DNA from: an uncultured Flavobacteriaceae bacterium
GTDB taxonomy: Bacteria > Bacteroidota > Bacteroidia > Flavobacteriales > Flavobacteriaceae
NCBI GenBank assembly: GCA_947311635.1
Contig: CAMZLD010000032.1
Location: 1 to 41,657, forward strand
DNA: 41,657 bases
Reading direction: 5' to 3'
In this document: piece after piece, positions 1 through 41,657 of the stretch
Layout: each line of letters starts with the position of its first letter
Position numbering within the stretch: position 1 is the first letter of the stretch
Position numbers and translations under genes: made by a program
Notes under the pieces: generated by a model
The model's database searches: none
The model's input: the letters and a program-made list of their open reading frames with translations, nothing else
Told to the model about the DNA's origin: nothing

Positions 1-1
1 A

Positions 2-1486
2 AGAGCCATTCAATATTTAAAGGTATCTGATTCTTTATTTGTGTCTTTAAAAAACAAACCACTTATTGCTAAAAATGCACAGTTGTTAGCCAGTAGCTAC
101 CTACATACCTATGCTAAAGATACTTTGTTAAACCAACATTTATTAGATAAATCTCTTTTGTATTTTAACCGTGCTATTTATAATTACGGTGATTCTACTG
201 TGTTTTTAAAAGAAAAAGCAGTTGCGTACAGTGATTTGTCTACCTTATTTTCTTTAAAAAAAGACATTCTTAAAACAAAAAAATACGCTTCAATAGCCAT
301 TGCCTCTTTTAAAAAATTAAAAGACACCATAGCCATAACAACAGCACTTAATAATTTGGCAAACAATTACTGGACAGAAAAAAACTATGTAAAAGCAAAA
401 CAATATTATTTAGAAGCTCTTAATTTAATAAAATACAGTAAAAGCTTAAAAGCAATTCAGTTTAAAGAAGCCTTTTACGAAAACATAGCCTATGTTTTGT
501 ATGATTTAAAAGACTATACAGCTTTTAATTATCTAAACAAATCTTTTAAAATAAGAGATAGCTTGCGCGATGTAGAAATACGCACCATTCTAGCAAAGAT
601 AGATGCAGAATTTAATGCAGAGCGCATTAAAAAACAAGAAGAAATAAAACGCCTATCAGAAACAAGAGAAAAAGAACGTTCTCAGCGATTAAATACCATT
701 TTAATTATCGGTTTTTTACTTTCACTTACAGGGGGCTTTTTTCTATTTAGATATATGCGTATGCGTAGAGAAAAATTAGAATTAGAGTTAAGTAAAAATC
801 AATTATTACAACAAAAAAAGTATGACAGACTTAAACAAGAGTCACAAACAAAAATAATTAATGCCGCTTTAGATGGTAAAGAGCAAGAGCGTCAAGAAAT
901 AGCGCAAATTTTGCATGATAGCGTAAGCGCTTTGCTGTCCTCTGCAAATTTACACCTTCAAGCTAGCAAATCTCAATTAGAAAAACCCATTCCTCAAGAA
1001 ATATCTAAAACACAGACTATATTATCAGAAGCCTCACAAAAGATTCGAAATCTTTCGCATGATATATTATCTTCTGTATTGCTAAAGTTTGGATTGGGAT
1101 ATGCCATGCAAGATTTGTGTGAAAAATATTCTAATTCTCAAATTACTTTCGAATTTAAAGAAGACAATATAAATAGGTATGATCAAAAATTCGAAATAAA
1201 AATTAATAGCATTATTGAAGAGCTGATTAATAATATTATTAAGCATAGTCAAGCTACCAAAGCCCTTATTTATTTGAAAGAAGAAAACAAAAAAATAGAA
1301 ATTTTAATAAAAGACAACGGTATTGGGTTTGATACCGAAGAGATGAAAACAAACATTCAAACCTTCGGAATTGGTCTTAGTCAGATTCAAGCAAGAATAA
1401 GTAGTATGAAAGGCTTATTTAAAATTGATTCAACACTCAATAAAGGAACCGCTGTTTTAATAAAAGTTCCGATAACATATAAATAA
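2..1486 (+). CDS. TPR-containing sensor histidine kinase, 5' truncated by window edge
   Basis: The frame stays open to the left edge, so the N-terminus lies outside the window; the GTG at 41 is only the first internal start-like codon. Counting from that codon, residues 1-190 are helical and TPR-like, a basic coiled coil leads to one membrane segment (about 217-240), and a second coiled coil follows. Then comes a HisKA_3-type dimerisation helix with the phospho-acceptor His292 in a QILHDSV context. The HATPase domain shows an N box (Asn397-Asn398), a G1 box (DNGIGFD from Asp425) and a G2 box (GIGLSQI). This is the NarX/LytS-like architecture that phosphorylates LuxR-type response regulators. 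No regulator gene is visible; it may lie upstream of the window. The signal sensed is unknown. It converges on the polysaccharide locus. Confidence 0.9.
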   Translation, partial: RAIQYLKVSDSLFVSLKNKPLIAKNAQLLASSYLHTYAKDTLLNQHLLDKSLLYFNRAIYNYGDSTVFLKEKAVAYSDLSTLFSLKKDILKTKKYASIAIASFKKLKDTIAITTALNNLANNYWTEKNYVKAKQYYLEALNLIKYSKSLKAIQFKEAFYENIAYVLYDLKDYTAFNYLNKSFKIRDSLRDVEIRTILAKIDAEFNAERIKKQEEIKRLSETREKERSQRLNTILIIGFLLSLTGGFFLFRYMRMRREKLELELSKNQLLQQKKYDRLKQESQTKIINAALDGKEQERQEIAQILHDSVSALLSSANLHLQASKSQLEKPIPQEISKTQTILSEASQKIRNLSHDILSSVLLKFGLGYAMQDLCEKYSNSQITFEFKEDNINRYDQKFEIKINSIIEELINNIIKHSQATKALIYLKEENKKIEILIKDNGIGFDTEEMKTNIQTFGIGLSQIQARISSMKGLFKIDSTLNKGTAVLIKVPITYK

Positions 1487-1569
1487 GAATCATTCTGCAT
1501 TGCTATTAACCAGAGTTCGACTTAAAAAAGGTAAATAATACAGTAAACGATATTGATCGCCAGTACTTT

Positions 1570-1593
1570 GTCAGGTTGAGCGCAGTCGAAACC
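1570..1593. repeat. Possible dispersed intergenic repeat
   Basis: The segment between the convergent kinase and membrane-protein genes contains a GTCAGGTTGAGCGCAGTCGA core followed by AACC. This is more GC-rich than its surroundings. From memory, very similar strings recur between genes in many Flavobacteriaceae genomes. Only one copy is visible here, so repeat status is not shown by the window. It abuts the stop codon of the minus-strand gene. The rest of the 1487-1592 gap shows no hairpin terminator. Confidence 0.4.
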
Positions 1594-2741
1594 TATTTAA
1601 AAACCTCTCTACAACGTTTAAGTAGATATAAGAGTTTTAATTTTATTATTTGAACTTTTACCAATCCATATAATAAATACGGATAAAACATAATTCTCAT
1701 TCTGCTTGCTAAACCTAGATTGTACATATAGGTACTGTAAAATAAAATTAATAATACCGATACACCTAAAGGATAAATAACATCTTTTATGTTTTTTTTA
1801 CAACCCTTTAATAGGTAATAAAAAAAAATTATTATAAAACTATTTTCTACAGAAATAATAAATTTAAAGAAGGTTGTAGCATTGTAAAAAAAAGGTTTAA
1901 TTAGTACAAAAACAAGTCTTTCTAAATAGGTTGTATTTTGCAAACTAACAGAAGTGTTGCTTTTACTCGCGTATAGATCTATTTTTTCGAAAGTAGAGAA
2001 GATCTCTGTAAAGTTATCTACTTTCAAAAAATCTAAAAATAGAGGGAAGCTACCAATAACTATTAGTGTACATACTAGAATTAAAGTTATTTTACGTTTT
2101 GTAACTTCCTTTTTATTAAATAAAACTTTTAGAATAAAAGACACTATAAGTATATAAAATAAATAAGGCCTTATCATTAAAATTAAAACTAATGGCAGTA
2201 ACAATTTAAAATATTGAATCGTTTTGTTTTGGATTTGAAAAAGTAAAAATGTAAGTAGATAAAATAAGATTGCTTCTTTGCTGATAGCAGCTGTCCAAAA
2301 ATGAAATGATGGAATTAATAAAAAAATTAATGTGCCATAAACAACGCTTTTGTTAATTAAATTATAGTGTGTGTTTAAAAAATTTAGATAGTATAAAAAA
2401 CCTATAAAACTGATTGATGAAAAAAGAAAAAAAAGTGTAAAATAACTAATTTGTGCCTTTACAAATGGAAAAATCAAAAAGGACATGAACGGAGTTCCTG
2501 TAAAAAGAAATTCAAACCAATTAGATGAGTTTTTAGCAGCATAAAAAAACACTTTTACGTCTACACCATTGTTTAAACTCCAATACCAATGAAATAAAAA
2601 CATTGAAAAATGAACTATAATTAAAGCAATTAATCCTTTTTTAAAAATTGGGTAGAAGGTGTGATAATGTGTTTTTATTTTAAAAAATAATATTATTATG
2701 ATGCAAAATATTAATGTTAAATTAACAATAAAACTCACCAT
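1593..2741 (-). CDS. Polytopic membrane protein, candidate polysaccharide polymerase (EpsG/Wzy-like)
   Basis: This is a 382-residue, very hydrophobic protein with roughly 9-11 predicted membrane segments and no soluble domain. The order of features, an acidic/aromatic first loop (NNGVDVKVFFYAAKN), a PSFHFWTAAISKEA segment near the middle and an IRPYL segment after it, resembles EpsG/Wzy-type membrane proteins of polysaccharide loci. That assignment rests on pattern only. It is the last gene of the minus-strand polysaccharide run, 4 bp downstream of the pglE-like gene, so it is probably co-transcribed. Two further polymerase/ligase-like proteins lie in the same locus, so its exact role (polymerase, ligase or GT-C-like transferase) is open. 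The start is an ATG at 2741. Confidence 0.7.
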   Translation of the reverse strand: MVSFIVNLTLIFCIIIILFFKIKTHYHTFYPIFKKGLIALIIVHFSMFLFHWYWSLNNGVDVKVFFYAAKNSSNWFEFLFTGTPFMSFLIFPFVKAQISYFTLFFLFSSISFIGFLYYLNFLNTHYNLINKSVVYGTLIFLLIPSFHFWTAAISKEAILFYLLTFLLFQIQNKTIQYFKLLLPLVLILMIRPYLFYILIVSFILKVLFNKKEVTKRKITLILVCTLIVIGSFPLFLDFLKVDNFTEIFSTFEKIDLYASKSNTSVSLQNTTYLERLVFVLIKPFFYNATTFFKFIISVENSFIIIFFYYLLKGCKKNIKDVIYPLGVSVLLILFYSTYMYNLGLASRMRIMFYPYLLYGLVKVQIIKLKLLYLLKRCREVFK

Positions 2742-2745
2742 AAAA

Positions 2746-3885
2746 TTAATCTAATTTTAAAAATTTTATCAAATTATTTTGTATGCGTTCTTTTTGGTTT
2801 TTAGATAAATTAGAGCCAGATGGCAAACATAAACCTTGCAAAAAGAGTTGTTCTGCTACATTAGATCCAAAAAAATCTGAAGTTTTAAAAACAGGCTGTT
2901 TGTGCATAGGTTTCCATAAAGGTCGTGTTTCTATGTTTTTTGTTGTCAAATACAATCTTAGGGCTTCGCTATTAAAACCTGTAAGGTTTTCATCAATTAC
3001 AATCGCGCTAAGCCAATGGTTGGAATAATAATCTATATTTGGTTCTGTAAAAACTGTAATGCCTTCAATGTTTTTGAAAACATCTTGATAAAATTGATTA
3101 TTTGCTCTACGCAATGCAATGTGCTTATCTAACACTTTCATTTGACCTCTTCCGATACCTGCAACAATATTACTCATTCGGTAATTATACCCAATTTCTG
3201 AATGTTGGTAATGCGGCGCCTCATCTCTGGCTTGTGTTGCTAAAAAAATGGCTTTTTGTTTGTCTTTTTTTGTTTTACAAACCAATGCGCCACCGCCAGA
3301 AGTGGTGATGATTTTATTTCCGTTAAAGGATAAGATTCCGAAGTCGCCAAAGGTACCACATTTTTGACCTTTATAAGTAGAGCCTAATGCTTCTGCTGCG
3401 TCTTCAATTAATTTAATATCGTGTTTTTTTGCAATTTCTGAAATTTCTGAAATTTTTGCTGGCATGCCATATAAGTGTACAACAATAATTGCTTTTGGTT
3501 TTTTTCCTTTAGATATTCTATCTTGAATTGCTTTTTCTAGAGCAATTGGGCACATATTCCAAGTGTTTTTTTCGCTATCTATAAAAATGGGTGTTGCGCC
3601 TTGATATGTAATGGGGTTTGCAGATGCTGAAAAGGTAAAACTTTGACATAAAACCTCATCATGAAGTTTTACGCCAGATAAAATTAACGCTAAATGTATA
3701 GCTGCTGTACCTGCAGATAATGCGGCAACTTTTACGTTTTCTCCAAGGTAGTTTTCTAAATCTTTTTCAAAACCTTCTACATTGGGGCCTAATGGTGCAA
3801 CCCAATTACTATCGAAAGCTTGCTGTACGTATTTTTTCTCGGTGCCTCCCATATGTGGTGAGGATAACCATATTTTTTTATTCAT
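2746..3885 (-). CDS. pglE: DegT/DnrJ/EryC1 aminotransferase, PglE-like
   Basis: This is a PLP-dependent sugar aminotransferase of 379 residues. PLP contacts are visible: Asp162 in an EDAAEALGS context and the Schiff-base Lys191 in GNKIITTSGGG. The N-terminal LSSPHMGG...NWVAPLG and the C-terminal ETRPLWKPMH and LPSG segments are the PglE pattern of Campylobacter bacillosamine synthesis, so the likely reaction is amination of a UDP-4-keto-6-deoxy-GlcNAc to the 4-amino sugar, with glutamate as donor. I chose the ATG at 3885; a longer frame begins only with a TTG at 3903. It overlaps the upstream pglC-like gene by 8 bp. The dehydratase that would make the substrate (PglF type) is not in the window. 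WbpE/PorR is the alternative, but the motifs fit PglE better. Confidence 0.85.
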   Translation of the reverse strand: MNKKIWLSSPHMGGTEKKYVQQAFDSNWVAPLGPNVEGFEKDLENYLGENVKVAALSAGTAAIHLALILSGVKLHDEVLCQSFTFSASANPITYQGATPIFIDSEKNTWNMCPIALEKAIQDRISKGKKPKAIIVVHLYGMPAKISEISEIAKKHDIKLIEDAAEALGSTYKGQKCGTFGDFGILSFNGNKIITTSGGGALVCKTKKDKQKAIFLATQARDEAPHYQHSEIGYNYRMSNIVAGIGRGQMKVLDKHIALRRANNQFYQDVFKNIEGITVFTEPNIDYYSNHWLSAIVIDENLTGFNSEALRLYLTTKNIETRPLWKPMHKQPVFKTSDFFGSNVAEQLFLQGLCLPSGSNLSKNQKERIQNNLIKFLKLD

Positions 3886-4495
3886 GGTGTTCGTTTTTTC
3901 CAAGAAATGGTGGCATTGTTTTTCCAGATGAAGTGTTAATTCCGTCAGATATTAATACTTTTTTTATGGTTTTTAGTATGATTTTTAAATCAACTAAAAA
4001 GCTGCAGTTTTCTACATACCAAACATCATACTTAAATTTTTGTTCCCAAGAGATTGCATTTCTTCCATTTACTTGTGCCCAACCTGTAATGCCAGGTTTT
4101 ACTAGGTGTCTTTTTTGTTGTTCTTTGTTATATAAAGGTAAGTATTCTGGCAATAATGGTCTTGGGCCAATTAAACTCATATCTCCTTTTAATACATTTA
4201 TTAATTGTGGTATTTCATCTAAGGATGTTTTTCTTATAAAATTTCCTACTTTGGTTAGGCGCTGTTCATTTGGTAATAATTTTCCGGCGGCATCTTTTTC
4301 GTCTGTCATGGTTTTAAATTTTATGATTGTGAAAATTTTTTCATGAAGCCCCGGTCTTTTTTGATAAAAAAAGACATTTCCTTTATTTGCTATATACAAA
4401 AGTATTATTATGGCTAAAAACAACGGTAATAATATTATAAAGCCAATAAAAACAAGTGAAAAATCAATAATTCTTTTAAAGAACAACAAATACAT
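3878..4495 (-). CDS. pglC: Initiating sugar-phosphate transferase, PglC-like
   Basis: This 205-residue monotopic phosphoglycosyl transferase lacks the large N-terminal domain of WbaP/WcaJ proteins. Residues 10-35 form the re-entrant membrane helix, with an inner proline in LLPLFL. The basic KFKTM segment, the catalytic Asp93-Glu94 dyad in SLDEIPQL, GPRPLLPEYLPLY and PGITGWAQVNGRNAISW all match PglC closely. It transfers a sugar 1-phosphate from a UDP-sugar to undecaprenyl phosphate on the cytoplasmic face, starting repeat-unit assembly. The neighbouring pglE-like gene suggests the sugar is an acylated 4-amino-4,6-dideoxy-GlcNAc (bacillosamine or QuiNAc4N type). The start at 4495 is an ATG 2 bp after the upstream gene. 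Confidence 0.9.
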   Translation of the reverse strand: MYLLFFKRIIDFSLVFIGFIILLPLFLAIIILLYIANKGNVFFYQKRPGLHEKIFTIIKFKTMTDEKDAAGKLLPNEQRLTKVGNFIRKTSLDEIPQLINVLKGDMSLIGPRPLLPEYLPLYNKEQQKRHLVKPGITGWAQVNGRNAISWEQKFKYDVWYVENCSFLVDLKIILKTIKKVLISDGINTSSGKTMPPFLGKNEHHE

Positions 4496-4497
4496 TA

Positions 4498-4983
4498 TTA
4501 TTTATTTGCTTTAAAAAATTTAGCAGGTGACCCATACCATATTTCATTGTCTGGCACATTGTTTCTAACCTGAGAACAGGCTCCTATAATACAGTTTTTT
4601 CCTATATTAAAACCTGGCATTAAAGTTACTGATGCTCCTATTAAAGTATTGTCTGCAATAAAGCCTACTTCTTTATTACCTCCTTCTTTTAAGTTTGGTG
4701 TATCTGTTAATACAAAGCTATATTTAATACTAACATTTGATCCAATTTTTGCATTTGCAGAGATTGTACACCTACTTCCAAAACTTGTATTGTTGCCAAT
4801 TATAACATTTTCTCTTATCTCACAATAAGCTGTAAATTTACAATTCATACCAATAACGGCTCCTTTTCTAACTATACAAAAAGGTCCAATTTTTGTGTTG
4901 TCGCCTATGGTAACATTATCTTCAATGTAAGCCAATGGGTGAATTTCTACATTTTTTCCTAATTTAATTTTTTTTGATATCAT
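4498..4983 (-). CDS. Left-handed beta-helix acetyltransferase
   Basis: This 161-residue protein is almost entirely hexapeptide repeats (for example VTIGDNTKIG and IIGNNTSFG), giving a left-handed beta-helix trimer expected to use acetyl-CoA. The C-terminus DNEIWYGSPAKFFK is the typical end of sugar O- or N-acetyltransferases. It lacks the N-terminal Rossmann-like domain of PglD. It overlaps the upstream LpxD-like gene by 4 bp (ATGA) and sits 2 bp before pglC, so a role in acylating the amino sugar made by PglE or another nucleotide sugar of the locus is likely. The substrate cannot be read from the sequence. Confidence 0.85.
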   Translation of the reverse strand: MISKKIKLGKNVEIHPLAYIEDNVTIGDNTKIGPFCIVRKGAVIGMNCKFTAYCEIRENVIIGNNTSFGSRCTISANAKIGSNVSIKYSFVLTDTPNLKEGGNKEVGFIADNTLIGASVTLMPGFNIGKNCIIGACSQVRNNVPDNEIWYGSPAKFFKANK

Positions 4984-5915
4984 TTTGTTTTTTTTAACTC
5001 TGGCATTCCTTTTGGTTTCTCTTTTGTTGTAAATTCTTTAGCGGGAACCCCCATTAACGTTTTATACTTTTTAGTTGTGTTTTTTATTACAAGGGCACCG
5101 GCGCCAACTATAGAAAAATCATGAATTTTTACTGCAGGTCTAAATGTTGTATTTGAACCAATAAAACAATAATTTCCTATTTTTGTATAGCCTCCCGTAA
5201 TTACATTATTTGCTAAATGTACAAAATCTCCTATTATTGTACCATGTCCTAATCGACATCCTGGAGCAATGAGTGTGCTTTCTCCAATGATACTACTTTC
5301 ATTTGATGCGCCTCTTACTATAATTGTATTAGAGCCTAAAAAAGAATTTTTTTTAATATGCACACCTCCTAATTGAGGTTGAACAATTCTTTTGTCTTGA
5401 TTTTCACTCCATATCCAACCTACACCTCTTGCTCCTATATCACTATTTGTCTCTATAGTTACATTTTTTTCAATGTGTGTATTATTATGTATCCTTGTAT
5501 ATGGGCCAATGATTGTATTAGCTTCTATTTTACAGTCGCCAATAATACAAAAATCATCAATTTGAACATTTGTTCCAATTTTTGCATTTGGGCTTATAAT
5601 TGCTGTCTTAGCGATAATTCCTGTAGGTTTTTTATTAAAATAAAAGGAAATCATTTTGTAAAAAATCTCTTTTGGGTTTTCTTTTATTATAATAGTGCTG
5701 TTATTTGTAACGCTAATTTTAGTTGAAGTTATAATTAAAGAATTTTTTTTAGAAAAAACAAAATCATCTTTAGACCCTAAAAAATAATAAAAGCCATTAT
5801 TAACAGGTTTGTAAAAAGTAGCTATTTCATATTCTTTTTGAGTGCTTTTTGTTAAAAGATACTCTATTTTGTTACTTTCTAAATAATCAACAATCTGTTT
5901 TGTTAATATTTTCAT
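4980..5915 (-). CDS. LpxD-like left-handed beta-helix N-acyltransferase
   Basis: This 311-residue protein has an N-terminal alpha/beta region (1-95) followed by a long hexapeptide-repeat beta-helix (about 97-290) and a short tail. The CRLGHGTIIGD segment places His224 where LpxD enzymes have their catalytic histidine (IAHNVVIGDN context). A long insertion around 160-185 (GARGVGWIWSENQDKR, QPQLGGV) is typical of LpxD-like acyltransferases found in polysaccharide loci. It may acylate a UDP-amino sugar rather than lipid A, since it sits directly upstream of an acetyltransferase, pglC and pglE and far from lpx genes. Donor (acyl-ACP or acyl-CoA) and acceptor are unknown. A true lpxD is expected elsewhere in the genome. 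Confidence 0.8.
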   Translation of the reverse strand: MKILTKQIVDYLESNKIEYLLTKSTQKEYEIATFYKPVNNGFYYFLGSKDDFVFSKKNSLIITSTKISVTNNSTIIIKENPKEIFYKMISFYFNKKPTGIIAKTAIISPNAKIGTNVQIDDFCIIGDCKIEANTIIGPYTRIHNNTHIEKNVTIETNSDIGARGVGWIWSENQDKRIVQPQLGGVHIKKNSFLGSNTIIVRGASNESSIIGESTLIAPGCRLGHGTIIGDFVHLANNVITGGYTKIGNYCFIGSNTTFRPAVKIHDFSIVGAGALVIKNTTKKYKTLMGVPAKEFTTKEKPKGMPELKKTK

Positions 5916-5960
5916 TTATAATCTAATTAACAATGTTTTTATTGCAATAACACAAAATGC

Positions 5961-6461
5961 TTACCTTAAACTGTCTAAAACTTTCTTTTTAAGAATTAAT
6001 AACGACTTTAGTTTTACTTTTTCGTCTTTAAATATTGTTAATGTTTGTGAAACTGTATCATATTTTATAACTTTTTTATATTCTGAAAAGAAGTCTGTTA
6101 ATTTTTTTGAAGTATCATATTTTAGGACCTTATTTCTATAACGAAACGTTATACTGTTTAATTTAATCACTTTTTCTTTATCACCAAGATTTAAAATAAT
6201 TTTTGTTGGGAAAAAGTTGTTGTCTGTATCAAATTTTTGATTTATTTTATCATGAAAAGTATTCGTATAAGATTTTACAAGGGTGTTTTTTAAAGAGTCC
6301 TGAGCCCATATGGTTGTTTTAAATTGATCTTTCACATTACTATTCATGTTTAATTCTACTTCAAACACTTGCTTTTTAGATACATTTTGTTTTTTAGTAA
6401 TTGGTTCTGTTTTACAAGATAAAACTGATATGAATACTGCTAAAAATAATTTTTTTTTCAT
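5961..6461 (-). CDS. Small lipoprotein of unknown function
   Basis: This 166-residue protein has a signal peptide and a lipobox ending at Cys16 (SVLSC), so it should be lipid-anchored. The mature part is rich in Lys, Thr and beta-forming segments. I do not recognise a family. It lies inside the polysaccharide run, with a gap of 45 bp to the next gene and 84 bp to the previous one, wider than most gaps here. It has its own promoter-like box at 6506-6513, so it may be transcribed independently or provide an internal start for the lpxD-like, pglC and pglE genes. A role in export or anchoring of the glycan is possible but not shown. Confidence 0.75.
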   Translation of the reverse strand: MKKKLFLAVFISVLSCKTEPITKKQNVSKKQVFEVELNMNSNVKDQFKTTIWAQDSLKNTLVKSYTNTFHDKINQKFDTDNNFFPTKIILNLGDKEKVIKLNSITFRYRNKVLKYDTSKKLTDFFSEYKKVIKYDTVSQTLTIFKDEKVKLKSLLILKKKVLDSLR

Positions 6462-6505
6462 GGTTTATACGTTTTGATTTAAGGATATAATATATTAATA
6501 GGCTG

Positions 6506-6513
6506 CAAAGTTA
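6506..6513 (-). promoter_or_regulatory. TAnnTTTG promoter box before lipoprotein gene
   Basis: The minus strand reads TAACTTTG, matching the Bacteroidota -7 consensus TAnnTTTG. It lies 45 nt upstream of the ATG at 6461, giving a predicted 5' untranslated region near 38 nt. No exact TTG is seen 19 bp upstream. Confidence 0.5.
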
Positions 6514-6545
6514 CATTTTTTTATTTTAGGAAAAACTTCATTGCT

Positions 6546-7721
6546 TTAAAATTTGTTTTTGGTTAACTTCTCTATATGCAATGAATTATATTCTTTTAAA
6601 ATCTCATTCCAAACAAATTGTTGATTATATTTTGCTATAATCATCTTTCTTGATGCTAAGCCATATTTTTTTATTTCATCTTTATTGCTTAAAAAATATT
6701 TCATGCTTGTTAAAATTTCTTTGGTGTTTTTTACAGGAATTATATGGCCTGTTTTATTGTTTTCTATAAGTTCATTACAACCGTTAATGTTTGTTACAAT
6801 AGCGGGTGTTTGCATGGCGCAAGATTGCATTACAACATTTGGAAAGCCCTCTCTGTAACTTGGAAAAACAAGTGTGTTAGCTATTGCAAAGTACGGTCTA
6901 ACATCTTTTTGAAATCCTACGTGTATAACGTTTTTGTTTGTTTTAATAAACGCTTTTGTTTTGGGCAACAATGGGTCTAATTGTGGTTCAAAACGCCCAA
7001 GTAACAGCAACTTCACTTTGCAGGTTTGTTGCAATTCTTTAAAAGCTTCTATAAGTTCGTTAATTCCTTTATCTTTAACCAACCTTCCAACAAAAATAAA
7101 TACAAATTCATGTTGTTTTATATTCAATTTTGTTTTTAAAGCCTCTTGTTGCGTTAAAGTAATTAACGAAGGAGAAAAATAATTAATATCAATTCCGTTA
7201 GAGCTCCCATTTCCTATTATTTTTAATTTATTAATGGTTGTAAATTTTTCTTTTAATATTATTTCTTTCAATCCAAAAGAGTTGGGGTATACTTTTGTTG
7301 CACAGGCATAGGTTAATTTTTCAATAAAATTAAGTAATTTTCTTTTTTTTCCTACTGCAACAAGCAAAGGCATCCCTGCAACGGTATGAAGCCTATTTGG
7401 TACACCAGAAATTTTAGCTGCCAACATGCCTAGCAAGCCTGCTTTAGGAGTATGGGTATGAACAATAAATGGTTTTTCCTTTTTTAAAAAAACAACCATA
7501 TGAAATAGAGTAATTATATCGGTAAATGGTGTTATTTTTCTGGTTAAATTAAATGCTTTATAGGGTAAGTTCATTTCTTTACTTAATGCTACTAAATCGT
7601 TGTTTGTATTCTTAGATGCAATAATGACTTTATAGTGCTTGTTTACAAAAAGTAATTGAGCCCCTAAAAGGGTGCGTAACGACCCTGATACTGTGGTTAT
7701 TCTTATTAGTTTCTTTTTCAT
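6546..7721 (-). CDS. GT4-family glycosyltransferase, CapM/PglA-like
   Basis: This 391-residue GT-B fold retaining glycosyltransferase has an N-terminal acceptor domain with VHTHTPKAGLLGMLAA (about 85-105), a pattern of CapM/PglA-type GT4 enzymes. Its C-terminal nucleotide-sugar domain contains FVFIFVGRLVKDKGI and REGFPNVVMQSCAM followed by NGCNELI. The usual EX7E motif has Gln in the second acidic position, which I recall as common in this subgroup. It would act on undecaprenyl-linked intermediates at the cytoplasmic membrane, plausibly adding the second sugar after PglC. It lies directly downstream of an IS3 remnant, so it may no longer be read through from the upstream glycosyltransferase. 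No promoter box was recognised in 7722-7757. Confidence 0.88.
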   Translation of the reverse strand: MKKKLIRITTVSGSLRTLLGAQLLFVNKHYKVIIASKNTNNDLVALSKEMNLPYKAFNLTRKITPFTDIITLFHMVVFLKKEKPFIVHTHTPKAGLLGMLAAKISGVPNRLHTVAGMPLLVAVGKKRKLLNFIEKLTYACATKVYPNSFGLKEIILKEKFTTINKLKIIGNGSSNGIDINYFSPSLITLTQQEALKTKLNIKQHEFVFIFVGRLVKDKGINELIEAFKELQQTCKVKLLLLGRFEPQLDPLLPKTKAFIKTNKNVIHVGFQKDVRPYFAIANTLVFPSYREGFPNVVMQSCAMQTPAIVTNINGCNELIENNKTGHIIPVKNTKEILTSMKYFLSNKDEIKKYGLASRKMIIAKYNQQFVWNEILKEYNSLHIEKLTKNKF

Positions 7722-7757
7722 AATTTAAAGAGCTTAATTATGTTGTTTGTTTAAATA

Positions 7758-8125
7758 CCTTTTATTAATCTTTAATAAATTACATTCCTTGAAAATGCTT
7801 AATTTAGAATGAGCCTTGCTTATCATTGTTTGTCGTTTCTTTTTAGGGATTATCGCAAGATGTTTTGAAAAAATCAAGCTCTACTTTTGCTGCCCAAAAA
7901 CCTTTAATAATCTCTACGCTTTCTCTTGATCCCATATCTTTTATGATTTTAAATCCTTACCAAAGGAATATTCTGCTAAATTTAAAATTCGCGTTTCTAT
8001 AAATTAATTTGTTGTGGAATTATTTCAAATTGTTGTGCTAATTCTTGGATGATATACCTTTCTTTTAAAGCCTCTAAAACTAGTTTAGTCTTAAATTTCG
8101 ATGTGAATTTTCTTCGTGTCATCAT
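7758..8125 (-). mobile_element. Decayed IS3-family insertion sequence remnant
   Basis: On the minus strand an orfA start at 8125 encodes MMTRRKFTSKFKTKLVLEAL and then QELAQQFEIIPQQINL, the helix-turn-helix N-terminus of IS3-family OrfA. It stops where the family has a Trp (NLW to NL-stop), and KREF follows in the same frame after that stop. Further on, AKVELDFFK matches the OrfA leucine-zipper end (KVENDFLKK). At 7826 an ATG starts MISKAHSKLS, the typical start of OrfB, which then runs into unrelated sequence near 7758. The OrfB catalytic DDE core is absent. Terminal inverted repeats and target duplications could not be defined. This explains most of the 501-bp gap at 7722-8222. Confidence 0.8.
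7997..8125 (-). pseudogene. IS3 OrfA N-terminal fragment
   Basis: This 42-codon piece of an IS3-type OrfA transposase ends at a premature TAG where the intact family has a TGG codon. The matching downstream residues (KREF) follow in the same frame after the stop, and later homology appears in shifted frames, so both nonsense and frameshift decay have occurred. It is not expected to be functional. Confidence 0.75.
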
Positions 8126-8197
8126 ATAAAGTAAGTTCCTTTTTTTAAACTTAATTTACTGTCCTTTTTTTTTGGTTTCATCAGCAAAACTATCCTC

Positions 8198-8220
8198 AAA
8201 CAATACAACAGTTATTGTTT
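8198..8220 (-). other. Stem-loop just after glycosyltransferase stop codon
   Basis: An inverted repeat has 8-bp arms (AAACAATA / TATTGTTT) and a 7-nt loop, 2 nt downstream of the stop codon at 8223-8225. There is no following T-tract on the minus strand, so it could slow decay or weakly end transcription but is not a classical terminator. The stem is AT-rich. Confidence 0.35.
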
Positions 8221-8222
8221 AT

Positions 8223-9320
8223 TTAAATAGTGTTATAAAATGAAATCAATTTTTCTACATGGTTTTTAATTTTATATTTTTCAGCATAGTCCTTTTGATT
8301 TAATTTAATATACTTTATTAATGAAGGGGTTTTTAGTAAACCAAGTAATTCCTTTGAAAATTGATTTGTATCATTTTTTTCTACAAGAACCCCTGTTTTA
8401 CCATCAATCACTAGTTCTGGTATGGCATCCGTGTTAAAAGACACTATAGGAACTTGAAATAAAATTGCCTCTAATAATGTAATACCAAAGGATTCTGAAA
8501 CAGAAGTGCTGCAATAAACATCAAAACAATTAAAAAATTTAGACACATTTGTTGTAGAATCTATAAATGTAACATTATTAGCCAAACCTTTAGATTTAAC
8601 TACCTCAATTATACTTTTCTTTAAAATACCTCCACCAACTAATAATAAGTGTAAGTTTTTCTTGTTTTTAAGGGATTTTTCGAATACATCTATTAAATGA
8701 ATGTGTCCTTTATGAAATTTGAAACTACCAATGTTTCCAATAACAATTTTATCATTAGCGATGTTTAACGAATCAAGAACTGATTCTCTTCTGCTTCTAT
8801 CAACTTCATACCTGCTAAAATCAACACCTAACGAGTAATTTAATATTTTAGAGTCTTTAATATATTTGTTTTTTATTAAAAATGCACGTGTATAATTTGA
8901 GTTTGATAACACATAATCATAATAACTTGTAAGTTTAATTAATGTTTTATAGTAAAATGAAGTGTTGTTATATACAGAATGTTGTGTTAGTACGTATTTA
9001 GCTTTTATAATTTTTTTAAACAAAATTAATACAATAAGAGCTAGATTTAAATGTGAATGAACAACGTTTGGTTTTATTTTATTTAATATTTTATAAAAAC
9101 TCCATACCCAAGTAATTTTTTTTAATGACTTTATATTTAAAGAATACACAGAAAGCCCCTTTATTTTATTTAATTCAGTGTCAAAAAAATGAACGTTTGG
9201 CATCAATGTTATAACCGATACTTCATGCTGAGTATAATCATAATTCCTAAGCACATCTAGTAAATATTTTTCTGCACCTCCAAATGAAAAATTAGGTATA
9301 ATATGTACTATTTTTTTCAT
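8223..9320 (-). CDS. GT4-family glycosyltransferase
   Basis: This 365-residue GT-B glycosyltransferase begins MKKIVHIIPNFSFGGAEKYL, the glycine-rich acceptor-domain start of GT4 enzymes. NVVHSHLNLA follows in the first domain, and the second domain has IGNIGSFKFHKGH and SESFGITLLEA, an intact EX7E motif, then PELVIDGKTGVLVE. It should transfer a sugar from a nucleotide donor to a lipid-linked intermediate on the cytoplasmic side. Its ATG overlaps the stop of the upstream polymerase-like gene by 4 bp (ATGA), indicating translational coupling. The IS3 scar follows immediately downstream. Donor specificity cannot be read; GalNAcA or rhamnose are candidates from pathway genes present. Confidence 0.88.
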   Translation of the reverse strand: MKKIVHIIPNFSFGGAEKYLLDVLRNYDYTQHEVSVITLMPNVHFFDTELNKIKGLSVYSLNIKSLKKITWVWSFYKILNKIKPNVVHSHLNLALIVLILFKKIIKAKYVLTQHSVYNNTSFYYKTLIKLTSYYDYVLSNSNYTRAFLIKNKYIKDSKILNYSLGVDFSRYEVDRSRRESVLDSLNIANDKIVIGNIGSFKFHKGHIHLIDVFEKSLKNKKNLHLLLVGGGILKKSIIEVVKSKGLANNVTFIDSTTNVSKFFNCFDVYCSTSVSESFGITLLEAILFQVPIVSFNTDAIPELVIDGKTGVLVEKNDTNQFSKELLGLLKTPSLIKYIKLNQKDYAEKYKIKNHVEKLISFYNTI

Positions 9321-10528
9321 TTATTTTCTATTATATATTTATTATCATACTTTATATTATTGCTTTTTAACATATATATTATAATAAATGACGGCATTAT
9401 TAATGATCGAGACAACATAAATGCGTTTAAAAACAGTATTACCATTAATAAAAACAAAAAGGTAAGTACCGTTGAAAGGTTATAAAAACTACCTTTGCTA
9501 ATTAAATAAAAAAATACAATAAAAAAAACACTTACAATAAACAATAATGGTATCAGCCCAAAATTAACTAATATCGACAAAATAATATTGTGAACACTTG
9601 ACATGAAATGGGGTGATTTTTTTGAATTTGTTTTAAATTTAACATTTTCCCGTTGCCCATATAAAGGTGTTGTAATAAAACTTGGCAAAGTCCTTATCAC
9701 CTCTATATATACTTTGAGTCTCCCTTTATCTGCAGATCCGTCCGCATTCAGTTTAAACAACCGAGATACTCTTGTGTTTTTAGTATCAGAATTAACATCA
9801 GATATGAAATTAATATTCAATAGCAAGACTATAAACACCAAAAACAACCCAAAAAGAATAGTTTTTTTAGTAAATCTAAATAAAAAATAAAGTATAATTA
9901 CTAATAATACTGTTTTCGATAATGTTAATAAAAAAACTATTGATAACAGTAAATTTACTCTTAAAACATTGCTTCTTTTAGATATAAAAGATTCACTTAA
10001 CAAAAATGCTAGCACTAAATATTGAGCTAAATCATTAGCTACAAAACCATCTCCCCATACCATTCTATGATTTCCTCTTAATGTAAAAAACAACCACTTC
10101 CCTTTACCATAACTAAAATGTAGTATTGCATAAGTAATATACAATACTCCTACAATAATGATCATTTTAAAAACTGTTTTTAAAAAATAATCAAACAACT
10201 GTTGCTTTTGTATTATATCTAAAAAAATAGGAATAAAATTAAAGGCCAATACCATTTGGAATAAATACAAAAAGGACTCAGTTTTTTGATTAGCAAAAGG
10301 AACAAAAGCAAAGGCTAATAATAAAAATATATTTAATACCGTAATAATCTTTACGGTTCGTCTTTTTAAAGAAAAATGCTTTACACTAATTACATGCTTA
10401 ATTACATATATTATTAAAAAAACATCTAAATAGCTAAAATTCCCAACAATATTAGTGTTAATAATAAAAAAACAGCTTATTAATAATAAAAGGCTTTTAT
10501 TAAACGAAATTCCTCTTACCTTTAACAT
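9317..10528 (-). CDS. wzy: O-antigen polymerase-like membrane protein
   Basis: This 403-residue polytopic protein has about 10-12 hydrophobic segments and one large periplasmic loop (about 245-320). That loop contains SRLFKLNADGSADKGRLKVY and then SSVHNIILSILVNFGLI, the arrangement of Wzy/O-antigen ligase superfamily proteins, where a basic loop and an HN motif precede the last helices. It overlaps wzx upstream by 7 bp and the GT4 gene downstream by 4 bp. It is the best candidate for the repeat-unit polymerase because of that tight packing, but the 11760-12992 protein belongs to the same superfamily, so which one polymerises and which ligates is undecided. Confidence 0.75.
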   Translation of the reverse strand: MLKVRGISFNKSLLLLISCFFIINTNIVGNFSYLDVFLIIYVIKHVISVKHFSLKRRTVKIITVLNIFLLLAFAFVPFANQKTESFLYLFQMVLAFNFIPIFLDIIQKQQLFDYFLKTVFKMIIIVGVLYITYAILHFSYGKGKWLFFTLRGNHRMVWGDGFVANDLAQYLVLAFLLSESFISKRSNVLRVNLLLSIVFLLTLSKTVLLVIILYFLFRFTKKTILFGLFLVFIVLLLNINFISDVNSDTKNTRVSRLFKLNADGSADKGRLKVYIEVIRTLPSFITTPLYGQRENVKFKTNSKKSPHFMSSVHNIILSILVNFGLIPLLFIVSVFFIVFFYLISKGSFYNLSTVLTFLFLLMVILFLNAFMLSRSLIMPSFIIIYMLKSNNIKYDNKYIIENK

Positions 10529-11763
10529 TTACTAACCGTTTTTTTATAATACATGTAATTAAATAACATTTTAATAACCTTACTCACAAAAAATGCATAC
10601 ACAACACCCCTAAGAAGATATCTATCAATAAATAAATTTGTGAAAAATATAAAGCTAACACCAAATAAAATAATACTAAAACTAAACCCAATATATTTTT
10701 CTTTAGAAATCATCCATACAGAATAAACCCATCCTAATATTTCAAAAAATGAGATTACTAATGTTAGCTCAAAAATAGATGAAATCACCAAAAAATCTTT
10801 TGTGAAAAGTATTTCTATAATAAACTCTTTTAACAAACTCATTGCTAAAATAGTTAGAAATAGAAATGAAAATATCATTTTCAATGATTTGTTTATTGTT
10901 TTTTTTATTTCTACTTTTTTAGTTAAACTTGAAAATTTAGGCAATAAATACCGCCTCATAGTTGTTTGAATAAAAATTACACTCACTGAATAAATACGAA
11001 ACATTGCTTGCCAATAACCTGCTTGATCTATACTCATTTTAGAAATAATAAAATCTCTATGAATCATGAAAATTAAAGGTGATATAACCATTACAGATAC
11101 TGTTATGATAAAAAATTTAGTATATCCTTTTATGGTGTACCTCACAAACCCTTTCCTTATTTTTTTAACCGAAAACCAATTGTCCTTTTTTAAGTAAAAA
11201 AAAAGAACCACACATCCGAAAACTAAATTTACTATAATTGATGTAAATGCACCAGTTAAACCGTATTTATAAGTTAACAATAATGTTACAACAATATTTA
11301 CCAACTGTGTTGATAAACTAATTTTATAAAAATCTTTAATCTTTTTTAATCCAATGATTGCTGACATCAATAAATCATAAAACCCAATCATTGGCAAGCT
11401 AACACCTAATGCTATAAAGTAGTAATAATAATCTTCCGTATATAAAACTAACTGTGATATTGTTTTTGAAAAAAACACCAAACACAAACCAATAATTATT
11501 GAAAAAATTATAGTAATCTTAAAAGCTGATGATAAATAATCATCTAATTTTGATGTGTTTTGGTGCTGTGAAGAATACTTTACAACACCATCATTTATTG
11601 CTCCATTAGACAACGTTCTTACAATAGAAAATAAATTTTTAAATTGAGAAATTACAACCAGCCCTTGCGCACCAGAATACATTGCCACTATTTTGTCTAT
11701 AATTACACTTGACAAAATAGTTGTTGCAGAAATAATTGCTGATAAAAAAGATGTTTTTTTCAT
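10522..11763 (-). CDS. wzx: Repeat-unit flippase, WzxE-like
   Basis: This 413-residue MOP-superfamily exporter has about 12 membrane segments. The N-terminal stretch MYSGAQGLVVISQF followed by GAINDGVVKYSS is characteristic of WzxE and related O-antigen translocases, which flip undecaprenyl-pyrophosphate-linked repeat units to the periplasm. It overlaps its upstream neighbour by 4 bp and its downstream neighbour by 7 bp, placing it in the middle of a coupled block with two polymerase/ligase-like proteins. Because Wzx proteins are commonly specific for the first sugar, it should match the PglC-loaded sugar. The start ATG is at 11763. Confidence 0.88.
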   Translation of the reverse strand: MKKTSFLSAIISATTILSSVIIDKIVAMYSGAQGLVVISQFKNLFSIVRTLSNGAINDGVVKYSSQHQNTSKLDDYLSSAFKITIIFSIIIGLCLVFFSKTISQLVLYTEDYYYYFIALGVSLPMIGFYDLLMSAIIGLKKIKDFYKISLSTQLVNIVVTLLLTYKYGLTGAFTSIIVNLVFGCVVLFFYLKKDNWFSVKKIRKGFVRYTIKGYTKFFIITVSVMVISPLIFMIHRDFIISKMSIDQAGYWQAMFRIYSVSVIFIQTTMRRYLLPKFSSLTKKVEIKKTINKSLKMIFSFLFLTILAMSLLKEFIIEILFTKDFLVISSIFELTLVISFFEILGWVYSVWMISKEKYIGFSFSIILFGVSFIFFTNLFIDRYLLRGVVYAFFVSKVIKMLFNYMYYKKTVSKC

Positions 11764-12992
11764 AGCTTTACCTTTGTTGTACTATCTACGTATGCAAAAA
11801 AACTATAGAAAAAAGAAAAAAACATAAGTCCAGAATAACGCTGAAACATTGATTCAAACAAGAACGAAACAAAGAGGATTATTGATAAGGATCGAATTAC
11901 ATAATGATACTCCCGTGATCTATTAAAAAACAGAACTCCCAAAGAAACTAACAACAATATAAACCCAATCATCCCAATTTGAATTGCTATAGTTAAAAAT
12001 TGATTATGCGAATTCAATTGAGCTCTTAATGGGTTTATATAATTTAACTCCTTGTATGTACTCATTAGCCTTAAGTCATGATCACCAACACCAACACCTA
12101 ACAATATGTTTTCTTTAATTATTTGAATGGATGCATTCCATGTTAATAAACGTGTATGAAAAGAATTTTTAGAAGTAGGATTTATGATAATTTCCTTCTC
12201 ATATATGTCGCCTATTATTTTGTTAAATCTGGGGTTAACAAAAATAACAGCAGACAGCAGTATTATTGAAATCAACAATACTAATCTTTTTTTTACCCCC
12301 CGTTGAGAAATTAAATAATACACATAAATCAAAGGTGTGATTAATAACGAAACTCTATTTGATATTTGAAATATGCCTATTAAAACAATTATTATAAAAA
12401 AAGTGTTAATTTTTTTATTTTTAATAGGCTGAAATAATAATAATACATATGAAAATAGTAAAAAAACAGCGTAATATACTGTTTGATGTATTGCTGAAAA
12501 GTATTTCCCAAAAAACAAATTACCTCCTTCACTCATAGACTGAAACAAGTTATGCCCTGGTTGTACAATTGCATGAAACCCTCCAGGATAAAATGTTGCC
12601 GCCCTATAAAATGCATATATGTTTAATATTAATATAGACATTACACAGCCAAGTACATAAGTATTAAGAATTCTCTTAATTTGAAATTCATTAAGGGATT
12701 TCTTTCTAAAATAAAAAATAATAGGAAATATCAACAAAGGGGTCTTTTGCGTTAAAAACTTTATATCAAACCGGGACGAATACAGTAATGAAAAAACTAA
12801 AAACAAATACATTAAAGCTGGTAATAAAATATTTTTAGAAATTTTAATATTCTTTAACTGTCCTGCCCTAAAACTCTCCAACAATAATACAAACATTAAC
12901 ACTGTTGTTGTTTTTTGTCCAAATGGAATTAAAAAAGAAAAAACAGCGAATAGTGTAATATTATATTTAGCTATAAAGATCCTCAACCTCAT
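11760..12992 (-). CDS. O-antigen ligase/polymerase (Wzy_C domain) membrane protein
   Basis: This 410-residue polytopic protein has an unmistakable Wzy_C (O-antigen ligase) region. TRLLTWNASIQIIKEN, LLGVGVGDHD and NSHNQFLTIAIQIG occur in order in the large periplasmic loop and the following helix (about 275-345). Members either polymerise lipid-linked repeats or ligate the chain to lipid A core or protein. It begins 2 bp after the TviC-like epimerase gene and overlaps wzx by 4 bp. With a second candidate polymerase at 9317-10528, one reading is that this one is the ligase; the reverse is equally possible from sequence alone. Confidence 0.82.
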   Translation of the reverse strand: MRLRIFIAKYNITLFAVFSFLIPFGQKTTTVLMFVLLLESFRAGQLKNIKISKNILLPALMYLFLVFSLLYSSRFDIKFLTQKTPLLIFPIIFYFRKKSLNEFQIKRILNTYVLGCVMSILILNIYAFYRAATFYPGGFHAIVQPGHNLFQSMSEGGNLFFGKYFSAIHQTVYYAVFLLFSYVLLLFQPIKNKKINTFFIIIVLIGIFQISNRVSLLITPLIYVYYLISQRGVKKRLVLLISIILLSAVIFVNPRFNKIIGDIYEKEIIINPTSKNSFHTRLLTWNASIQIIKENILLGVGVGDHDLRLMSTYKELNYINPLRAQLNSHNQFLTIAIQIGMIGFILLLVSLGVLFFNRSREYHYVIRSLSIILFVSFLFESMFQRYSGLMFFSFFYSFFAYVDSTTKVKL

Positions 12993-12994
12993 AA

Positions 12995-13999
12995 CTAACC
13001 CTCACAATACCATTTTACAACTTTTTCAATACCCTCTGTAAAAGAATATTTGGGCTGATACCCTATTAGTTTTTTTCCTTTAGATATGTCTGCCAATGAG
13101 TGTACTACATCTCCGGCTCTATTTGGACCGTGGTTTACTTTTGTTTCATTGACTGTAATACCCAGCGCAGTTAAACCTTCTTTTATTGCCTCTACCAAAT
13201 CATTTAAGTTGATGTTTTCTCCAAAAGCCACATTATACACTTGATTTACTGCTTTTGGATTGTCTGACAAAGCGGCTTTTATGTTAGCTTGCACAACGTT
13301 TTCAATAAAGGTAAAATCACGCGAATGGAATCCATCACCGTTTATGGTAATATCCTCTTTATTTAATAACTGACCGATAAACTTTGGTATTACCGCTGCA
13401 TACGCTCCATTAGGATCTTGACGTTGCCCAAACACATTAAAATAACGCAAGCCAATAGTTTCTAAACCGTAGGTTTTATAAAAAACATCGGCATATAATT
13501 CGTTTACCAATTTCGTAACCGCATACGGTGATAACGGTTTTCCTATTTCATCTTCCACTTTTGGCAACCCTGGATGATCTCCATATGTAGAAGAACTTGC
13601 GGCATATACCATACGTTTTACGGTGTCAGACTCATTTGCTGCTACTAACATATTCAAATGTCCAGAAACATTTACGGCGTTAGTAGTAATGGGGTCATTT
13701 ATAGATCTTGGCACTGAACCTAAGGCTGCTTGATGCAATACATAATCGACTCCCTTCATTGCGGTTTTACAGGTTACTATATCTCTAATATCGCCTTCAA
13801 TTAGTTCGCAACGGGAATTCTTTAAAAAACTTTCAATATTTTTTAAATGGCCTGTTGCAAAATTATCTAAAATCACGATTTTTTTAGCATCGTATTTCAA
13901 AAGATATTCGACCAAGTTAGATCCTATAAATCCTGCGCCACCTGTTACTAAAAAAGTAAATTTAGATAAATCTTTGGTATGATATGGTGTTTTAAACAT
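12995..13999 (-). CDS. tviC: UDP-N-acetylhexosamine(uronic acid) C4-epimerase, TviC/WbpP-like
   Basis: This 334-residue extended short-chain dehydrogenase has an NAD-binding GGAGFIG motif at 20-26, the catalytic SSST segment near 135-138 and Tyr159/Lys163 in SPYAVTK. The strings QAALGSVPRSINDP, SSTYGDHPGLPKVED and FNVFGQRQDPNGAYAAVIPK are the signature of WbpP (Pseudomonas) and TviC (Salmonella Vi antigen). These interconvert UDP-GlcNAc/UDP-GalNAc or their uronic acids. It follows the TviB-like dehydrogenase by 3 bp, the same order as in the Vi locus, so conversion of UDP-GlcNAcA to UDP-GalNAcA is the likely job. All catalytic residues are present. Confidence 0.92.
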   Translation of the reverse strand: MFKTPYHTKDLSKFTFLVTGGAGFIGSNLVEYLLKYDAKKIVILDNFATGHLKNIESFLKNSRCELIEGDIRDIVTCKTAMKGVDYVLHQAALGSVPRSINDPITTNAVNVSGHLNMLVAANESDTVKRMVYAASSSTYGDHPGLPKVEDEIGKPLSPYAVTKLVNELYADVFYKTYGLETIGLRYFNVFGQRQDPNGAYAAVIPKFIGQLLNKEDITINGDGFHSRDFTFIENVVQANIKAALSDNPKAVNQVYNVAFGENINLNDLVEAIKEGLTALGITVNETKVNHGPNRAGDVVHSLADISKGKKLIGYQPKYSFTEGIEKVVKWYCEG

Positions 14000-14002
14000 A
14001 AA

Positions 14003-15289
14003 TTACAATCTTTTAGTTACTTCATTTTGTGGCAATGTTCCTTTAACATCATACAATACTCCATTTTTGTTTTTTAATGCGGCAAAATCTAAATCTTTAA
14101 ATTTATCATGTGCTACGGTGTGCACAATGGCATCATATTTCTTACCCTTGATATCTGCTACTGTACCTATTCCGTATTCATACTGTACTTCGTCGGAATT
14201 TGCCCAAGGATCATACACCTCAACATCCATGTGAAAGTCTTTTAATTGACGATAAACATCTATAGCTTTGGTGTTTCTAATATCTGGACAATTTTCTTTA
14301 AAGGTAATCCCCAACATCAATACTTTTGCATTTTTTACTGAAATTTCATTATGCACCATTAATTTCAGAACTTCTGTTGCTACATATTCGCCCATAGAAT
14401 CATTTAAGCGTCTTCCTGCTAAAATAATTTCTGGATAATAACCTACTTCTTGTGCTTTTTGAGCTAAATAATATGGATCTACACCTATACAATGCCCCCC
14501 AACCAACCCTGGTTTAAAAGGTAAAAAATTCCATTTTGAAGATGCTGCTTCCAAAACCGCATGTGTATCAATATCTAATTTATTAAATATTTTTGCCAAT
14601 TCATTTACAAAAGCAATGTTAATATCACGTTGTGCGTTTTCAATTACTTTTGCTGCTTCTGCAACTTTTAATGAAGGTGCTAAATGCGTACCTGCCGTAA
14701 TAATTGAATTGTATAAAGCATCAACTAATAACCCAATTTCTGGAGTAGAACCTGATGTTACTTTTTTAATTTTTGTTACTGTATGCGTTTTATCTCCTGG
14801 ATTGATACGCTCTGGAGAATATCCACAGAAAAAATCTATATTGAATTTTAATCCACTTACTTTTTCTAAAACGGGAACACAATCGTCTTCCGTTACTCCT
14901 GGATATACTGTAGATTCATAAATGACAACATCTCCTTTTTTTAATACCCCACCAATTGTTTCTGATGCTTTAATTAAAGGGGTTAAAATTGGTCTATTGT
15001 TTTTATCTACAGGGGTTGGAACAGTTACAATATAAACGTTACAGTCTTCTAAATCTGATAATTGATAACTCAATTTTATTCCGTTATCTTTTAAATTTAA
15101 AACCGATTGCAAGTTTTCATCCGAAACTTCTAAGGTTGCATCATGACCTGCATTTAAAGCCTTTATTCTGTTTTGATTGATATCAAAACCTATTACTTTA
15201 TATTTACTTGCAAATTCTACGGCTAATGGCAAACCTACGTACCCTAGCCCAATAACGGCAATTTTTTTACTATTTTTTTCTATACTCAT
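14003..15289 (-). CDS. tviB: UDP-N-acetylglucosamine 6-dehydrogenase, TviB/WbpO-like
   Basis: This 428-residue nucleotide-sugar dehydrogenase starts with KIAVIGLGYVGLPLA (Rossmann NAD site, residues 9-23). It continues with VPTPVD near 90, YESTVYPG, GYSPERINPGD, and the catalytic Cys267 in VGGHCIGVDPYYL, ending in a UDP-binding domain with TFKENCPDIRNTK. Similarity to Vi-antigen TviB is high over the whole length. It oxidises the C6 alcohol of UDP-GlcNAc (or UDP-GalNAc) in two NAD-dependent steps to the uronic acid. The product would feed both the TviC-like epimerase next to it and WbpB at 19642-20610. Its start overlaps wzz by 20 bp. Confidence 0.93.
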   Translation of the reverse strand: MSIEKNSKKIAVIGLGYVGLPLAVEFASKYKVIGFDINQNRIKALNAGHDATLEVSDENLQSVLNLKDNGIKLSYQLSDLEDCNVYIVTVPTPVDKNNRPILTPLIKASETIGGVLKKGDVVIYESTVYPGVTEDDCVPVLEKVSGLKFNIDFFCGYSPERINPGDKTHTVTKIKKVTSGSTPEIGLLVDALYNSIITAGTHLAPSLKVAEAAKVIENAQRDINIAFVNELAKIFNKLDIDTHAVLEAASSKWNFLPFKPGLVGGHCIGVDPYYLAQKAQEVGYYPEIILAGRRLNDSMGEYVATEVLKLMVHNEISVKNAKVLMLGITFKENCPDIRNTKAIDVYRQLKDFHMDVEVYDPWANSDEVQYEYGIGTVADIKGKKYDAIVHTVAHDKFKDLDFAALKNKNGVLYDVKGTLPQNEVTKRL

Positions 15290-16322
15290 TTTCTCGCTTA
15301 TAATTTGTAAGATAAGTATTTAAATTCGATAAGAGCAGTATTAAAAGAATTGTACCTACTACAACTAGTGGTAGCATACCTTTATATGTTTTAAAAACAG
15401 GAATTTCTACTTTTGTTCCCTTTTGAGGAAAATCAGTTAAAACGTTTATAATTTCACCACTTTTTTCTTTACTTAGAATGACTTTTGAAAGATCTTCAGT
15501 TAAATTTTTAGAAATACCAAATAATTTTAATTCTAGGTTTTCAGAATTTTTTTTATCTGACAAATCAATAGTTGTATTTGGGACATTTTTTTTAAGACTA
15601 TTTAAAGCATATTTTTTAAGAAAACTCCTTAAGCTATCAACTTCTTTTTGAGATTTTTTAATGTTTTTTTCTTTTTCTTCAATTGATTTTATCCTTAAGT
15701 CTTTAGCGAGAATTAACATTTTATTCTGCTTTATTTTATTAAAAATAGTATCTATTGATAGTTTTAAATTCTGATCAGTTGATTTAACTCTTATTACAAA
15801 CCTTTTAGAAAAAAGTGTGTAAATCTCTTTGTTAAATTCGCTAAAATTTACATTCTTTCTTGTTGTTGAATCTAGTTTTTTAATAATCCTATCAAAATAT
15901 AAAAGCTTATCTATTTTACTATCATATGATGCTAAATTTAAATTTGTTATAGTGGCGGCTTCTTCAGGAGTAATTACAAGCTGTGTTGATAATCTTAAAG
16001 TATCTTGATTATCAATACTACTCCTAATATCTTCTAAATATTCATTTATTTGATGTTCTGACCCATATTGTGGTTCTATAATAGCGTCATATTTATAGAT
16101 TACAGAGCTAATAGAATCTAAAAACAGCCCTAATAAAAATGCTGCCATCATAGGTAATACAATAAGTTTAATATTCTTTCTTAAAAAGAGTAGTATTAGT
16201 ATAAAAAAATTAAACAACTTTATAGAAAAGTTTTTAATTCCAATAAAAAATTTCTTAATTCCTTTTTTAAAATACTCCATTAATTGAAATAAATCTATTT
16301 CTTCTTCTGGACTTGCTCCCAT
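15270..16322 (-). CDS. wzz: Wzz-like chain-length determinant (polysaccharide copolymerase)
   Basis: This 350-residue inner-membrane protein has the PCP layout: a cytoplasmic N-terminus (EEEIDLFQLMEYFKKG), a first membrane helix near 50-70, a long helical and charged periplasmic domain (about 75-310) with a coiled coil around 210-245, and a second helix near 318-340. It lacks a tyrosine-kinase domain, so it is a Wzz/PCP-1-like protein that sets the modal length of Wzy products. I chose the ATG at 16322; the longer frame starts with a TTG at 16340 that is itself part of a promoter box. It overlaps tviB by 20 bp. Confidence 0.82.
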   Translation of the reverse strand: MGASPEEEIDLFQLMEYFKKGIKKFFIGIKNFSIKLFNFFILILLFLRKNIKLIVLPMMAAFLLGLFLDSISSVIYKYDAIIEPQYGSEHQINEYLEDIRSSIDNQDTLRLSTQLVITPEEAATITNLNLASYDSKIDKLLYFDRIIKKLDSTTRKNVNFSEFNKEIYTLFSKRFVIRVKSTDQNLKLSIDTIFNKIKQNKMLILAKDLRIKSIEEKEKNIKKSQKEVDSLRSFLKKYALNSLKKNVPNTTIDLSDKKNSENLELKLFGISKNLTEDLSKVILSKEKSGEIINVLTDFPQKGTKVEIPVFKTYKGMLPLVVVGTILLILLLSNLNTYLTNYKRENEYRKK

Positions 16323-16337
16323 GTTTTCTTTTTTTTG

Positions 16338-16345
16338 CAAAAGTA
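16338..16345 (-). promoter_or_regulatory. TAnnTTTG promoter box before wzz
   Basis: The minus strand reads TACTTTTG, a match to TAnnTTTG. The start of transcription would fall about 10 nt before the ATG at 16322. It would let wzz and the downstream assembly genes be expressed separately from the wbpB-rml block. No TTG at the -33 spacing was found. Confidence 0.45.
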
Positions 16346-16367
16346 TAAATTATTATTGATATAATTC

Positions 16368-17225
16368 TTAACTATGCTGGTTTTTAACTACCTGTTTTAA
16401 ACTGTCTTGCCAAGCAAATATGCTAATTGAAAAATTCTCCTTTATTTTGTTTTTGTTAAGCACACTGTTTTTTGGTCTTTTTACTAATGTTGGATATTGG
16501 CTTGTTTTGATTGGTTCTGTTTTAATTTTTAGCTTCTTTTCTTTAAAAATTGCTTTTGCAAAATCATACCAACTAGCTTCGCCTTGATTACTATAATGGT
16601 AAACTCCAAATTCATTTTTTGTACTGTTGATAATGTGTAAAATAGCATTGGCTAAATCTAACGCATAGGTAGGTGTGCCTATTTGATCCTCGACAACTCG
16701 TATTTCTTTTTTTGTTTTTGCTAGTTGTAGCATTGTTTTCATAAAATTACTACCGTGTTGAGAATATAGCCAAGATGTTCTAATTATATAATGTTTTTTG
16801 CAATTTTTTTCTACTTCTTTTTCTCCTAACAATTTTGTTTTACCATAAACACTTTGTGGATTTGGTGTGTCTTCTTCGGTATAAGGTGTTTTTTTATTTC
16901 CGTCGAAAACAAAATCTGTAGATATATGTATTAGGGTTGTATTGTGATGGTTACAAGATTTGGCTATATTTTTAACACCAATCACATTTATTTTATGTGC
17001 TACTTCTTGCTGTGTTTCAGCTTTGTCTACATTTGTATATGCTGCGCAGTTTATACAATAATCTATGTTGTTCTTCTCAAAAAATGCTACAACATTTAAT
17101 GAATTTGAAATGTCTAAAGAATCTTTATTGGTAAAAATGAATTTAAATTGTGGGTGATTTGTAGCAATTTCTTTTAAACTCAAACCTAACTGTCCGTTAC
17201 TTCCTGTGACTAGTATTGTTTTCAT
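16368..17225 (-). CDS. rmlD: dTDP-4-dehydrorhamnose reductase
   Basis: This 285-residue short-chain dehydrogenase/reductase of the RmlD type has the nucleotide-binding GSNGQLG at 8-14, STDFVFDG near 102-109 and catalytic Tyr127/Lys131 in SVYGKTK. It reduces dTDP-4-keto-L-rhamnose to dTDP-L-rhamnose with NAD(P)H, the last step of the pathway whose other enzymes are encoded immediately upstream. It starts directly after rmlC with no spacer. Length is normal for the family, with all motifs intact. Confidence 0.95.
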   Translation of the reverse strand: MKTILVTGSNGQLGLSLKEIATNHPQFKFIFTNKDSLDISNSLNVVAFFEKNNIDYCINCAAYTNVDKAETQQEVAHKINVIGVKNIAKSCNHHNTTLIHISTDFVFDGNKKTPYTEEDTPNPQSVYGKTKLLGEKEVEKNCKKHYIIRTSWLYSQHGSNFMKTMLQLAKTKKEIRVVEDQIGTPTYALDLANAILHIINSTKNEFGVYHYSNQGEASWYDFAKAIFKEKKLKIKTEPIKTSQYPTLVKRPKNSVLNKNKIKENFSISIFAWQDSLKQVVKNQHS

Positions 17226-17768
17226 TTATTGTAACTCTATTACCTTTTTTAATTGTAAGTCTTTTTCTGAAAGAATAAAAGTTTCTTTTGGTAGCATCCA
17301 ATTTATTGCTAATGTTTCGTCATTATATATAATACCTTCTTCTGATTCTTTATGGTAATAATTATCGCATTTATAAAAAAAAGTAACTTGGTCTGTCAAA
17401 GCTATAAAACCATGTGCAAATCCTCTTGGAATAAATAATTGTTTTTTATTTTCAGAAGAAAGTCTTACAGAAACGTGCTGTAAATAAGTTGGTGAGTCTT
17501 TTCTAAAGTCAACCGCAACATCTAACACTTCTCCTTGAAGCACGGTTACTAATTTTGCTTGTGCATGCTTCCCTTTTTGAAAGTGTAATCCTCTTAACAC
17601 ACCTTTTGTAGAAAAAGACTGATTGTCTTGTACAAAATTTACCTCTTTATTTATTAACTTAGTAAATGTTTTGTGGTTAAAACTTTCAAAAAAACAACCT
17701 CTGCTGTCTTTAAAAATTGAAGGCTCTAATATAAAGCAACCTTTTAATTTTGTTTCTGTTGCTTTCAT
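17226..17768 (-). CDS. rmlC: dTDP-4-dehydrorhamnose 3,5-epimerase
   Basis: This 180-residue cupin of the RmlC family has the catalytic base His62 in GVLRGLHFQ, Tyr132 in [10 protein letters not shown], and the IPRGFAHGF segment near 113-121. It epimerises C3 and C5 of dTDP-4-keto-6-deoxy-D-glucose on the way to dTDP-L-rhamnose. It overlaps rmlA by 4 bp, and rmlD begins at the next base after its stop. The size is that of stand-alone RmlC enzymes, with no fusion. Confidence 0.95.
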
Positions 17769-18622
17769 AAAATACTTAATAAATGTTTACCATAGCCACT
17801 TTTGGTTAATGGTGCTGCTAGTTTTAGTAGTTGCTCTTTTGTGATAAAACCTTTTTTATAAGCAACTTCTTCTATTGCTCCTATTTTAAGTCCTTGACGT
17901 TCTTCTATAACTTGTACAAATTGTGATGCTTGCATTAAAGAATTAAATGTGCCTGTGTCTAACCAAGCGGTTCCTTTATCTAAAATACTTACACTTAGAT
18001 TTCCTTGTTGAAGATAGGTTTTGTTAATGTCTGTAATTTCTAATTCGCCTCTGGCACTTGGTTTTATGCTGGCTGCAATTTCTACTACTGAATTGTCGTA
18101 AAAATAAATACCTGGCACTGCATAATTTGATTTTGGGTGTGTTGGTTTTTCTTCTATTGAAATGGCTTTTCCTTCGGTATTAAATTCAACAACTCCATAG
18201 CGTTCTGGATCATTTACATGATAGGCATACACAATGCCTCCGTTGGGGTTGTTATTTGCTTCTAACAACTTTGAAAGTCCTGTTCCGTAAAAAATATTGT
18301 CTCCTAAAATTAGGGCAACTTTTTCTTTTCCTATAAATTCTTTTCCAATAATAAAGGCTTCTGCCAATCCTTTTGGTTGTTTTTGAACAGCATATTGAAA
18401 ATTACAGCCTAATTGTTTTCCGGTACCTAAAAGTTTTTCGAATAACGGTAGGTCTTGTGGTGTTGAGATGATTAAAATATCTCTAATACCTGCCCACATT
18501 AAGGTAGAAAGAGGGTAATAAATCATGGGTTTATCATAAATAGGCATCAATTGTTTGCTTACCGCTAAGGTAAGTGGATGTAGCCTTGTACCTGATCCTC
18601 CTGCTAAAATGATACCTTTCAT
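17765..18622 (-). CDS. rmlA: Glucose-1-phosphate thymidylyltransferase
   Basis: This 285-residue nucleotidyltransferase has the signature [11 protein letters not shown] at 8-18, [27 protein letters not shown] near 106-115 and the later [20 protein letters not shown]. It condenses glucose-1-phosphate with dTTP to give dTDP-glucose, the entry to dTDP-rhamnose. Length and motifs are those of the RmlA short form. It starts 1 bp after rmlB and overlaps rmlC by 4 bp, so the four rml genes form one translationally coupled unit. Confidence 0.95.
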
Positions 18623-18623
18623 G

Positions 18624-19640
18624 CTATCTTGTTTTATACTTGTTTAAATACCATTGAATGGTTTTTAAAATTCCTGTTTCAAAATTTTCTACTGCTTTCC
18701 AGCCTAATTCTTTTTCTATTTTTGTGGCGTCTATAGCATATCTAAAATCGTGCCCTGGTCTGTCTGATACAAAGGTAATTAACTCTTTATACGACTTTTC
18801 TTTTGGTACTTGCTTGTCTAATAGCTCACAAATAGTGTGTACAATATACAAATTATCTCTTTCGTTGCTACCTCCAATATTATAGGTTTCTCCTGCTTTT
18901 CCTTTGTGATAGACTAATTCTATTCCTTTACAATGATCTAAAACATACAACCAATCTCTAATGTTTTTACCGTCTCCATAAATGGGAATAGGTTCTGCAT
19001 TGATGGCTTTTCTTATAATGGTTGGTATTAATTTTTCATCGTGTTGTTTTGGTCCGTAATTGTTAGAGCAGTTTGTGGTGATTACATTCATTCCGTAGGT
19101 ATGAAAATAACTTCTAACAATAAAGTCTGAAGATGCTTTTGATGCACTGTATGGACTATTTGGAGCGTATGGTGTGCTTTCTAAAAACAAGCCTGATTCG
19201 CCTAATGTGCCATAAACTTCATCTGTTGATATATGGTGAAACCTGCTGTTTTCGTAGCCTTTTTTGCAATCGTTTGGACCATTCATCCAATGTTTCTTTG
19301 CAACATCTAATAGATTAAATGTTCCAAATATGTTGGTTTGTATAAAAGCGTCTGGATTTTTAATAGAATTGTCTACGTGTGATTCTGCAGCAAAATGGAT
19401 AACGCCTTTAAAATCGTACTTTTTAAATAAGTCTTCTATTAATTTTCTATTACAAATATCGCCTTTAATAAAAGTGTAGCGGTCATTGTTTTGTATGTCT
19501 TCTAAATTACTAATGTCTCCTGCATAGGTAAGTTTGTCAAGATTTACAATGTGTATATTTTGATTTTTTTCTAAAAAGTAGGGAATAAAGTTTGCGCCTA
19601 TAAAACCTGCACCTCCTGTTACCAATACATTTTTATTCAT
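18624..19640 (-). CDS. rmlB: dTDP-glucose 4,6-dehydratase
   Basis: This 338-residue extended SDR enzyme has the NAD motif GGAGFIG at 9-15, the catalytic Thr139-Asp140-Glu141 triad in [12 protein letters not shown], and Tyr164/Lys168 in [24 protein letters not shown] and [12 protein letters not shown] are family hallmarks of RmlB. It converts dTDP-glucose to dTDP-4-keto-6-deoxyglucose. It follows wbpB by 1 bp. The gene order B-A-C-D is a common arrangement in polysaccharide loci. Confidence 0.95.
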
Positions 19641-19641
19641 C

Positions 19642-22277
<2,636 letters not shown>

Positions 22278-22291
22278 TTAAAAAATTTATG

Positions 22292-22299
22292 CAAAGATA
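22292..22299 (-). promoter_or_regulatory. TAnnTTTG promoter box before the 556-residue gene
   Basis: The minus strand reads TATCTTTG in the 47-bp gap after the protease gene. It predicts a start of transcription about 8-10 nt before the ATG at 22277. It is the likely main promoter of the wbpB-rml block. No exact TTG was found at the -33 spacing. Confidence 0.5.
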
Positions 22300-22324
22300 A
22301 TCATAAAAAATTTGACTGCTTTTC

Positions 22325-23950
22325 TTACTTTAAAATTTTGGTGTATTTTGAAGCGTCTTTTAAAACAGCAACCGCCTTTTGAAGTGTTTTATTGGCATGT
22401 ATTTTCTGAATATATTCTCCTTCTTTAAAATAATATCGTCTTACAATTTCTGATGTTAATGTGCTTAATATTTCTTCTTTATTAACATCTAATTCTTTTA
22501 ATTTTTCTGTTTCAATGGCGGTTTTTAAAGCTTCTAATTCATTACTTATTTTTGACTCTAAACCTTCTTTTTTAACATTTTCTTGTACTTTTTTTAAATA
22601 TTTGTTAGTCAGTAAATCATAAGATGCTTTCGTCGTTTTTATATAACGTTTTAAATCTTGGTAATCACTGTCTTTTAACTTAAAATCGGCTGCTTTTACA
22701 ATGTTTTCGTGTTTGTAAAAATAATCTGTAACATAATTAAAAAGCACGTTAGAACGCAACAGAGCACTTGTTGCTTTTGTCTTCTTTGGAAGGTGAAGTG
22801 TCACATCTGGCAAAACTCCGCCACCATCATAAACCAACCTTCCGTTGGTTGTTTTAAAGGTATTTCTTTTACCGTCAGAAAACTTAGGAATATTTCCCTT
22901 TTTATCTCTGTTTGTGTAATCTAACTCTTGAATGCAACGGCCACTTGGTGTGTAATATTTAGAAATGGTTAATTTAAGCATGGTACCATAGGTTAGTTTT
23001 CGTGTACGTTGCACCAATCCTTTTCCAAAGGAACGCTGCCCAACAATAACAGCTCTATCATAATCTTGCAATGCACCTGCTAAAATTTCTGAAGCAGAAG
23101 CAGAACGATTATCTATTAAAATAGCTATAGGAATTTCTGTGTCTAAAGGCTCTTTTTTTGTTTTATAAGTGCTGCTCCATTGTTTTGTTTTTGCTTTGGT
23201 GGTCACAACTATTTTTCCTTTCGGAATAAAGAAATTTACAATATCTATTACTTGGTTTAATAAACCACCTCCGTTGTGACGTATATCTATCACAAGTTTT
23301 TTCATGCCTTGTGATTTTAAATCTAAAAAGGCTTTTTTAACTTCTGTAGAAGCTTTTGCATTGAATTTTATAAAGGCAATATAACCAACCTCATCATCTA
23401 TCATGTGGTAAAATGGCACTGGATTTACAATGATTTTATCTCTAGTAATTTCAATATTTAAGGTTTTATTTTGACGCTTTACCTTTAAATTGACCTTCGT
23501 TTTAACAGCACCTTTAATGAATGAAGTTACATTACTACCTTCATAATCTTTAACAATAATATCATCTATTTGAATGATATGATCTCCTGCTTGTAAACCA
23601 GCTTTTGCTGCAGGAGAGTTTTGATAAACCTCACGGATAACAATTTCTTTATCGTGCGTATTCATCGTAGCTCCTATACCAGCATATTCTCCATTTCTGC
23701 GTATTTTTGCGTCTTCTACACCTTGCTCATCATAATAACGCGTGTAAGGATCAAGATTTTTTAACATGTTAGTAATAGCATTATTGGTTAACTGTGCTGG
23801 ATTTACCTCATCTATATAATGCATATTAAGCTCTTTAAAAAGCGTTGTGTATATTTCTATTTGTTTGGCAACCTCAAAGTAATCTGAAGAATAGCCAACA
23901 GAAACAATGATAGAAAGACCTAAAATGGCGGTAAGAATGCGTTTTTTCAT
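22325..23950 (-). CDS. ctpA: S41-family carboxy-terminal processing protease
   Basis: This 541-residue periplasmic serine protease of the CtpA/Prc type has an N-terminal signal or anchor helix (about 4-20), then a helical region. A PDZ domain (about 88-165, with YAGIGATM and NSPAAKAGLQAGD) and the S41 catalytic core follow. The Ser-Lys dyad is visible as Ser285 in NRSASASEILAGALQDY and Lys310 in RSFGKGLVQ, the 25-residue spacing typical of the family. A C-terminal helical domain of about 130 residues follows. It would cleave proteins near their C-termini in the periplasm. It is preceded by rnpA with a 40-bp gap that holds a promoter box. Confidence 0.93.
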   Translation of the reverse strand: MKKRILTAILGLSIIVSVGYSSDYFEVAKQIEIYTTLFKELNMHYIDEVNPAQLTNNAITNMLKNLDPYTRYYDEQGVEDAKIRRNGEYAGIGATMNTHDKEIVIREVYQNSPAAKAGLQAGDHIIQIDDIIVKDYEGSNVTSFIKGAVKTKVNLKVKRQNKTLNIEITRDKIIVNPVPFYHMIDDEVGYIAFIKFNAKASTEVKKAFLDLKSQGMKKLVIDIRHNGGGLLNQVIDIVNFFIPKGKIVVTTKAKTKQWSSTYKTKKEPLDTEIPIAILIDNRSASASEILAGALQDYDRAVIVGQRSFGKGLVQRTRKLTYGTMLKLTISKYYTPSGRCIQELDYTNRDKKGNIPKFSDGKRNTFKTTNGRLVYDGGGVLPDVTLHLPKKTKATSALLRSNVLFNYVTDYFYKHENIVKAADFKLKDSDYQDLKRYIKTTKASYDLLTNKYLKKVQENVKKEGLESKISNELEALKTAIETEKLKELDVNKEEILSTLTSEIVRRYYFKEGEYIQKIHANKTLQKAVAVLKDASKYTKILK

Positions 23951-23969
23951 GGTGTTTTTACTAGAACAA

Positions 23970-23977
23970 CAAATATA
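23970..23977 (-). promoter_or_regulatory. TAnnTTTG promoter box before ctpA
   Basis: The minus strand reads TATATTTG within the 40-bp gap between rnpA and the protease gene, about 20 nt before the ATG at 23950. It allows protease expression apart from rnpA. Confidence 0.45.
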
Positions 23978-23990
23978 CCAAAAAAGTTGC

Positions 23991-24365
23991 TTACCCTTCT
24001 AATTTTTTATTGAATGCCTTTAATAAGTGTCGTGTTTTATCTTGTACTTCTATAAATGTAGGTAAGGTTTTTCCGCTATAAATAAACATAGCAATATGTT
24101 GTTTTTTTACTTCGGAAGTAAGAAGGTTTTTGTTTAAACGATACGCTTCTCGCATTAAACGTTTAATTCTATTTCTATCAACAGCTCTTTTAAAATTGCG
24201 TTTAGAAACCGAAAAACCAACCTGAAAGGTTTCTTTTTCAAAAGTTTTTTGATGCAAATACACCAAACGAATAGGAAATGCTTTTAAGTACTTTCCGTCT
24301 CCAAATAAAGCTTCAATAGCTTTTCTGCTTTTTAATTTTTCGTGTTTTGAAAAAGTGTTTTTCAC
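23991..24365 (-). CDS. rnpA: Ribonuclease P protein component
   Basis: This is the small basic protein subunit of RNase P, which supports the catalytic RNA in trimming tRNA 5' ends. The family motif RNRIKRLMREAYR is intact, preceded by FQVGFSVSKRNFKRAVD. I chose the GTG at 24365 (MKNTFSKHEKLKSRKAIEALF), giving 124 residues, because rnpA proteins usually begin with such a KxxRL-like segment; the longer frame from 24413 adds a hydrophobic, aromatic stretch not found in the family. No rpmH lies upstream, unlike the classical rpmH-rnpA order; instead a divergent acyl-CoA dehydrogenase does. Confidence 0.92.
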   Translation of the reverse strand: MKNTFSKHEKLKSRKAIEALFGDGKYLKAFPIRLVYLHQKTFEKETFQVGFSVSKRNFKRAVDRNRIKRLMREAYRLNKNLLTSEVKKQHIAMFIYSGKTLPTFIEVQDKTRHLLKAFNKKLEG

Positions 24366-24471
24366 GAGGTAAATGTAGTAATAAAAGAGATATGACCTAA
24401 AAGGTAAAGACAAACCGTTTAAAAGATAAAAAATAGTTTCTTTTTCTGCTTTTTAACTTCATGTAAATGCT

Positions 24472-24479
24472 TATTTTTG
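24472..24479 (+). promoter_or_regulatory. TAnnTTTG promoter box before acyl-CoA dehydrogenase gene
   Basis: The plus strand reads TATTTTTG 22 nt before the ATG at 24501. The predicted untranslated leader is about 15 nt. No TTG lies at the expected -33 spacing. Confidence 0.45.
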
Positions 24480-24500
24480 TGTCGTTATAAAATAAAACTC

Positions 24501-25679
24501 ATGAAACCAGACTTATTTCAAGCACCAGATTATTACCAATTAGATGATTTACTAACCGAAGAGCATAAATTAATTAGAGATGCTGCAAGAGAGTGGACCA
24601 AACGCGAAGTGTCTCCTATTATTGAAGAAGCTGCTCAAAATGCCGTTTTTCCGAAGTCTATCATTAACGGTTTGGCAGAAATTGGAGCCTTTGGCCCTTA
24701 TATTCCTGTAAAATATGGTGGTGCTGGCTTAGATCAAATTAGTTATGGTTTAATCATGCAAGAAATTGAACGTGGAGATTCTGGCGTACGTTCTACAGCT
24801 TCTGTACAATCTTCGTTAGTGATGTATCCTATTTGGAAATATGGTAACGAAGCGCAACGTAATAAATACTTGCCAAAATTAGCTTCGGGTGAATTTATGG
24901 GTTGTTTTGGCTTAACAGAACCAGATCATGGTTCTAATCCAAGCGGAATGGTTACCAATATTAAAGATATGGGCGATCATTATCTTTTAAATGGTGCTAA
25001 AATGTGGATTTCTAATGCGCCGTTTGCAGATGTTGCGGTAGTTTGGGCAAAAAATGAAGCTGGCAGAATTAAAGGTGTAATTGTAGATAGAGGAATGGAA
25101 GGTTTTACAACACCAGAAACACACAACAAGTGGTCTTTACGTGCTAGTGCAACAGGTGAGTTAATTTTTGATAATGTAAAAATTCCGAAGGAAAATATAT
25201 TGCCTAACAAAGATGGTTTAGGAGCTCCTTTAGGATGCTTAGATTCTGCTCGATACGGAATTGCTTGGGGCGCCATTGGTGCTGCCATGGATTGCTACGA
25301 TACTGCTTTGCGTTATGCTAAAGAGCGTATTCAATTCGGAAAGCCTATTGCTTCTTTTCAATTACAACAAAAAAAATTAGCAGAAATGATTACCGAAATC
25401 ACCAAAGCCCAATTATTAACATGGCGTTTGGGTGTTTTACGTAATGAGGGCAAGGCTACTTCTGCTCAAATTTCTATGGCAAAGCGTAACAATGTAGACA
25501 TGGCATTACACATAGCCAGAGAAGCAAGACAGGTTTTGGGTGCTATGGGAATCACTGGCGAATATTCAATTATGCGCCATATGATGAATCTAGAAAGTGT
25601 AATTACCTATGAAGGTACACATGATATTCATTTATTAATTACAGGATTGGATATTACAGGCATCCCTGCTTTTAAATAA
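24501..25679 (+). CDS. gcdH: Acyl-CoA dehydrogenase, glutaryl-CoA dehydrogenase type
   Basis: This 392-residue FAD enzyme has the three-domain acyl-CoA dehydrogenase fold. Markers of the glutaryl-CoA branch are visible: GDSGVRS with Arg97 and SVQSSLVMYPI near 101-111, MGCFGLTEPDHGSNP near 128-143, and catalytic Glu371 in TYEGTHDIHLLI. It would oxidise and decarboxylate glutaryl-CoA to crotonyl-CoA in lysine or tryptophan breakdown, passing electrons to ETF. I chose the ATG at 24501; an upstream in-frame ATG is absent and the extra codons before it overlap the promoter box. It stands alone, divergent from rnpA and convergent with the TonB receptor gene 9 bp away. Confidence 0.9.
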   Translation: MKPDLFQAPDYYQLDDLLTEEHKLIRDAAREWTKREVSPIIEEAAQNAVFPKSIINGLAEIGAFGPYIPVKYGGAGLDQISYGLIMQEIERGDSGVRSTASVQSSLVMYPIWKYGNEAQRNKYLPKLASGEFMGCFGLTEPDHGSNPSGMVTNIKDMGDHYLLNGAKMWISNAPFADVAVVWAKNEAGRIKGVIVDRGMEGFTTPETHNKWSLRASATGELIFDNVKIPKENILPNKDGLGAPLGCLDSARYGIAWGAIGAAMDCYDTALRYAKERIQFGKPIASFQLQQKKLAEMITEITKAQLLTWRLGVLRNEGKATSAQISMAKRNNVDMALHIAREARQVLGAMGITGEYSIMRHMMNLESVITYEGTHDIHLLITGLDITGIPAFK

Positions 25680-25688
25680 GCGGTACTG

Positions 25689-28139
25689 TTATATCTTTAT
25701 TTTTGCGCCAAAAGTAAAATTTCTTCCTGGTGAACTTATGCCAGAGGCAAATTCTTTGTAATGTATATCAAATACGTTTTTTACAGAAAACTGTAGCTTT
25801 ATTTTGCTGTTAATTTTATAATTTGCAAAATAGTTAATCGTCATCCAGCTTGGACTTCCGAAGTAATTATTACTGTTATCTAAAGGTGTTTCTTCTAAAT
25901 TATCAATGCCTTCAGAAATATTATATGCTGATGCCTTTTTATGCGCATTAAAGATCATAGAGGCACTTGTTTCAAACTTTTTCTTAACAAAGGTCAAACC
26001 AATATTTCCAAATAATGGAGGAATGGAAGAGAGTGGTTCTTTAGTATCATAGGTTTTACCGTTGGTGTATGTTATAGACCCGTTGGTTTTCCATTGCTTT
26101 GTAAAGCGTCCTTTAAAACTTAATGTGCTCCCAACAATATATGCTTGCCCTTTGTTAACATTGGCAACAATATTGGCTGTTTCGCCATCATATAATATGG
26201 TTGTATTGTTATTTAATACAAAGGCTTCTCTTATGATATAATTATTGAGTAATGTGTAATACATATTAAAACCTATATAAAATTTTTTGTGGTTAAAATA
26301 TTTTAAAGTTCCTAATTCTGCACTGTAAGCGTATTCTGGTCGTAAGTAAATGTTTGGGACAGTTACGTTGCCATTTTTCTCTCTAATTTTTCCAACATCA
26401 TCAATGTTTGGCGATCTAAATCCAGAAGCTAAATTGGCATTGATTTGCAAATTGACAGTTGGTTTATAAATATATCCAAATGTAGCGGTTACAGCAGAAT
26501 TATTGAGCGAAATATTTGTAGCTGGCAAAGTAATAAAGCTGTTGTCTACCCATTTTGCTTTTAAATAAGTGTCTGTAAATCGAATACCTGTATTTAACGT
26601 TTGTTTTTCTGCTATATCTTGTCGGTAATTAGCATATAGCGATGCGCTGGTGTATGTGCTGCCTCCATCTGGATAACGCGATTGTACCGAAAATGTATTT
26701 GAAAACCCAAGAATCTCATTACCTAAAACGTCTAAGGTTTTACCTTCGGAAATAGATTGCACATCATTATGTGTAACTTCAAATCCATATGATAAAATGC
26801 GTTTGCTAGCTAAGGGTACTAAAAAATCACCATTCAAACTAAAAACGTCTACGCTTTCATTTCTATAAGACCTGTCTAAACTTGTAAATTTTCTTTGTAT
26901 TCTAGATTCTTGAACGTTTTGATATGCTGCAGTTATCGTTCCTTTAGTTATCCATTTTTTTTCGGGTTTAATGTGTAGTTGAGAAGAAAATAACAACCTT
27001 TTTTGAGGTCCGTAATACCATTCAGCAAACTTTAAGTTATTTGAGTTAGTTTTTTCATTTAACTTATCAAAACGATTGATATTTGTAGACTCAGAATATT
27101 GAAAATTTAAGTTTAAATCCGCTTTATGATGCAACGGAATAAGTACACGTTGTAAAAAATCTAATTGCGAATAGCCAGTGTTTGGCAACCTATTTGGTTG
27201 TGTATTAATGGTTGCGTTTGGATTATAATAGGTGTTTGTATTGTTAGAATATTGAAATACTTTTCCCCAGTTATTAAAAGTGTTTTTTCTATTTTTCCCA
27301 ATGGTTAAATCTCCAAATTTTGCGTGCGAAAAACTTGTATATGTAGCAAATTTTTGAGTACCATAAGCTACACCTATTGTTGAGGTTGTTGCTTTATTAA
27401 CCGTACTGAATGTTGAATGTAACATTGTCTTTAATGTAGGTTCTAAAGTTGTTTTTGGCTTTTTGGTGTAATAATGTATTACGCCGCCTAAGGCATCTGA
27501 TCCGTAAAGCACAGACGATGGCCCATAAACCACCTCGGTTTTTTCTAAACTACTTGGAGATACAGTAATGGCATTTTGTAAATGTCCTTTTCTATAAATA
27601 GCATTGTTTAAACGCACGCCATCTACAACCAATAATACTCTATTTGCTTCCATTCCTCTTAATACAGGGCTTCCTCCTCCAAATTGTGTTTTCTGAACTT
27701 TAATACTTGGTATGGTAGCAAGAAAATCTGCTGAAGTTTGTGGCATAGCATTTTCTATTTCTTTTGCAGAAGTTACAATAATTTGCTCTGCTAAACGCTT
27801 ACGGTGTTCAGCATTTTTTGAAGCCGAAAAAATAAGGACATCGTCTATTTTTTCTGTTTTTTTAACCAATTTTATGGTATAATGATGCTTTGGTAAATCT
27901 CGCTTTAAAACTTCAAACTCAATATATTCTTCTAAAAAAAAAGTAAGAATATCGTTGTCTTTAAATGGATTTGTTGTTGCCTTACCTTGACTGTTTGTGT
28001 ATACTGTTTGGTTAAAAAAATCATTCGTAATAGCTACATTTTTTAACGGACTATTTGTTTCTTTATCTAACACTGTTACGTCTTGTGCTTGCGATAAAAA
28101 AGTAAGAAATAAGAAATATAAAAATATAATTTTATTCAT
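25689..28139 (-). CDS. TonB-dependent outer-membrane receptor
   Basis: This 816-residue outer-membrane transporter has a signal peptide ending near residue 18 (LSQAQ), a carboxypeptidase-regulatory-like beta-sandwich (about 19-92), a plug domain (about 110-230) and a 22-strand-type barrel ending FGAKIKI with the terminal hydrophobic residue. The plug has GGGSPVLRGMEANRVLLVVDGVRLNNAIYR and VVYGPSSVLYGSDALGGVIHYYTK (separate motifs), a pattern of haem/haemoglobin and colicin-type receptors in Bacteroidota. No SusD partner is adjacent, so it is not a SusCD polysaccharide system; the substrate is unproven. It lies 2 bp after recO. Confidence 0.9.
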   Translation of the reverse strand: MNKIIFLYFLFLTFLSQAQDVTVLDKETNSPLKNVAITNDFFNQTVYTNSQGKATTNPFKDNDILTFFLEEYIEFEVLKRDLPKHHYTIKLVKKTEKIDDVLIFSASKNAEHRKRLAEQIIVTSAKEIENAMPQTSADFLATIPSIKVQKTQFGGGSPVLRGMEANRVLLVVDGVRLNNAIYRKGHLQNAITVSPSSLEKTEVVYGPSSVLYGSDALGGVIHYYTKKPKTTLEPTLKTMLHSTFSTVNKATTSTIGVAYGTQKFATYTSFSHAKFGDLTIGKNRKNTFNNWGKVFQYSNNTNTYYNPNATINTQPNRLPNTGYSQLDFLQRVLIPLHHKADLNLNFQYSESTNINRFDKLNEKTNSNNLKFAEWYYGPQKRLLFSSQLHIKPEKKWITKGTITAAYQNVQESRIQRKFTSLDRSYRNESVDVFSLNGDFLVPLASKRILSYGFEVTHNDVQSISEGKTLDVLGNEILGFSNTFSVQSRYPDGGSTYTSASLYANYRQDIAEKQTLNTGIRFTDTYLKAKWVDNSFITLPATNISLNNSAVTATFGYIYKPTVNLQINANLASGFRSPNIDDVGKIREKNGNVTVPNIYLRPEYAYSAELGTLKYFNHKKFYIGFNMYYTLLNNYIIREAFVLNNNTTILYDGETANIVANVNKGQAYIVGSTLSFKGRFTKQWKTNGSITYTNGKTYDTKEPLSSIPPLFGNIGLTFVKKKFETSASMIFNAHKKASAYNISEGIDNLEETPLDNSNNYFGSPSWMTINYFANYKINSKIKLQFSVKNVFDIHYKEFASGISSPGRNFTFGAKIKI

Positions 28140-28141
28140 TC

Positions 28142-28861
28142 TTAACTAAATATTGTTTTTAAAACGGCTAGTGACTTTGGTTTTCTTAACTCTGGCAAAT
28201 GTAATTCTAAATATTGAATTAAAACATGCAAGATTTCTTGTCTATCTAATGCGCTAAACTGTACCGCTTCTAGGGCATCAAAACTAATGCCAAAGAGTTT
28301 TTTAAATTGAAAAACTGTATTGCCTTGACAATGTGATTGTAATGGTTTACTTTCTGAAAAACGGCCATTTAATAACTCAAAATAAGTGTCCTTTTTTTTG
28401 GGAATTTCTGGATAAAAACCAATAAACTTGGTTAGATTTAGTAAAAATAACAAATGAAAATTAGATGTATGCTTGTTTGTGTCTAGCCAAACAAATGCGG
28501 TTTCTAAATAAGAAAAAAGAGCCTTGTTTTGCTCTTTCTCTTTTATAATACTAGAAAGCATTTCAGATAAAAAAAGTACAATGGTTTGTTTTTTTATGTC
28601 TTGATAAATATTTGTATAATGGTACGCAACACTAGCTTCTTTTATGCTATTTAAAGCACCTTTGTTATTGTGATTTGCTACAATTTCTAGCTGATTTAGT
28701 GGTTGAAAATAGGCTGGTTTTAACTTTCCTTTTTTTGATTTTAAAACACCTCTTAATAGATAGCTTTTTAAGCCTTCAATTTCTGTGTAGCATTTAACAA
28801 TAAGATGCGCATCGCCATATTTAAGGGTACTTAAGACAATCGCTTTTGTAGCTGTAATCAT
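28142..28861 (-). CDS. recO: DNA repair protein RecO
   Basis: This 239-residue RecO has an N-terminal OB fold (ITATKAIVLSTLKYGDAHLIVKCYT) and a helical C-terminal domain with FLLNLTKFIGFYP. It works with RecR to load RecA at gaps during recombination repair. A four-cysteine zinc site, present in some RecO proteins, is not evident; only isolated cysteines are seen. It is wedged between porZ (2 bp) and the TonB receptor (2 bp). As I recall, recO next to porZ is a frequent order in flavobacteria. Confidence 0.9.
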   Translation of the reverse strand: MITATKAIVLSTLKYGDAHLIVKCYTEIEGLKSYLLRGVLKSKKGKLKPAYFQPLNQLEIVANHNNKGALNSIKEASVAYHYTNIYQDIKKQTIVLFLSEMLSSIIKEKEQNKALFSYLETAFVWLDTNKHTSNFHLLFLLNLTKFIGFYPEIPKKKDTYFELLNGRFSESKPLQSHCQGNTVFQFKKLFGISFDALEAVQFSALDRQEILHVLIQYLELHLPELRKPKSLAVLKTIFS

Positions 28862-28863
28862 TT

Positions 28864-31152
28864 TTAATTGATAATCGCTATTTTGGTCATTGCTGTTTCT
28901 GAATTTTCATTTGCTGTAAGTAGAACAATATACACGCCAGACACAACTTTACGACCTGCTAGGTTTCTTTTATTCCAAACTACTTTTCCGCCGTTTACTT
29001 CTTGTCCTTCTACTACATTTGTTTCAAAAACTAAATTTCCGGAGGCATCTAGTATTTTTACATTGGTTCCTTTAGGAAGGTGTGTACCATTTCTTCCGTC
29101 AATAGTTACAAATTCATGGTTGCTTCTTACGGGGTTTGGATAGGCATATACTTCTTCTAATTCGTCACTAAATGGTGCTACATTGCTATTGTAAGCTACA
29201 ATACCTTTATCGGTTCCGAAGTATACAACTCCTGTGCTTTCATCTACTTGTATTTTTAATATAGTATTAGATGGTAATGGTGAATTGTCTTTGTTAAAAA
29301 TAGCAAGTGTTTCTCTACCAGAAGGGTTGGTGTAGAGTACCCCTCCGTTGTCTGACCCAAACCATTTATTATTTGCACCATCTACTTCTATAGTATTAAT
29401 TACTTGGTCTCCTAATAATTTCTTCGGTATTCCATCGTCTAAAATAATGATTGGATTTGCATCATAAATATCTGCATCAAAAACTCCGCTAGCATTGTTA
29501 TAAACTACCATGCCTTTTTTGGTGCCTATCCAAATTCTATTTGATTTATCAATGGCTATTGTTCTAACATTTTCATGAGGCAATGAACCTTTTGTTGGTT
29601 CTGTAGTTAGTGCTCTTTTACGGTCTCCATTTTCATTGTAAATTAATATTCCGTCTCTTCTTGAGCCTATCCAAACAGTGTTACTTCTATCAACTTCTAT
29701 TTCATTTAACCCTAGACTATTATTTGACATAATAGCGCTTAAGTTAAAACTAGACCAAGTGCCATTTGGTGCTCTTTTTTGTAAGTGTTGTTCGGGTAAT
29801 GGATTTGCAACCCACATATTTCCTTGTTGATCAAATGTGGTACTTGTAACTAATTCAAAAACACCAAAAGAAGTTTCTATTCCAGAATTTGTTTGATCCC
29901 ATATTGTTGTAATTATATTATCTTCTACAACAGCAATGCCGTCAAAATACGAACTTAAGTATACTTTATTTTCATTTTCTGGATCTATGGTTATATCTAC
30001 TAAATCTCTTGCTCTAAATGCTGGATTATAAGGGGTGTTAATCCAAACACCATTGTTATAATGACTAAAACCTAATTTTTTACCTTGCACATTATAAGAT
30101 TGATTGTAGCCGCCGTATACAATCCATAAATGATTGTTTTTAGCGGTGATAGAAAATAATTTATTAGACGATGGTCCTTGTGGGTGTCTTTCGGTAAAAT
30201 CTTGAACATTTGAAAAAGAAGCTTGTAAAATTCCGAAGTTTTTAGTTGCTAAATAAACCCTGTTATCTTCTACAAACGCAGTATTTAATTCAAAAAAATA
30301 ATCTGAATTACTGTCAGCAACAACATCAAAAAGTAGTGTTAATGATGTGTCAAAAATGAGAGCTCTTCTATTTAAAGAAACTGTTAAATAATCTTGTGTC
30401 GCTTTTAAATCTTTAATCGTACTTGGTAAAAATCGTCTTGTTTGTAATGTGTTTGAACTTGTAATTGAATATAATTTGGTGGTTTTTGAAGTATAAACTT
30501 CATTATTAAATGTAAGTATTGCGCTAAAATTTCCTGAGAAATAATGCGCCCAGTTATTAAAATCTATAAGAAAAGGGTCGTTTACATTTGCTACAAAAAT
30601 ACCGGTTTCTGTCGCTGCATAAATGTTGTTTTGAAAAACAACGGTTTGATTTACTACCACATTTGAAGACGCTGCTCCTATAAAAAAAGTGTCTCCAAAA
30701 GTTAGGTTTTCAATATTATATTCTACAATTCCGAAGGAGGTTGATAAGTAAAGCTTACTTCCGAAGGCTGCTATATGGTTAATTGTTTTATTGCCCGCTA
30801 TATTAAAATTTGTAATGTCACTTGAAATTGTAATATTACCTTGATTATCAATAACTTCTATCAATCCACTTTCGTAACCGATAACAAGTTTTTGATAGGT
30901 ATCGCTATAAAAAATACTTGTTGTTGTTTCGCCAGAGAGTCCATTAACGGAAGACATTTTTGTGATTTTATTGGTAACCGTGTTGTATGTAAATACCGCA
31001 TTGTCTACAACTGCATATATTAAATCATCTACTTTTATGAAATCTTTTACATTGTTATACGAATAGAAATCTTCCCAATTTTGGCTATAATCTGTTTGAG
31101 AAAAGGACAAAGAGGCCCAAAAAGAAAGTAAAATTAATAGTTTTTTTTTCAT
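28864..31152 (-). CDS. porZ: PorZ-like type IX secretion beta-propeller protein
   Basis: This 762-residue exported protein has a signal peptide ending near SFSQ. About 650 residues of beta-propeller blades follow, with the recurrent two-component-regulator-propeller motif (NTVWIGSRRDGIL, RIWIGTKKGMVVYN, KWFGSDNGGVLY, VYFGTDKGIVAYN). It ends in a type A C-terminal domain (VYAYPNPVRSNHEF, KILDASGNLVFE, SGVYIVLLTANENSETAMTKIAI). Two propellers plus a sorting-like domain is the plan of P. gingivalis PorZ, which sits on the cell surface, binds anionic LPS and presents it to the PorU sortase. No other secretion genes are in the window. It follows an AlgJ-like gene by 22 bp. Confidence 0.88.
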   Translation of the reverse strand: MKKKLLILLSFWASLSFSQTDYSQNWEDFYSYNNVKDFIKVDDLIYAVVDNAVFTYNTVTNKITKMSSVNGLSGETTTSIFYSDTYQKLVIGYESGLIEVIDNQGNITISSDITNFNIAGNKTINHIAAFGSKLYLSTSFGIVEYNIENLTFGDTFFIGAASSNVVVNQTVVFQNNIYAATETGIFVANVNDPFLIDFNNWAHYFSGNFSAILTFNNEVYTSKTTKLYSITSSNTLQTRRFLPSTIKDLKATQDYLTVSLNRRALIFDTSLTLLFDVVADSNSDYFFELNTAFVEDNRVYLATKNFGILQASFSNVQDFTERHPQGPSSNKLFSITAKNNHLWIVYGGYNQSYNVQGKKLGFSHYNNGVWINTPYNPAFRARDLVDITIDPENENKVYLSSYFDGIAVVEDNIITTIWDQTNSGIETSFGVFELVTSTTFDQQGNMWVANPLPEQHLQKRAPNGTWSSFNLSAIMSNNSLGLNEIEVDRSNTVWIGSRRDGILIYNENGDRKRALTTEPTKGSLPHENVRTIAIDKSNRIWIGTKKGMVVYNNASGVFDADIYDANPIIILDDGIPKKLLGDQVINTIEVDGANNKWFGSDNGGVLYTNPSGRETLAIFNKDNSPLPSNTILKIQVDESTGVVYFGTDKGIVAYNSNVAPFSDELEEVYAYPNPVRSNHEFVTIDGRNGTHLPKGTNVKILDASGNLVFETNVVEGQEVNGGKVVWNKRNLAGRKVVSGVYIVLLTANENSETAMTKIAIIN

Positions 31153-31174
31153 TTTAGTGGTCTTTATTCTTTTT

Positions 31175-32287
31175 TTACTTATTAATTCTTTCTATATAAC
31201 GTTCTACTACAATATAAAGTACAATGTCTGGTTTTTCTTTTTCTATTAGCGCTTTGTTAAAAGTATAATCCCAAATATAAACACATTCGTTAAAAGTTTC
31301 GTTGAGATACTTTCTTAATGCTTGCGTAAAAGAGTCTCTAAAAATAAGTATTTTTAATTTTTTAGTAGTGTTTTTATATCGATATTCATAGATATCTGAA
31401 TCTCTATTATAGCCATAAGGTATTTTTAATTTTTTAGGTGCCTCAACGACATTGCTTTTACCTTTTTTCTTTAAGATTATTCTTTTTTCTTTTATTCCAT
31501 TATTTAACATTCCGTTTAAGTCACCTACAACATAAACAATGGTGTCTTTTTCAACATCATAACTGTGTATTTTTTGCTTTGAAAGTGTTGGATTGTTTTT
31601 CTCTAGTTCTTCTATTAATTTTTGATATCCTAATAAGGCTCCAAAATCATTCCAATGTGTATCGTGTTGATAAAATAGTTTTATGGAGTCTTTTTGTGGT
31701 ATTAAATATGTTTTTAAGTCAATTAAATCAAAATTTATTTTCGTTTTTAAATACTGTTTAAGTGTTGTAATCTTTGTTTTAGAAGATCCTTTTTTTAAAG
31801 GTAACTCATCCAAATAGATGGTGTGTTTATTAGGAGCAACAGCTATATAGTATTGGATGTTTTTACGCGCTAACCATTCTTTTTGAGATTTAATTTTTTG
31901 TGTAAGTTGTTGTAATTCTGTTTTTGAAAAATTAACATATCCTAAAGATTCTGCTAATACATTACTATCTGCATCTCCTAAAAACAACCACCCTTTTTTT
32001 CCATTTATGACTTTTGTTGGTAGAGGGTCTTCTTGTAATACATTTTGCATAAAATCACGGTAAATTTCAAAAAGGGTGTTTCTTAGTCCAAAATGGTTTT
32101 TGTAGTAATTTCTTAAATTAATAGTAAACAATCTTGGTTGATTGATTGTTAGTTTAGGAAAACTTTTTATCGTATTACTCTCTGCTTTTAGCATTGTTTT
32201 TTCAACTCCAAAAACATGAACTATTGTAGGTATTAATAGCATTAGTATAAATGCAACAATCAATATTTTATGTTCGTGTTTTTTCAT
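31175..32287 (-). CDS. AlgJ/AlgX-like SGNH-fold O-acetylation protein
   Basis: This 370-residue protein has one N-terminal membrane anchor (about 8-27) and an extracytoplasmic domain like alginate AlgJ/AlgX and other MBOAT partner proteins. The catalytic triad elements are visible: Asp209 and His211 in YQHDTHWNDFG, and Ser319 in IFRDSF near the C-terminus. NGKKGWLFLGDADSN near 95-109 is another family block. It would take an acyl group from the MBOAT protein and place it on an exported glycan. Its start overlaps the stop of the MBOAT gene by one base (TGATG type). The glycan target is unknown; no alginate genes are present. Confidence 0.87.
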   Translation of the reverse strand: MKKHEHKILIVAFILMLLIPTIVHVFGVEKTMLKAESNTIKSFPKLTINQPRLFTINLRNYYKNHFGLRNTLFEIYRDFMQNVLQEDPLPTKVINGKKGWLFLGDADSNVLAESLGYVNFSKTELQQLTQKIKSQKEWLARKNIQYYIAVAPNKHTIYLDELPLKKGSSKTKITTLKQYLKTKINFDLIDLKTYLIPQKDSIKLFYQHDTHWNDFGALLGYQKLIEELEKNNPTLSKQKIHSYDVEKDTIVYVVGDLNGMLNNGIKEKRIILKKKGKSNVVEAPKKLKIPYGYNRDSDIYEYRYKNTTKKLKILIFRDSFTQALRKYLNETFNECVYIWDYTFNKALIEKEKPDIVLYIVVERYIERINK

Positions 32288-33690
32288 CAGAACCTGAAAT
32301 AAATAAAAGGGTTATATGAGTCTACAGCAATATACATAATTGATAAACCAAATAGTATTAATAAAAAAATAATTTTTAGTGATCCGTATTTTTCTATATG
32401 ATATTTTGTGCTAAGTACTTTGTAAATTTTAGTAGAAAACAACATCGCCAAAATAAATGCAACAAGACCTTCTGTTCTTAAATAAAAACTTGGTATTTGT
32501 TCTGTTTCTGAAATTGAAAAAGTAAACATTTTTTTAAGATATGCTATAGCTTCGGGTAAATGATATGCTTTAAAAAACACCCAAGCGATTACTACAACTA
32601 ATAAAGTGTAGATTCTTTGAAAAAAAACACCCACTTTTTTTAATATTTTTTCTAGGCCTATTTTTTCTAATATTATAAAAAAACCATGAATCATTCCCCA
32701 AACAACAAAATTCCAACTTGCTCCGTGCCAAAGTCCTGTAATAAAAAAAACTATAATTAAATTCAAGTAGGTTCTTTTAGCCCCTTTTCTATTTCCTCCT
32801 AAAGGAATATATAAATAGTCTTTAAACCACGTTGATAAAGAAATGTGCCAACGTTTCCAAAACTCTCGAACAGATTTTGAAACATATGGGTAATTAAAAT
32901 TTTCTAACAAATCCAAACCAAACATTTTACCCAAGCCTATTGCCATGTCAGAATATCCAGAAAAATCAAAATAAATTTGAAGACTATATGCAATAACTCC
33001 AAACCAAGCAAACCCTGTGGAAAGTTGCTCTACTGGTAAATTAAATGCGCCTTCTGCTATAAAAGCAAGATTATTAGCAATTAACATTTTTTTTGCTAAA
33101 CCTAAAATAAAACGCTCTACTCCTTGTGCAAATTGTTGAGTAGAAAAACTTCTGTTTTGTAATTGTTTTTCAATGTCTACATAGCGTACTATTGGACCCG
33201 CAACTAATTGTGGAAACATTGTAACGTAGGTGCCGAAATTTATAATATTACGATTCGCTTTTACACTTCCTCTATAAACATCAATGGTATATGACATGGT
33301 TTGAAAAGTGAAAAAACTAATTCCTAAAGGAAGTGTTATGTTAGGCATTTCGTTAAAGAATGATGTTTGAACCCCAAAATAATGTAAAAATGCGTGATAG
33401 TTTTCAAATGCAAATGCTGCATATTTAAAATAAGCTAAAATTGATACATTAAATACCAAAGAAAAATACAGTCCTAACTTCCGTTTTCCAGATTCTATAA
33501 GTATCGCCGCTAAATAATCAACAGCAATTGAAGCTATTAACAGCAATACTAATTTTTGCTCTCCGTAAGTATAAAAAGCCAAACTAGCACCAAATAAAAC
33601 TGTGTTTTTTAGTTTTTTAGGAGCTAAATAATACGTAAATAACAGTATTGGAAGAAAAAAAAATAAAAATATTGCGCTACTAAAAAGCAT
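32287..33690 (-). CDS. MBOAT-family membrane O-acyltransferase, AlgI-like
   Basis: This 467-residue protein has about 11 membrane segments. Family blocks include PLGISFFTFQTMSYTIDVYRG, FFDFSGYSDMAIGLGKMFG-type text near 240-258, FWKRWHISLSTWFKDYLYIP with His282, and the invariant His322 in TGLWHGASWNF. These match AlgI, which carries acetyl groups across the cytoplasmic membrane for polysaccharide O-acetylation. A promoter box lies 25 nt before the ATG, and the AlgJ/AlgX-like partner is coupled downstream, making a complete two-component acylation module at the head of the run that continues into porZ, recO and the receptor gene. Confidence 0.92.
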   Translation of the reverse strand: MLFSSAIFLFFFLPILLFTYYLAPKKLKNTVLFGASLAFYTYGEQKLVLLLIASIAVDYLAAILIESGKRKLGLYFSLVFNVSILAYFKYAAFAFENYHAFLHYFGVQTSFFNEMPNITLPLGISFFTFQTMSYTIDVYRGSVKANRNIINFGTYVTMFPQLVAGPIVRYVDIEKQLQNRSFSTQQFAQGVERFILGLAKKMLIANNLAFIAEGAFNLPVEQLSTGFAWFGVIAYSLQIYFDFSGYSDMAIGLGKMFGLDLLENFNYPYVSKSVREFWKRWHISLSTWFKDYLYIPLGGNRKGAKRTYLNLIIVFFITGLWHGASWNFVVWGMIHGFFIILEKIGLEKILKKVGVFFQRIYTLLVVVIAWVFFKAYHLPEAIAYLKKMFTFSISETEQIPSFYLRTEGLVAFILAMLFSTKIYKVLSTKYHIEKYGSLKIIFLLILFGLSIMYIAVDSYNPFIYFRF

Positions 33691-33714
33691 CTAAAAACAT
33701 TAATGATAAAAACA

Positions 33715-33722
33715 CAAATATA
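33715..33722 (-). promoter_or_regulatory. TAnnTTTG promoter box before the MBOAT gene
   Basis: The minus strand reads TATATTTG 25 nt before the ATG at 33690. It would drive the MBOAT, AlgJ-like, porZ, recO and receptor run. It is divergent from the box at 33754-33761. Confidence 0.5.
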
Positions 33723-33753
33723 AATTATAATAACTGTAAGTAATAAAAAATGT

Positions 33754-33761
33754 TATTTTTG
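33754..33761 (+). promoter_or_regulatory. TAnnTTTG promoter box before the small ORF and CYTH gene
   Basis: The plus strand reads TATTTTTG. It lies inside an inverted repeat (33752-33772, arms GTTATTTT and AAAATAAC, 5-nt spacer) that also covers the predicted transcription start, so the repeat may be an operator or the top of a leader hairpin. The 29-codon ORF begins about 10 nt after the predicted start. Confidence 0.45.
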
Positions 33762-33778
33762 TTTAAAATAACGTAAAG

Positions 33779-33868
33779 ATGGCTTCCTTTTATAGATCGT
33801 TGATTACCTACAAGCCTATTGTTTCTTTTTATAATTTTTTTAAAAGAAAAGTGAAAGACCTGCTTTAA
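33779..33868 (+). CDS. Possible 29-residue leader or microprotein ORF
   Basis: A short ATG frame encodes MASFYRSLITYKPIVSFYNF followed by FKRKVKDLL, a basic, aromatic, potentially amphipathic peptide. It begins just after a promoter box and ends 10 bp before the ATG of the CYTH gene, so it would be the first reading frame on that transcript. I recognise no family. It could be a real microprotein, a translational leader, or chance; the length is too short for codon statistics to decide. Confidence 0.35.
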   Translation: MASFYRSLITYKPIVSFYNFFKRKVKDLL

Positions 33869-33878
33869 TAAAAAATAT

Positions 33879-34349
33879 ATGACATTAGAAATAGAACACA
33901 AATTTTTAGTTAAAAATTCTGATTTTAAAAAAGAAGCTTATAAAAAAGCAACTATAAAACAAGGTTTTTTAAACAGTCATAAAAAAAGAGTAGTGCGTGT
34001 GCGTATAGCTAACGGTAAAGGTTTTTTAACCGTTAAAGGAAAATCTAATAAAGCAGGTACAGTACGATTTGAATGGGAAAAAGAAATTGCTTTACAAGAT
34101 GCTGAGAATTTACTATTACTTTGTGAAAAAGAAATCATAGAAAAAATTAGGTATTATGTTAAGTACGATGGTTTTGTTTTTGAAGTCGATGAATTCTTCG
34201 GAAAAAACAAAGGGTTAATTATTGCAGAAATAGAATTAGAACACGAACATCAATCGTTTTCAAAACCAAGTTGGTTAGGAAAAGAAGTCACAGGAAAGGA
34301 AAAATATTACAATTCCTGTTTAAGTAAAAAACCCTTTTCTAAATGGTAA
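33879..34349 (+). CDS. CYTH-domain protein (triphosphate tunnel metalloenzyme)
   Basis: This 156-residue single-domain protein of the CYTH / class IV adenylate cyclase-like superfamily has the signature ExExK at residues 4-8 (EIEHK) and tunnel-lining basic and acidic strands (VVRVRI, GFLTVKGKS, RFEWEKEI, FEVDEF, IAEIELE). Stand-alone bacterial members usually hydrolyse inorganic triphosphate or nucleoside triphosphates with divalent metal; cyclase activity is rarer. It lacks a CHAD domain. The start is ATG at 33879. Its stop codon is directly followed by the stop of the convergent flavoprotein gene, with no base between. Confidence 0.9.
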   Translation: MTLEIEHKFLVKNSDFKKEAYKKATIKQGFLNSHKKRVVRVRIANGKGFLTVKGKSNKAGTVRFEWEKEIALQDAENLLLLCEKEIIEKIRYYVKYDGFVFEVDEFFGKNKGLIIAEIELEHEHQSFSKPSWLGKEVTGKEKYYNSCLSKKPFSKW

Positions 34350-35804
34350 TTATGCTTTTATGGTTTGTTTGTTAGAAAACAAATTATACGGATCGTATTG
34401 CTGTTTTAACATTTTTAATACTTTATAATTTTTTCCGAAGTAAGCAGTTTCCCAATTTTTAAAATCAATATTTGGATAATTTCTATATTGTTTGTCTACG
34501 CCATTTTTGTAAAAAACTTCTTGAATTTTAGCAAATCTTTCTAATACATCTAAAGGATTTTTATCCTTTTTCCAATACGCTTGTAATTCTGAAAGAAATG
34601 GTTGATTACGATGTGGATAACAAGATTTTACTTCAAAATTTTTGTTAGCGATGTTGCCGCCCAAAGTGTTTATTTGATAAATTAATCCTCGCTTTTTTAA
34701 AAGTAATTCTAATACCTCATCAATACTTGTTTCTATTGTTTCATACCCTTGATAATAACCTGCCGAAGCATTTTTAAAATAAATTGGATATTGTATTCCA
34801 TAAAACGGATACAATGCTTGCGCTAATTTCTTTGGCTTTCCAAGACGTGTTTTATCGGTTAGTTTTTTAAAAACAGTCAGCATTTTTTCTAATGAAGTGT
34901 TTTTTTCTCCGTAATTAGTAATTAGAAGTGTTAATGTTTTATAATTTAAAACAAATGCAGCAAAACAAGTGTTTGGCAATTCTTTTGATAATTCAAAATA
35001 TTTTCGAAGTAATATTTTTGTACGATTTTTATCTAATTTATATGCTTTAAATCGATAACTTGTAAAAGTCTTGGGGGCTTTTTGTGTTATAAACTCAAAC
35101 TTAGTAACAACACCAAAATTTCCATTTCCACCTCCTTTTAAAGCCCAAAGTAATGTGTCTTTTTGAGTTGTTTGATGAATGTTTCCTTTTCCATCCACAA
35201 ATGTCACTTTAACTATATGGTCACATGTGAGTCCGTATTTTCTAGAAAAAAAACCATAACCACCACCAAGAGTTAATCCTCCTAAACCAACTGAACCACA
35301 AGACCCTGCAGGCAACAAGCGTTGTTTTGGAAGTAAATAATCATATAAATCACGTAACAAACACGCAGGTTCTGCTATTAAATTGGTGTTTGTCTGTAAT
35401 GAAACATTGTTTAATAATGAAAGGTTTATTTGCAAACCATTGTCTATCGAAGAAAAACCTTCAAAACTATGTCCGCCACTTTTTACAGCAACTTTCAGTT
35501 TGTTTTTTATGGCAAATTTAATGGCTTCAGAAACACCTTTAGTGTTTTTACAAAGCGCAATGTATGCCGGGTTTTTTGGTGTTCTTAAATTAAATCCTTG
35601 GTTATATTTTATAAAATCTTGGGTTTCTTTTTGTAAGTATACAACGTTGTTAGAAACAAGTTCTTTTTCTAATACAGCAATCGTATCTTTTGGTTGTTTT
35701 ATTTTTTTCTTTTCCGAAGAAAATTTACACGATGGTATGCAAAGCCCTAAGCCAGATAAAGCTATTAGTTTTAAGATATCTCTTCTGCTTTTTGTTTGGT
35801 GCAT
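34350..35804 (-). CDS. Exported FAD-binding oxidoreductase, berberine-bridge-enzyme type
   Basis: This 484-residue flavoprotein has an N-terminal SRRDILKLIALSGLGLCIPSC, which combines a twin-arginine motif with a lipobox ending at Cys26; it is probably Tat-exported and lipid-anchored. The FAD_binding_4 domain (about 75-215) has His112 in KSGGHSFEG and Cys169 in PAGSCGSVGLGG, matching the two residues that bind FAD covalently in berberine-bridge and gluco-oligosaccharide oxidases. The C-terminal YRNYPNIDF and YDPYNLFSNKQTI are the BBE domain. A sugar or alcohol substrate is likely but unknown. The ATG at 35804 overlaps the trpS stop by one base; a longer frame begins with TTG. Confidence 0.88.
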   Translation of the reverse strand: MHQTKSRRDILKLIALSGLGLCIPSCKFSSEKKKIKQPKDTIAVLEKELVSNNVVYLQKETQDFIKYNQGFNLRTPKNPAYIALCKNTKGVSEAIKFAIKNKLKVAVKSGGHSFEGFSSIDNGLQINLSLLNNVSLQTNTNLIAEPACLLRDLYDYLLPKQRLLPAGSCGSVGLGGLTLGGGYGFFSRKYGLTCDHIVKVTFVDGKGNIHQTTQKDTLLWALKGGGNGNFGVVTKFEFITQKAPKTFTSYRFKAYKLDKNRTKILLRKYFELSKELPNTCFAAFVLNYKTLTLLITNYGEKNTSLEKMLTVFKKLTDKTRLGKPKKLAQALYPFYGIQYPIYFKNASAGYYQGYETIETSIDEVLELLLKKRGLIYQINTLGGNIANKNFEVKSCYPHRNQPFLSELQAYWKKDKNPLDVLERFAKIQEVFYKNGVDKQYRNYPNIDFKNWETAYFGKNYKVLKMLKQQYDPYNLFSNKQTIKA

Positions 35805-36772
35805 CAATATCCTAATTTTTCTCGTACACGCTGTAAAACTTGTGTAGCCACTTTTTGTGCCTTTTCTGCTCCAATTTCTAGAGCTTTGTCAATTTCATCT
35901 AAATTGTTCATGTAATACTGGTAGCGTTCTCTTTCTGTCTTATATTTTTCAAGTATAAGTTCATAAAATGCTTGTTTTGCATGTCCATAACCATAATTTC
36001 CAGCTTCATAATTTTGGCGCATCTGTGCTGTTTGTTCTTTTGAAGCAACAATTTTATACAATGAAAATAAATTACACGTATCTGGATTTTTAGGTTCTTC
36101 TAAAGGTGTAGAATCTGTTTGAATTTTCATAATTTGCTTTCGTAACTTTTTATCGTCTAGAAAAATATCGATAATATTTCCTTTGCTTTTACTCATCTTT
36201 TCGCCATCAATACCAGGAACTAACATGGTATTTTCTTGAATTTTCCCTTCTGGAATTACAAAGGTTTCTCCCATTTTAGCATGAAATCTAGAAGCTACGT
36301 CACGTGTCATTTCTATATGCTGCAATTGATCTTTTCCTACAGGAATAATAGCGGCATCATACAACAAAATATCTGCTGCCATTAACATTGGATATGTAAA
36401 TAAGCCTGCGTTGACATCTTCTAATCGATCTGCTTTATCTTTAAAACTATGGGCTAATGTTAAGCGTTGATATGGAAAAAAACAACTTAAATACCATGAC
36501 AATTCGGTTACTTGTGGAATATCACTTTGACGGTAAAAAACGGTTTTCTGAATATCTAAACCAAATGCCAACCAAGTAGCAGCAGTACTATATGTGTTTT
36601 TTCTTAACGTTTGTCCATCTTTAATTTGTGTTAAAGAATGCATGTCTGCAATAAACAAAAAAGACTCGTTTGCTGGATTATTAGCCAGCGCTATTGCGGG
36701 CAATATAGCTCCTAAAATATTACCTAAATGTGGTGTGCCTGTACTTTGAATGCCTGTTAGTATTCTTGCCAT
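35804..36772 (-). CDS. trpS: Tryptophanyl-tRNA synthetase
   Basis: This 322-residue class I synthetase has the HIGH-like TPHLGN at 13-18 and the KMSKS loop at 192-196 (GEKMSKSKGNII). DMHSLTQIKD and PVGKDQLQHIEMTRD are TrpRS family segments. It charges tRNA-Trp. It stands first in a two-gene run with the exported flavoprotein and is divergent from plsC across a 71-bp region holding a perfect palindrome. Length and motifs are normal. Confidence 0.96.
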   Translation of the reverse strand: MARILTGIQSTGTPHLGNILGAILPAIALANNPANESFLFIADMHSLTQIKDGQTLRKNTYSTAATWLAFGLDIQKTVFYRQSDIPQVTELSWYLSCFFPYQRLTLAHSFKDKADRLEDVNAGLFTYPMLMAADILLYDAAIIPVGKDQLQHIEMTRDVASRFHAKMGETFVIPEGKIQENTMLVPGIDGEKMSKSKGNIIDIFLDDKKLRKQIMKIQTDSTPLEEPKNPDTCNLFSLYKIVASKEQTAQMRQNYEAGNYGYGHAKQAFYELILEKYKTERERYQYYMNNLDEIDKALEIGAEKAQKVATQVLQRVREKLGY

Positions 36773-36797
36773 ATCAATCTTTCGTTCTATAAAAAAA

Positions 36798-36836
36798 CAA
36801 AAATAGAGATTTTAAATTTTAAAATCTCTATTTTTG
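36798..36836. promoter_or_regulatory. Perfect 39-bp palindrome with outward promoter boxes between trpS and plsC
   Basis: The arms are 36798-36816 (caaaaatagagattttaaa) and 36818-36836, exact reverse complements around a single central T at 36817. Each end is a TATTTTTG box facing outward: 36798-36805 on the minus strand toward trpS (leader about 20 nt) and 36829-36836 on the plus strand toward plsC (ATG at 36844, so almost leaderless). A 19-bp perfect arm is long for a chance event even in AT-rich DNA. It could be a shared operator or a symmetrical divergent promoter. No -33 TTG is seen for either direction. Confidence 0.65.
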
Positions 36837-36843
36837 AAAACTT

Positions 36844-37623
36844 ATGAACTTTATTAAAAATATATTTCGCCTCTTTTGGAGACTTTGGTTTTATGCGTGG
36901 GTTGTCGGTACAATTGCTGTAATATTACCCGTATTGGTTATTTTGGTTTCTACAGACCGTTTTTACAAAACCTACTTTAAAATAGCCATTGCTTGGGGAA
37001 AAACCATTTTATTTATCATGGGCTTTAAAGCAGAAACTATTTATGAACAAAAGATAGACCCAAACAAAAGTTACATGTTTATAGCCAATCACACTTCTTT
37101 GATTGATATTATGCTAATGTTTGCTGTAATGAAAAACCCAGGTGTTTTCGTCGGAAAAAAGGAATTAAAAAAACTTCCTGTTTTTGGTTACATTTTTCGT
37201 AAAACAAGTATCATGGTAGATCGCTCAAATCCTAAAAGTAGAAAAGAAGTATATGATAGTGCACGACAAAAAATAAAAGATGGTTTAAGTATTGTTTTTT
37301 ACCCTGAAGGTCTTGTTCCTTCAGAAGATGTTATTATGAGCGAATTTAAAAACGGTGCTTTTAGGCTAGCCATAGAACATGAGTTAGAAATTGTGCCAAT
37401 GACATTTTATGACTGTAAAGAAAGATTGTCTTGGACTTTTTTTAGTGGTGGTCCTGGTAAATTACGCGTAAAAGTGCACAAATTTATACAAACCAAAGGG
37501 CTCGCTTTAAAAGACTTGCCAGCTTTAAAAGAAAAGGCATACTCAATTATTTATAACGAATTAATCAATGACAAGGCATATATGCGTTGTACAAATAAAG
37601 CAAAAAATGAACTTCAAAAATAG
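36844..37623 (+). CDS. plsC: 1-acyl-sn-glycerol-3-phosphate acyltransferase
   Basis: This 259-residue PlsC-type acyltransferase has an N-terminal membrane helix (about 17-37), the HX4D catalytic motif His83-Asp88 in ANHTSLID, GKKELKKLPVFGYIFR in block II, and VFYPEGLVPSE at 151-161 in block III (the usual EGTR is changed to EGLV). It acylates lysophosphatidic acid to phosphatidic acid at the cytoplasmic membrane. It is followed with a 17-bp overlap by the M1 peptidase gene, suggesting an operon of three genes through the hemolysin III-like gene. Alternative lysophospholipid acceptors are possible. Confidence 0.9.
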   Translation: MNFIKNIFRLFWRLWFYAWVVGTIAVILPVLVILVSTDRFYKTYFKIAIAWGKTILFIMGFKAETIYEQKIDPNKSYMFIANHTSLIDIMLMFAVMKNPGVFVGKKELKKLPVFGYIFRKTSIMVDRSNPKSRKEVYDSARQKIKDGLSIVFYPEGLVPSEDVIMSEFKNGAFRLAIEHELEIVPMTFYDCKERLSWTFFSGGPGKLRVKVHKFIQTKGLALKDLPALKEKAYSIIYNELINDKAYMRCTNKAKNELQK

Positions 37624-39466
37624 TCTTTACATGCTGCTTACTATTTTAATATTAAGCTGTACTAAAAAAACAAATAATAAAGTGAAAACTCAACAATATG
37701 CTATAGATTATCATTCGTATGCGCAACCTAATAAAGCGGTAGCAACACATTTAAATTTAAAATTAGATGTCCATTTTGATACTAAAATTATAGATGGTGT
37801 TGCTAGTTACTTAATTACAACACAAAACAATGCTTCTGCTATTGTTTTTGACACCAAAAATTTAGAAATCTTAAAAGTAGAAGCAAATAAAAAACCAACA
37901 AAATTTCAATTAGAGAAAACGGATGACATTTTAGGGCGAGCATTAAAAATTGAGCTTCCTAAAAATGCAAAAACCGTAACTATTTACTACAAAACAACGG
38001 CTAAAACTGAAGCACTTCAATTTTTAAACCCACAACAAACTGCCGATAAAAAACATCCTTTTTTATTAACCCAAGGGCAAGCTATTTTAACGCGCACATG
38101 GATTCCTATTCAAGATTCGCCACAAATACGCATTACCTACAATGCAACTGTAAAAGTTCCGAATGAATTAATGGCGGTGATGAGTGCTAAAAACCCAAAA
38201 CAAAAATCAAAAGATGGTGTCTATCATTTTGAAATGAAACAACCTATTTCTCCTTATTTAATTGCTTTAGCTGTTGGTGATTTAGCGTATAAAAAAATAA
38301 GTGATAGAACGGGTGTTTATGCAGAAAAAACCGTCATAGACAAGGCGCATTATGAGTTTGCTGACATGGAAAAAATGGTGACCGCTGCAGAAAACCTCTA
38401 CGGAAAATACGCGTGGCAACAATTTGATGTTGTGGTCTTACCGCCAAGTTTTCCTTTTGGTGGTATGGAAAACCCACGCTTAACCTTTGCAACACCAACC
38501 GTAATTGCAGGCGATCGTAGCTTAACAAGTTTAATTGCTCATGAATTAGCACATTCATGGTCTGGAAATCTAGTAACCAACGCCACTTGGGATGATTTTT
38601 GGTTAAATGAAGGCTTTACCGTTTATTTTGAAATGCGCATTATGGAAGCGCTTTACGGAAAAGATCATGCTAACATGCTTGCTGCTATTGGAAGACAAGA
38701 TTTAGAAGAAGAATTACAAGGCATGAAAAACACTCCAAACGACACCAAATTAAAACTGAATCTAAAAGGCAGAAATCCAGATGATGGTATGAATAGTATT
38801 GCTTATGATAAAGGGTATCTGTTTTTAAGAACCTTAGAAAATACTGTTGGTCGTTCAAAAATGGATGTTTTTTTAAAAACTTATTTTAATGAACATGCCT
38901 TTTCTACAATGACCACAGAACGGTTTATTGATTACCTAAATAAAAACCTATTAGATAAAAATGACATTACATTTAATGTGAATGAATGGATTTACAAACC
39001 AGGCATTCCAAAAAATGCTATTACTGTTAAGTCTACAAAATTTAAAGACGTAGAAAACAGCATTAATCAATGGAAAAATGGAAAAATAACAGCCAAAGAA
39101 ATCTGTAATCAAGATTGGAATATTCAGCAAAAAATACATTTTATACGTAATATTCCGAAGGAAATTTCAAAAGTAAAAATGAATGCCTTAGATACGCATT
39201 GTTCGTTTACAAACTCAACCAATTCTTACATTACAATGGTTTGGTTTGAACAAGCTATTAACCATGATTACCACGCAAACAATGTAGATTCTAAAATTGA
39301 AGATTTTTTAATGCATGTTGGAAGACGGTGGTATGTTTCTACCATTTATAGCGCTTTAAAAAACAATGGCGAAATAAAAAAAGCCTTCGCTATTTACAAA
39401 AAAGCACGTCCTAATTACCATTCAGTAACACGAAATACTATTGATGAAATGCTTGCATATAAATAA
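37607..39466 (+). CDS. M1-family metallo-aminopeptidase lipoprotein
   Basis: This 619-residue zinc peptidase uses the ATG at 37607, which gives a proper lipoprotein signal (MNFKNSLYMLLTILILSC, lipobox Cys18). The longer frame from 37568 would spoil it. The N-terminal beta-domain (about 40-230) is followed by GGMENP at 285-290, HELAH at 312-316 and Glu335 in WLNEGF, completing HEXXH-X18-E. SIAYDKGYLFLRTLE follows, then a helical leukotriene-A4-hydrolase-type C-terminal domain. It should cleave N-terminal residues from peptides at the envelope. It overlaps plsC by 17 bp and the next gene by one base. Confidence 0.93.
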   Translation: MNFKNSLYMLLTILILSCTKKTNNKVKTQQYAIDYHSYAQPNKAVATHLNLKLDVHFDTKIIDGVASYLITTQNNASAIVFDTKNLEILKVEANKKPTKFQLEKTDDILGRALKIELPKNAKTVTIYYKTTAKTEALQFLNPQQTADKKHPFLLTQGQAILTRTWIPIQDSPQIRITYNATVKVPNELMAVMSAKNPKQKSKDGVYHFEMKQPISPYLIALAVGDLAYKKISDRTGVYAEKTVIDKAHYEFADMEKMVTAAENLYGKYAWQQFDVVVLPPSFPFGGMENPRLTFATPTVIAGDRSLTSLIAHELAHSWSGNLVTNATWDDFWLNEGFTVYFEMRIMEALYGKDHANMLAAIGRQDLEEELQGMKNTPNDTKLKLNLKGRNPDDGMNSIAYDKGYLFLRTLENTVGRSKMDVFLKTYFNEHAFSTMTTERFIDYLNKNLLDKNDITFNVNEWIYKPGIPKNAITVKSTKFKDVENSINQWKNGKITAKEICNQDWNIQQKIHFIRNIPKEISKVKMNALDTHCSFTNSTNSYITMVWFEQAINHDYHANNVDSKIEDFLMHVGRRWYVSTIYSALKNNGEIKKAFAIYKKARPNYHSVTRNTIDEMLAYK

Positions 39467-40113
39467 TGGAACAAACACGTCATGCATATAGTAAAAAAGA
39501 GGAATTTTTAAACATTCTTACCCATGGTTTTGGTTTTGTATTAAGTGTTCTTGCACTAATTGCAATGCTAATTAAAACAGCACAATGTGGTTTTAGACAG
39601 CAGCTTAGTGCTTGGATTTTTGGTTTGAGTTTGGTTTTTTTATATGCAGCTTCTACTTTGTATCATGCTGCAAAAAAACCCTCATATAGAAGAAAATTAA
39701 ATATTTTAGACCATGCGTTTATTTATGTACTTATTGCTGGCACATACACTCCTTTTACATTAATTACCTTACAATCTAGCTACGGAAAAACAATGCTTGC
39801 TACGGTTTGGATTGTAGCTATTGTTGGTAGTGTTTTTAAGCTTTTCTTTACAGGAAAATTCGAAAAAATTTCTACTTATGCTTATATTGGTATGGGCTTT
39901 ATTGTTGTTGTTTTAATTAAGCCTTTATTACAAAATTTACCGCTAAGTGGGTTTTGGTACCTTATTGGTGGTGGTGTTAGTTATATTATTGGCGCCTATT
40001 TTTATCTAAAAGACGGTAAAATAGCCTACAATCATGCTATTTTTCATGTGTTTGTATTGCTTGGTAGTTTTGGTCATTTTATGGCTGTATACCATCATGT
40101 TTTATGTGCATAA
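39466..40113 (+). CDS. Hemolysin III (PAQR/YqfA) family membrane protein
   Basis: This 215-residue protein has seven membrane segments. Family motifs are EEFLNILTHGFG near 12-23, STLYHAAK with His67, LDHAFIYVLIAGTYTPFTL near 81-99, and NHAIFHVFVLLGSFGHFMAVY near the C-terminus; the conserved histidines resemble the zinc site of PAQR receptors. Bacterial members are linked to membrane-fluidity control rather than true haemolysis, which fits the neighbouring plsC. Its ATG overlaps the stop of the peptidase gene (TAATG). Confidence 0.92.
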   Translation: MEQTRHAYSKKEEFLNILTHGFGFVLSVLALIAMLIKTAQCGFRQQLSAWIFGLSLVFLYAASTLYHAAKKPSYRRKLNILDHAFIYVLIAGTYTPFTLITLQSSYGKTMLATVWIVAIVGSVFKLFFTGKFEKISTYAYIGMGFIVVVLIKPLLQNLPLSGFWYLIGGGVSYIIGAYFYLKDGKIAYNHAIFHVFVLLGSFGHFMAVYHHVLCA

Positions 40114-40142
40114 AAAAAGCCTAACAACATATTGTTAGGCTT
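40112..40142 (-). terminator. Hairpin terminator between convergent genes
   Basis: An 11-bp perfect stem (aagcctaacaa / ttgttaggctt, arms 40117-40127 and 40132-40142) closes on a 4-nt loop. On the minus strand it is followed by a run of seven T residues, giving a classical intrinsic terminator for the 40163 gene. On the plus strand it follows the stop of the hemolysin III gene but the downstream T-tract is weak. Confidence 0.85.
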
Positions 40143-40162
40143 ATAGTTGGTGTTGTAAATTT

Positions 40163-41657
40163 TTACATTCTTCTAGAGAGACCTTCTCCAAAATTTAAAA
40201 AATATTCTAATGCATTTTTACTAGACTTTGGTATGTTGATAATAAAATCTGAAAGCATTTTTCCGTCTTTATCTTGGCGTATTTTAATAACCATATCTTC
40301 TACATTGTCTTCTACATAATTAAATAAATCTAACTCTCTTTTAGAACTTTTATCCTTCGGAATTTTATTGATAAGTGCTTTTGCATTCATATAAAAACTA
40401 ACGTTGTTTTCAGAAATTATAGCCTGTTGTTTTGCAGTAAGACTTGATTTTCTAGATCCTTTCATTATTTTTTTTATTCCATTTTCTGAAGATGTTAAAA
40501 ACACAACACCATCTTTAACACCAACAAACATGTTAAATGGTAAATCTTTAGAAGATGCTGCCATAAAATAACCACCTTTTATAGCTTTTAAACCAGCTCT
40601 TTTTTGAGCAATGTGTAATAGTTTGTTAAAAAACGCGTCATTCTTGGTAGAAAACATTGTCATAAATTCTGGTGCAGGTTCAGTTTTTGTTTTGGTAACT
40701 TCTTTTCTGTTGTAATCTGCATCATATTCAAATGATTTATAAGAGCGTGTTTTTGTTTTAATGTCTGTAAGAACCATTAACAAATCTCCGTTAATTAAAT
40801 CGCCTACCGCTTTTTCATCTAATAATAAAGAAAATAAGTCGCCAACTAATGCCGCTTCTTCTTTATATTCTTTTGCTTGAGGAACTCCTGAAAGCATGGT
40901 TTGTAACAACTTTGGATATTCTTGTAAAACAGCTTCTGTATTTACAGCGTAACCTACATAACCCAAAATATTTTTGGTGTTTATGTAGTTATAAAATTTT
41001 GGATTTACTTTAGCGTTAAACATCTTGGTATACATTGTTTTCCAGCGATCATCAACAGACAATGATGTACTCATACGCATTTGGTCTTTTTCTAAAAATA
41101 GTTTGAGCACCATTTCACTTTTTCCATACAATTTTTGCATGTCTAACATTCCTGCCATATTCGTCATTCCGCCAAATTTGCTGTAAATGTTTTTAAAATA
41201 ATTGCCATATAAGCCGTTCACATCTTTAATCCAAACAACCGCTTCTGCATTGTTATCATTCATTGCAGATAAATAACTTTGGTTTTTTAAGGGTTTTTGT
41301 TTTCTAGCAAAGGCTTGAGCAACTCTTTTTTTGTTTAATGACAATTTATCATCGTTTTCAAAAACGATGTTGAATGTTTTATCAAAATTAATAGCAATAC
41401 GCTGCTTTCCACTTTGATTTTTTGGTAAAGAATTTTGTTCTACAGCAAATTTAATTGGTAACATAAATTGTACGCTTACAGGCTTTCCTCTTTGCATACC
41501 TGGTTTCATTACTGGTAACATTTTTAAAACACGTATGGCTTCTTTTTTCAGCCTAACATGATCTGCTCTTACTTTAATGTTTGCAATATTTCCTTCTTTA
41601 TCTATATTAAATTGAGAAAAAATTCTAGTAGAACCTACTGGCAAACCTAATTGATTG
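40163..41657 (-). CDS. TonB C-terminal-domain protein with large unknown domain, N-terminus cut by window edge
   Basis: The frame is open to the right edge (NQLGLPVGSTR follows on), so at least the N-terminus is missing. Its first visible 65 residues, STRIFSQFNIDKEGNIANIKV through AIRVLKMLPVMKPGMQRGK and VSVQFMLPIKF, are a TonB C-terminal energy-transducer-like fold. About 420 further residues form a soluble domain with repeated aromatic and charged segments; it resembles Bacteroidota DUF4836-type lipoproteins, but I am not certain. A TonB-type fold followed by a large C-terminal domain is not the classical TonB order, so an actual energy-transducing role is doubtful. It ends 21 bp before a strong terminator. 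Confidence 0.75.
   Translation of the reverse strand, partial: NQLGLPVGSTRIFSQFNIDKEGNIANIKVRADHVRLKKEAIRVLKMLPVMKPGMQRGKPVSVQFMLPIKFAVEQNSLPKNQSGKQRIAINFDKTFNIVFENDDKLSLNKKRVAQAFARKQKPLKNQSYLSAMNDNNAEAVVWIKDVNGLYGNYFKNIYSKFGGMTNMAGMLDMQKLYGKSEMVLKLFLEKDQMRMSTSLSVDDRWKTMYTKMFNAKVNPKFYNYINTKNILGYVGYAVNTEAVLQEYPKLLQTMLSGVPQAKEYKEEAALVGDLFSLLLDEKAVGDLINGDLLMVLTDIKTKTRSYKSFEYDADYNRKEVTKTKTEPAPEFMTMFSTKNDAFFNKLLHIAQKRAGLKAIKGGYFMAASSKDLPFNMFVGVKDGVVFLTSSENGIKKIMKGSRKSSLTAKQQAIISENNVSFYMNAKALINKIPKDKSSKRELDLFNYVEDNVEDMVIKIRQDKDGKMLSDFIINIPKSSKNALEYFLNFGEGLSRRM

Follow-up and report, generated by a model that had tools for sequence, protein, structure and literature searches.

An MBOAT–SGNH acyltransferase pair beside porZ in Flavobacteriaceae and its possible role in acylation of the type IX anchor glycan

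The stretch of DNA analysed here (41,657 nucleotides from an uncultured Flavobacteriaceae bacterium, hereafter the window) carries a membrane-bound O-acyltransferase (MBOAT) gene and an SGNH acyltransferase gene directly upstream of porZ, an arrangement that recurs in other genera and is therefore more than a chance one. By a narrow measure, we favour the reading that the two proteins form an O-acylation module dedicated to the type IX secretion system (T9SS), with the glycan handed by PorZ to the sortase PorU as its substrate. The observations behind this reading are gene content, catalytic residues, predicted fold, the conserved linkage to porZ and the separate placement of AT3 acyltransferases at the same locus; from these, we infer the activity of the module, its acyl donor, its glycan substrate and its effect on anchoring.

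Gene Content and Organization of the porZ Locus

The MBOAT gene, the SGNH gene and porZ share the minus strand, with recO and a TonB receptor gene next in the run, and the open reading frames fall exactly where the earlier note had placed them:

33691–33878, no strand: intergenic gap of 188 nt between the MBOAT gene and a divergent CYTH gene, probable promoter region of the operon
32287–33690, minus strand: MBOAT membrane-bound O-acyltransferase, 467 aa (PF03062, 1.2e-34)
31175–32287, minus strand: AlgJ/AlgX/PatB1-like SGNH acyltransferase, 370 aa, with an N-terminal membrane helix (PF16822 ALGX, 2.7e-20)
28864–31152, minus strand: PorZ, type IX secretion attachment-complex protein, 762 aa (NF052228 equivalog, PF21544, structure 5m11)
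28142–28861, minus strand: recO, 2 nt downstream of porZ and its conserved neighbour (TIGR00613, 1e-20)
25689–28139, minus strand: TonB-dependent receptor, final gene in the tight run (PF00593/PF07715)

PorZ scores 738 bits against NF052228 (cut-off 260) over model positions 1–757 of 757, with further matches to PF21544 (6e-33) and to structure 5m11 (antigen PG93, 2e-40). RecO adjoins PorZ in nearly all loci examined, and the TonB receptor gene comes after recO in most. Elsewhere in the window, at about 4.5–22 kb, lies an anionic-polysaccharide cluster with TviB/TviC-like enzymes.

The spacing within the run is −1 nt between the MBOAT and SGNH genes, 22 nt between the SGNH gene and porZ, and 2 nt between porZ and recO, and no terminator-like site was found in the 22-nt gap. 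The pair had been proposed to share both strand and promoter with porZ. The common strand holds in the window, but the promoter does not find support: a TAnnTTTG-type box (TATATTTG) is located at 33722–33715 on the minus strand, 24 nt before the MBOAT start, but the AT-rich window contains 81 boxes of this kind against 88 expected, no more than chance would give, and Bacteroidota-type and sigma-70-type promoter patterns likewise occur at or below chance. The pattern searched was what we take to be the Bacteroidota promoter consensus.

Catalytic and Structural Features of the Two Proteins

The MBOAT protein keeps its catalytic histidine within TGLWHGASW; this residue (H322) is invariant in the MBOAT profile A1, which matches DltB structures at 5e-35, and the WHG motif is present in 35/35 MBOAT rows. 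Its C-terminal acyl-shuttle hexapeptide is FIYFRF, and FIYFRF or FIYFKF closes the protein in 20/20 porZ-linked rows. The FXYXXF motif, as defined in the accessible text of PMC12148441, is the acetyl-Tyr shuttle of PatA. In the SGNH partner, the predicted catalytic residues D209, H211 and S319 are invariant in 22/22 sequences, while a divergent-type protein outside that set (G029, L054) has Asn in place of the triad Asp at position 209. The AlphaFold model of the partner (pLDDT 83) gave PatB1 (1e-12), AlgJ (9e-11) and AlgX (2e-7) as best Foldseek matches, and the 11 matches at E ≤ 0.001 comprised only AlgJ/AlgX/PatB1/DHHW proteins; PatB1 was the best match by profile as well as by fold. The view that a complete two-protein O-acylation system is encoded here is thus upheld, both members of the pair having kept their catalytic residues. 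Assignment to the MBOAT–SGNH acyltransferase class is well supported, and the corresponding activity is predicted from sequence.

The AlgI–AlgJ/AlgX system of alginate O-acetylation likewise combines an MBOAT with a membrane-anchored SGNH protein of PF16822, but its gene neighbourhood differs, as no alginate biosynthesis genes were found among the neighbours of the pair in the window (porZ, recO, TonB receptor, CYTH). Gram-negative PatA–PatB has the MBOAT–SGNH mechanism and the C-terminal acetyl-Tyr shuttle in common with the pair, whereas nothing in the window points to a peptidoglycan substrate, and the best solved matches of the SGNH protein are PatB1 and AlgJ, from a library that may lack Gram-negative PatB. 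PatA1/PatA2 and PatB1 of the Bacillus cereus group are also an MBOAT and SGNH combination; according to the accessible part of a review, they acylate a protein-anchoring polysaccharide, and after patA1 patA2 deletion some surface proteins are no longer retained (PMC7759979). That system is Gram-positive and anchors proteins non-covalently to a cell wall polymer, whereas the pair described here belongs to a Gram-negative organism and stands beside a sortase-complex gene.

Conservation of the Pair at porZ

Among 397 genomes of the family, the SGNH partner was detected in 35, and in 21 of these, spanning 14 genera, the pair is located at the porZ operon, a count to be read with the composition of the SGNH profile (A2), which was built mostly from porZ-linked rows and favours finding more such; the MBOAT search was made independently of A2. 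The gene order is therefore not peculiar to the window's genome. Bizionia echini, Mesoflavibacter zeaxanthinifaciens and Wenyingzhuangia heitensis are among the culturable, non-pathogenic carriers. Only 5 of these 21 genomes have the pair co-directional with porZ; 15 have it divergent, across a region of 56–89 nt, and in one it sits at the far end of the operon. Co-transcription, which had been offered as the link between the pair and PorZ, is therefore not the general basis of the linkage.

The porZ-linked MBOATs form one clade (support 97/94) in which 20/20 rows are linked, despite the changes in orientation and side. The tree holds 20 of the 21 genomes, as the MBOAT of G380 lies beyond the contig end, and the MBOAT of G027, split into two ORFs (L053), is represented by its 355-aa piece only. 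The closest sister MBOATs occur alone or within polysaccharide clusters, some of them in genomes without porZ. The porZ-linked MBOAT has one origin and vertical inheritance alongside PorZ, with frequent loss; at least seven changes in module presence or absence are needed on the PorZ tree, and the module is absent beside the nearest PorZ relatives of the window (56–59% identity). A recent horizontal gain in the window's lineage was dropped, since the MBOAT and PorZ trees broadly agree and the porZ-linked MBOATs are a single clade, which makes loss the simpler account. Co-evolution of MBOAT with PorZ stronger than shared species history would give was not seen, as MBOAT distances correlate no better with those of PorZ (r 0.75) than with those of RecO (r 0.74; partial correlation 0.32). 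The gdh–porZ and porZ–recO adjacencies show the same degree of conservation, with no obvious functional reason behind them.

Unrelated Acyltransferases and Other Genes at the Locus

AT3 (Acyl_transf_3) surface-glycan acyltransferases, from a superfamily unrelated to MBOAT, occupy the porZ locus in other genomes, in the orders gdh–AT3–porZ and porZ–AT3–recO or after recO; none is present at the window's own porZ. Two lineages are involved. In one clade (97/92), 10 of 11 members are at porZ, five upstream and five between porZ and recO, with the remaining one (G133) sited away from it; a second, separate lineage follows recO in two genomes. This placement, which we regard as new, arose separately from the MBOAT–SGNH pair. 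In one genus group (g127), 98 genomes had a PorZ match, and 21 of them (G126 and 20 others), selected partly by AT3 matches, were read as loci.

For a count across genera, 97 of 149 one-per-genus genomes had a usable porZ neighbourhood; the remaining 52 lacked a strong PorZ match or had a short contig or fragment (G065, G088, G111). An acyltransferase filled 12 of 193 immediate porZ slots, as against 9 of 785 ORFs outside the slots in the same 97 neighbourhoods, and each of those nine is the partner gene of the module itself. Acyltransferases are missing at porZ in 85 of the 97 genera and are therefore not needed for the T9SS.

Other entrants at the porZ flank include three polytopic proteins without a Pfam match (L068, L221, L249), a radical SAM gene (L250), GldD (L233), and OmpA-like and metabolic genes. 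The polytopic proteins have what we take to be a GT-C-like start; identity as GT-C glycosyltransferases was rejected, as Pfam searches of L068 and L221 to E 10 and of L249 to E 1 found nothing, and a search of solved structures with L221 returned no meaningful match.

Possible Role in Acylation of the Anchor Glycan

To our knowledge, only a few oral species have a type IX anchor glycan of established chemistry. The genome of the window encodes a PorU-type sortase (Peptidase_C25, 350.6 bits, 1277-aa frame, G000:C115). All 33 genomes in which an acyltransferase is linked to porZ, this one among them, have a C25 peptidase of the PorU type; it was found in 0/7 genomes that have a sister MBOAT in polysaccharide clusters and lack porZ. 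The accessible text of PMC8545088 describes PorZ of Porphyromonas gingivalis as an A-LPS-binding protein that presents its ligand to PorU. The attachment complex of that species (PorU–PorV–PorQ–PorZ) has the PorZ equivalog in common with the window, but no acyltransferase is described as a member in the literature searched, and no paper connecting porZ with an acyltransferase was found. The anchor linker of P. gingivalis bears a C4H4O3 group, to which the accessible parts of the two reports assign no enzyme (PMC7468200, PMC13086638). The suggestion that O-acetylation of the anchoring glycan had not been described needs to be qualified by this published linker group.

In the proposed mechanism, the MBOAT protein would charge the tyrosine of its C-terminal FIYFRF tail with an acyl group, probably an acetyl derived from acetyl-CoA, and carry it across the inner membrane. 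The membrane-anchored SGNH partner, facing the periplasm, would accept the group on Ser319 and transfer it to a glycan, most likely an LPS-type polysaccharide or linker carried by PorZ to PorU, which would attach the delivered glycan to secreted proteins. That the group is acetyl rather than another acyl, and that the anchoring glycan is the substrate, we infer. The step would be accessory, optional and often lost, with AT3-type enzymes at the same locus performing it in other lineages.

The target of O-acetylation could instead be an ordinary polysaccharide of the cell surface (O-antigen, capsule or exopolysaccharide), and the position of the pair beside porZ would then be inherited synteny with no role in cargo anchoring. 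This fits the sister MBOAT/SGNH pairs within Wzy/NeuB/Rml polysaccharide clusters, the single origin of the porZ-linked clade, the equal conservation of neutral neighbours such as gdh and the TviB/TviC-like cluster of the window. However, the linkage outlasted a change of orientation and a shift to the opposite side of the operon, and AT3 enzymes arrived at the locus separately; we consider this explanation unlikely, while giving it real weight. The explanation would also overlap with that of a dedicated module if cargo attachment is to O-antigen LPS, as PMC13086638 in its accessible text reports for P. gingivalis, the modified O-antigen then being the anchor itself.

A permissive insertion site gathering accessory membrane-enzyme genes is improbable in our view: unrelated genes do enter the flank, as listed above, but acyltransferases are over-represented in the porZ slots relative to the rest of the same neighbourhoods and represent two superfamilies and three or more lineages. 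Still less probable, and in our judgement very much so, is a peptidoglycan O-acetyltransferase of the PatA/PatB type, with which the pair has both protein families and the FXYXXF mechanism in common. Among solved matches, the SGNH profile and fold are nearest AlgJ and Bacillus PatB1, an enzyme that modifies a secondary cell wall polysaccharide; Gram-negative PatB did not appear among the 11 Foldseek matches, from a library that may not include it; and the pair is patchily distributed and tied to a gene for outer-membrane secretion.

Relatives either keep the acyltransferase–porZ pairing or place unrelated acyltransferases there, a pattern suggestive of an acylated anchor sugar. It is conceivable, and we put it forward tentatively, at somewhat under even chances, that Flavobacteriaceae possess a dedicated and exchangeable decoration of the type IX anchor sugar, provided at porZ by the MBOAT–SGNH pair, by AT3 enzymes of two or more lineages and perhaps by further membrane enzymes; the anchor acyl groups would then differ between close relatives, and PorZ or PorU may prefer the acylated form. 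With the pair beside porZ and the unrelated acyltransferases there as candidate genes, and with Bizionia, Mesoflavibacter, Olleya and Wenyingzhuangia as culturable hosts, one can ask if the anchor carries acyl groups and if these govern PorZ delivery or PorU-mediated attachment.

Gene Organization of the porZ Locus

The pair of O-acylation genes that the earlier note had placed beside porZ is real. The genes for an MBOAT protein, its SGNH partner and PorZ follow one another on the minus strand and continue into recO and a TonB-dependent receptor gene, with gaps along the run of -1, 22, 2 and 2 nt:

32287-33690, minus strand, MBOAT (PF03062)
31175-32287, minus strand, AlgX-like SGNH protein (PF16822)
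28864-31152, minus strand, PorZ (NF052228 T9SS_PorZ, 738 bits; model cut-off 260)
28142-28861, minus strand, RecO
25689-28139, minus strand, TonB-dependent receptor (scores highest against models of haem/haemoglobin receptors, though under the cut-offs of these models)

The five genes are likely to be read on a single transcript. No terminator-like site was found on the minus strand from the MBOAT start to the porZ start, and promoter patterns gave no signal for the five-gene run. A receptor gene 3' of recO is also present in most family loci. The genome bin is fragmented, with 1.78 Mb at 80% completeness, and encodes a C25 peptidase of the size of the sortase PorU. A polysaccharide cluster lies at 4498-22277, 3.4 kb past the end of the porZ run, carrying Rml (dTDP-rhamnose) genes, a TviB/TviC-like UDP-GlcNAc dehydrogenase and epimerase, Wzx, two Wzy-like proteins, glycosyltransferases and two hexapeptide-repeat transferases; the product would be an anionic glycan.

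That the pair belongs to the MBOAT-SGNH acyltransferases is nearly certain. At E<=0.001, the 11 chains matched by the AlphaFold model of the SGNH partner (pLDDT 83) all belong to PatB1, AlgJ, a DHHW protein or AlgX, and the SGNH profile search against solved sequences gave the same picture (PatB1 3e-22, AlgJ 5e-12). Residues D209, H211 and S319, the putative catalytic triad, are kept in 22/22 aligned partners; the SGNH protein of genome G029, outside these 22, has Asn at the Asp position. In the MBOAT alignment, the invariant residues common to MBOATs include H322, and each of the 20 porZ-linked rows has FIYFRF or FIYFKF as its C-terminal tail. These tails fit the FXYXXF hexapeptide of PatA, whose Tyr bears the acetyl group (PMC12148441).

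Distribution and Descent of the Module

The gene order is not unique to this genome, as a comparison proposed in the earlier note made clear. A profile search found the SGNH partner in 35/397 family genomes, 21 of which have the pair at the porZ operon; the remaining 14 are solo or lie in polysaccharide clusters, apart from one weak match (G291). Among the 21, the pair is divergent from porZ in 15, with start codons 56-89 nt apart, co-directional and upstream in five (the window's genome, G002, G388, G223 and G380), and past the receptor gene at the opposite end of the operon in G311. In G115, of the same genus as G311, porZ has no adjoining recO or receptor gene, in contrast to G311, and a 1492-aa gene lies on its upstream side (L033/L095). 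In the one-per-genus sample, the partner occurs in 14/149 genomes and the pair abuts porZ in nine of them, while 13/196 genomes of the order sample, the window's own included, match the SGNH profile. The strongest matches outside the family (G502 and G402) are not at porZ. In named genomes, 18 of 80 loci carry porZ and the SGNH gene among the matches listed, one of the 18 (L104) with no more than a piece of porZ at the edge of its contig; carriers among these matches include Bizionia, Mesoflavibacter, Lacinutrix, Olleya, Winogradskyella litoriviva and Wenyingzhuangia heitensis, the last with the same layout as the window.

All 20 porZ-linked MBOAT rows form one clade (97/94), next to which stand the solo pairs of G113, G155 and G502, with the polysaccharide-cluster pairs and solo G402 further out. 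Since the PorZ tree is broadly congruent with the MBOAT tree, the link between MBOAT and porZ is old and vertically inherited, with repeated loss. The nearest PorZ relatives of the window (G112, G025, G145, G118 and G130) are without the pair at porZ, and none of these five genomes was matched when the one-per-genus sample was searched for the SGNH partner. One genus (g41) is mixed, with the pair present in G261 and absent from G040. Conserved synteny by itself is weak evidence, because gdh-porZ and porZ-recO adjacency are as stable as that of the pair and porZ. In addition, distance matrices revealed no MBOAT-PorZ coupling beyond what both share with RecO. The sister pairs in polysaccharide clusters are accompanied by Wzy, NeuB, Rml or epimerase genes (L053, L056, L058, L063 and L088-L094), and several of their SGNH proteins, at about 570 aa, are longer than those at porZ.

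Acyl_transf_3 Acyltransferases at porZ

An independent line of evidence comes from acyltransferases of the Acyl_transf_3 (AT3) superfamily, which the porZ locus also houses. AT3 and MBOAT are unrelated families, both of which are known to serve the acylation of extracytoplasmic glycans. An AT3 gene lies between gdh and porZ in G044 and, in the survey, likewise in G036, G320, G314 and G212. Strong matches to the G044 enzyme were found in seven family-sample genomes, at porZ in six and elsewhere in G133. Five genomes of genus g127 (G126, G627, G639, G648 and G637) have AT3 between porZ and recO, and these are all the strong matches among 101 genomes; two of the 18 weak-match genomes (G616 and G624) have a different AT3 directly after recO, in convergent orientation. 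One clade of the AT3 tree (97/92) has 11 members, 10 of which sit at porZ; the G616/G624 enzymes make up a lineage of their own. Two genera are mixed: g123 (G314 with, G122 without) and g132 (G320 with, G131 without). Across 97 one-per-genus porZ neighbourhoods, acyltransferases occupy 12/193 immediate slots at porZ against 9/785 other ORFs, each of these nine being the MBOAT or SGNH member of a pair, at a distance of two genes from porZ (Fisher p 1.4e-4 even with the nine partner genes counted, on rows that are related by descent and hence not independent).

Other genes occur at these positions. Three polytopic membrane proteins in other genomes have no Pfam match: one overlaps porZ by 4 nt (L221 8277-9599), one lies between porZ and recO (L249 8292-9569) and one is divergent from porZ (L068 4988-6457); these could be glycosyltransferases of GT-C type. 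In G590, the space between porZ and recO is taken by a radical SAM gene (L250 8296-9324).

Possible Role in Modification of the Anchor Glycan

A C25 peptidase is encoded in 33/33 genomes whose MBOAT or AT3 is linked to porZ and in 0/7 genomes that have a sister MBOAT in a polysaccharide cluster and no porZ. This distribution agrees with a role of the module in type IX secretion, though it is no proof of one. The PorZ protein of Porphyromonas gingivalis binds A-LPS, which it presents to PorU (PMC8545088). In the mechanism that is most likely, the acyl group would pass from acyl-CoA to the Tyr of the MBOAT tail, then to the Ser of the SGNH partner and on to a periplasmic glycan, which PorZ would carry to PorU to be joined to cargo. 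A parallel is offered by Bacillus, in which PatA1/PatA2, together with PatB1, modify the polysaccharide by which surface proteins are held; according to the review PMC7759979, some surface proteins are released when PatA1/PatA2 are lost, though the acetyl group is dispensable for binding in vitro. Among titles and the starts of abstracts, with few subscription papers covered, no paper tied PorZ or type IX secretion to an MBOAT, to another acyltransferase or to O-acetylation.

The proposal of the earlier note, that the pair shares a promoter with porZ and may O-acetylate the anchor glycan, holds in part and can be widened: the complete pair, its linkage to porZ and the AT3 enzymes at the same locus speak for it, and the co-directional layout in only 5/21 genomes speaks against co-transcription as its general basis. 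Whether the module is dedicated to the anchor glycan of these bacteria we judge to be about evenly balanced.

Follow-up and report, generated by a model that had tools for sequence, protein, structure and literature searches.

A perfect 39-bp palindrome between the divergent genes trpS and plsC of an uncultured Flavobacteriaceae bacterium ends on conserved promoter-type boxes

The divergent genes trpS and plsC of an uncultured Flavobacteriaceae bacterium are separated by a short gap that contains a perfect 39-bp palindrome, at positions 36798-36836 of the window (the whole 41,657-nucleotide stretch of DNA that was analysed). The reading favored here, with a probability of roughly 0.68, is a compact back-to-back promoter pair in which the palindrome arose via a template switch, the symmetry being tolerated and not a conserved feature. 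The promoters are ordinary flavobacterial ones in an unusual symmetric form.

The gene trpS, for tryptophanyl-tRNA synthetase (35804-36772, minus strand; PF00579, E = 8e-55), and a plsC-like gene, for a 1-acylglycerol-3-phosphate acyltransferase (36844-37623, plus strand; PF01553, E = 5e-23), point away from each other across a 71-bp gap. The ATG of trpS ends at 36772 on the minus strand, and that of plsC is at 36844 on the plus strand. Rfam matches around the locus were at chance level only. The palindrome, which is assigned to neither strand, reads CAAAAATAGAGATTTTAAA-T-TTTAAAATCTCTATTTTTG. An earlier note on this DNA had described two exact 19-bp reverse-complement arms around one base, and the coordinates bear this out: the arm at 36798-36816 is the exact reverse complement of that at 36818-36836, with T36817 at the center. 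No other perfect inverted repeat in the window (loop ≤12) is as long, the runner-up having 11-bp arms, and 15 third-order Markov shuffles of this DNA gave a maximum arm of 12 bp. With the boxes described below taken as given, the probability that all 11 interior pairs match at this site by chance is about 1e-6 to 2e-5. The palindrome is far beyond chance in the window, and on these values the statement in the earlier note that chance does not easily give such symmetry holds. The folding energy of the palindrome with DNA parameters is -14.3 kcal/mol, and a DNA cruciform is possible at this site.

Both outer ends of the palindrome are TATTTTTG, which fits TAnnTTTG, and the two copies face outwards. 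The primary sigma factor of Flavobacterium recognizes TAnnTTTG at -12 to -5 (PMC9723704). A refined flavobacterial box, TAHHTTTG, is followed by the transcription start after 4-5 nt and is accompanied by AT-rich motifs near -18 and -28 (PMC6847099). The copy at 36829-36836 on the plus strand is the putative -7 box of the plsC promoter, as judged from its sequence, its conserved position and the published spacing rule (PMC6847099, PMC9723704). The copy at 36798-36805 on the minus strand is the putative -7 box of the trpS promoter, as judged from its sequence and from the opposed box present in most related loci. Between them lies a symmetric AT-rich core (36806-36828, neither strand) that is common to both boxes and lacks the TTG of the -33 element on either strand; the 45 nt that precede each box contain no TTG. 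This absence is treated as non-essential, since the -33 element has been reported to be weak in F. johnsoniae (PMC6847099). Many relatives do have a TTG; its preferred offsets are 20 and 25 nt towards trpS and 15-16 and 24 nt towards plsC.

The spacing of 7 nt between box and ATG predicts a plsC start at about 36841-36842 and a leader of 2-3 nt. For trpS, the predicted start is at about 36792-36793, with a leader of about 20-21 nt. Because its predicted start is only 2-3 nt before the ATG, the plsC mRNA would be almost leaderless, as had been proposed, and the conserved short box-to-ATG spacing predicts the same for most Flavobacteriaceae. Leaderless messages account for only 5.5% of the mapped mRNAs in F. 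psychrophilum (PMC9723704). The palindrome is part of neither predicted transcript, and no RNA hairpin is therefore expected.

Usage of the box was also examined in the organism's own genome, a draft assembly of 139 contigs with an estimated completeness of about 80%, from which a sample of 359 kb (the window and 20 further stretches) was used. Among upstream gaps of at least 40 nt, TAnnTTTG is present in 77 of 167, versus 10 after shuffling, and this excess argues that it is a working promoter box in this genome. It is mostly found 10-40 nt before the start codon; a box-to-start spacing of 4-8 nt occurs in only four of the 77 boxed genes. Eight further divergent gaps with opposed boxes were detected in the sample, all of them asymmetric. 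In the window, a second divergent gap (33691-33878) has opposed TAnnTTTG boxes with a span of 47 bp and an asymmetric core (6/15 pairs).

The divergent pair is well represented in the family. In a trpS search of genome contigs, plsC divergently adjoins trpS in 77 of 80 loci, and all 127 distinct flavobacterial gap sequences, pooled from all sources, are divergent; since these 127 loci were found by protein or gap similarity, they are a sample of the family and not of all bacteria. In other families of the order, 7 of 15 loci show the same divergent arrangement. Of the 127 loci, 110 have a TAnnTTTG box that ends 4-10 nt upstream of plsC (0.9% in shuffled gaps), most often at 6 nt, and 115 have an opposed box directed at trpS (7.8% in shuffled gaps). 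The commonest outer box-to-box span is 49 bp, seen in 57 of the 109 loci that have both boxes. The distance from the plsC box to the ATG is nearly fixed and the corresponding trpS distance varies widely, which makes the very short leader predicted for plsC the feature under the tightest constraint. These comparisons support the two outward TAnnTTTG boxes as conserved promoter elements in Flavobacteriaceae. They also uphold the earlier reading of the site as a divergent promoter, with a box at each outer end pointing at trpS or plsC.

Some of the related gaps have additional features. Gaps of about 390-440 bp separate trpS from plsC in L139, L140, L188 and similar loci, where the plsC box is still a few nt from the ATG; these gaps seem to contain a small extra gene and a terminator. 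At least 17 of the 127 relatives (e.g., L031, L058, L063, L091, L111, L130 and L155) have, a few nt upstream of the trpS ATG, a hairpin with a stem of 6-8 (for example, TTCCCGC-TTTC-GCGGGAA) that varies on both sides. It is absent from the window. Six of these hairpin loci gave no Rfam match, and the element may act in cis as a regulatory hairpin or belong to a dispersed repeat of the REP type.

Symmetry is distributed very differently from the boxes. The window matches in 11 of 11 interior pairs; the mean fraction is 0.37 in loci with spans below 75 bp and 0.31 in shuffles, and the next-best locus reaches 0.56. A palindromic segment between the boxes was found in none of the relatives examined, the sister lineage included. 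In a tree built from trpS and plsC together, L114 is that sister, with a support of 0.998 and at a distance of 0.37 from the window lineage; L136, L185 and L083 join next. The box-to-box span is 55 bp in L114 and 43 bp in L185, asymmetric in both. The comparison of this gap across related species that the earlier note had called for thus gave a divided answer: the boxes are kept, but the symmetry is absent from every relative examined. Since the relatives, the sister L114 and the other opposed-box gaps of the organism's own genome are all asymmetric, the perfect palindrome probably arose in this lineage. Its absence from all relatives examined suggests that selection keeps the boxes and not the symmetry, and the sequences give no sign of a conserved function for the symmetry itself.

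The length of the palindrome alone is unremarkable, because the 359-kb sample contains 15 perfect inverted repeats with arms of at least 15 bp (loop ≤10). Most of these long palindromes resemble terminators: as assigned with a simple ORF caller, their gaps are tandem or convergent and they are close to the 3' ends of genes. The sole other palindrome called divergent is in a gap exceeding 400 bp, and that at 36798-36836 is the only one in the sample with arms of at least 12 bp in a short divergent gap. What is remarkable is its position, between two gene starts and with its ends exactly on promoter boxes. A genome search for other copies of the arm, also suggested earlier, gave only inexact matches with 1-2 mismatches (24 in total, versus 13 for a reversed-pattern control) and no second palindromic copy in the assembly. 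Among the matches listed from a DNA search of 397 family genomes, there was likewise no second copy of the palindrome, and the gaps examined in the loci retrieved were asymmetric. Elsewhere in the organism's own genome, L165:5910-5941 and L170:3067-3099 each carry a perfect palindrome close to a gene end; the two, AAACCTCACAGATTTTAAAATCTGTGAGGTTT and AGACCTCACAGGTTTTAAAAACCTGTGAGGTCT, are nearly identical, which suggests a dispersed repeat. In the window, AAGCCTAACAACATATTGTTAGGCTT (40117-40142), just 3' of the gene at 39466-40113, has the look of an ordinary terminator common to convergent genes.

The simplest origin for the symmetry is most likely a quasipalindrome that was perfected by template switching during replication. 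The trpS and plsC promoters, both of the Bacteroidota primary-sigma type (-7 box TAnnTTTG) and with a common AT-rich core, would by their opposed boxes form a quasipalindrome from the outset. Near relatives match in 4-7 of the 11 interior pairs when their own arms are compared, somewhat above a rough yardstick of 3.8/11 (the window arm against randomized sequence of the relatives), so a quasipalindrome was probably present in the ancestor. A nascent strand may then have folded back and copied one arm, which would give the perfect palindrome in this lineage and bring the box-to-box span down to 39 bp from an earlier 49-55 bp or so, with a loss of about 10-16 bp. The span in the window is 10 bp shorter than the modal value and 16 bp shorter than that of the sister, and a fold-back copy can explain this shortening. 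In E. coli, template switching that turns quasipalindromes into perfect ones has been documented (PMC7202029). As for the donor arm, the plsC-side arm is slightly closer in the two closest informative relatives, not in the others. With a sister lineage as distant as L114, one event and several small changes are indistinguishable. The perfect symmetry would be tolerated because both boxes and the AT-rich core stay intact.

Other explanations account for parts of these data. Perfect 19-bp arms that overlap both promoters would suit the operator of a dimeric regulator, or a symmetric switch that is itself selected, with trpS and plsC co-regulated in this lineage, and the divergent pair is conserved in the family and present in the 7 of 15 order-level loci. 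However, the symmetric core occurs in no relative examined, the assembly has no second palindromic copy, and the eight other opposed-box gaps of the genome are asymmetric; such an operator or switch is unlikely. In a draft metagenome assembly of 139 contigs and 80% estimated completeness, a fold-back read junction could have equalized the arms as an assembly or library artefact. Such a junction would be expected to continue into the flanking genes, whereas here the symmetry ends exactly at the boxes, and both boxes and both flanks are at the positions of the conserved locus, which makes an artefact improbable.

A bidirectional intrinsic terminator, or the relic of one, would place this palindrome with most long perfect palindromes of the genome. 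It has A-tract and T-tract ends, and its RNA folding energy (-17.2 kcal/mol) falls between -10 and -24, the limits seen for the terminator-like palindromes. This explanation is nevertheless very unlikely: the stem is AT-rich, the palindrome is between two gene starts and not at gene 3' ends, its ends fall on promoter boxes that are also conserved in relatives lacking a hairpin at this place, and the predicted starts are outside it, so that neither mRNA would include it. It is just as hard to credit that AT-rich arms converged by independent substitutions, through chance and a common promoter constraint (the -18 and -28 regions). The same promoter constraints do act on both arms, and the relatives are already part-symmetric (4-7/11 pairs), but the chance of 11/11 interior pairs is that given above, about 1e-6 to 2e-5, and AT-richness does not explain the identical GAG/CTC triplets. 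An invertible promoter was also considered and rejected; with arms 1 bp apart, inversion changes almost nothing.

In the preferred reading, a back-to-back promoter pair perfected by template switching, polymerase could bind in either direction, probably not in both simultaneously. With only about 48 bp between the predicted starts (~36793 and ~36841), there should not be room for two polymerases at once. Back-to-back promoters at such spacing plausibly compete for polymerase, if anything; in E. coli bidirectional promoters, competition was seen only when one direction was strongly active (PMC12825309). The proposal that this arrangement couples tRNA charging to phospholipid synthesis is not supported: nothing was found in its favor, and the literature yielded nothing relevant on trpS-plsC co-regulation. 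It is also doubtful that the site works as a fully symmetric promoter, where polymerase would meet the same sequence in either direction when choosing between trpS and plsC, their expression ratio would be set solely outside the palindrome, and a near-leaderless plsC mRNA would stand opposite a leadered trpS mRNA.

Several known systems resemble this locus in part. As in the Bacteroidota primary-sigma promoters (-33/-7, TTTG/TAnnTTTG) of B. fragilis, F. johnsoniae and F. psychrophilum, the box fits both TAnnTTTG and TAHHTTTG, the core is AT-rich, and the distances to the start codons are usual. Unlike them, the locus is without the -33 TTG and has two promoters back to back in exact symmetry. 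In the bidirectional promoters of E. coli and Salmonella described by Warman and Grainger, symmetry likewise permits two polymerase orientations, and competition is possible. Those promoters have one common -10 element and need starts 7-25 bp apart (PMC10268837), whereas here two separate boxes are 23 bp apart and the predicted starts about 48 bp apart, so the locus is not of that type. Quasipalindrome template-switch mutations, as at the E. coli thyA hotspot and in lacZ reporters, convert an imperfect inverted repeat into a perfect one, as is proposed here. In contrast to those cases, the change here is deduced across distant species and would also have shortened the span.

Across Flavobacteriaceae, the comparison reveals conservation of a compact divergent promoter pair and of the very short leader predicted for plsC. 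The palindrome is a probable case of template switching that rewrote a promoter core without destroying the promoter, and the locus offers a natural symmetric test piece for the choice of orientation by polymerase in Bacteroidota.
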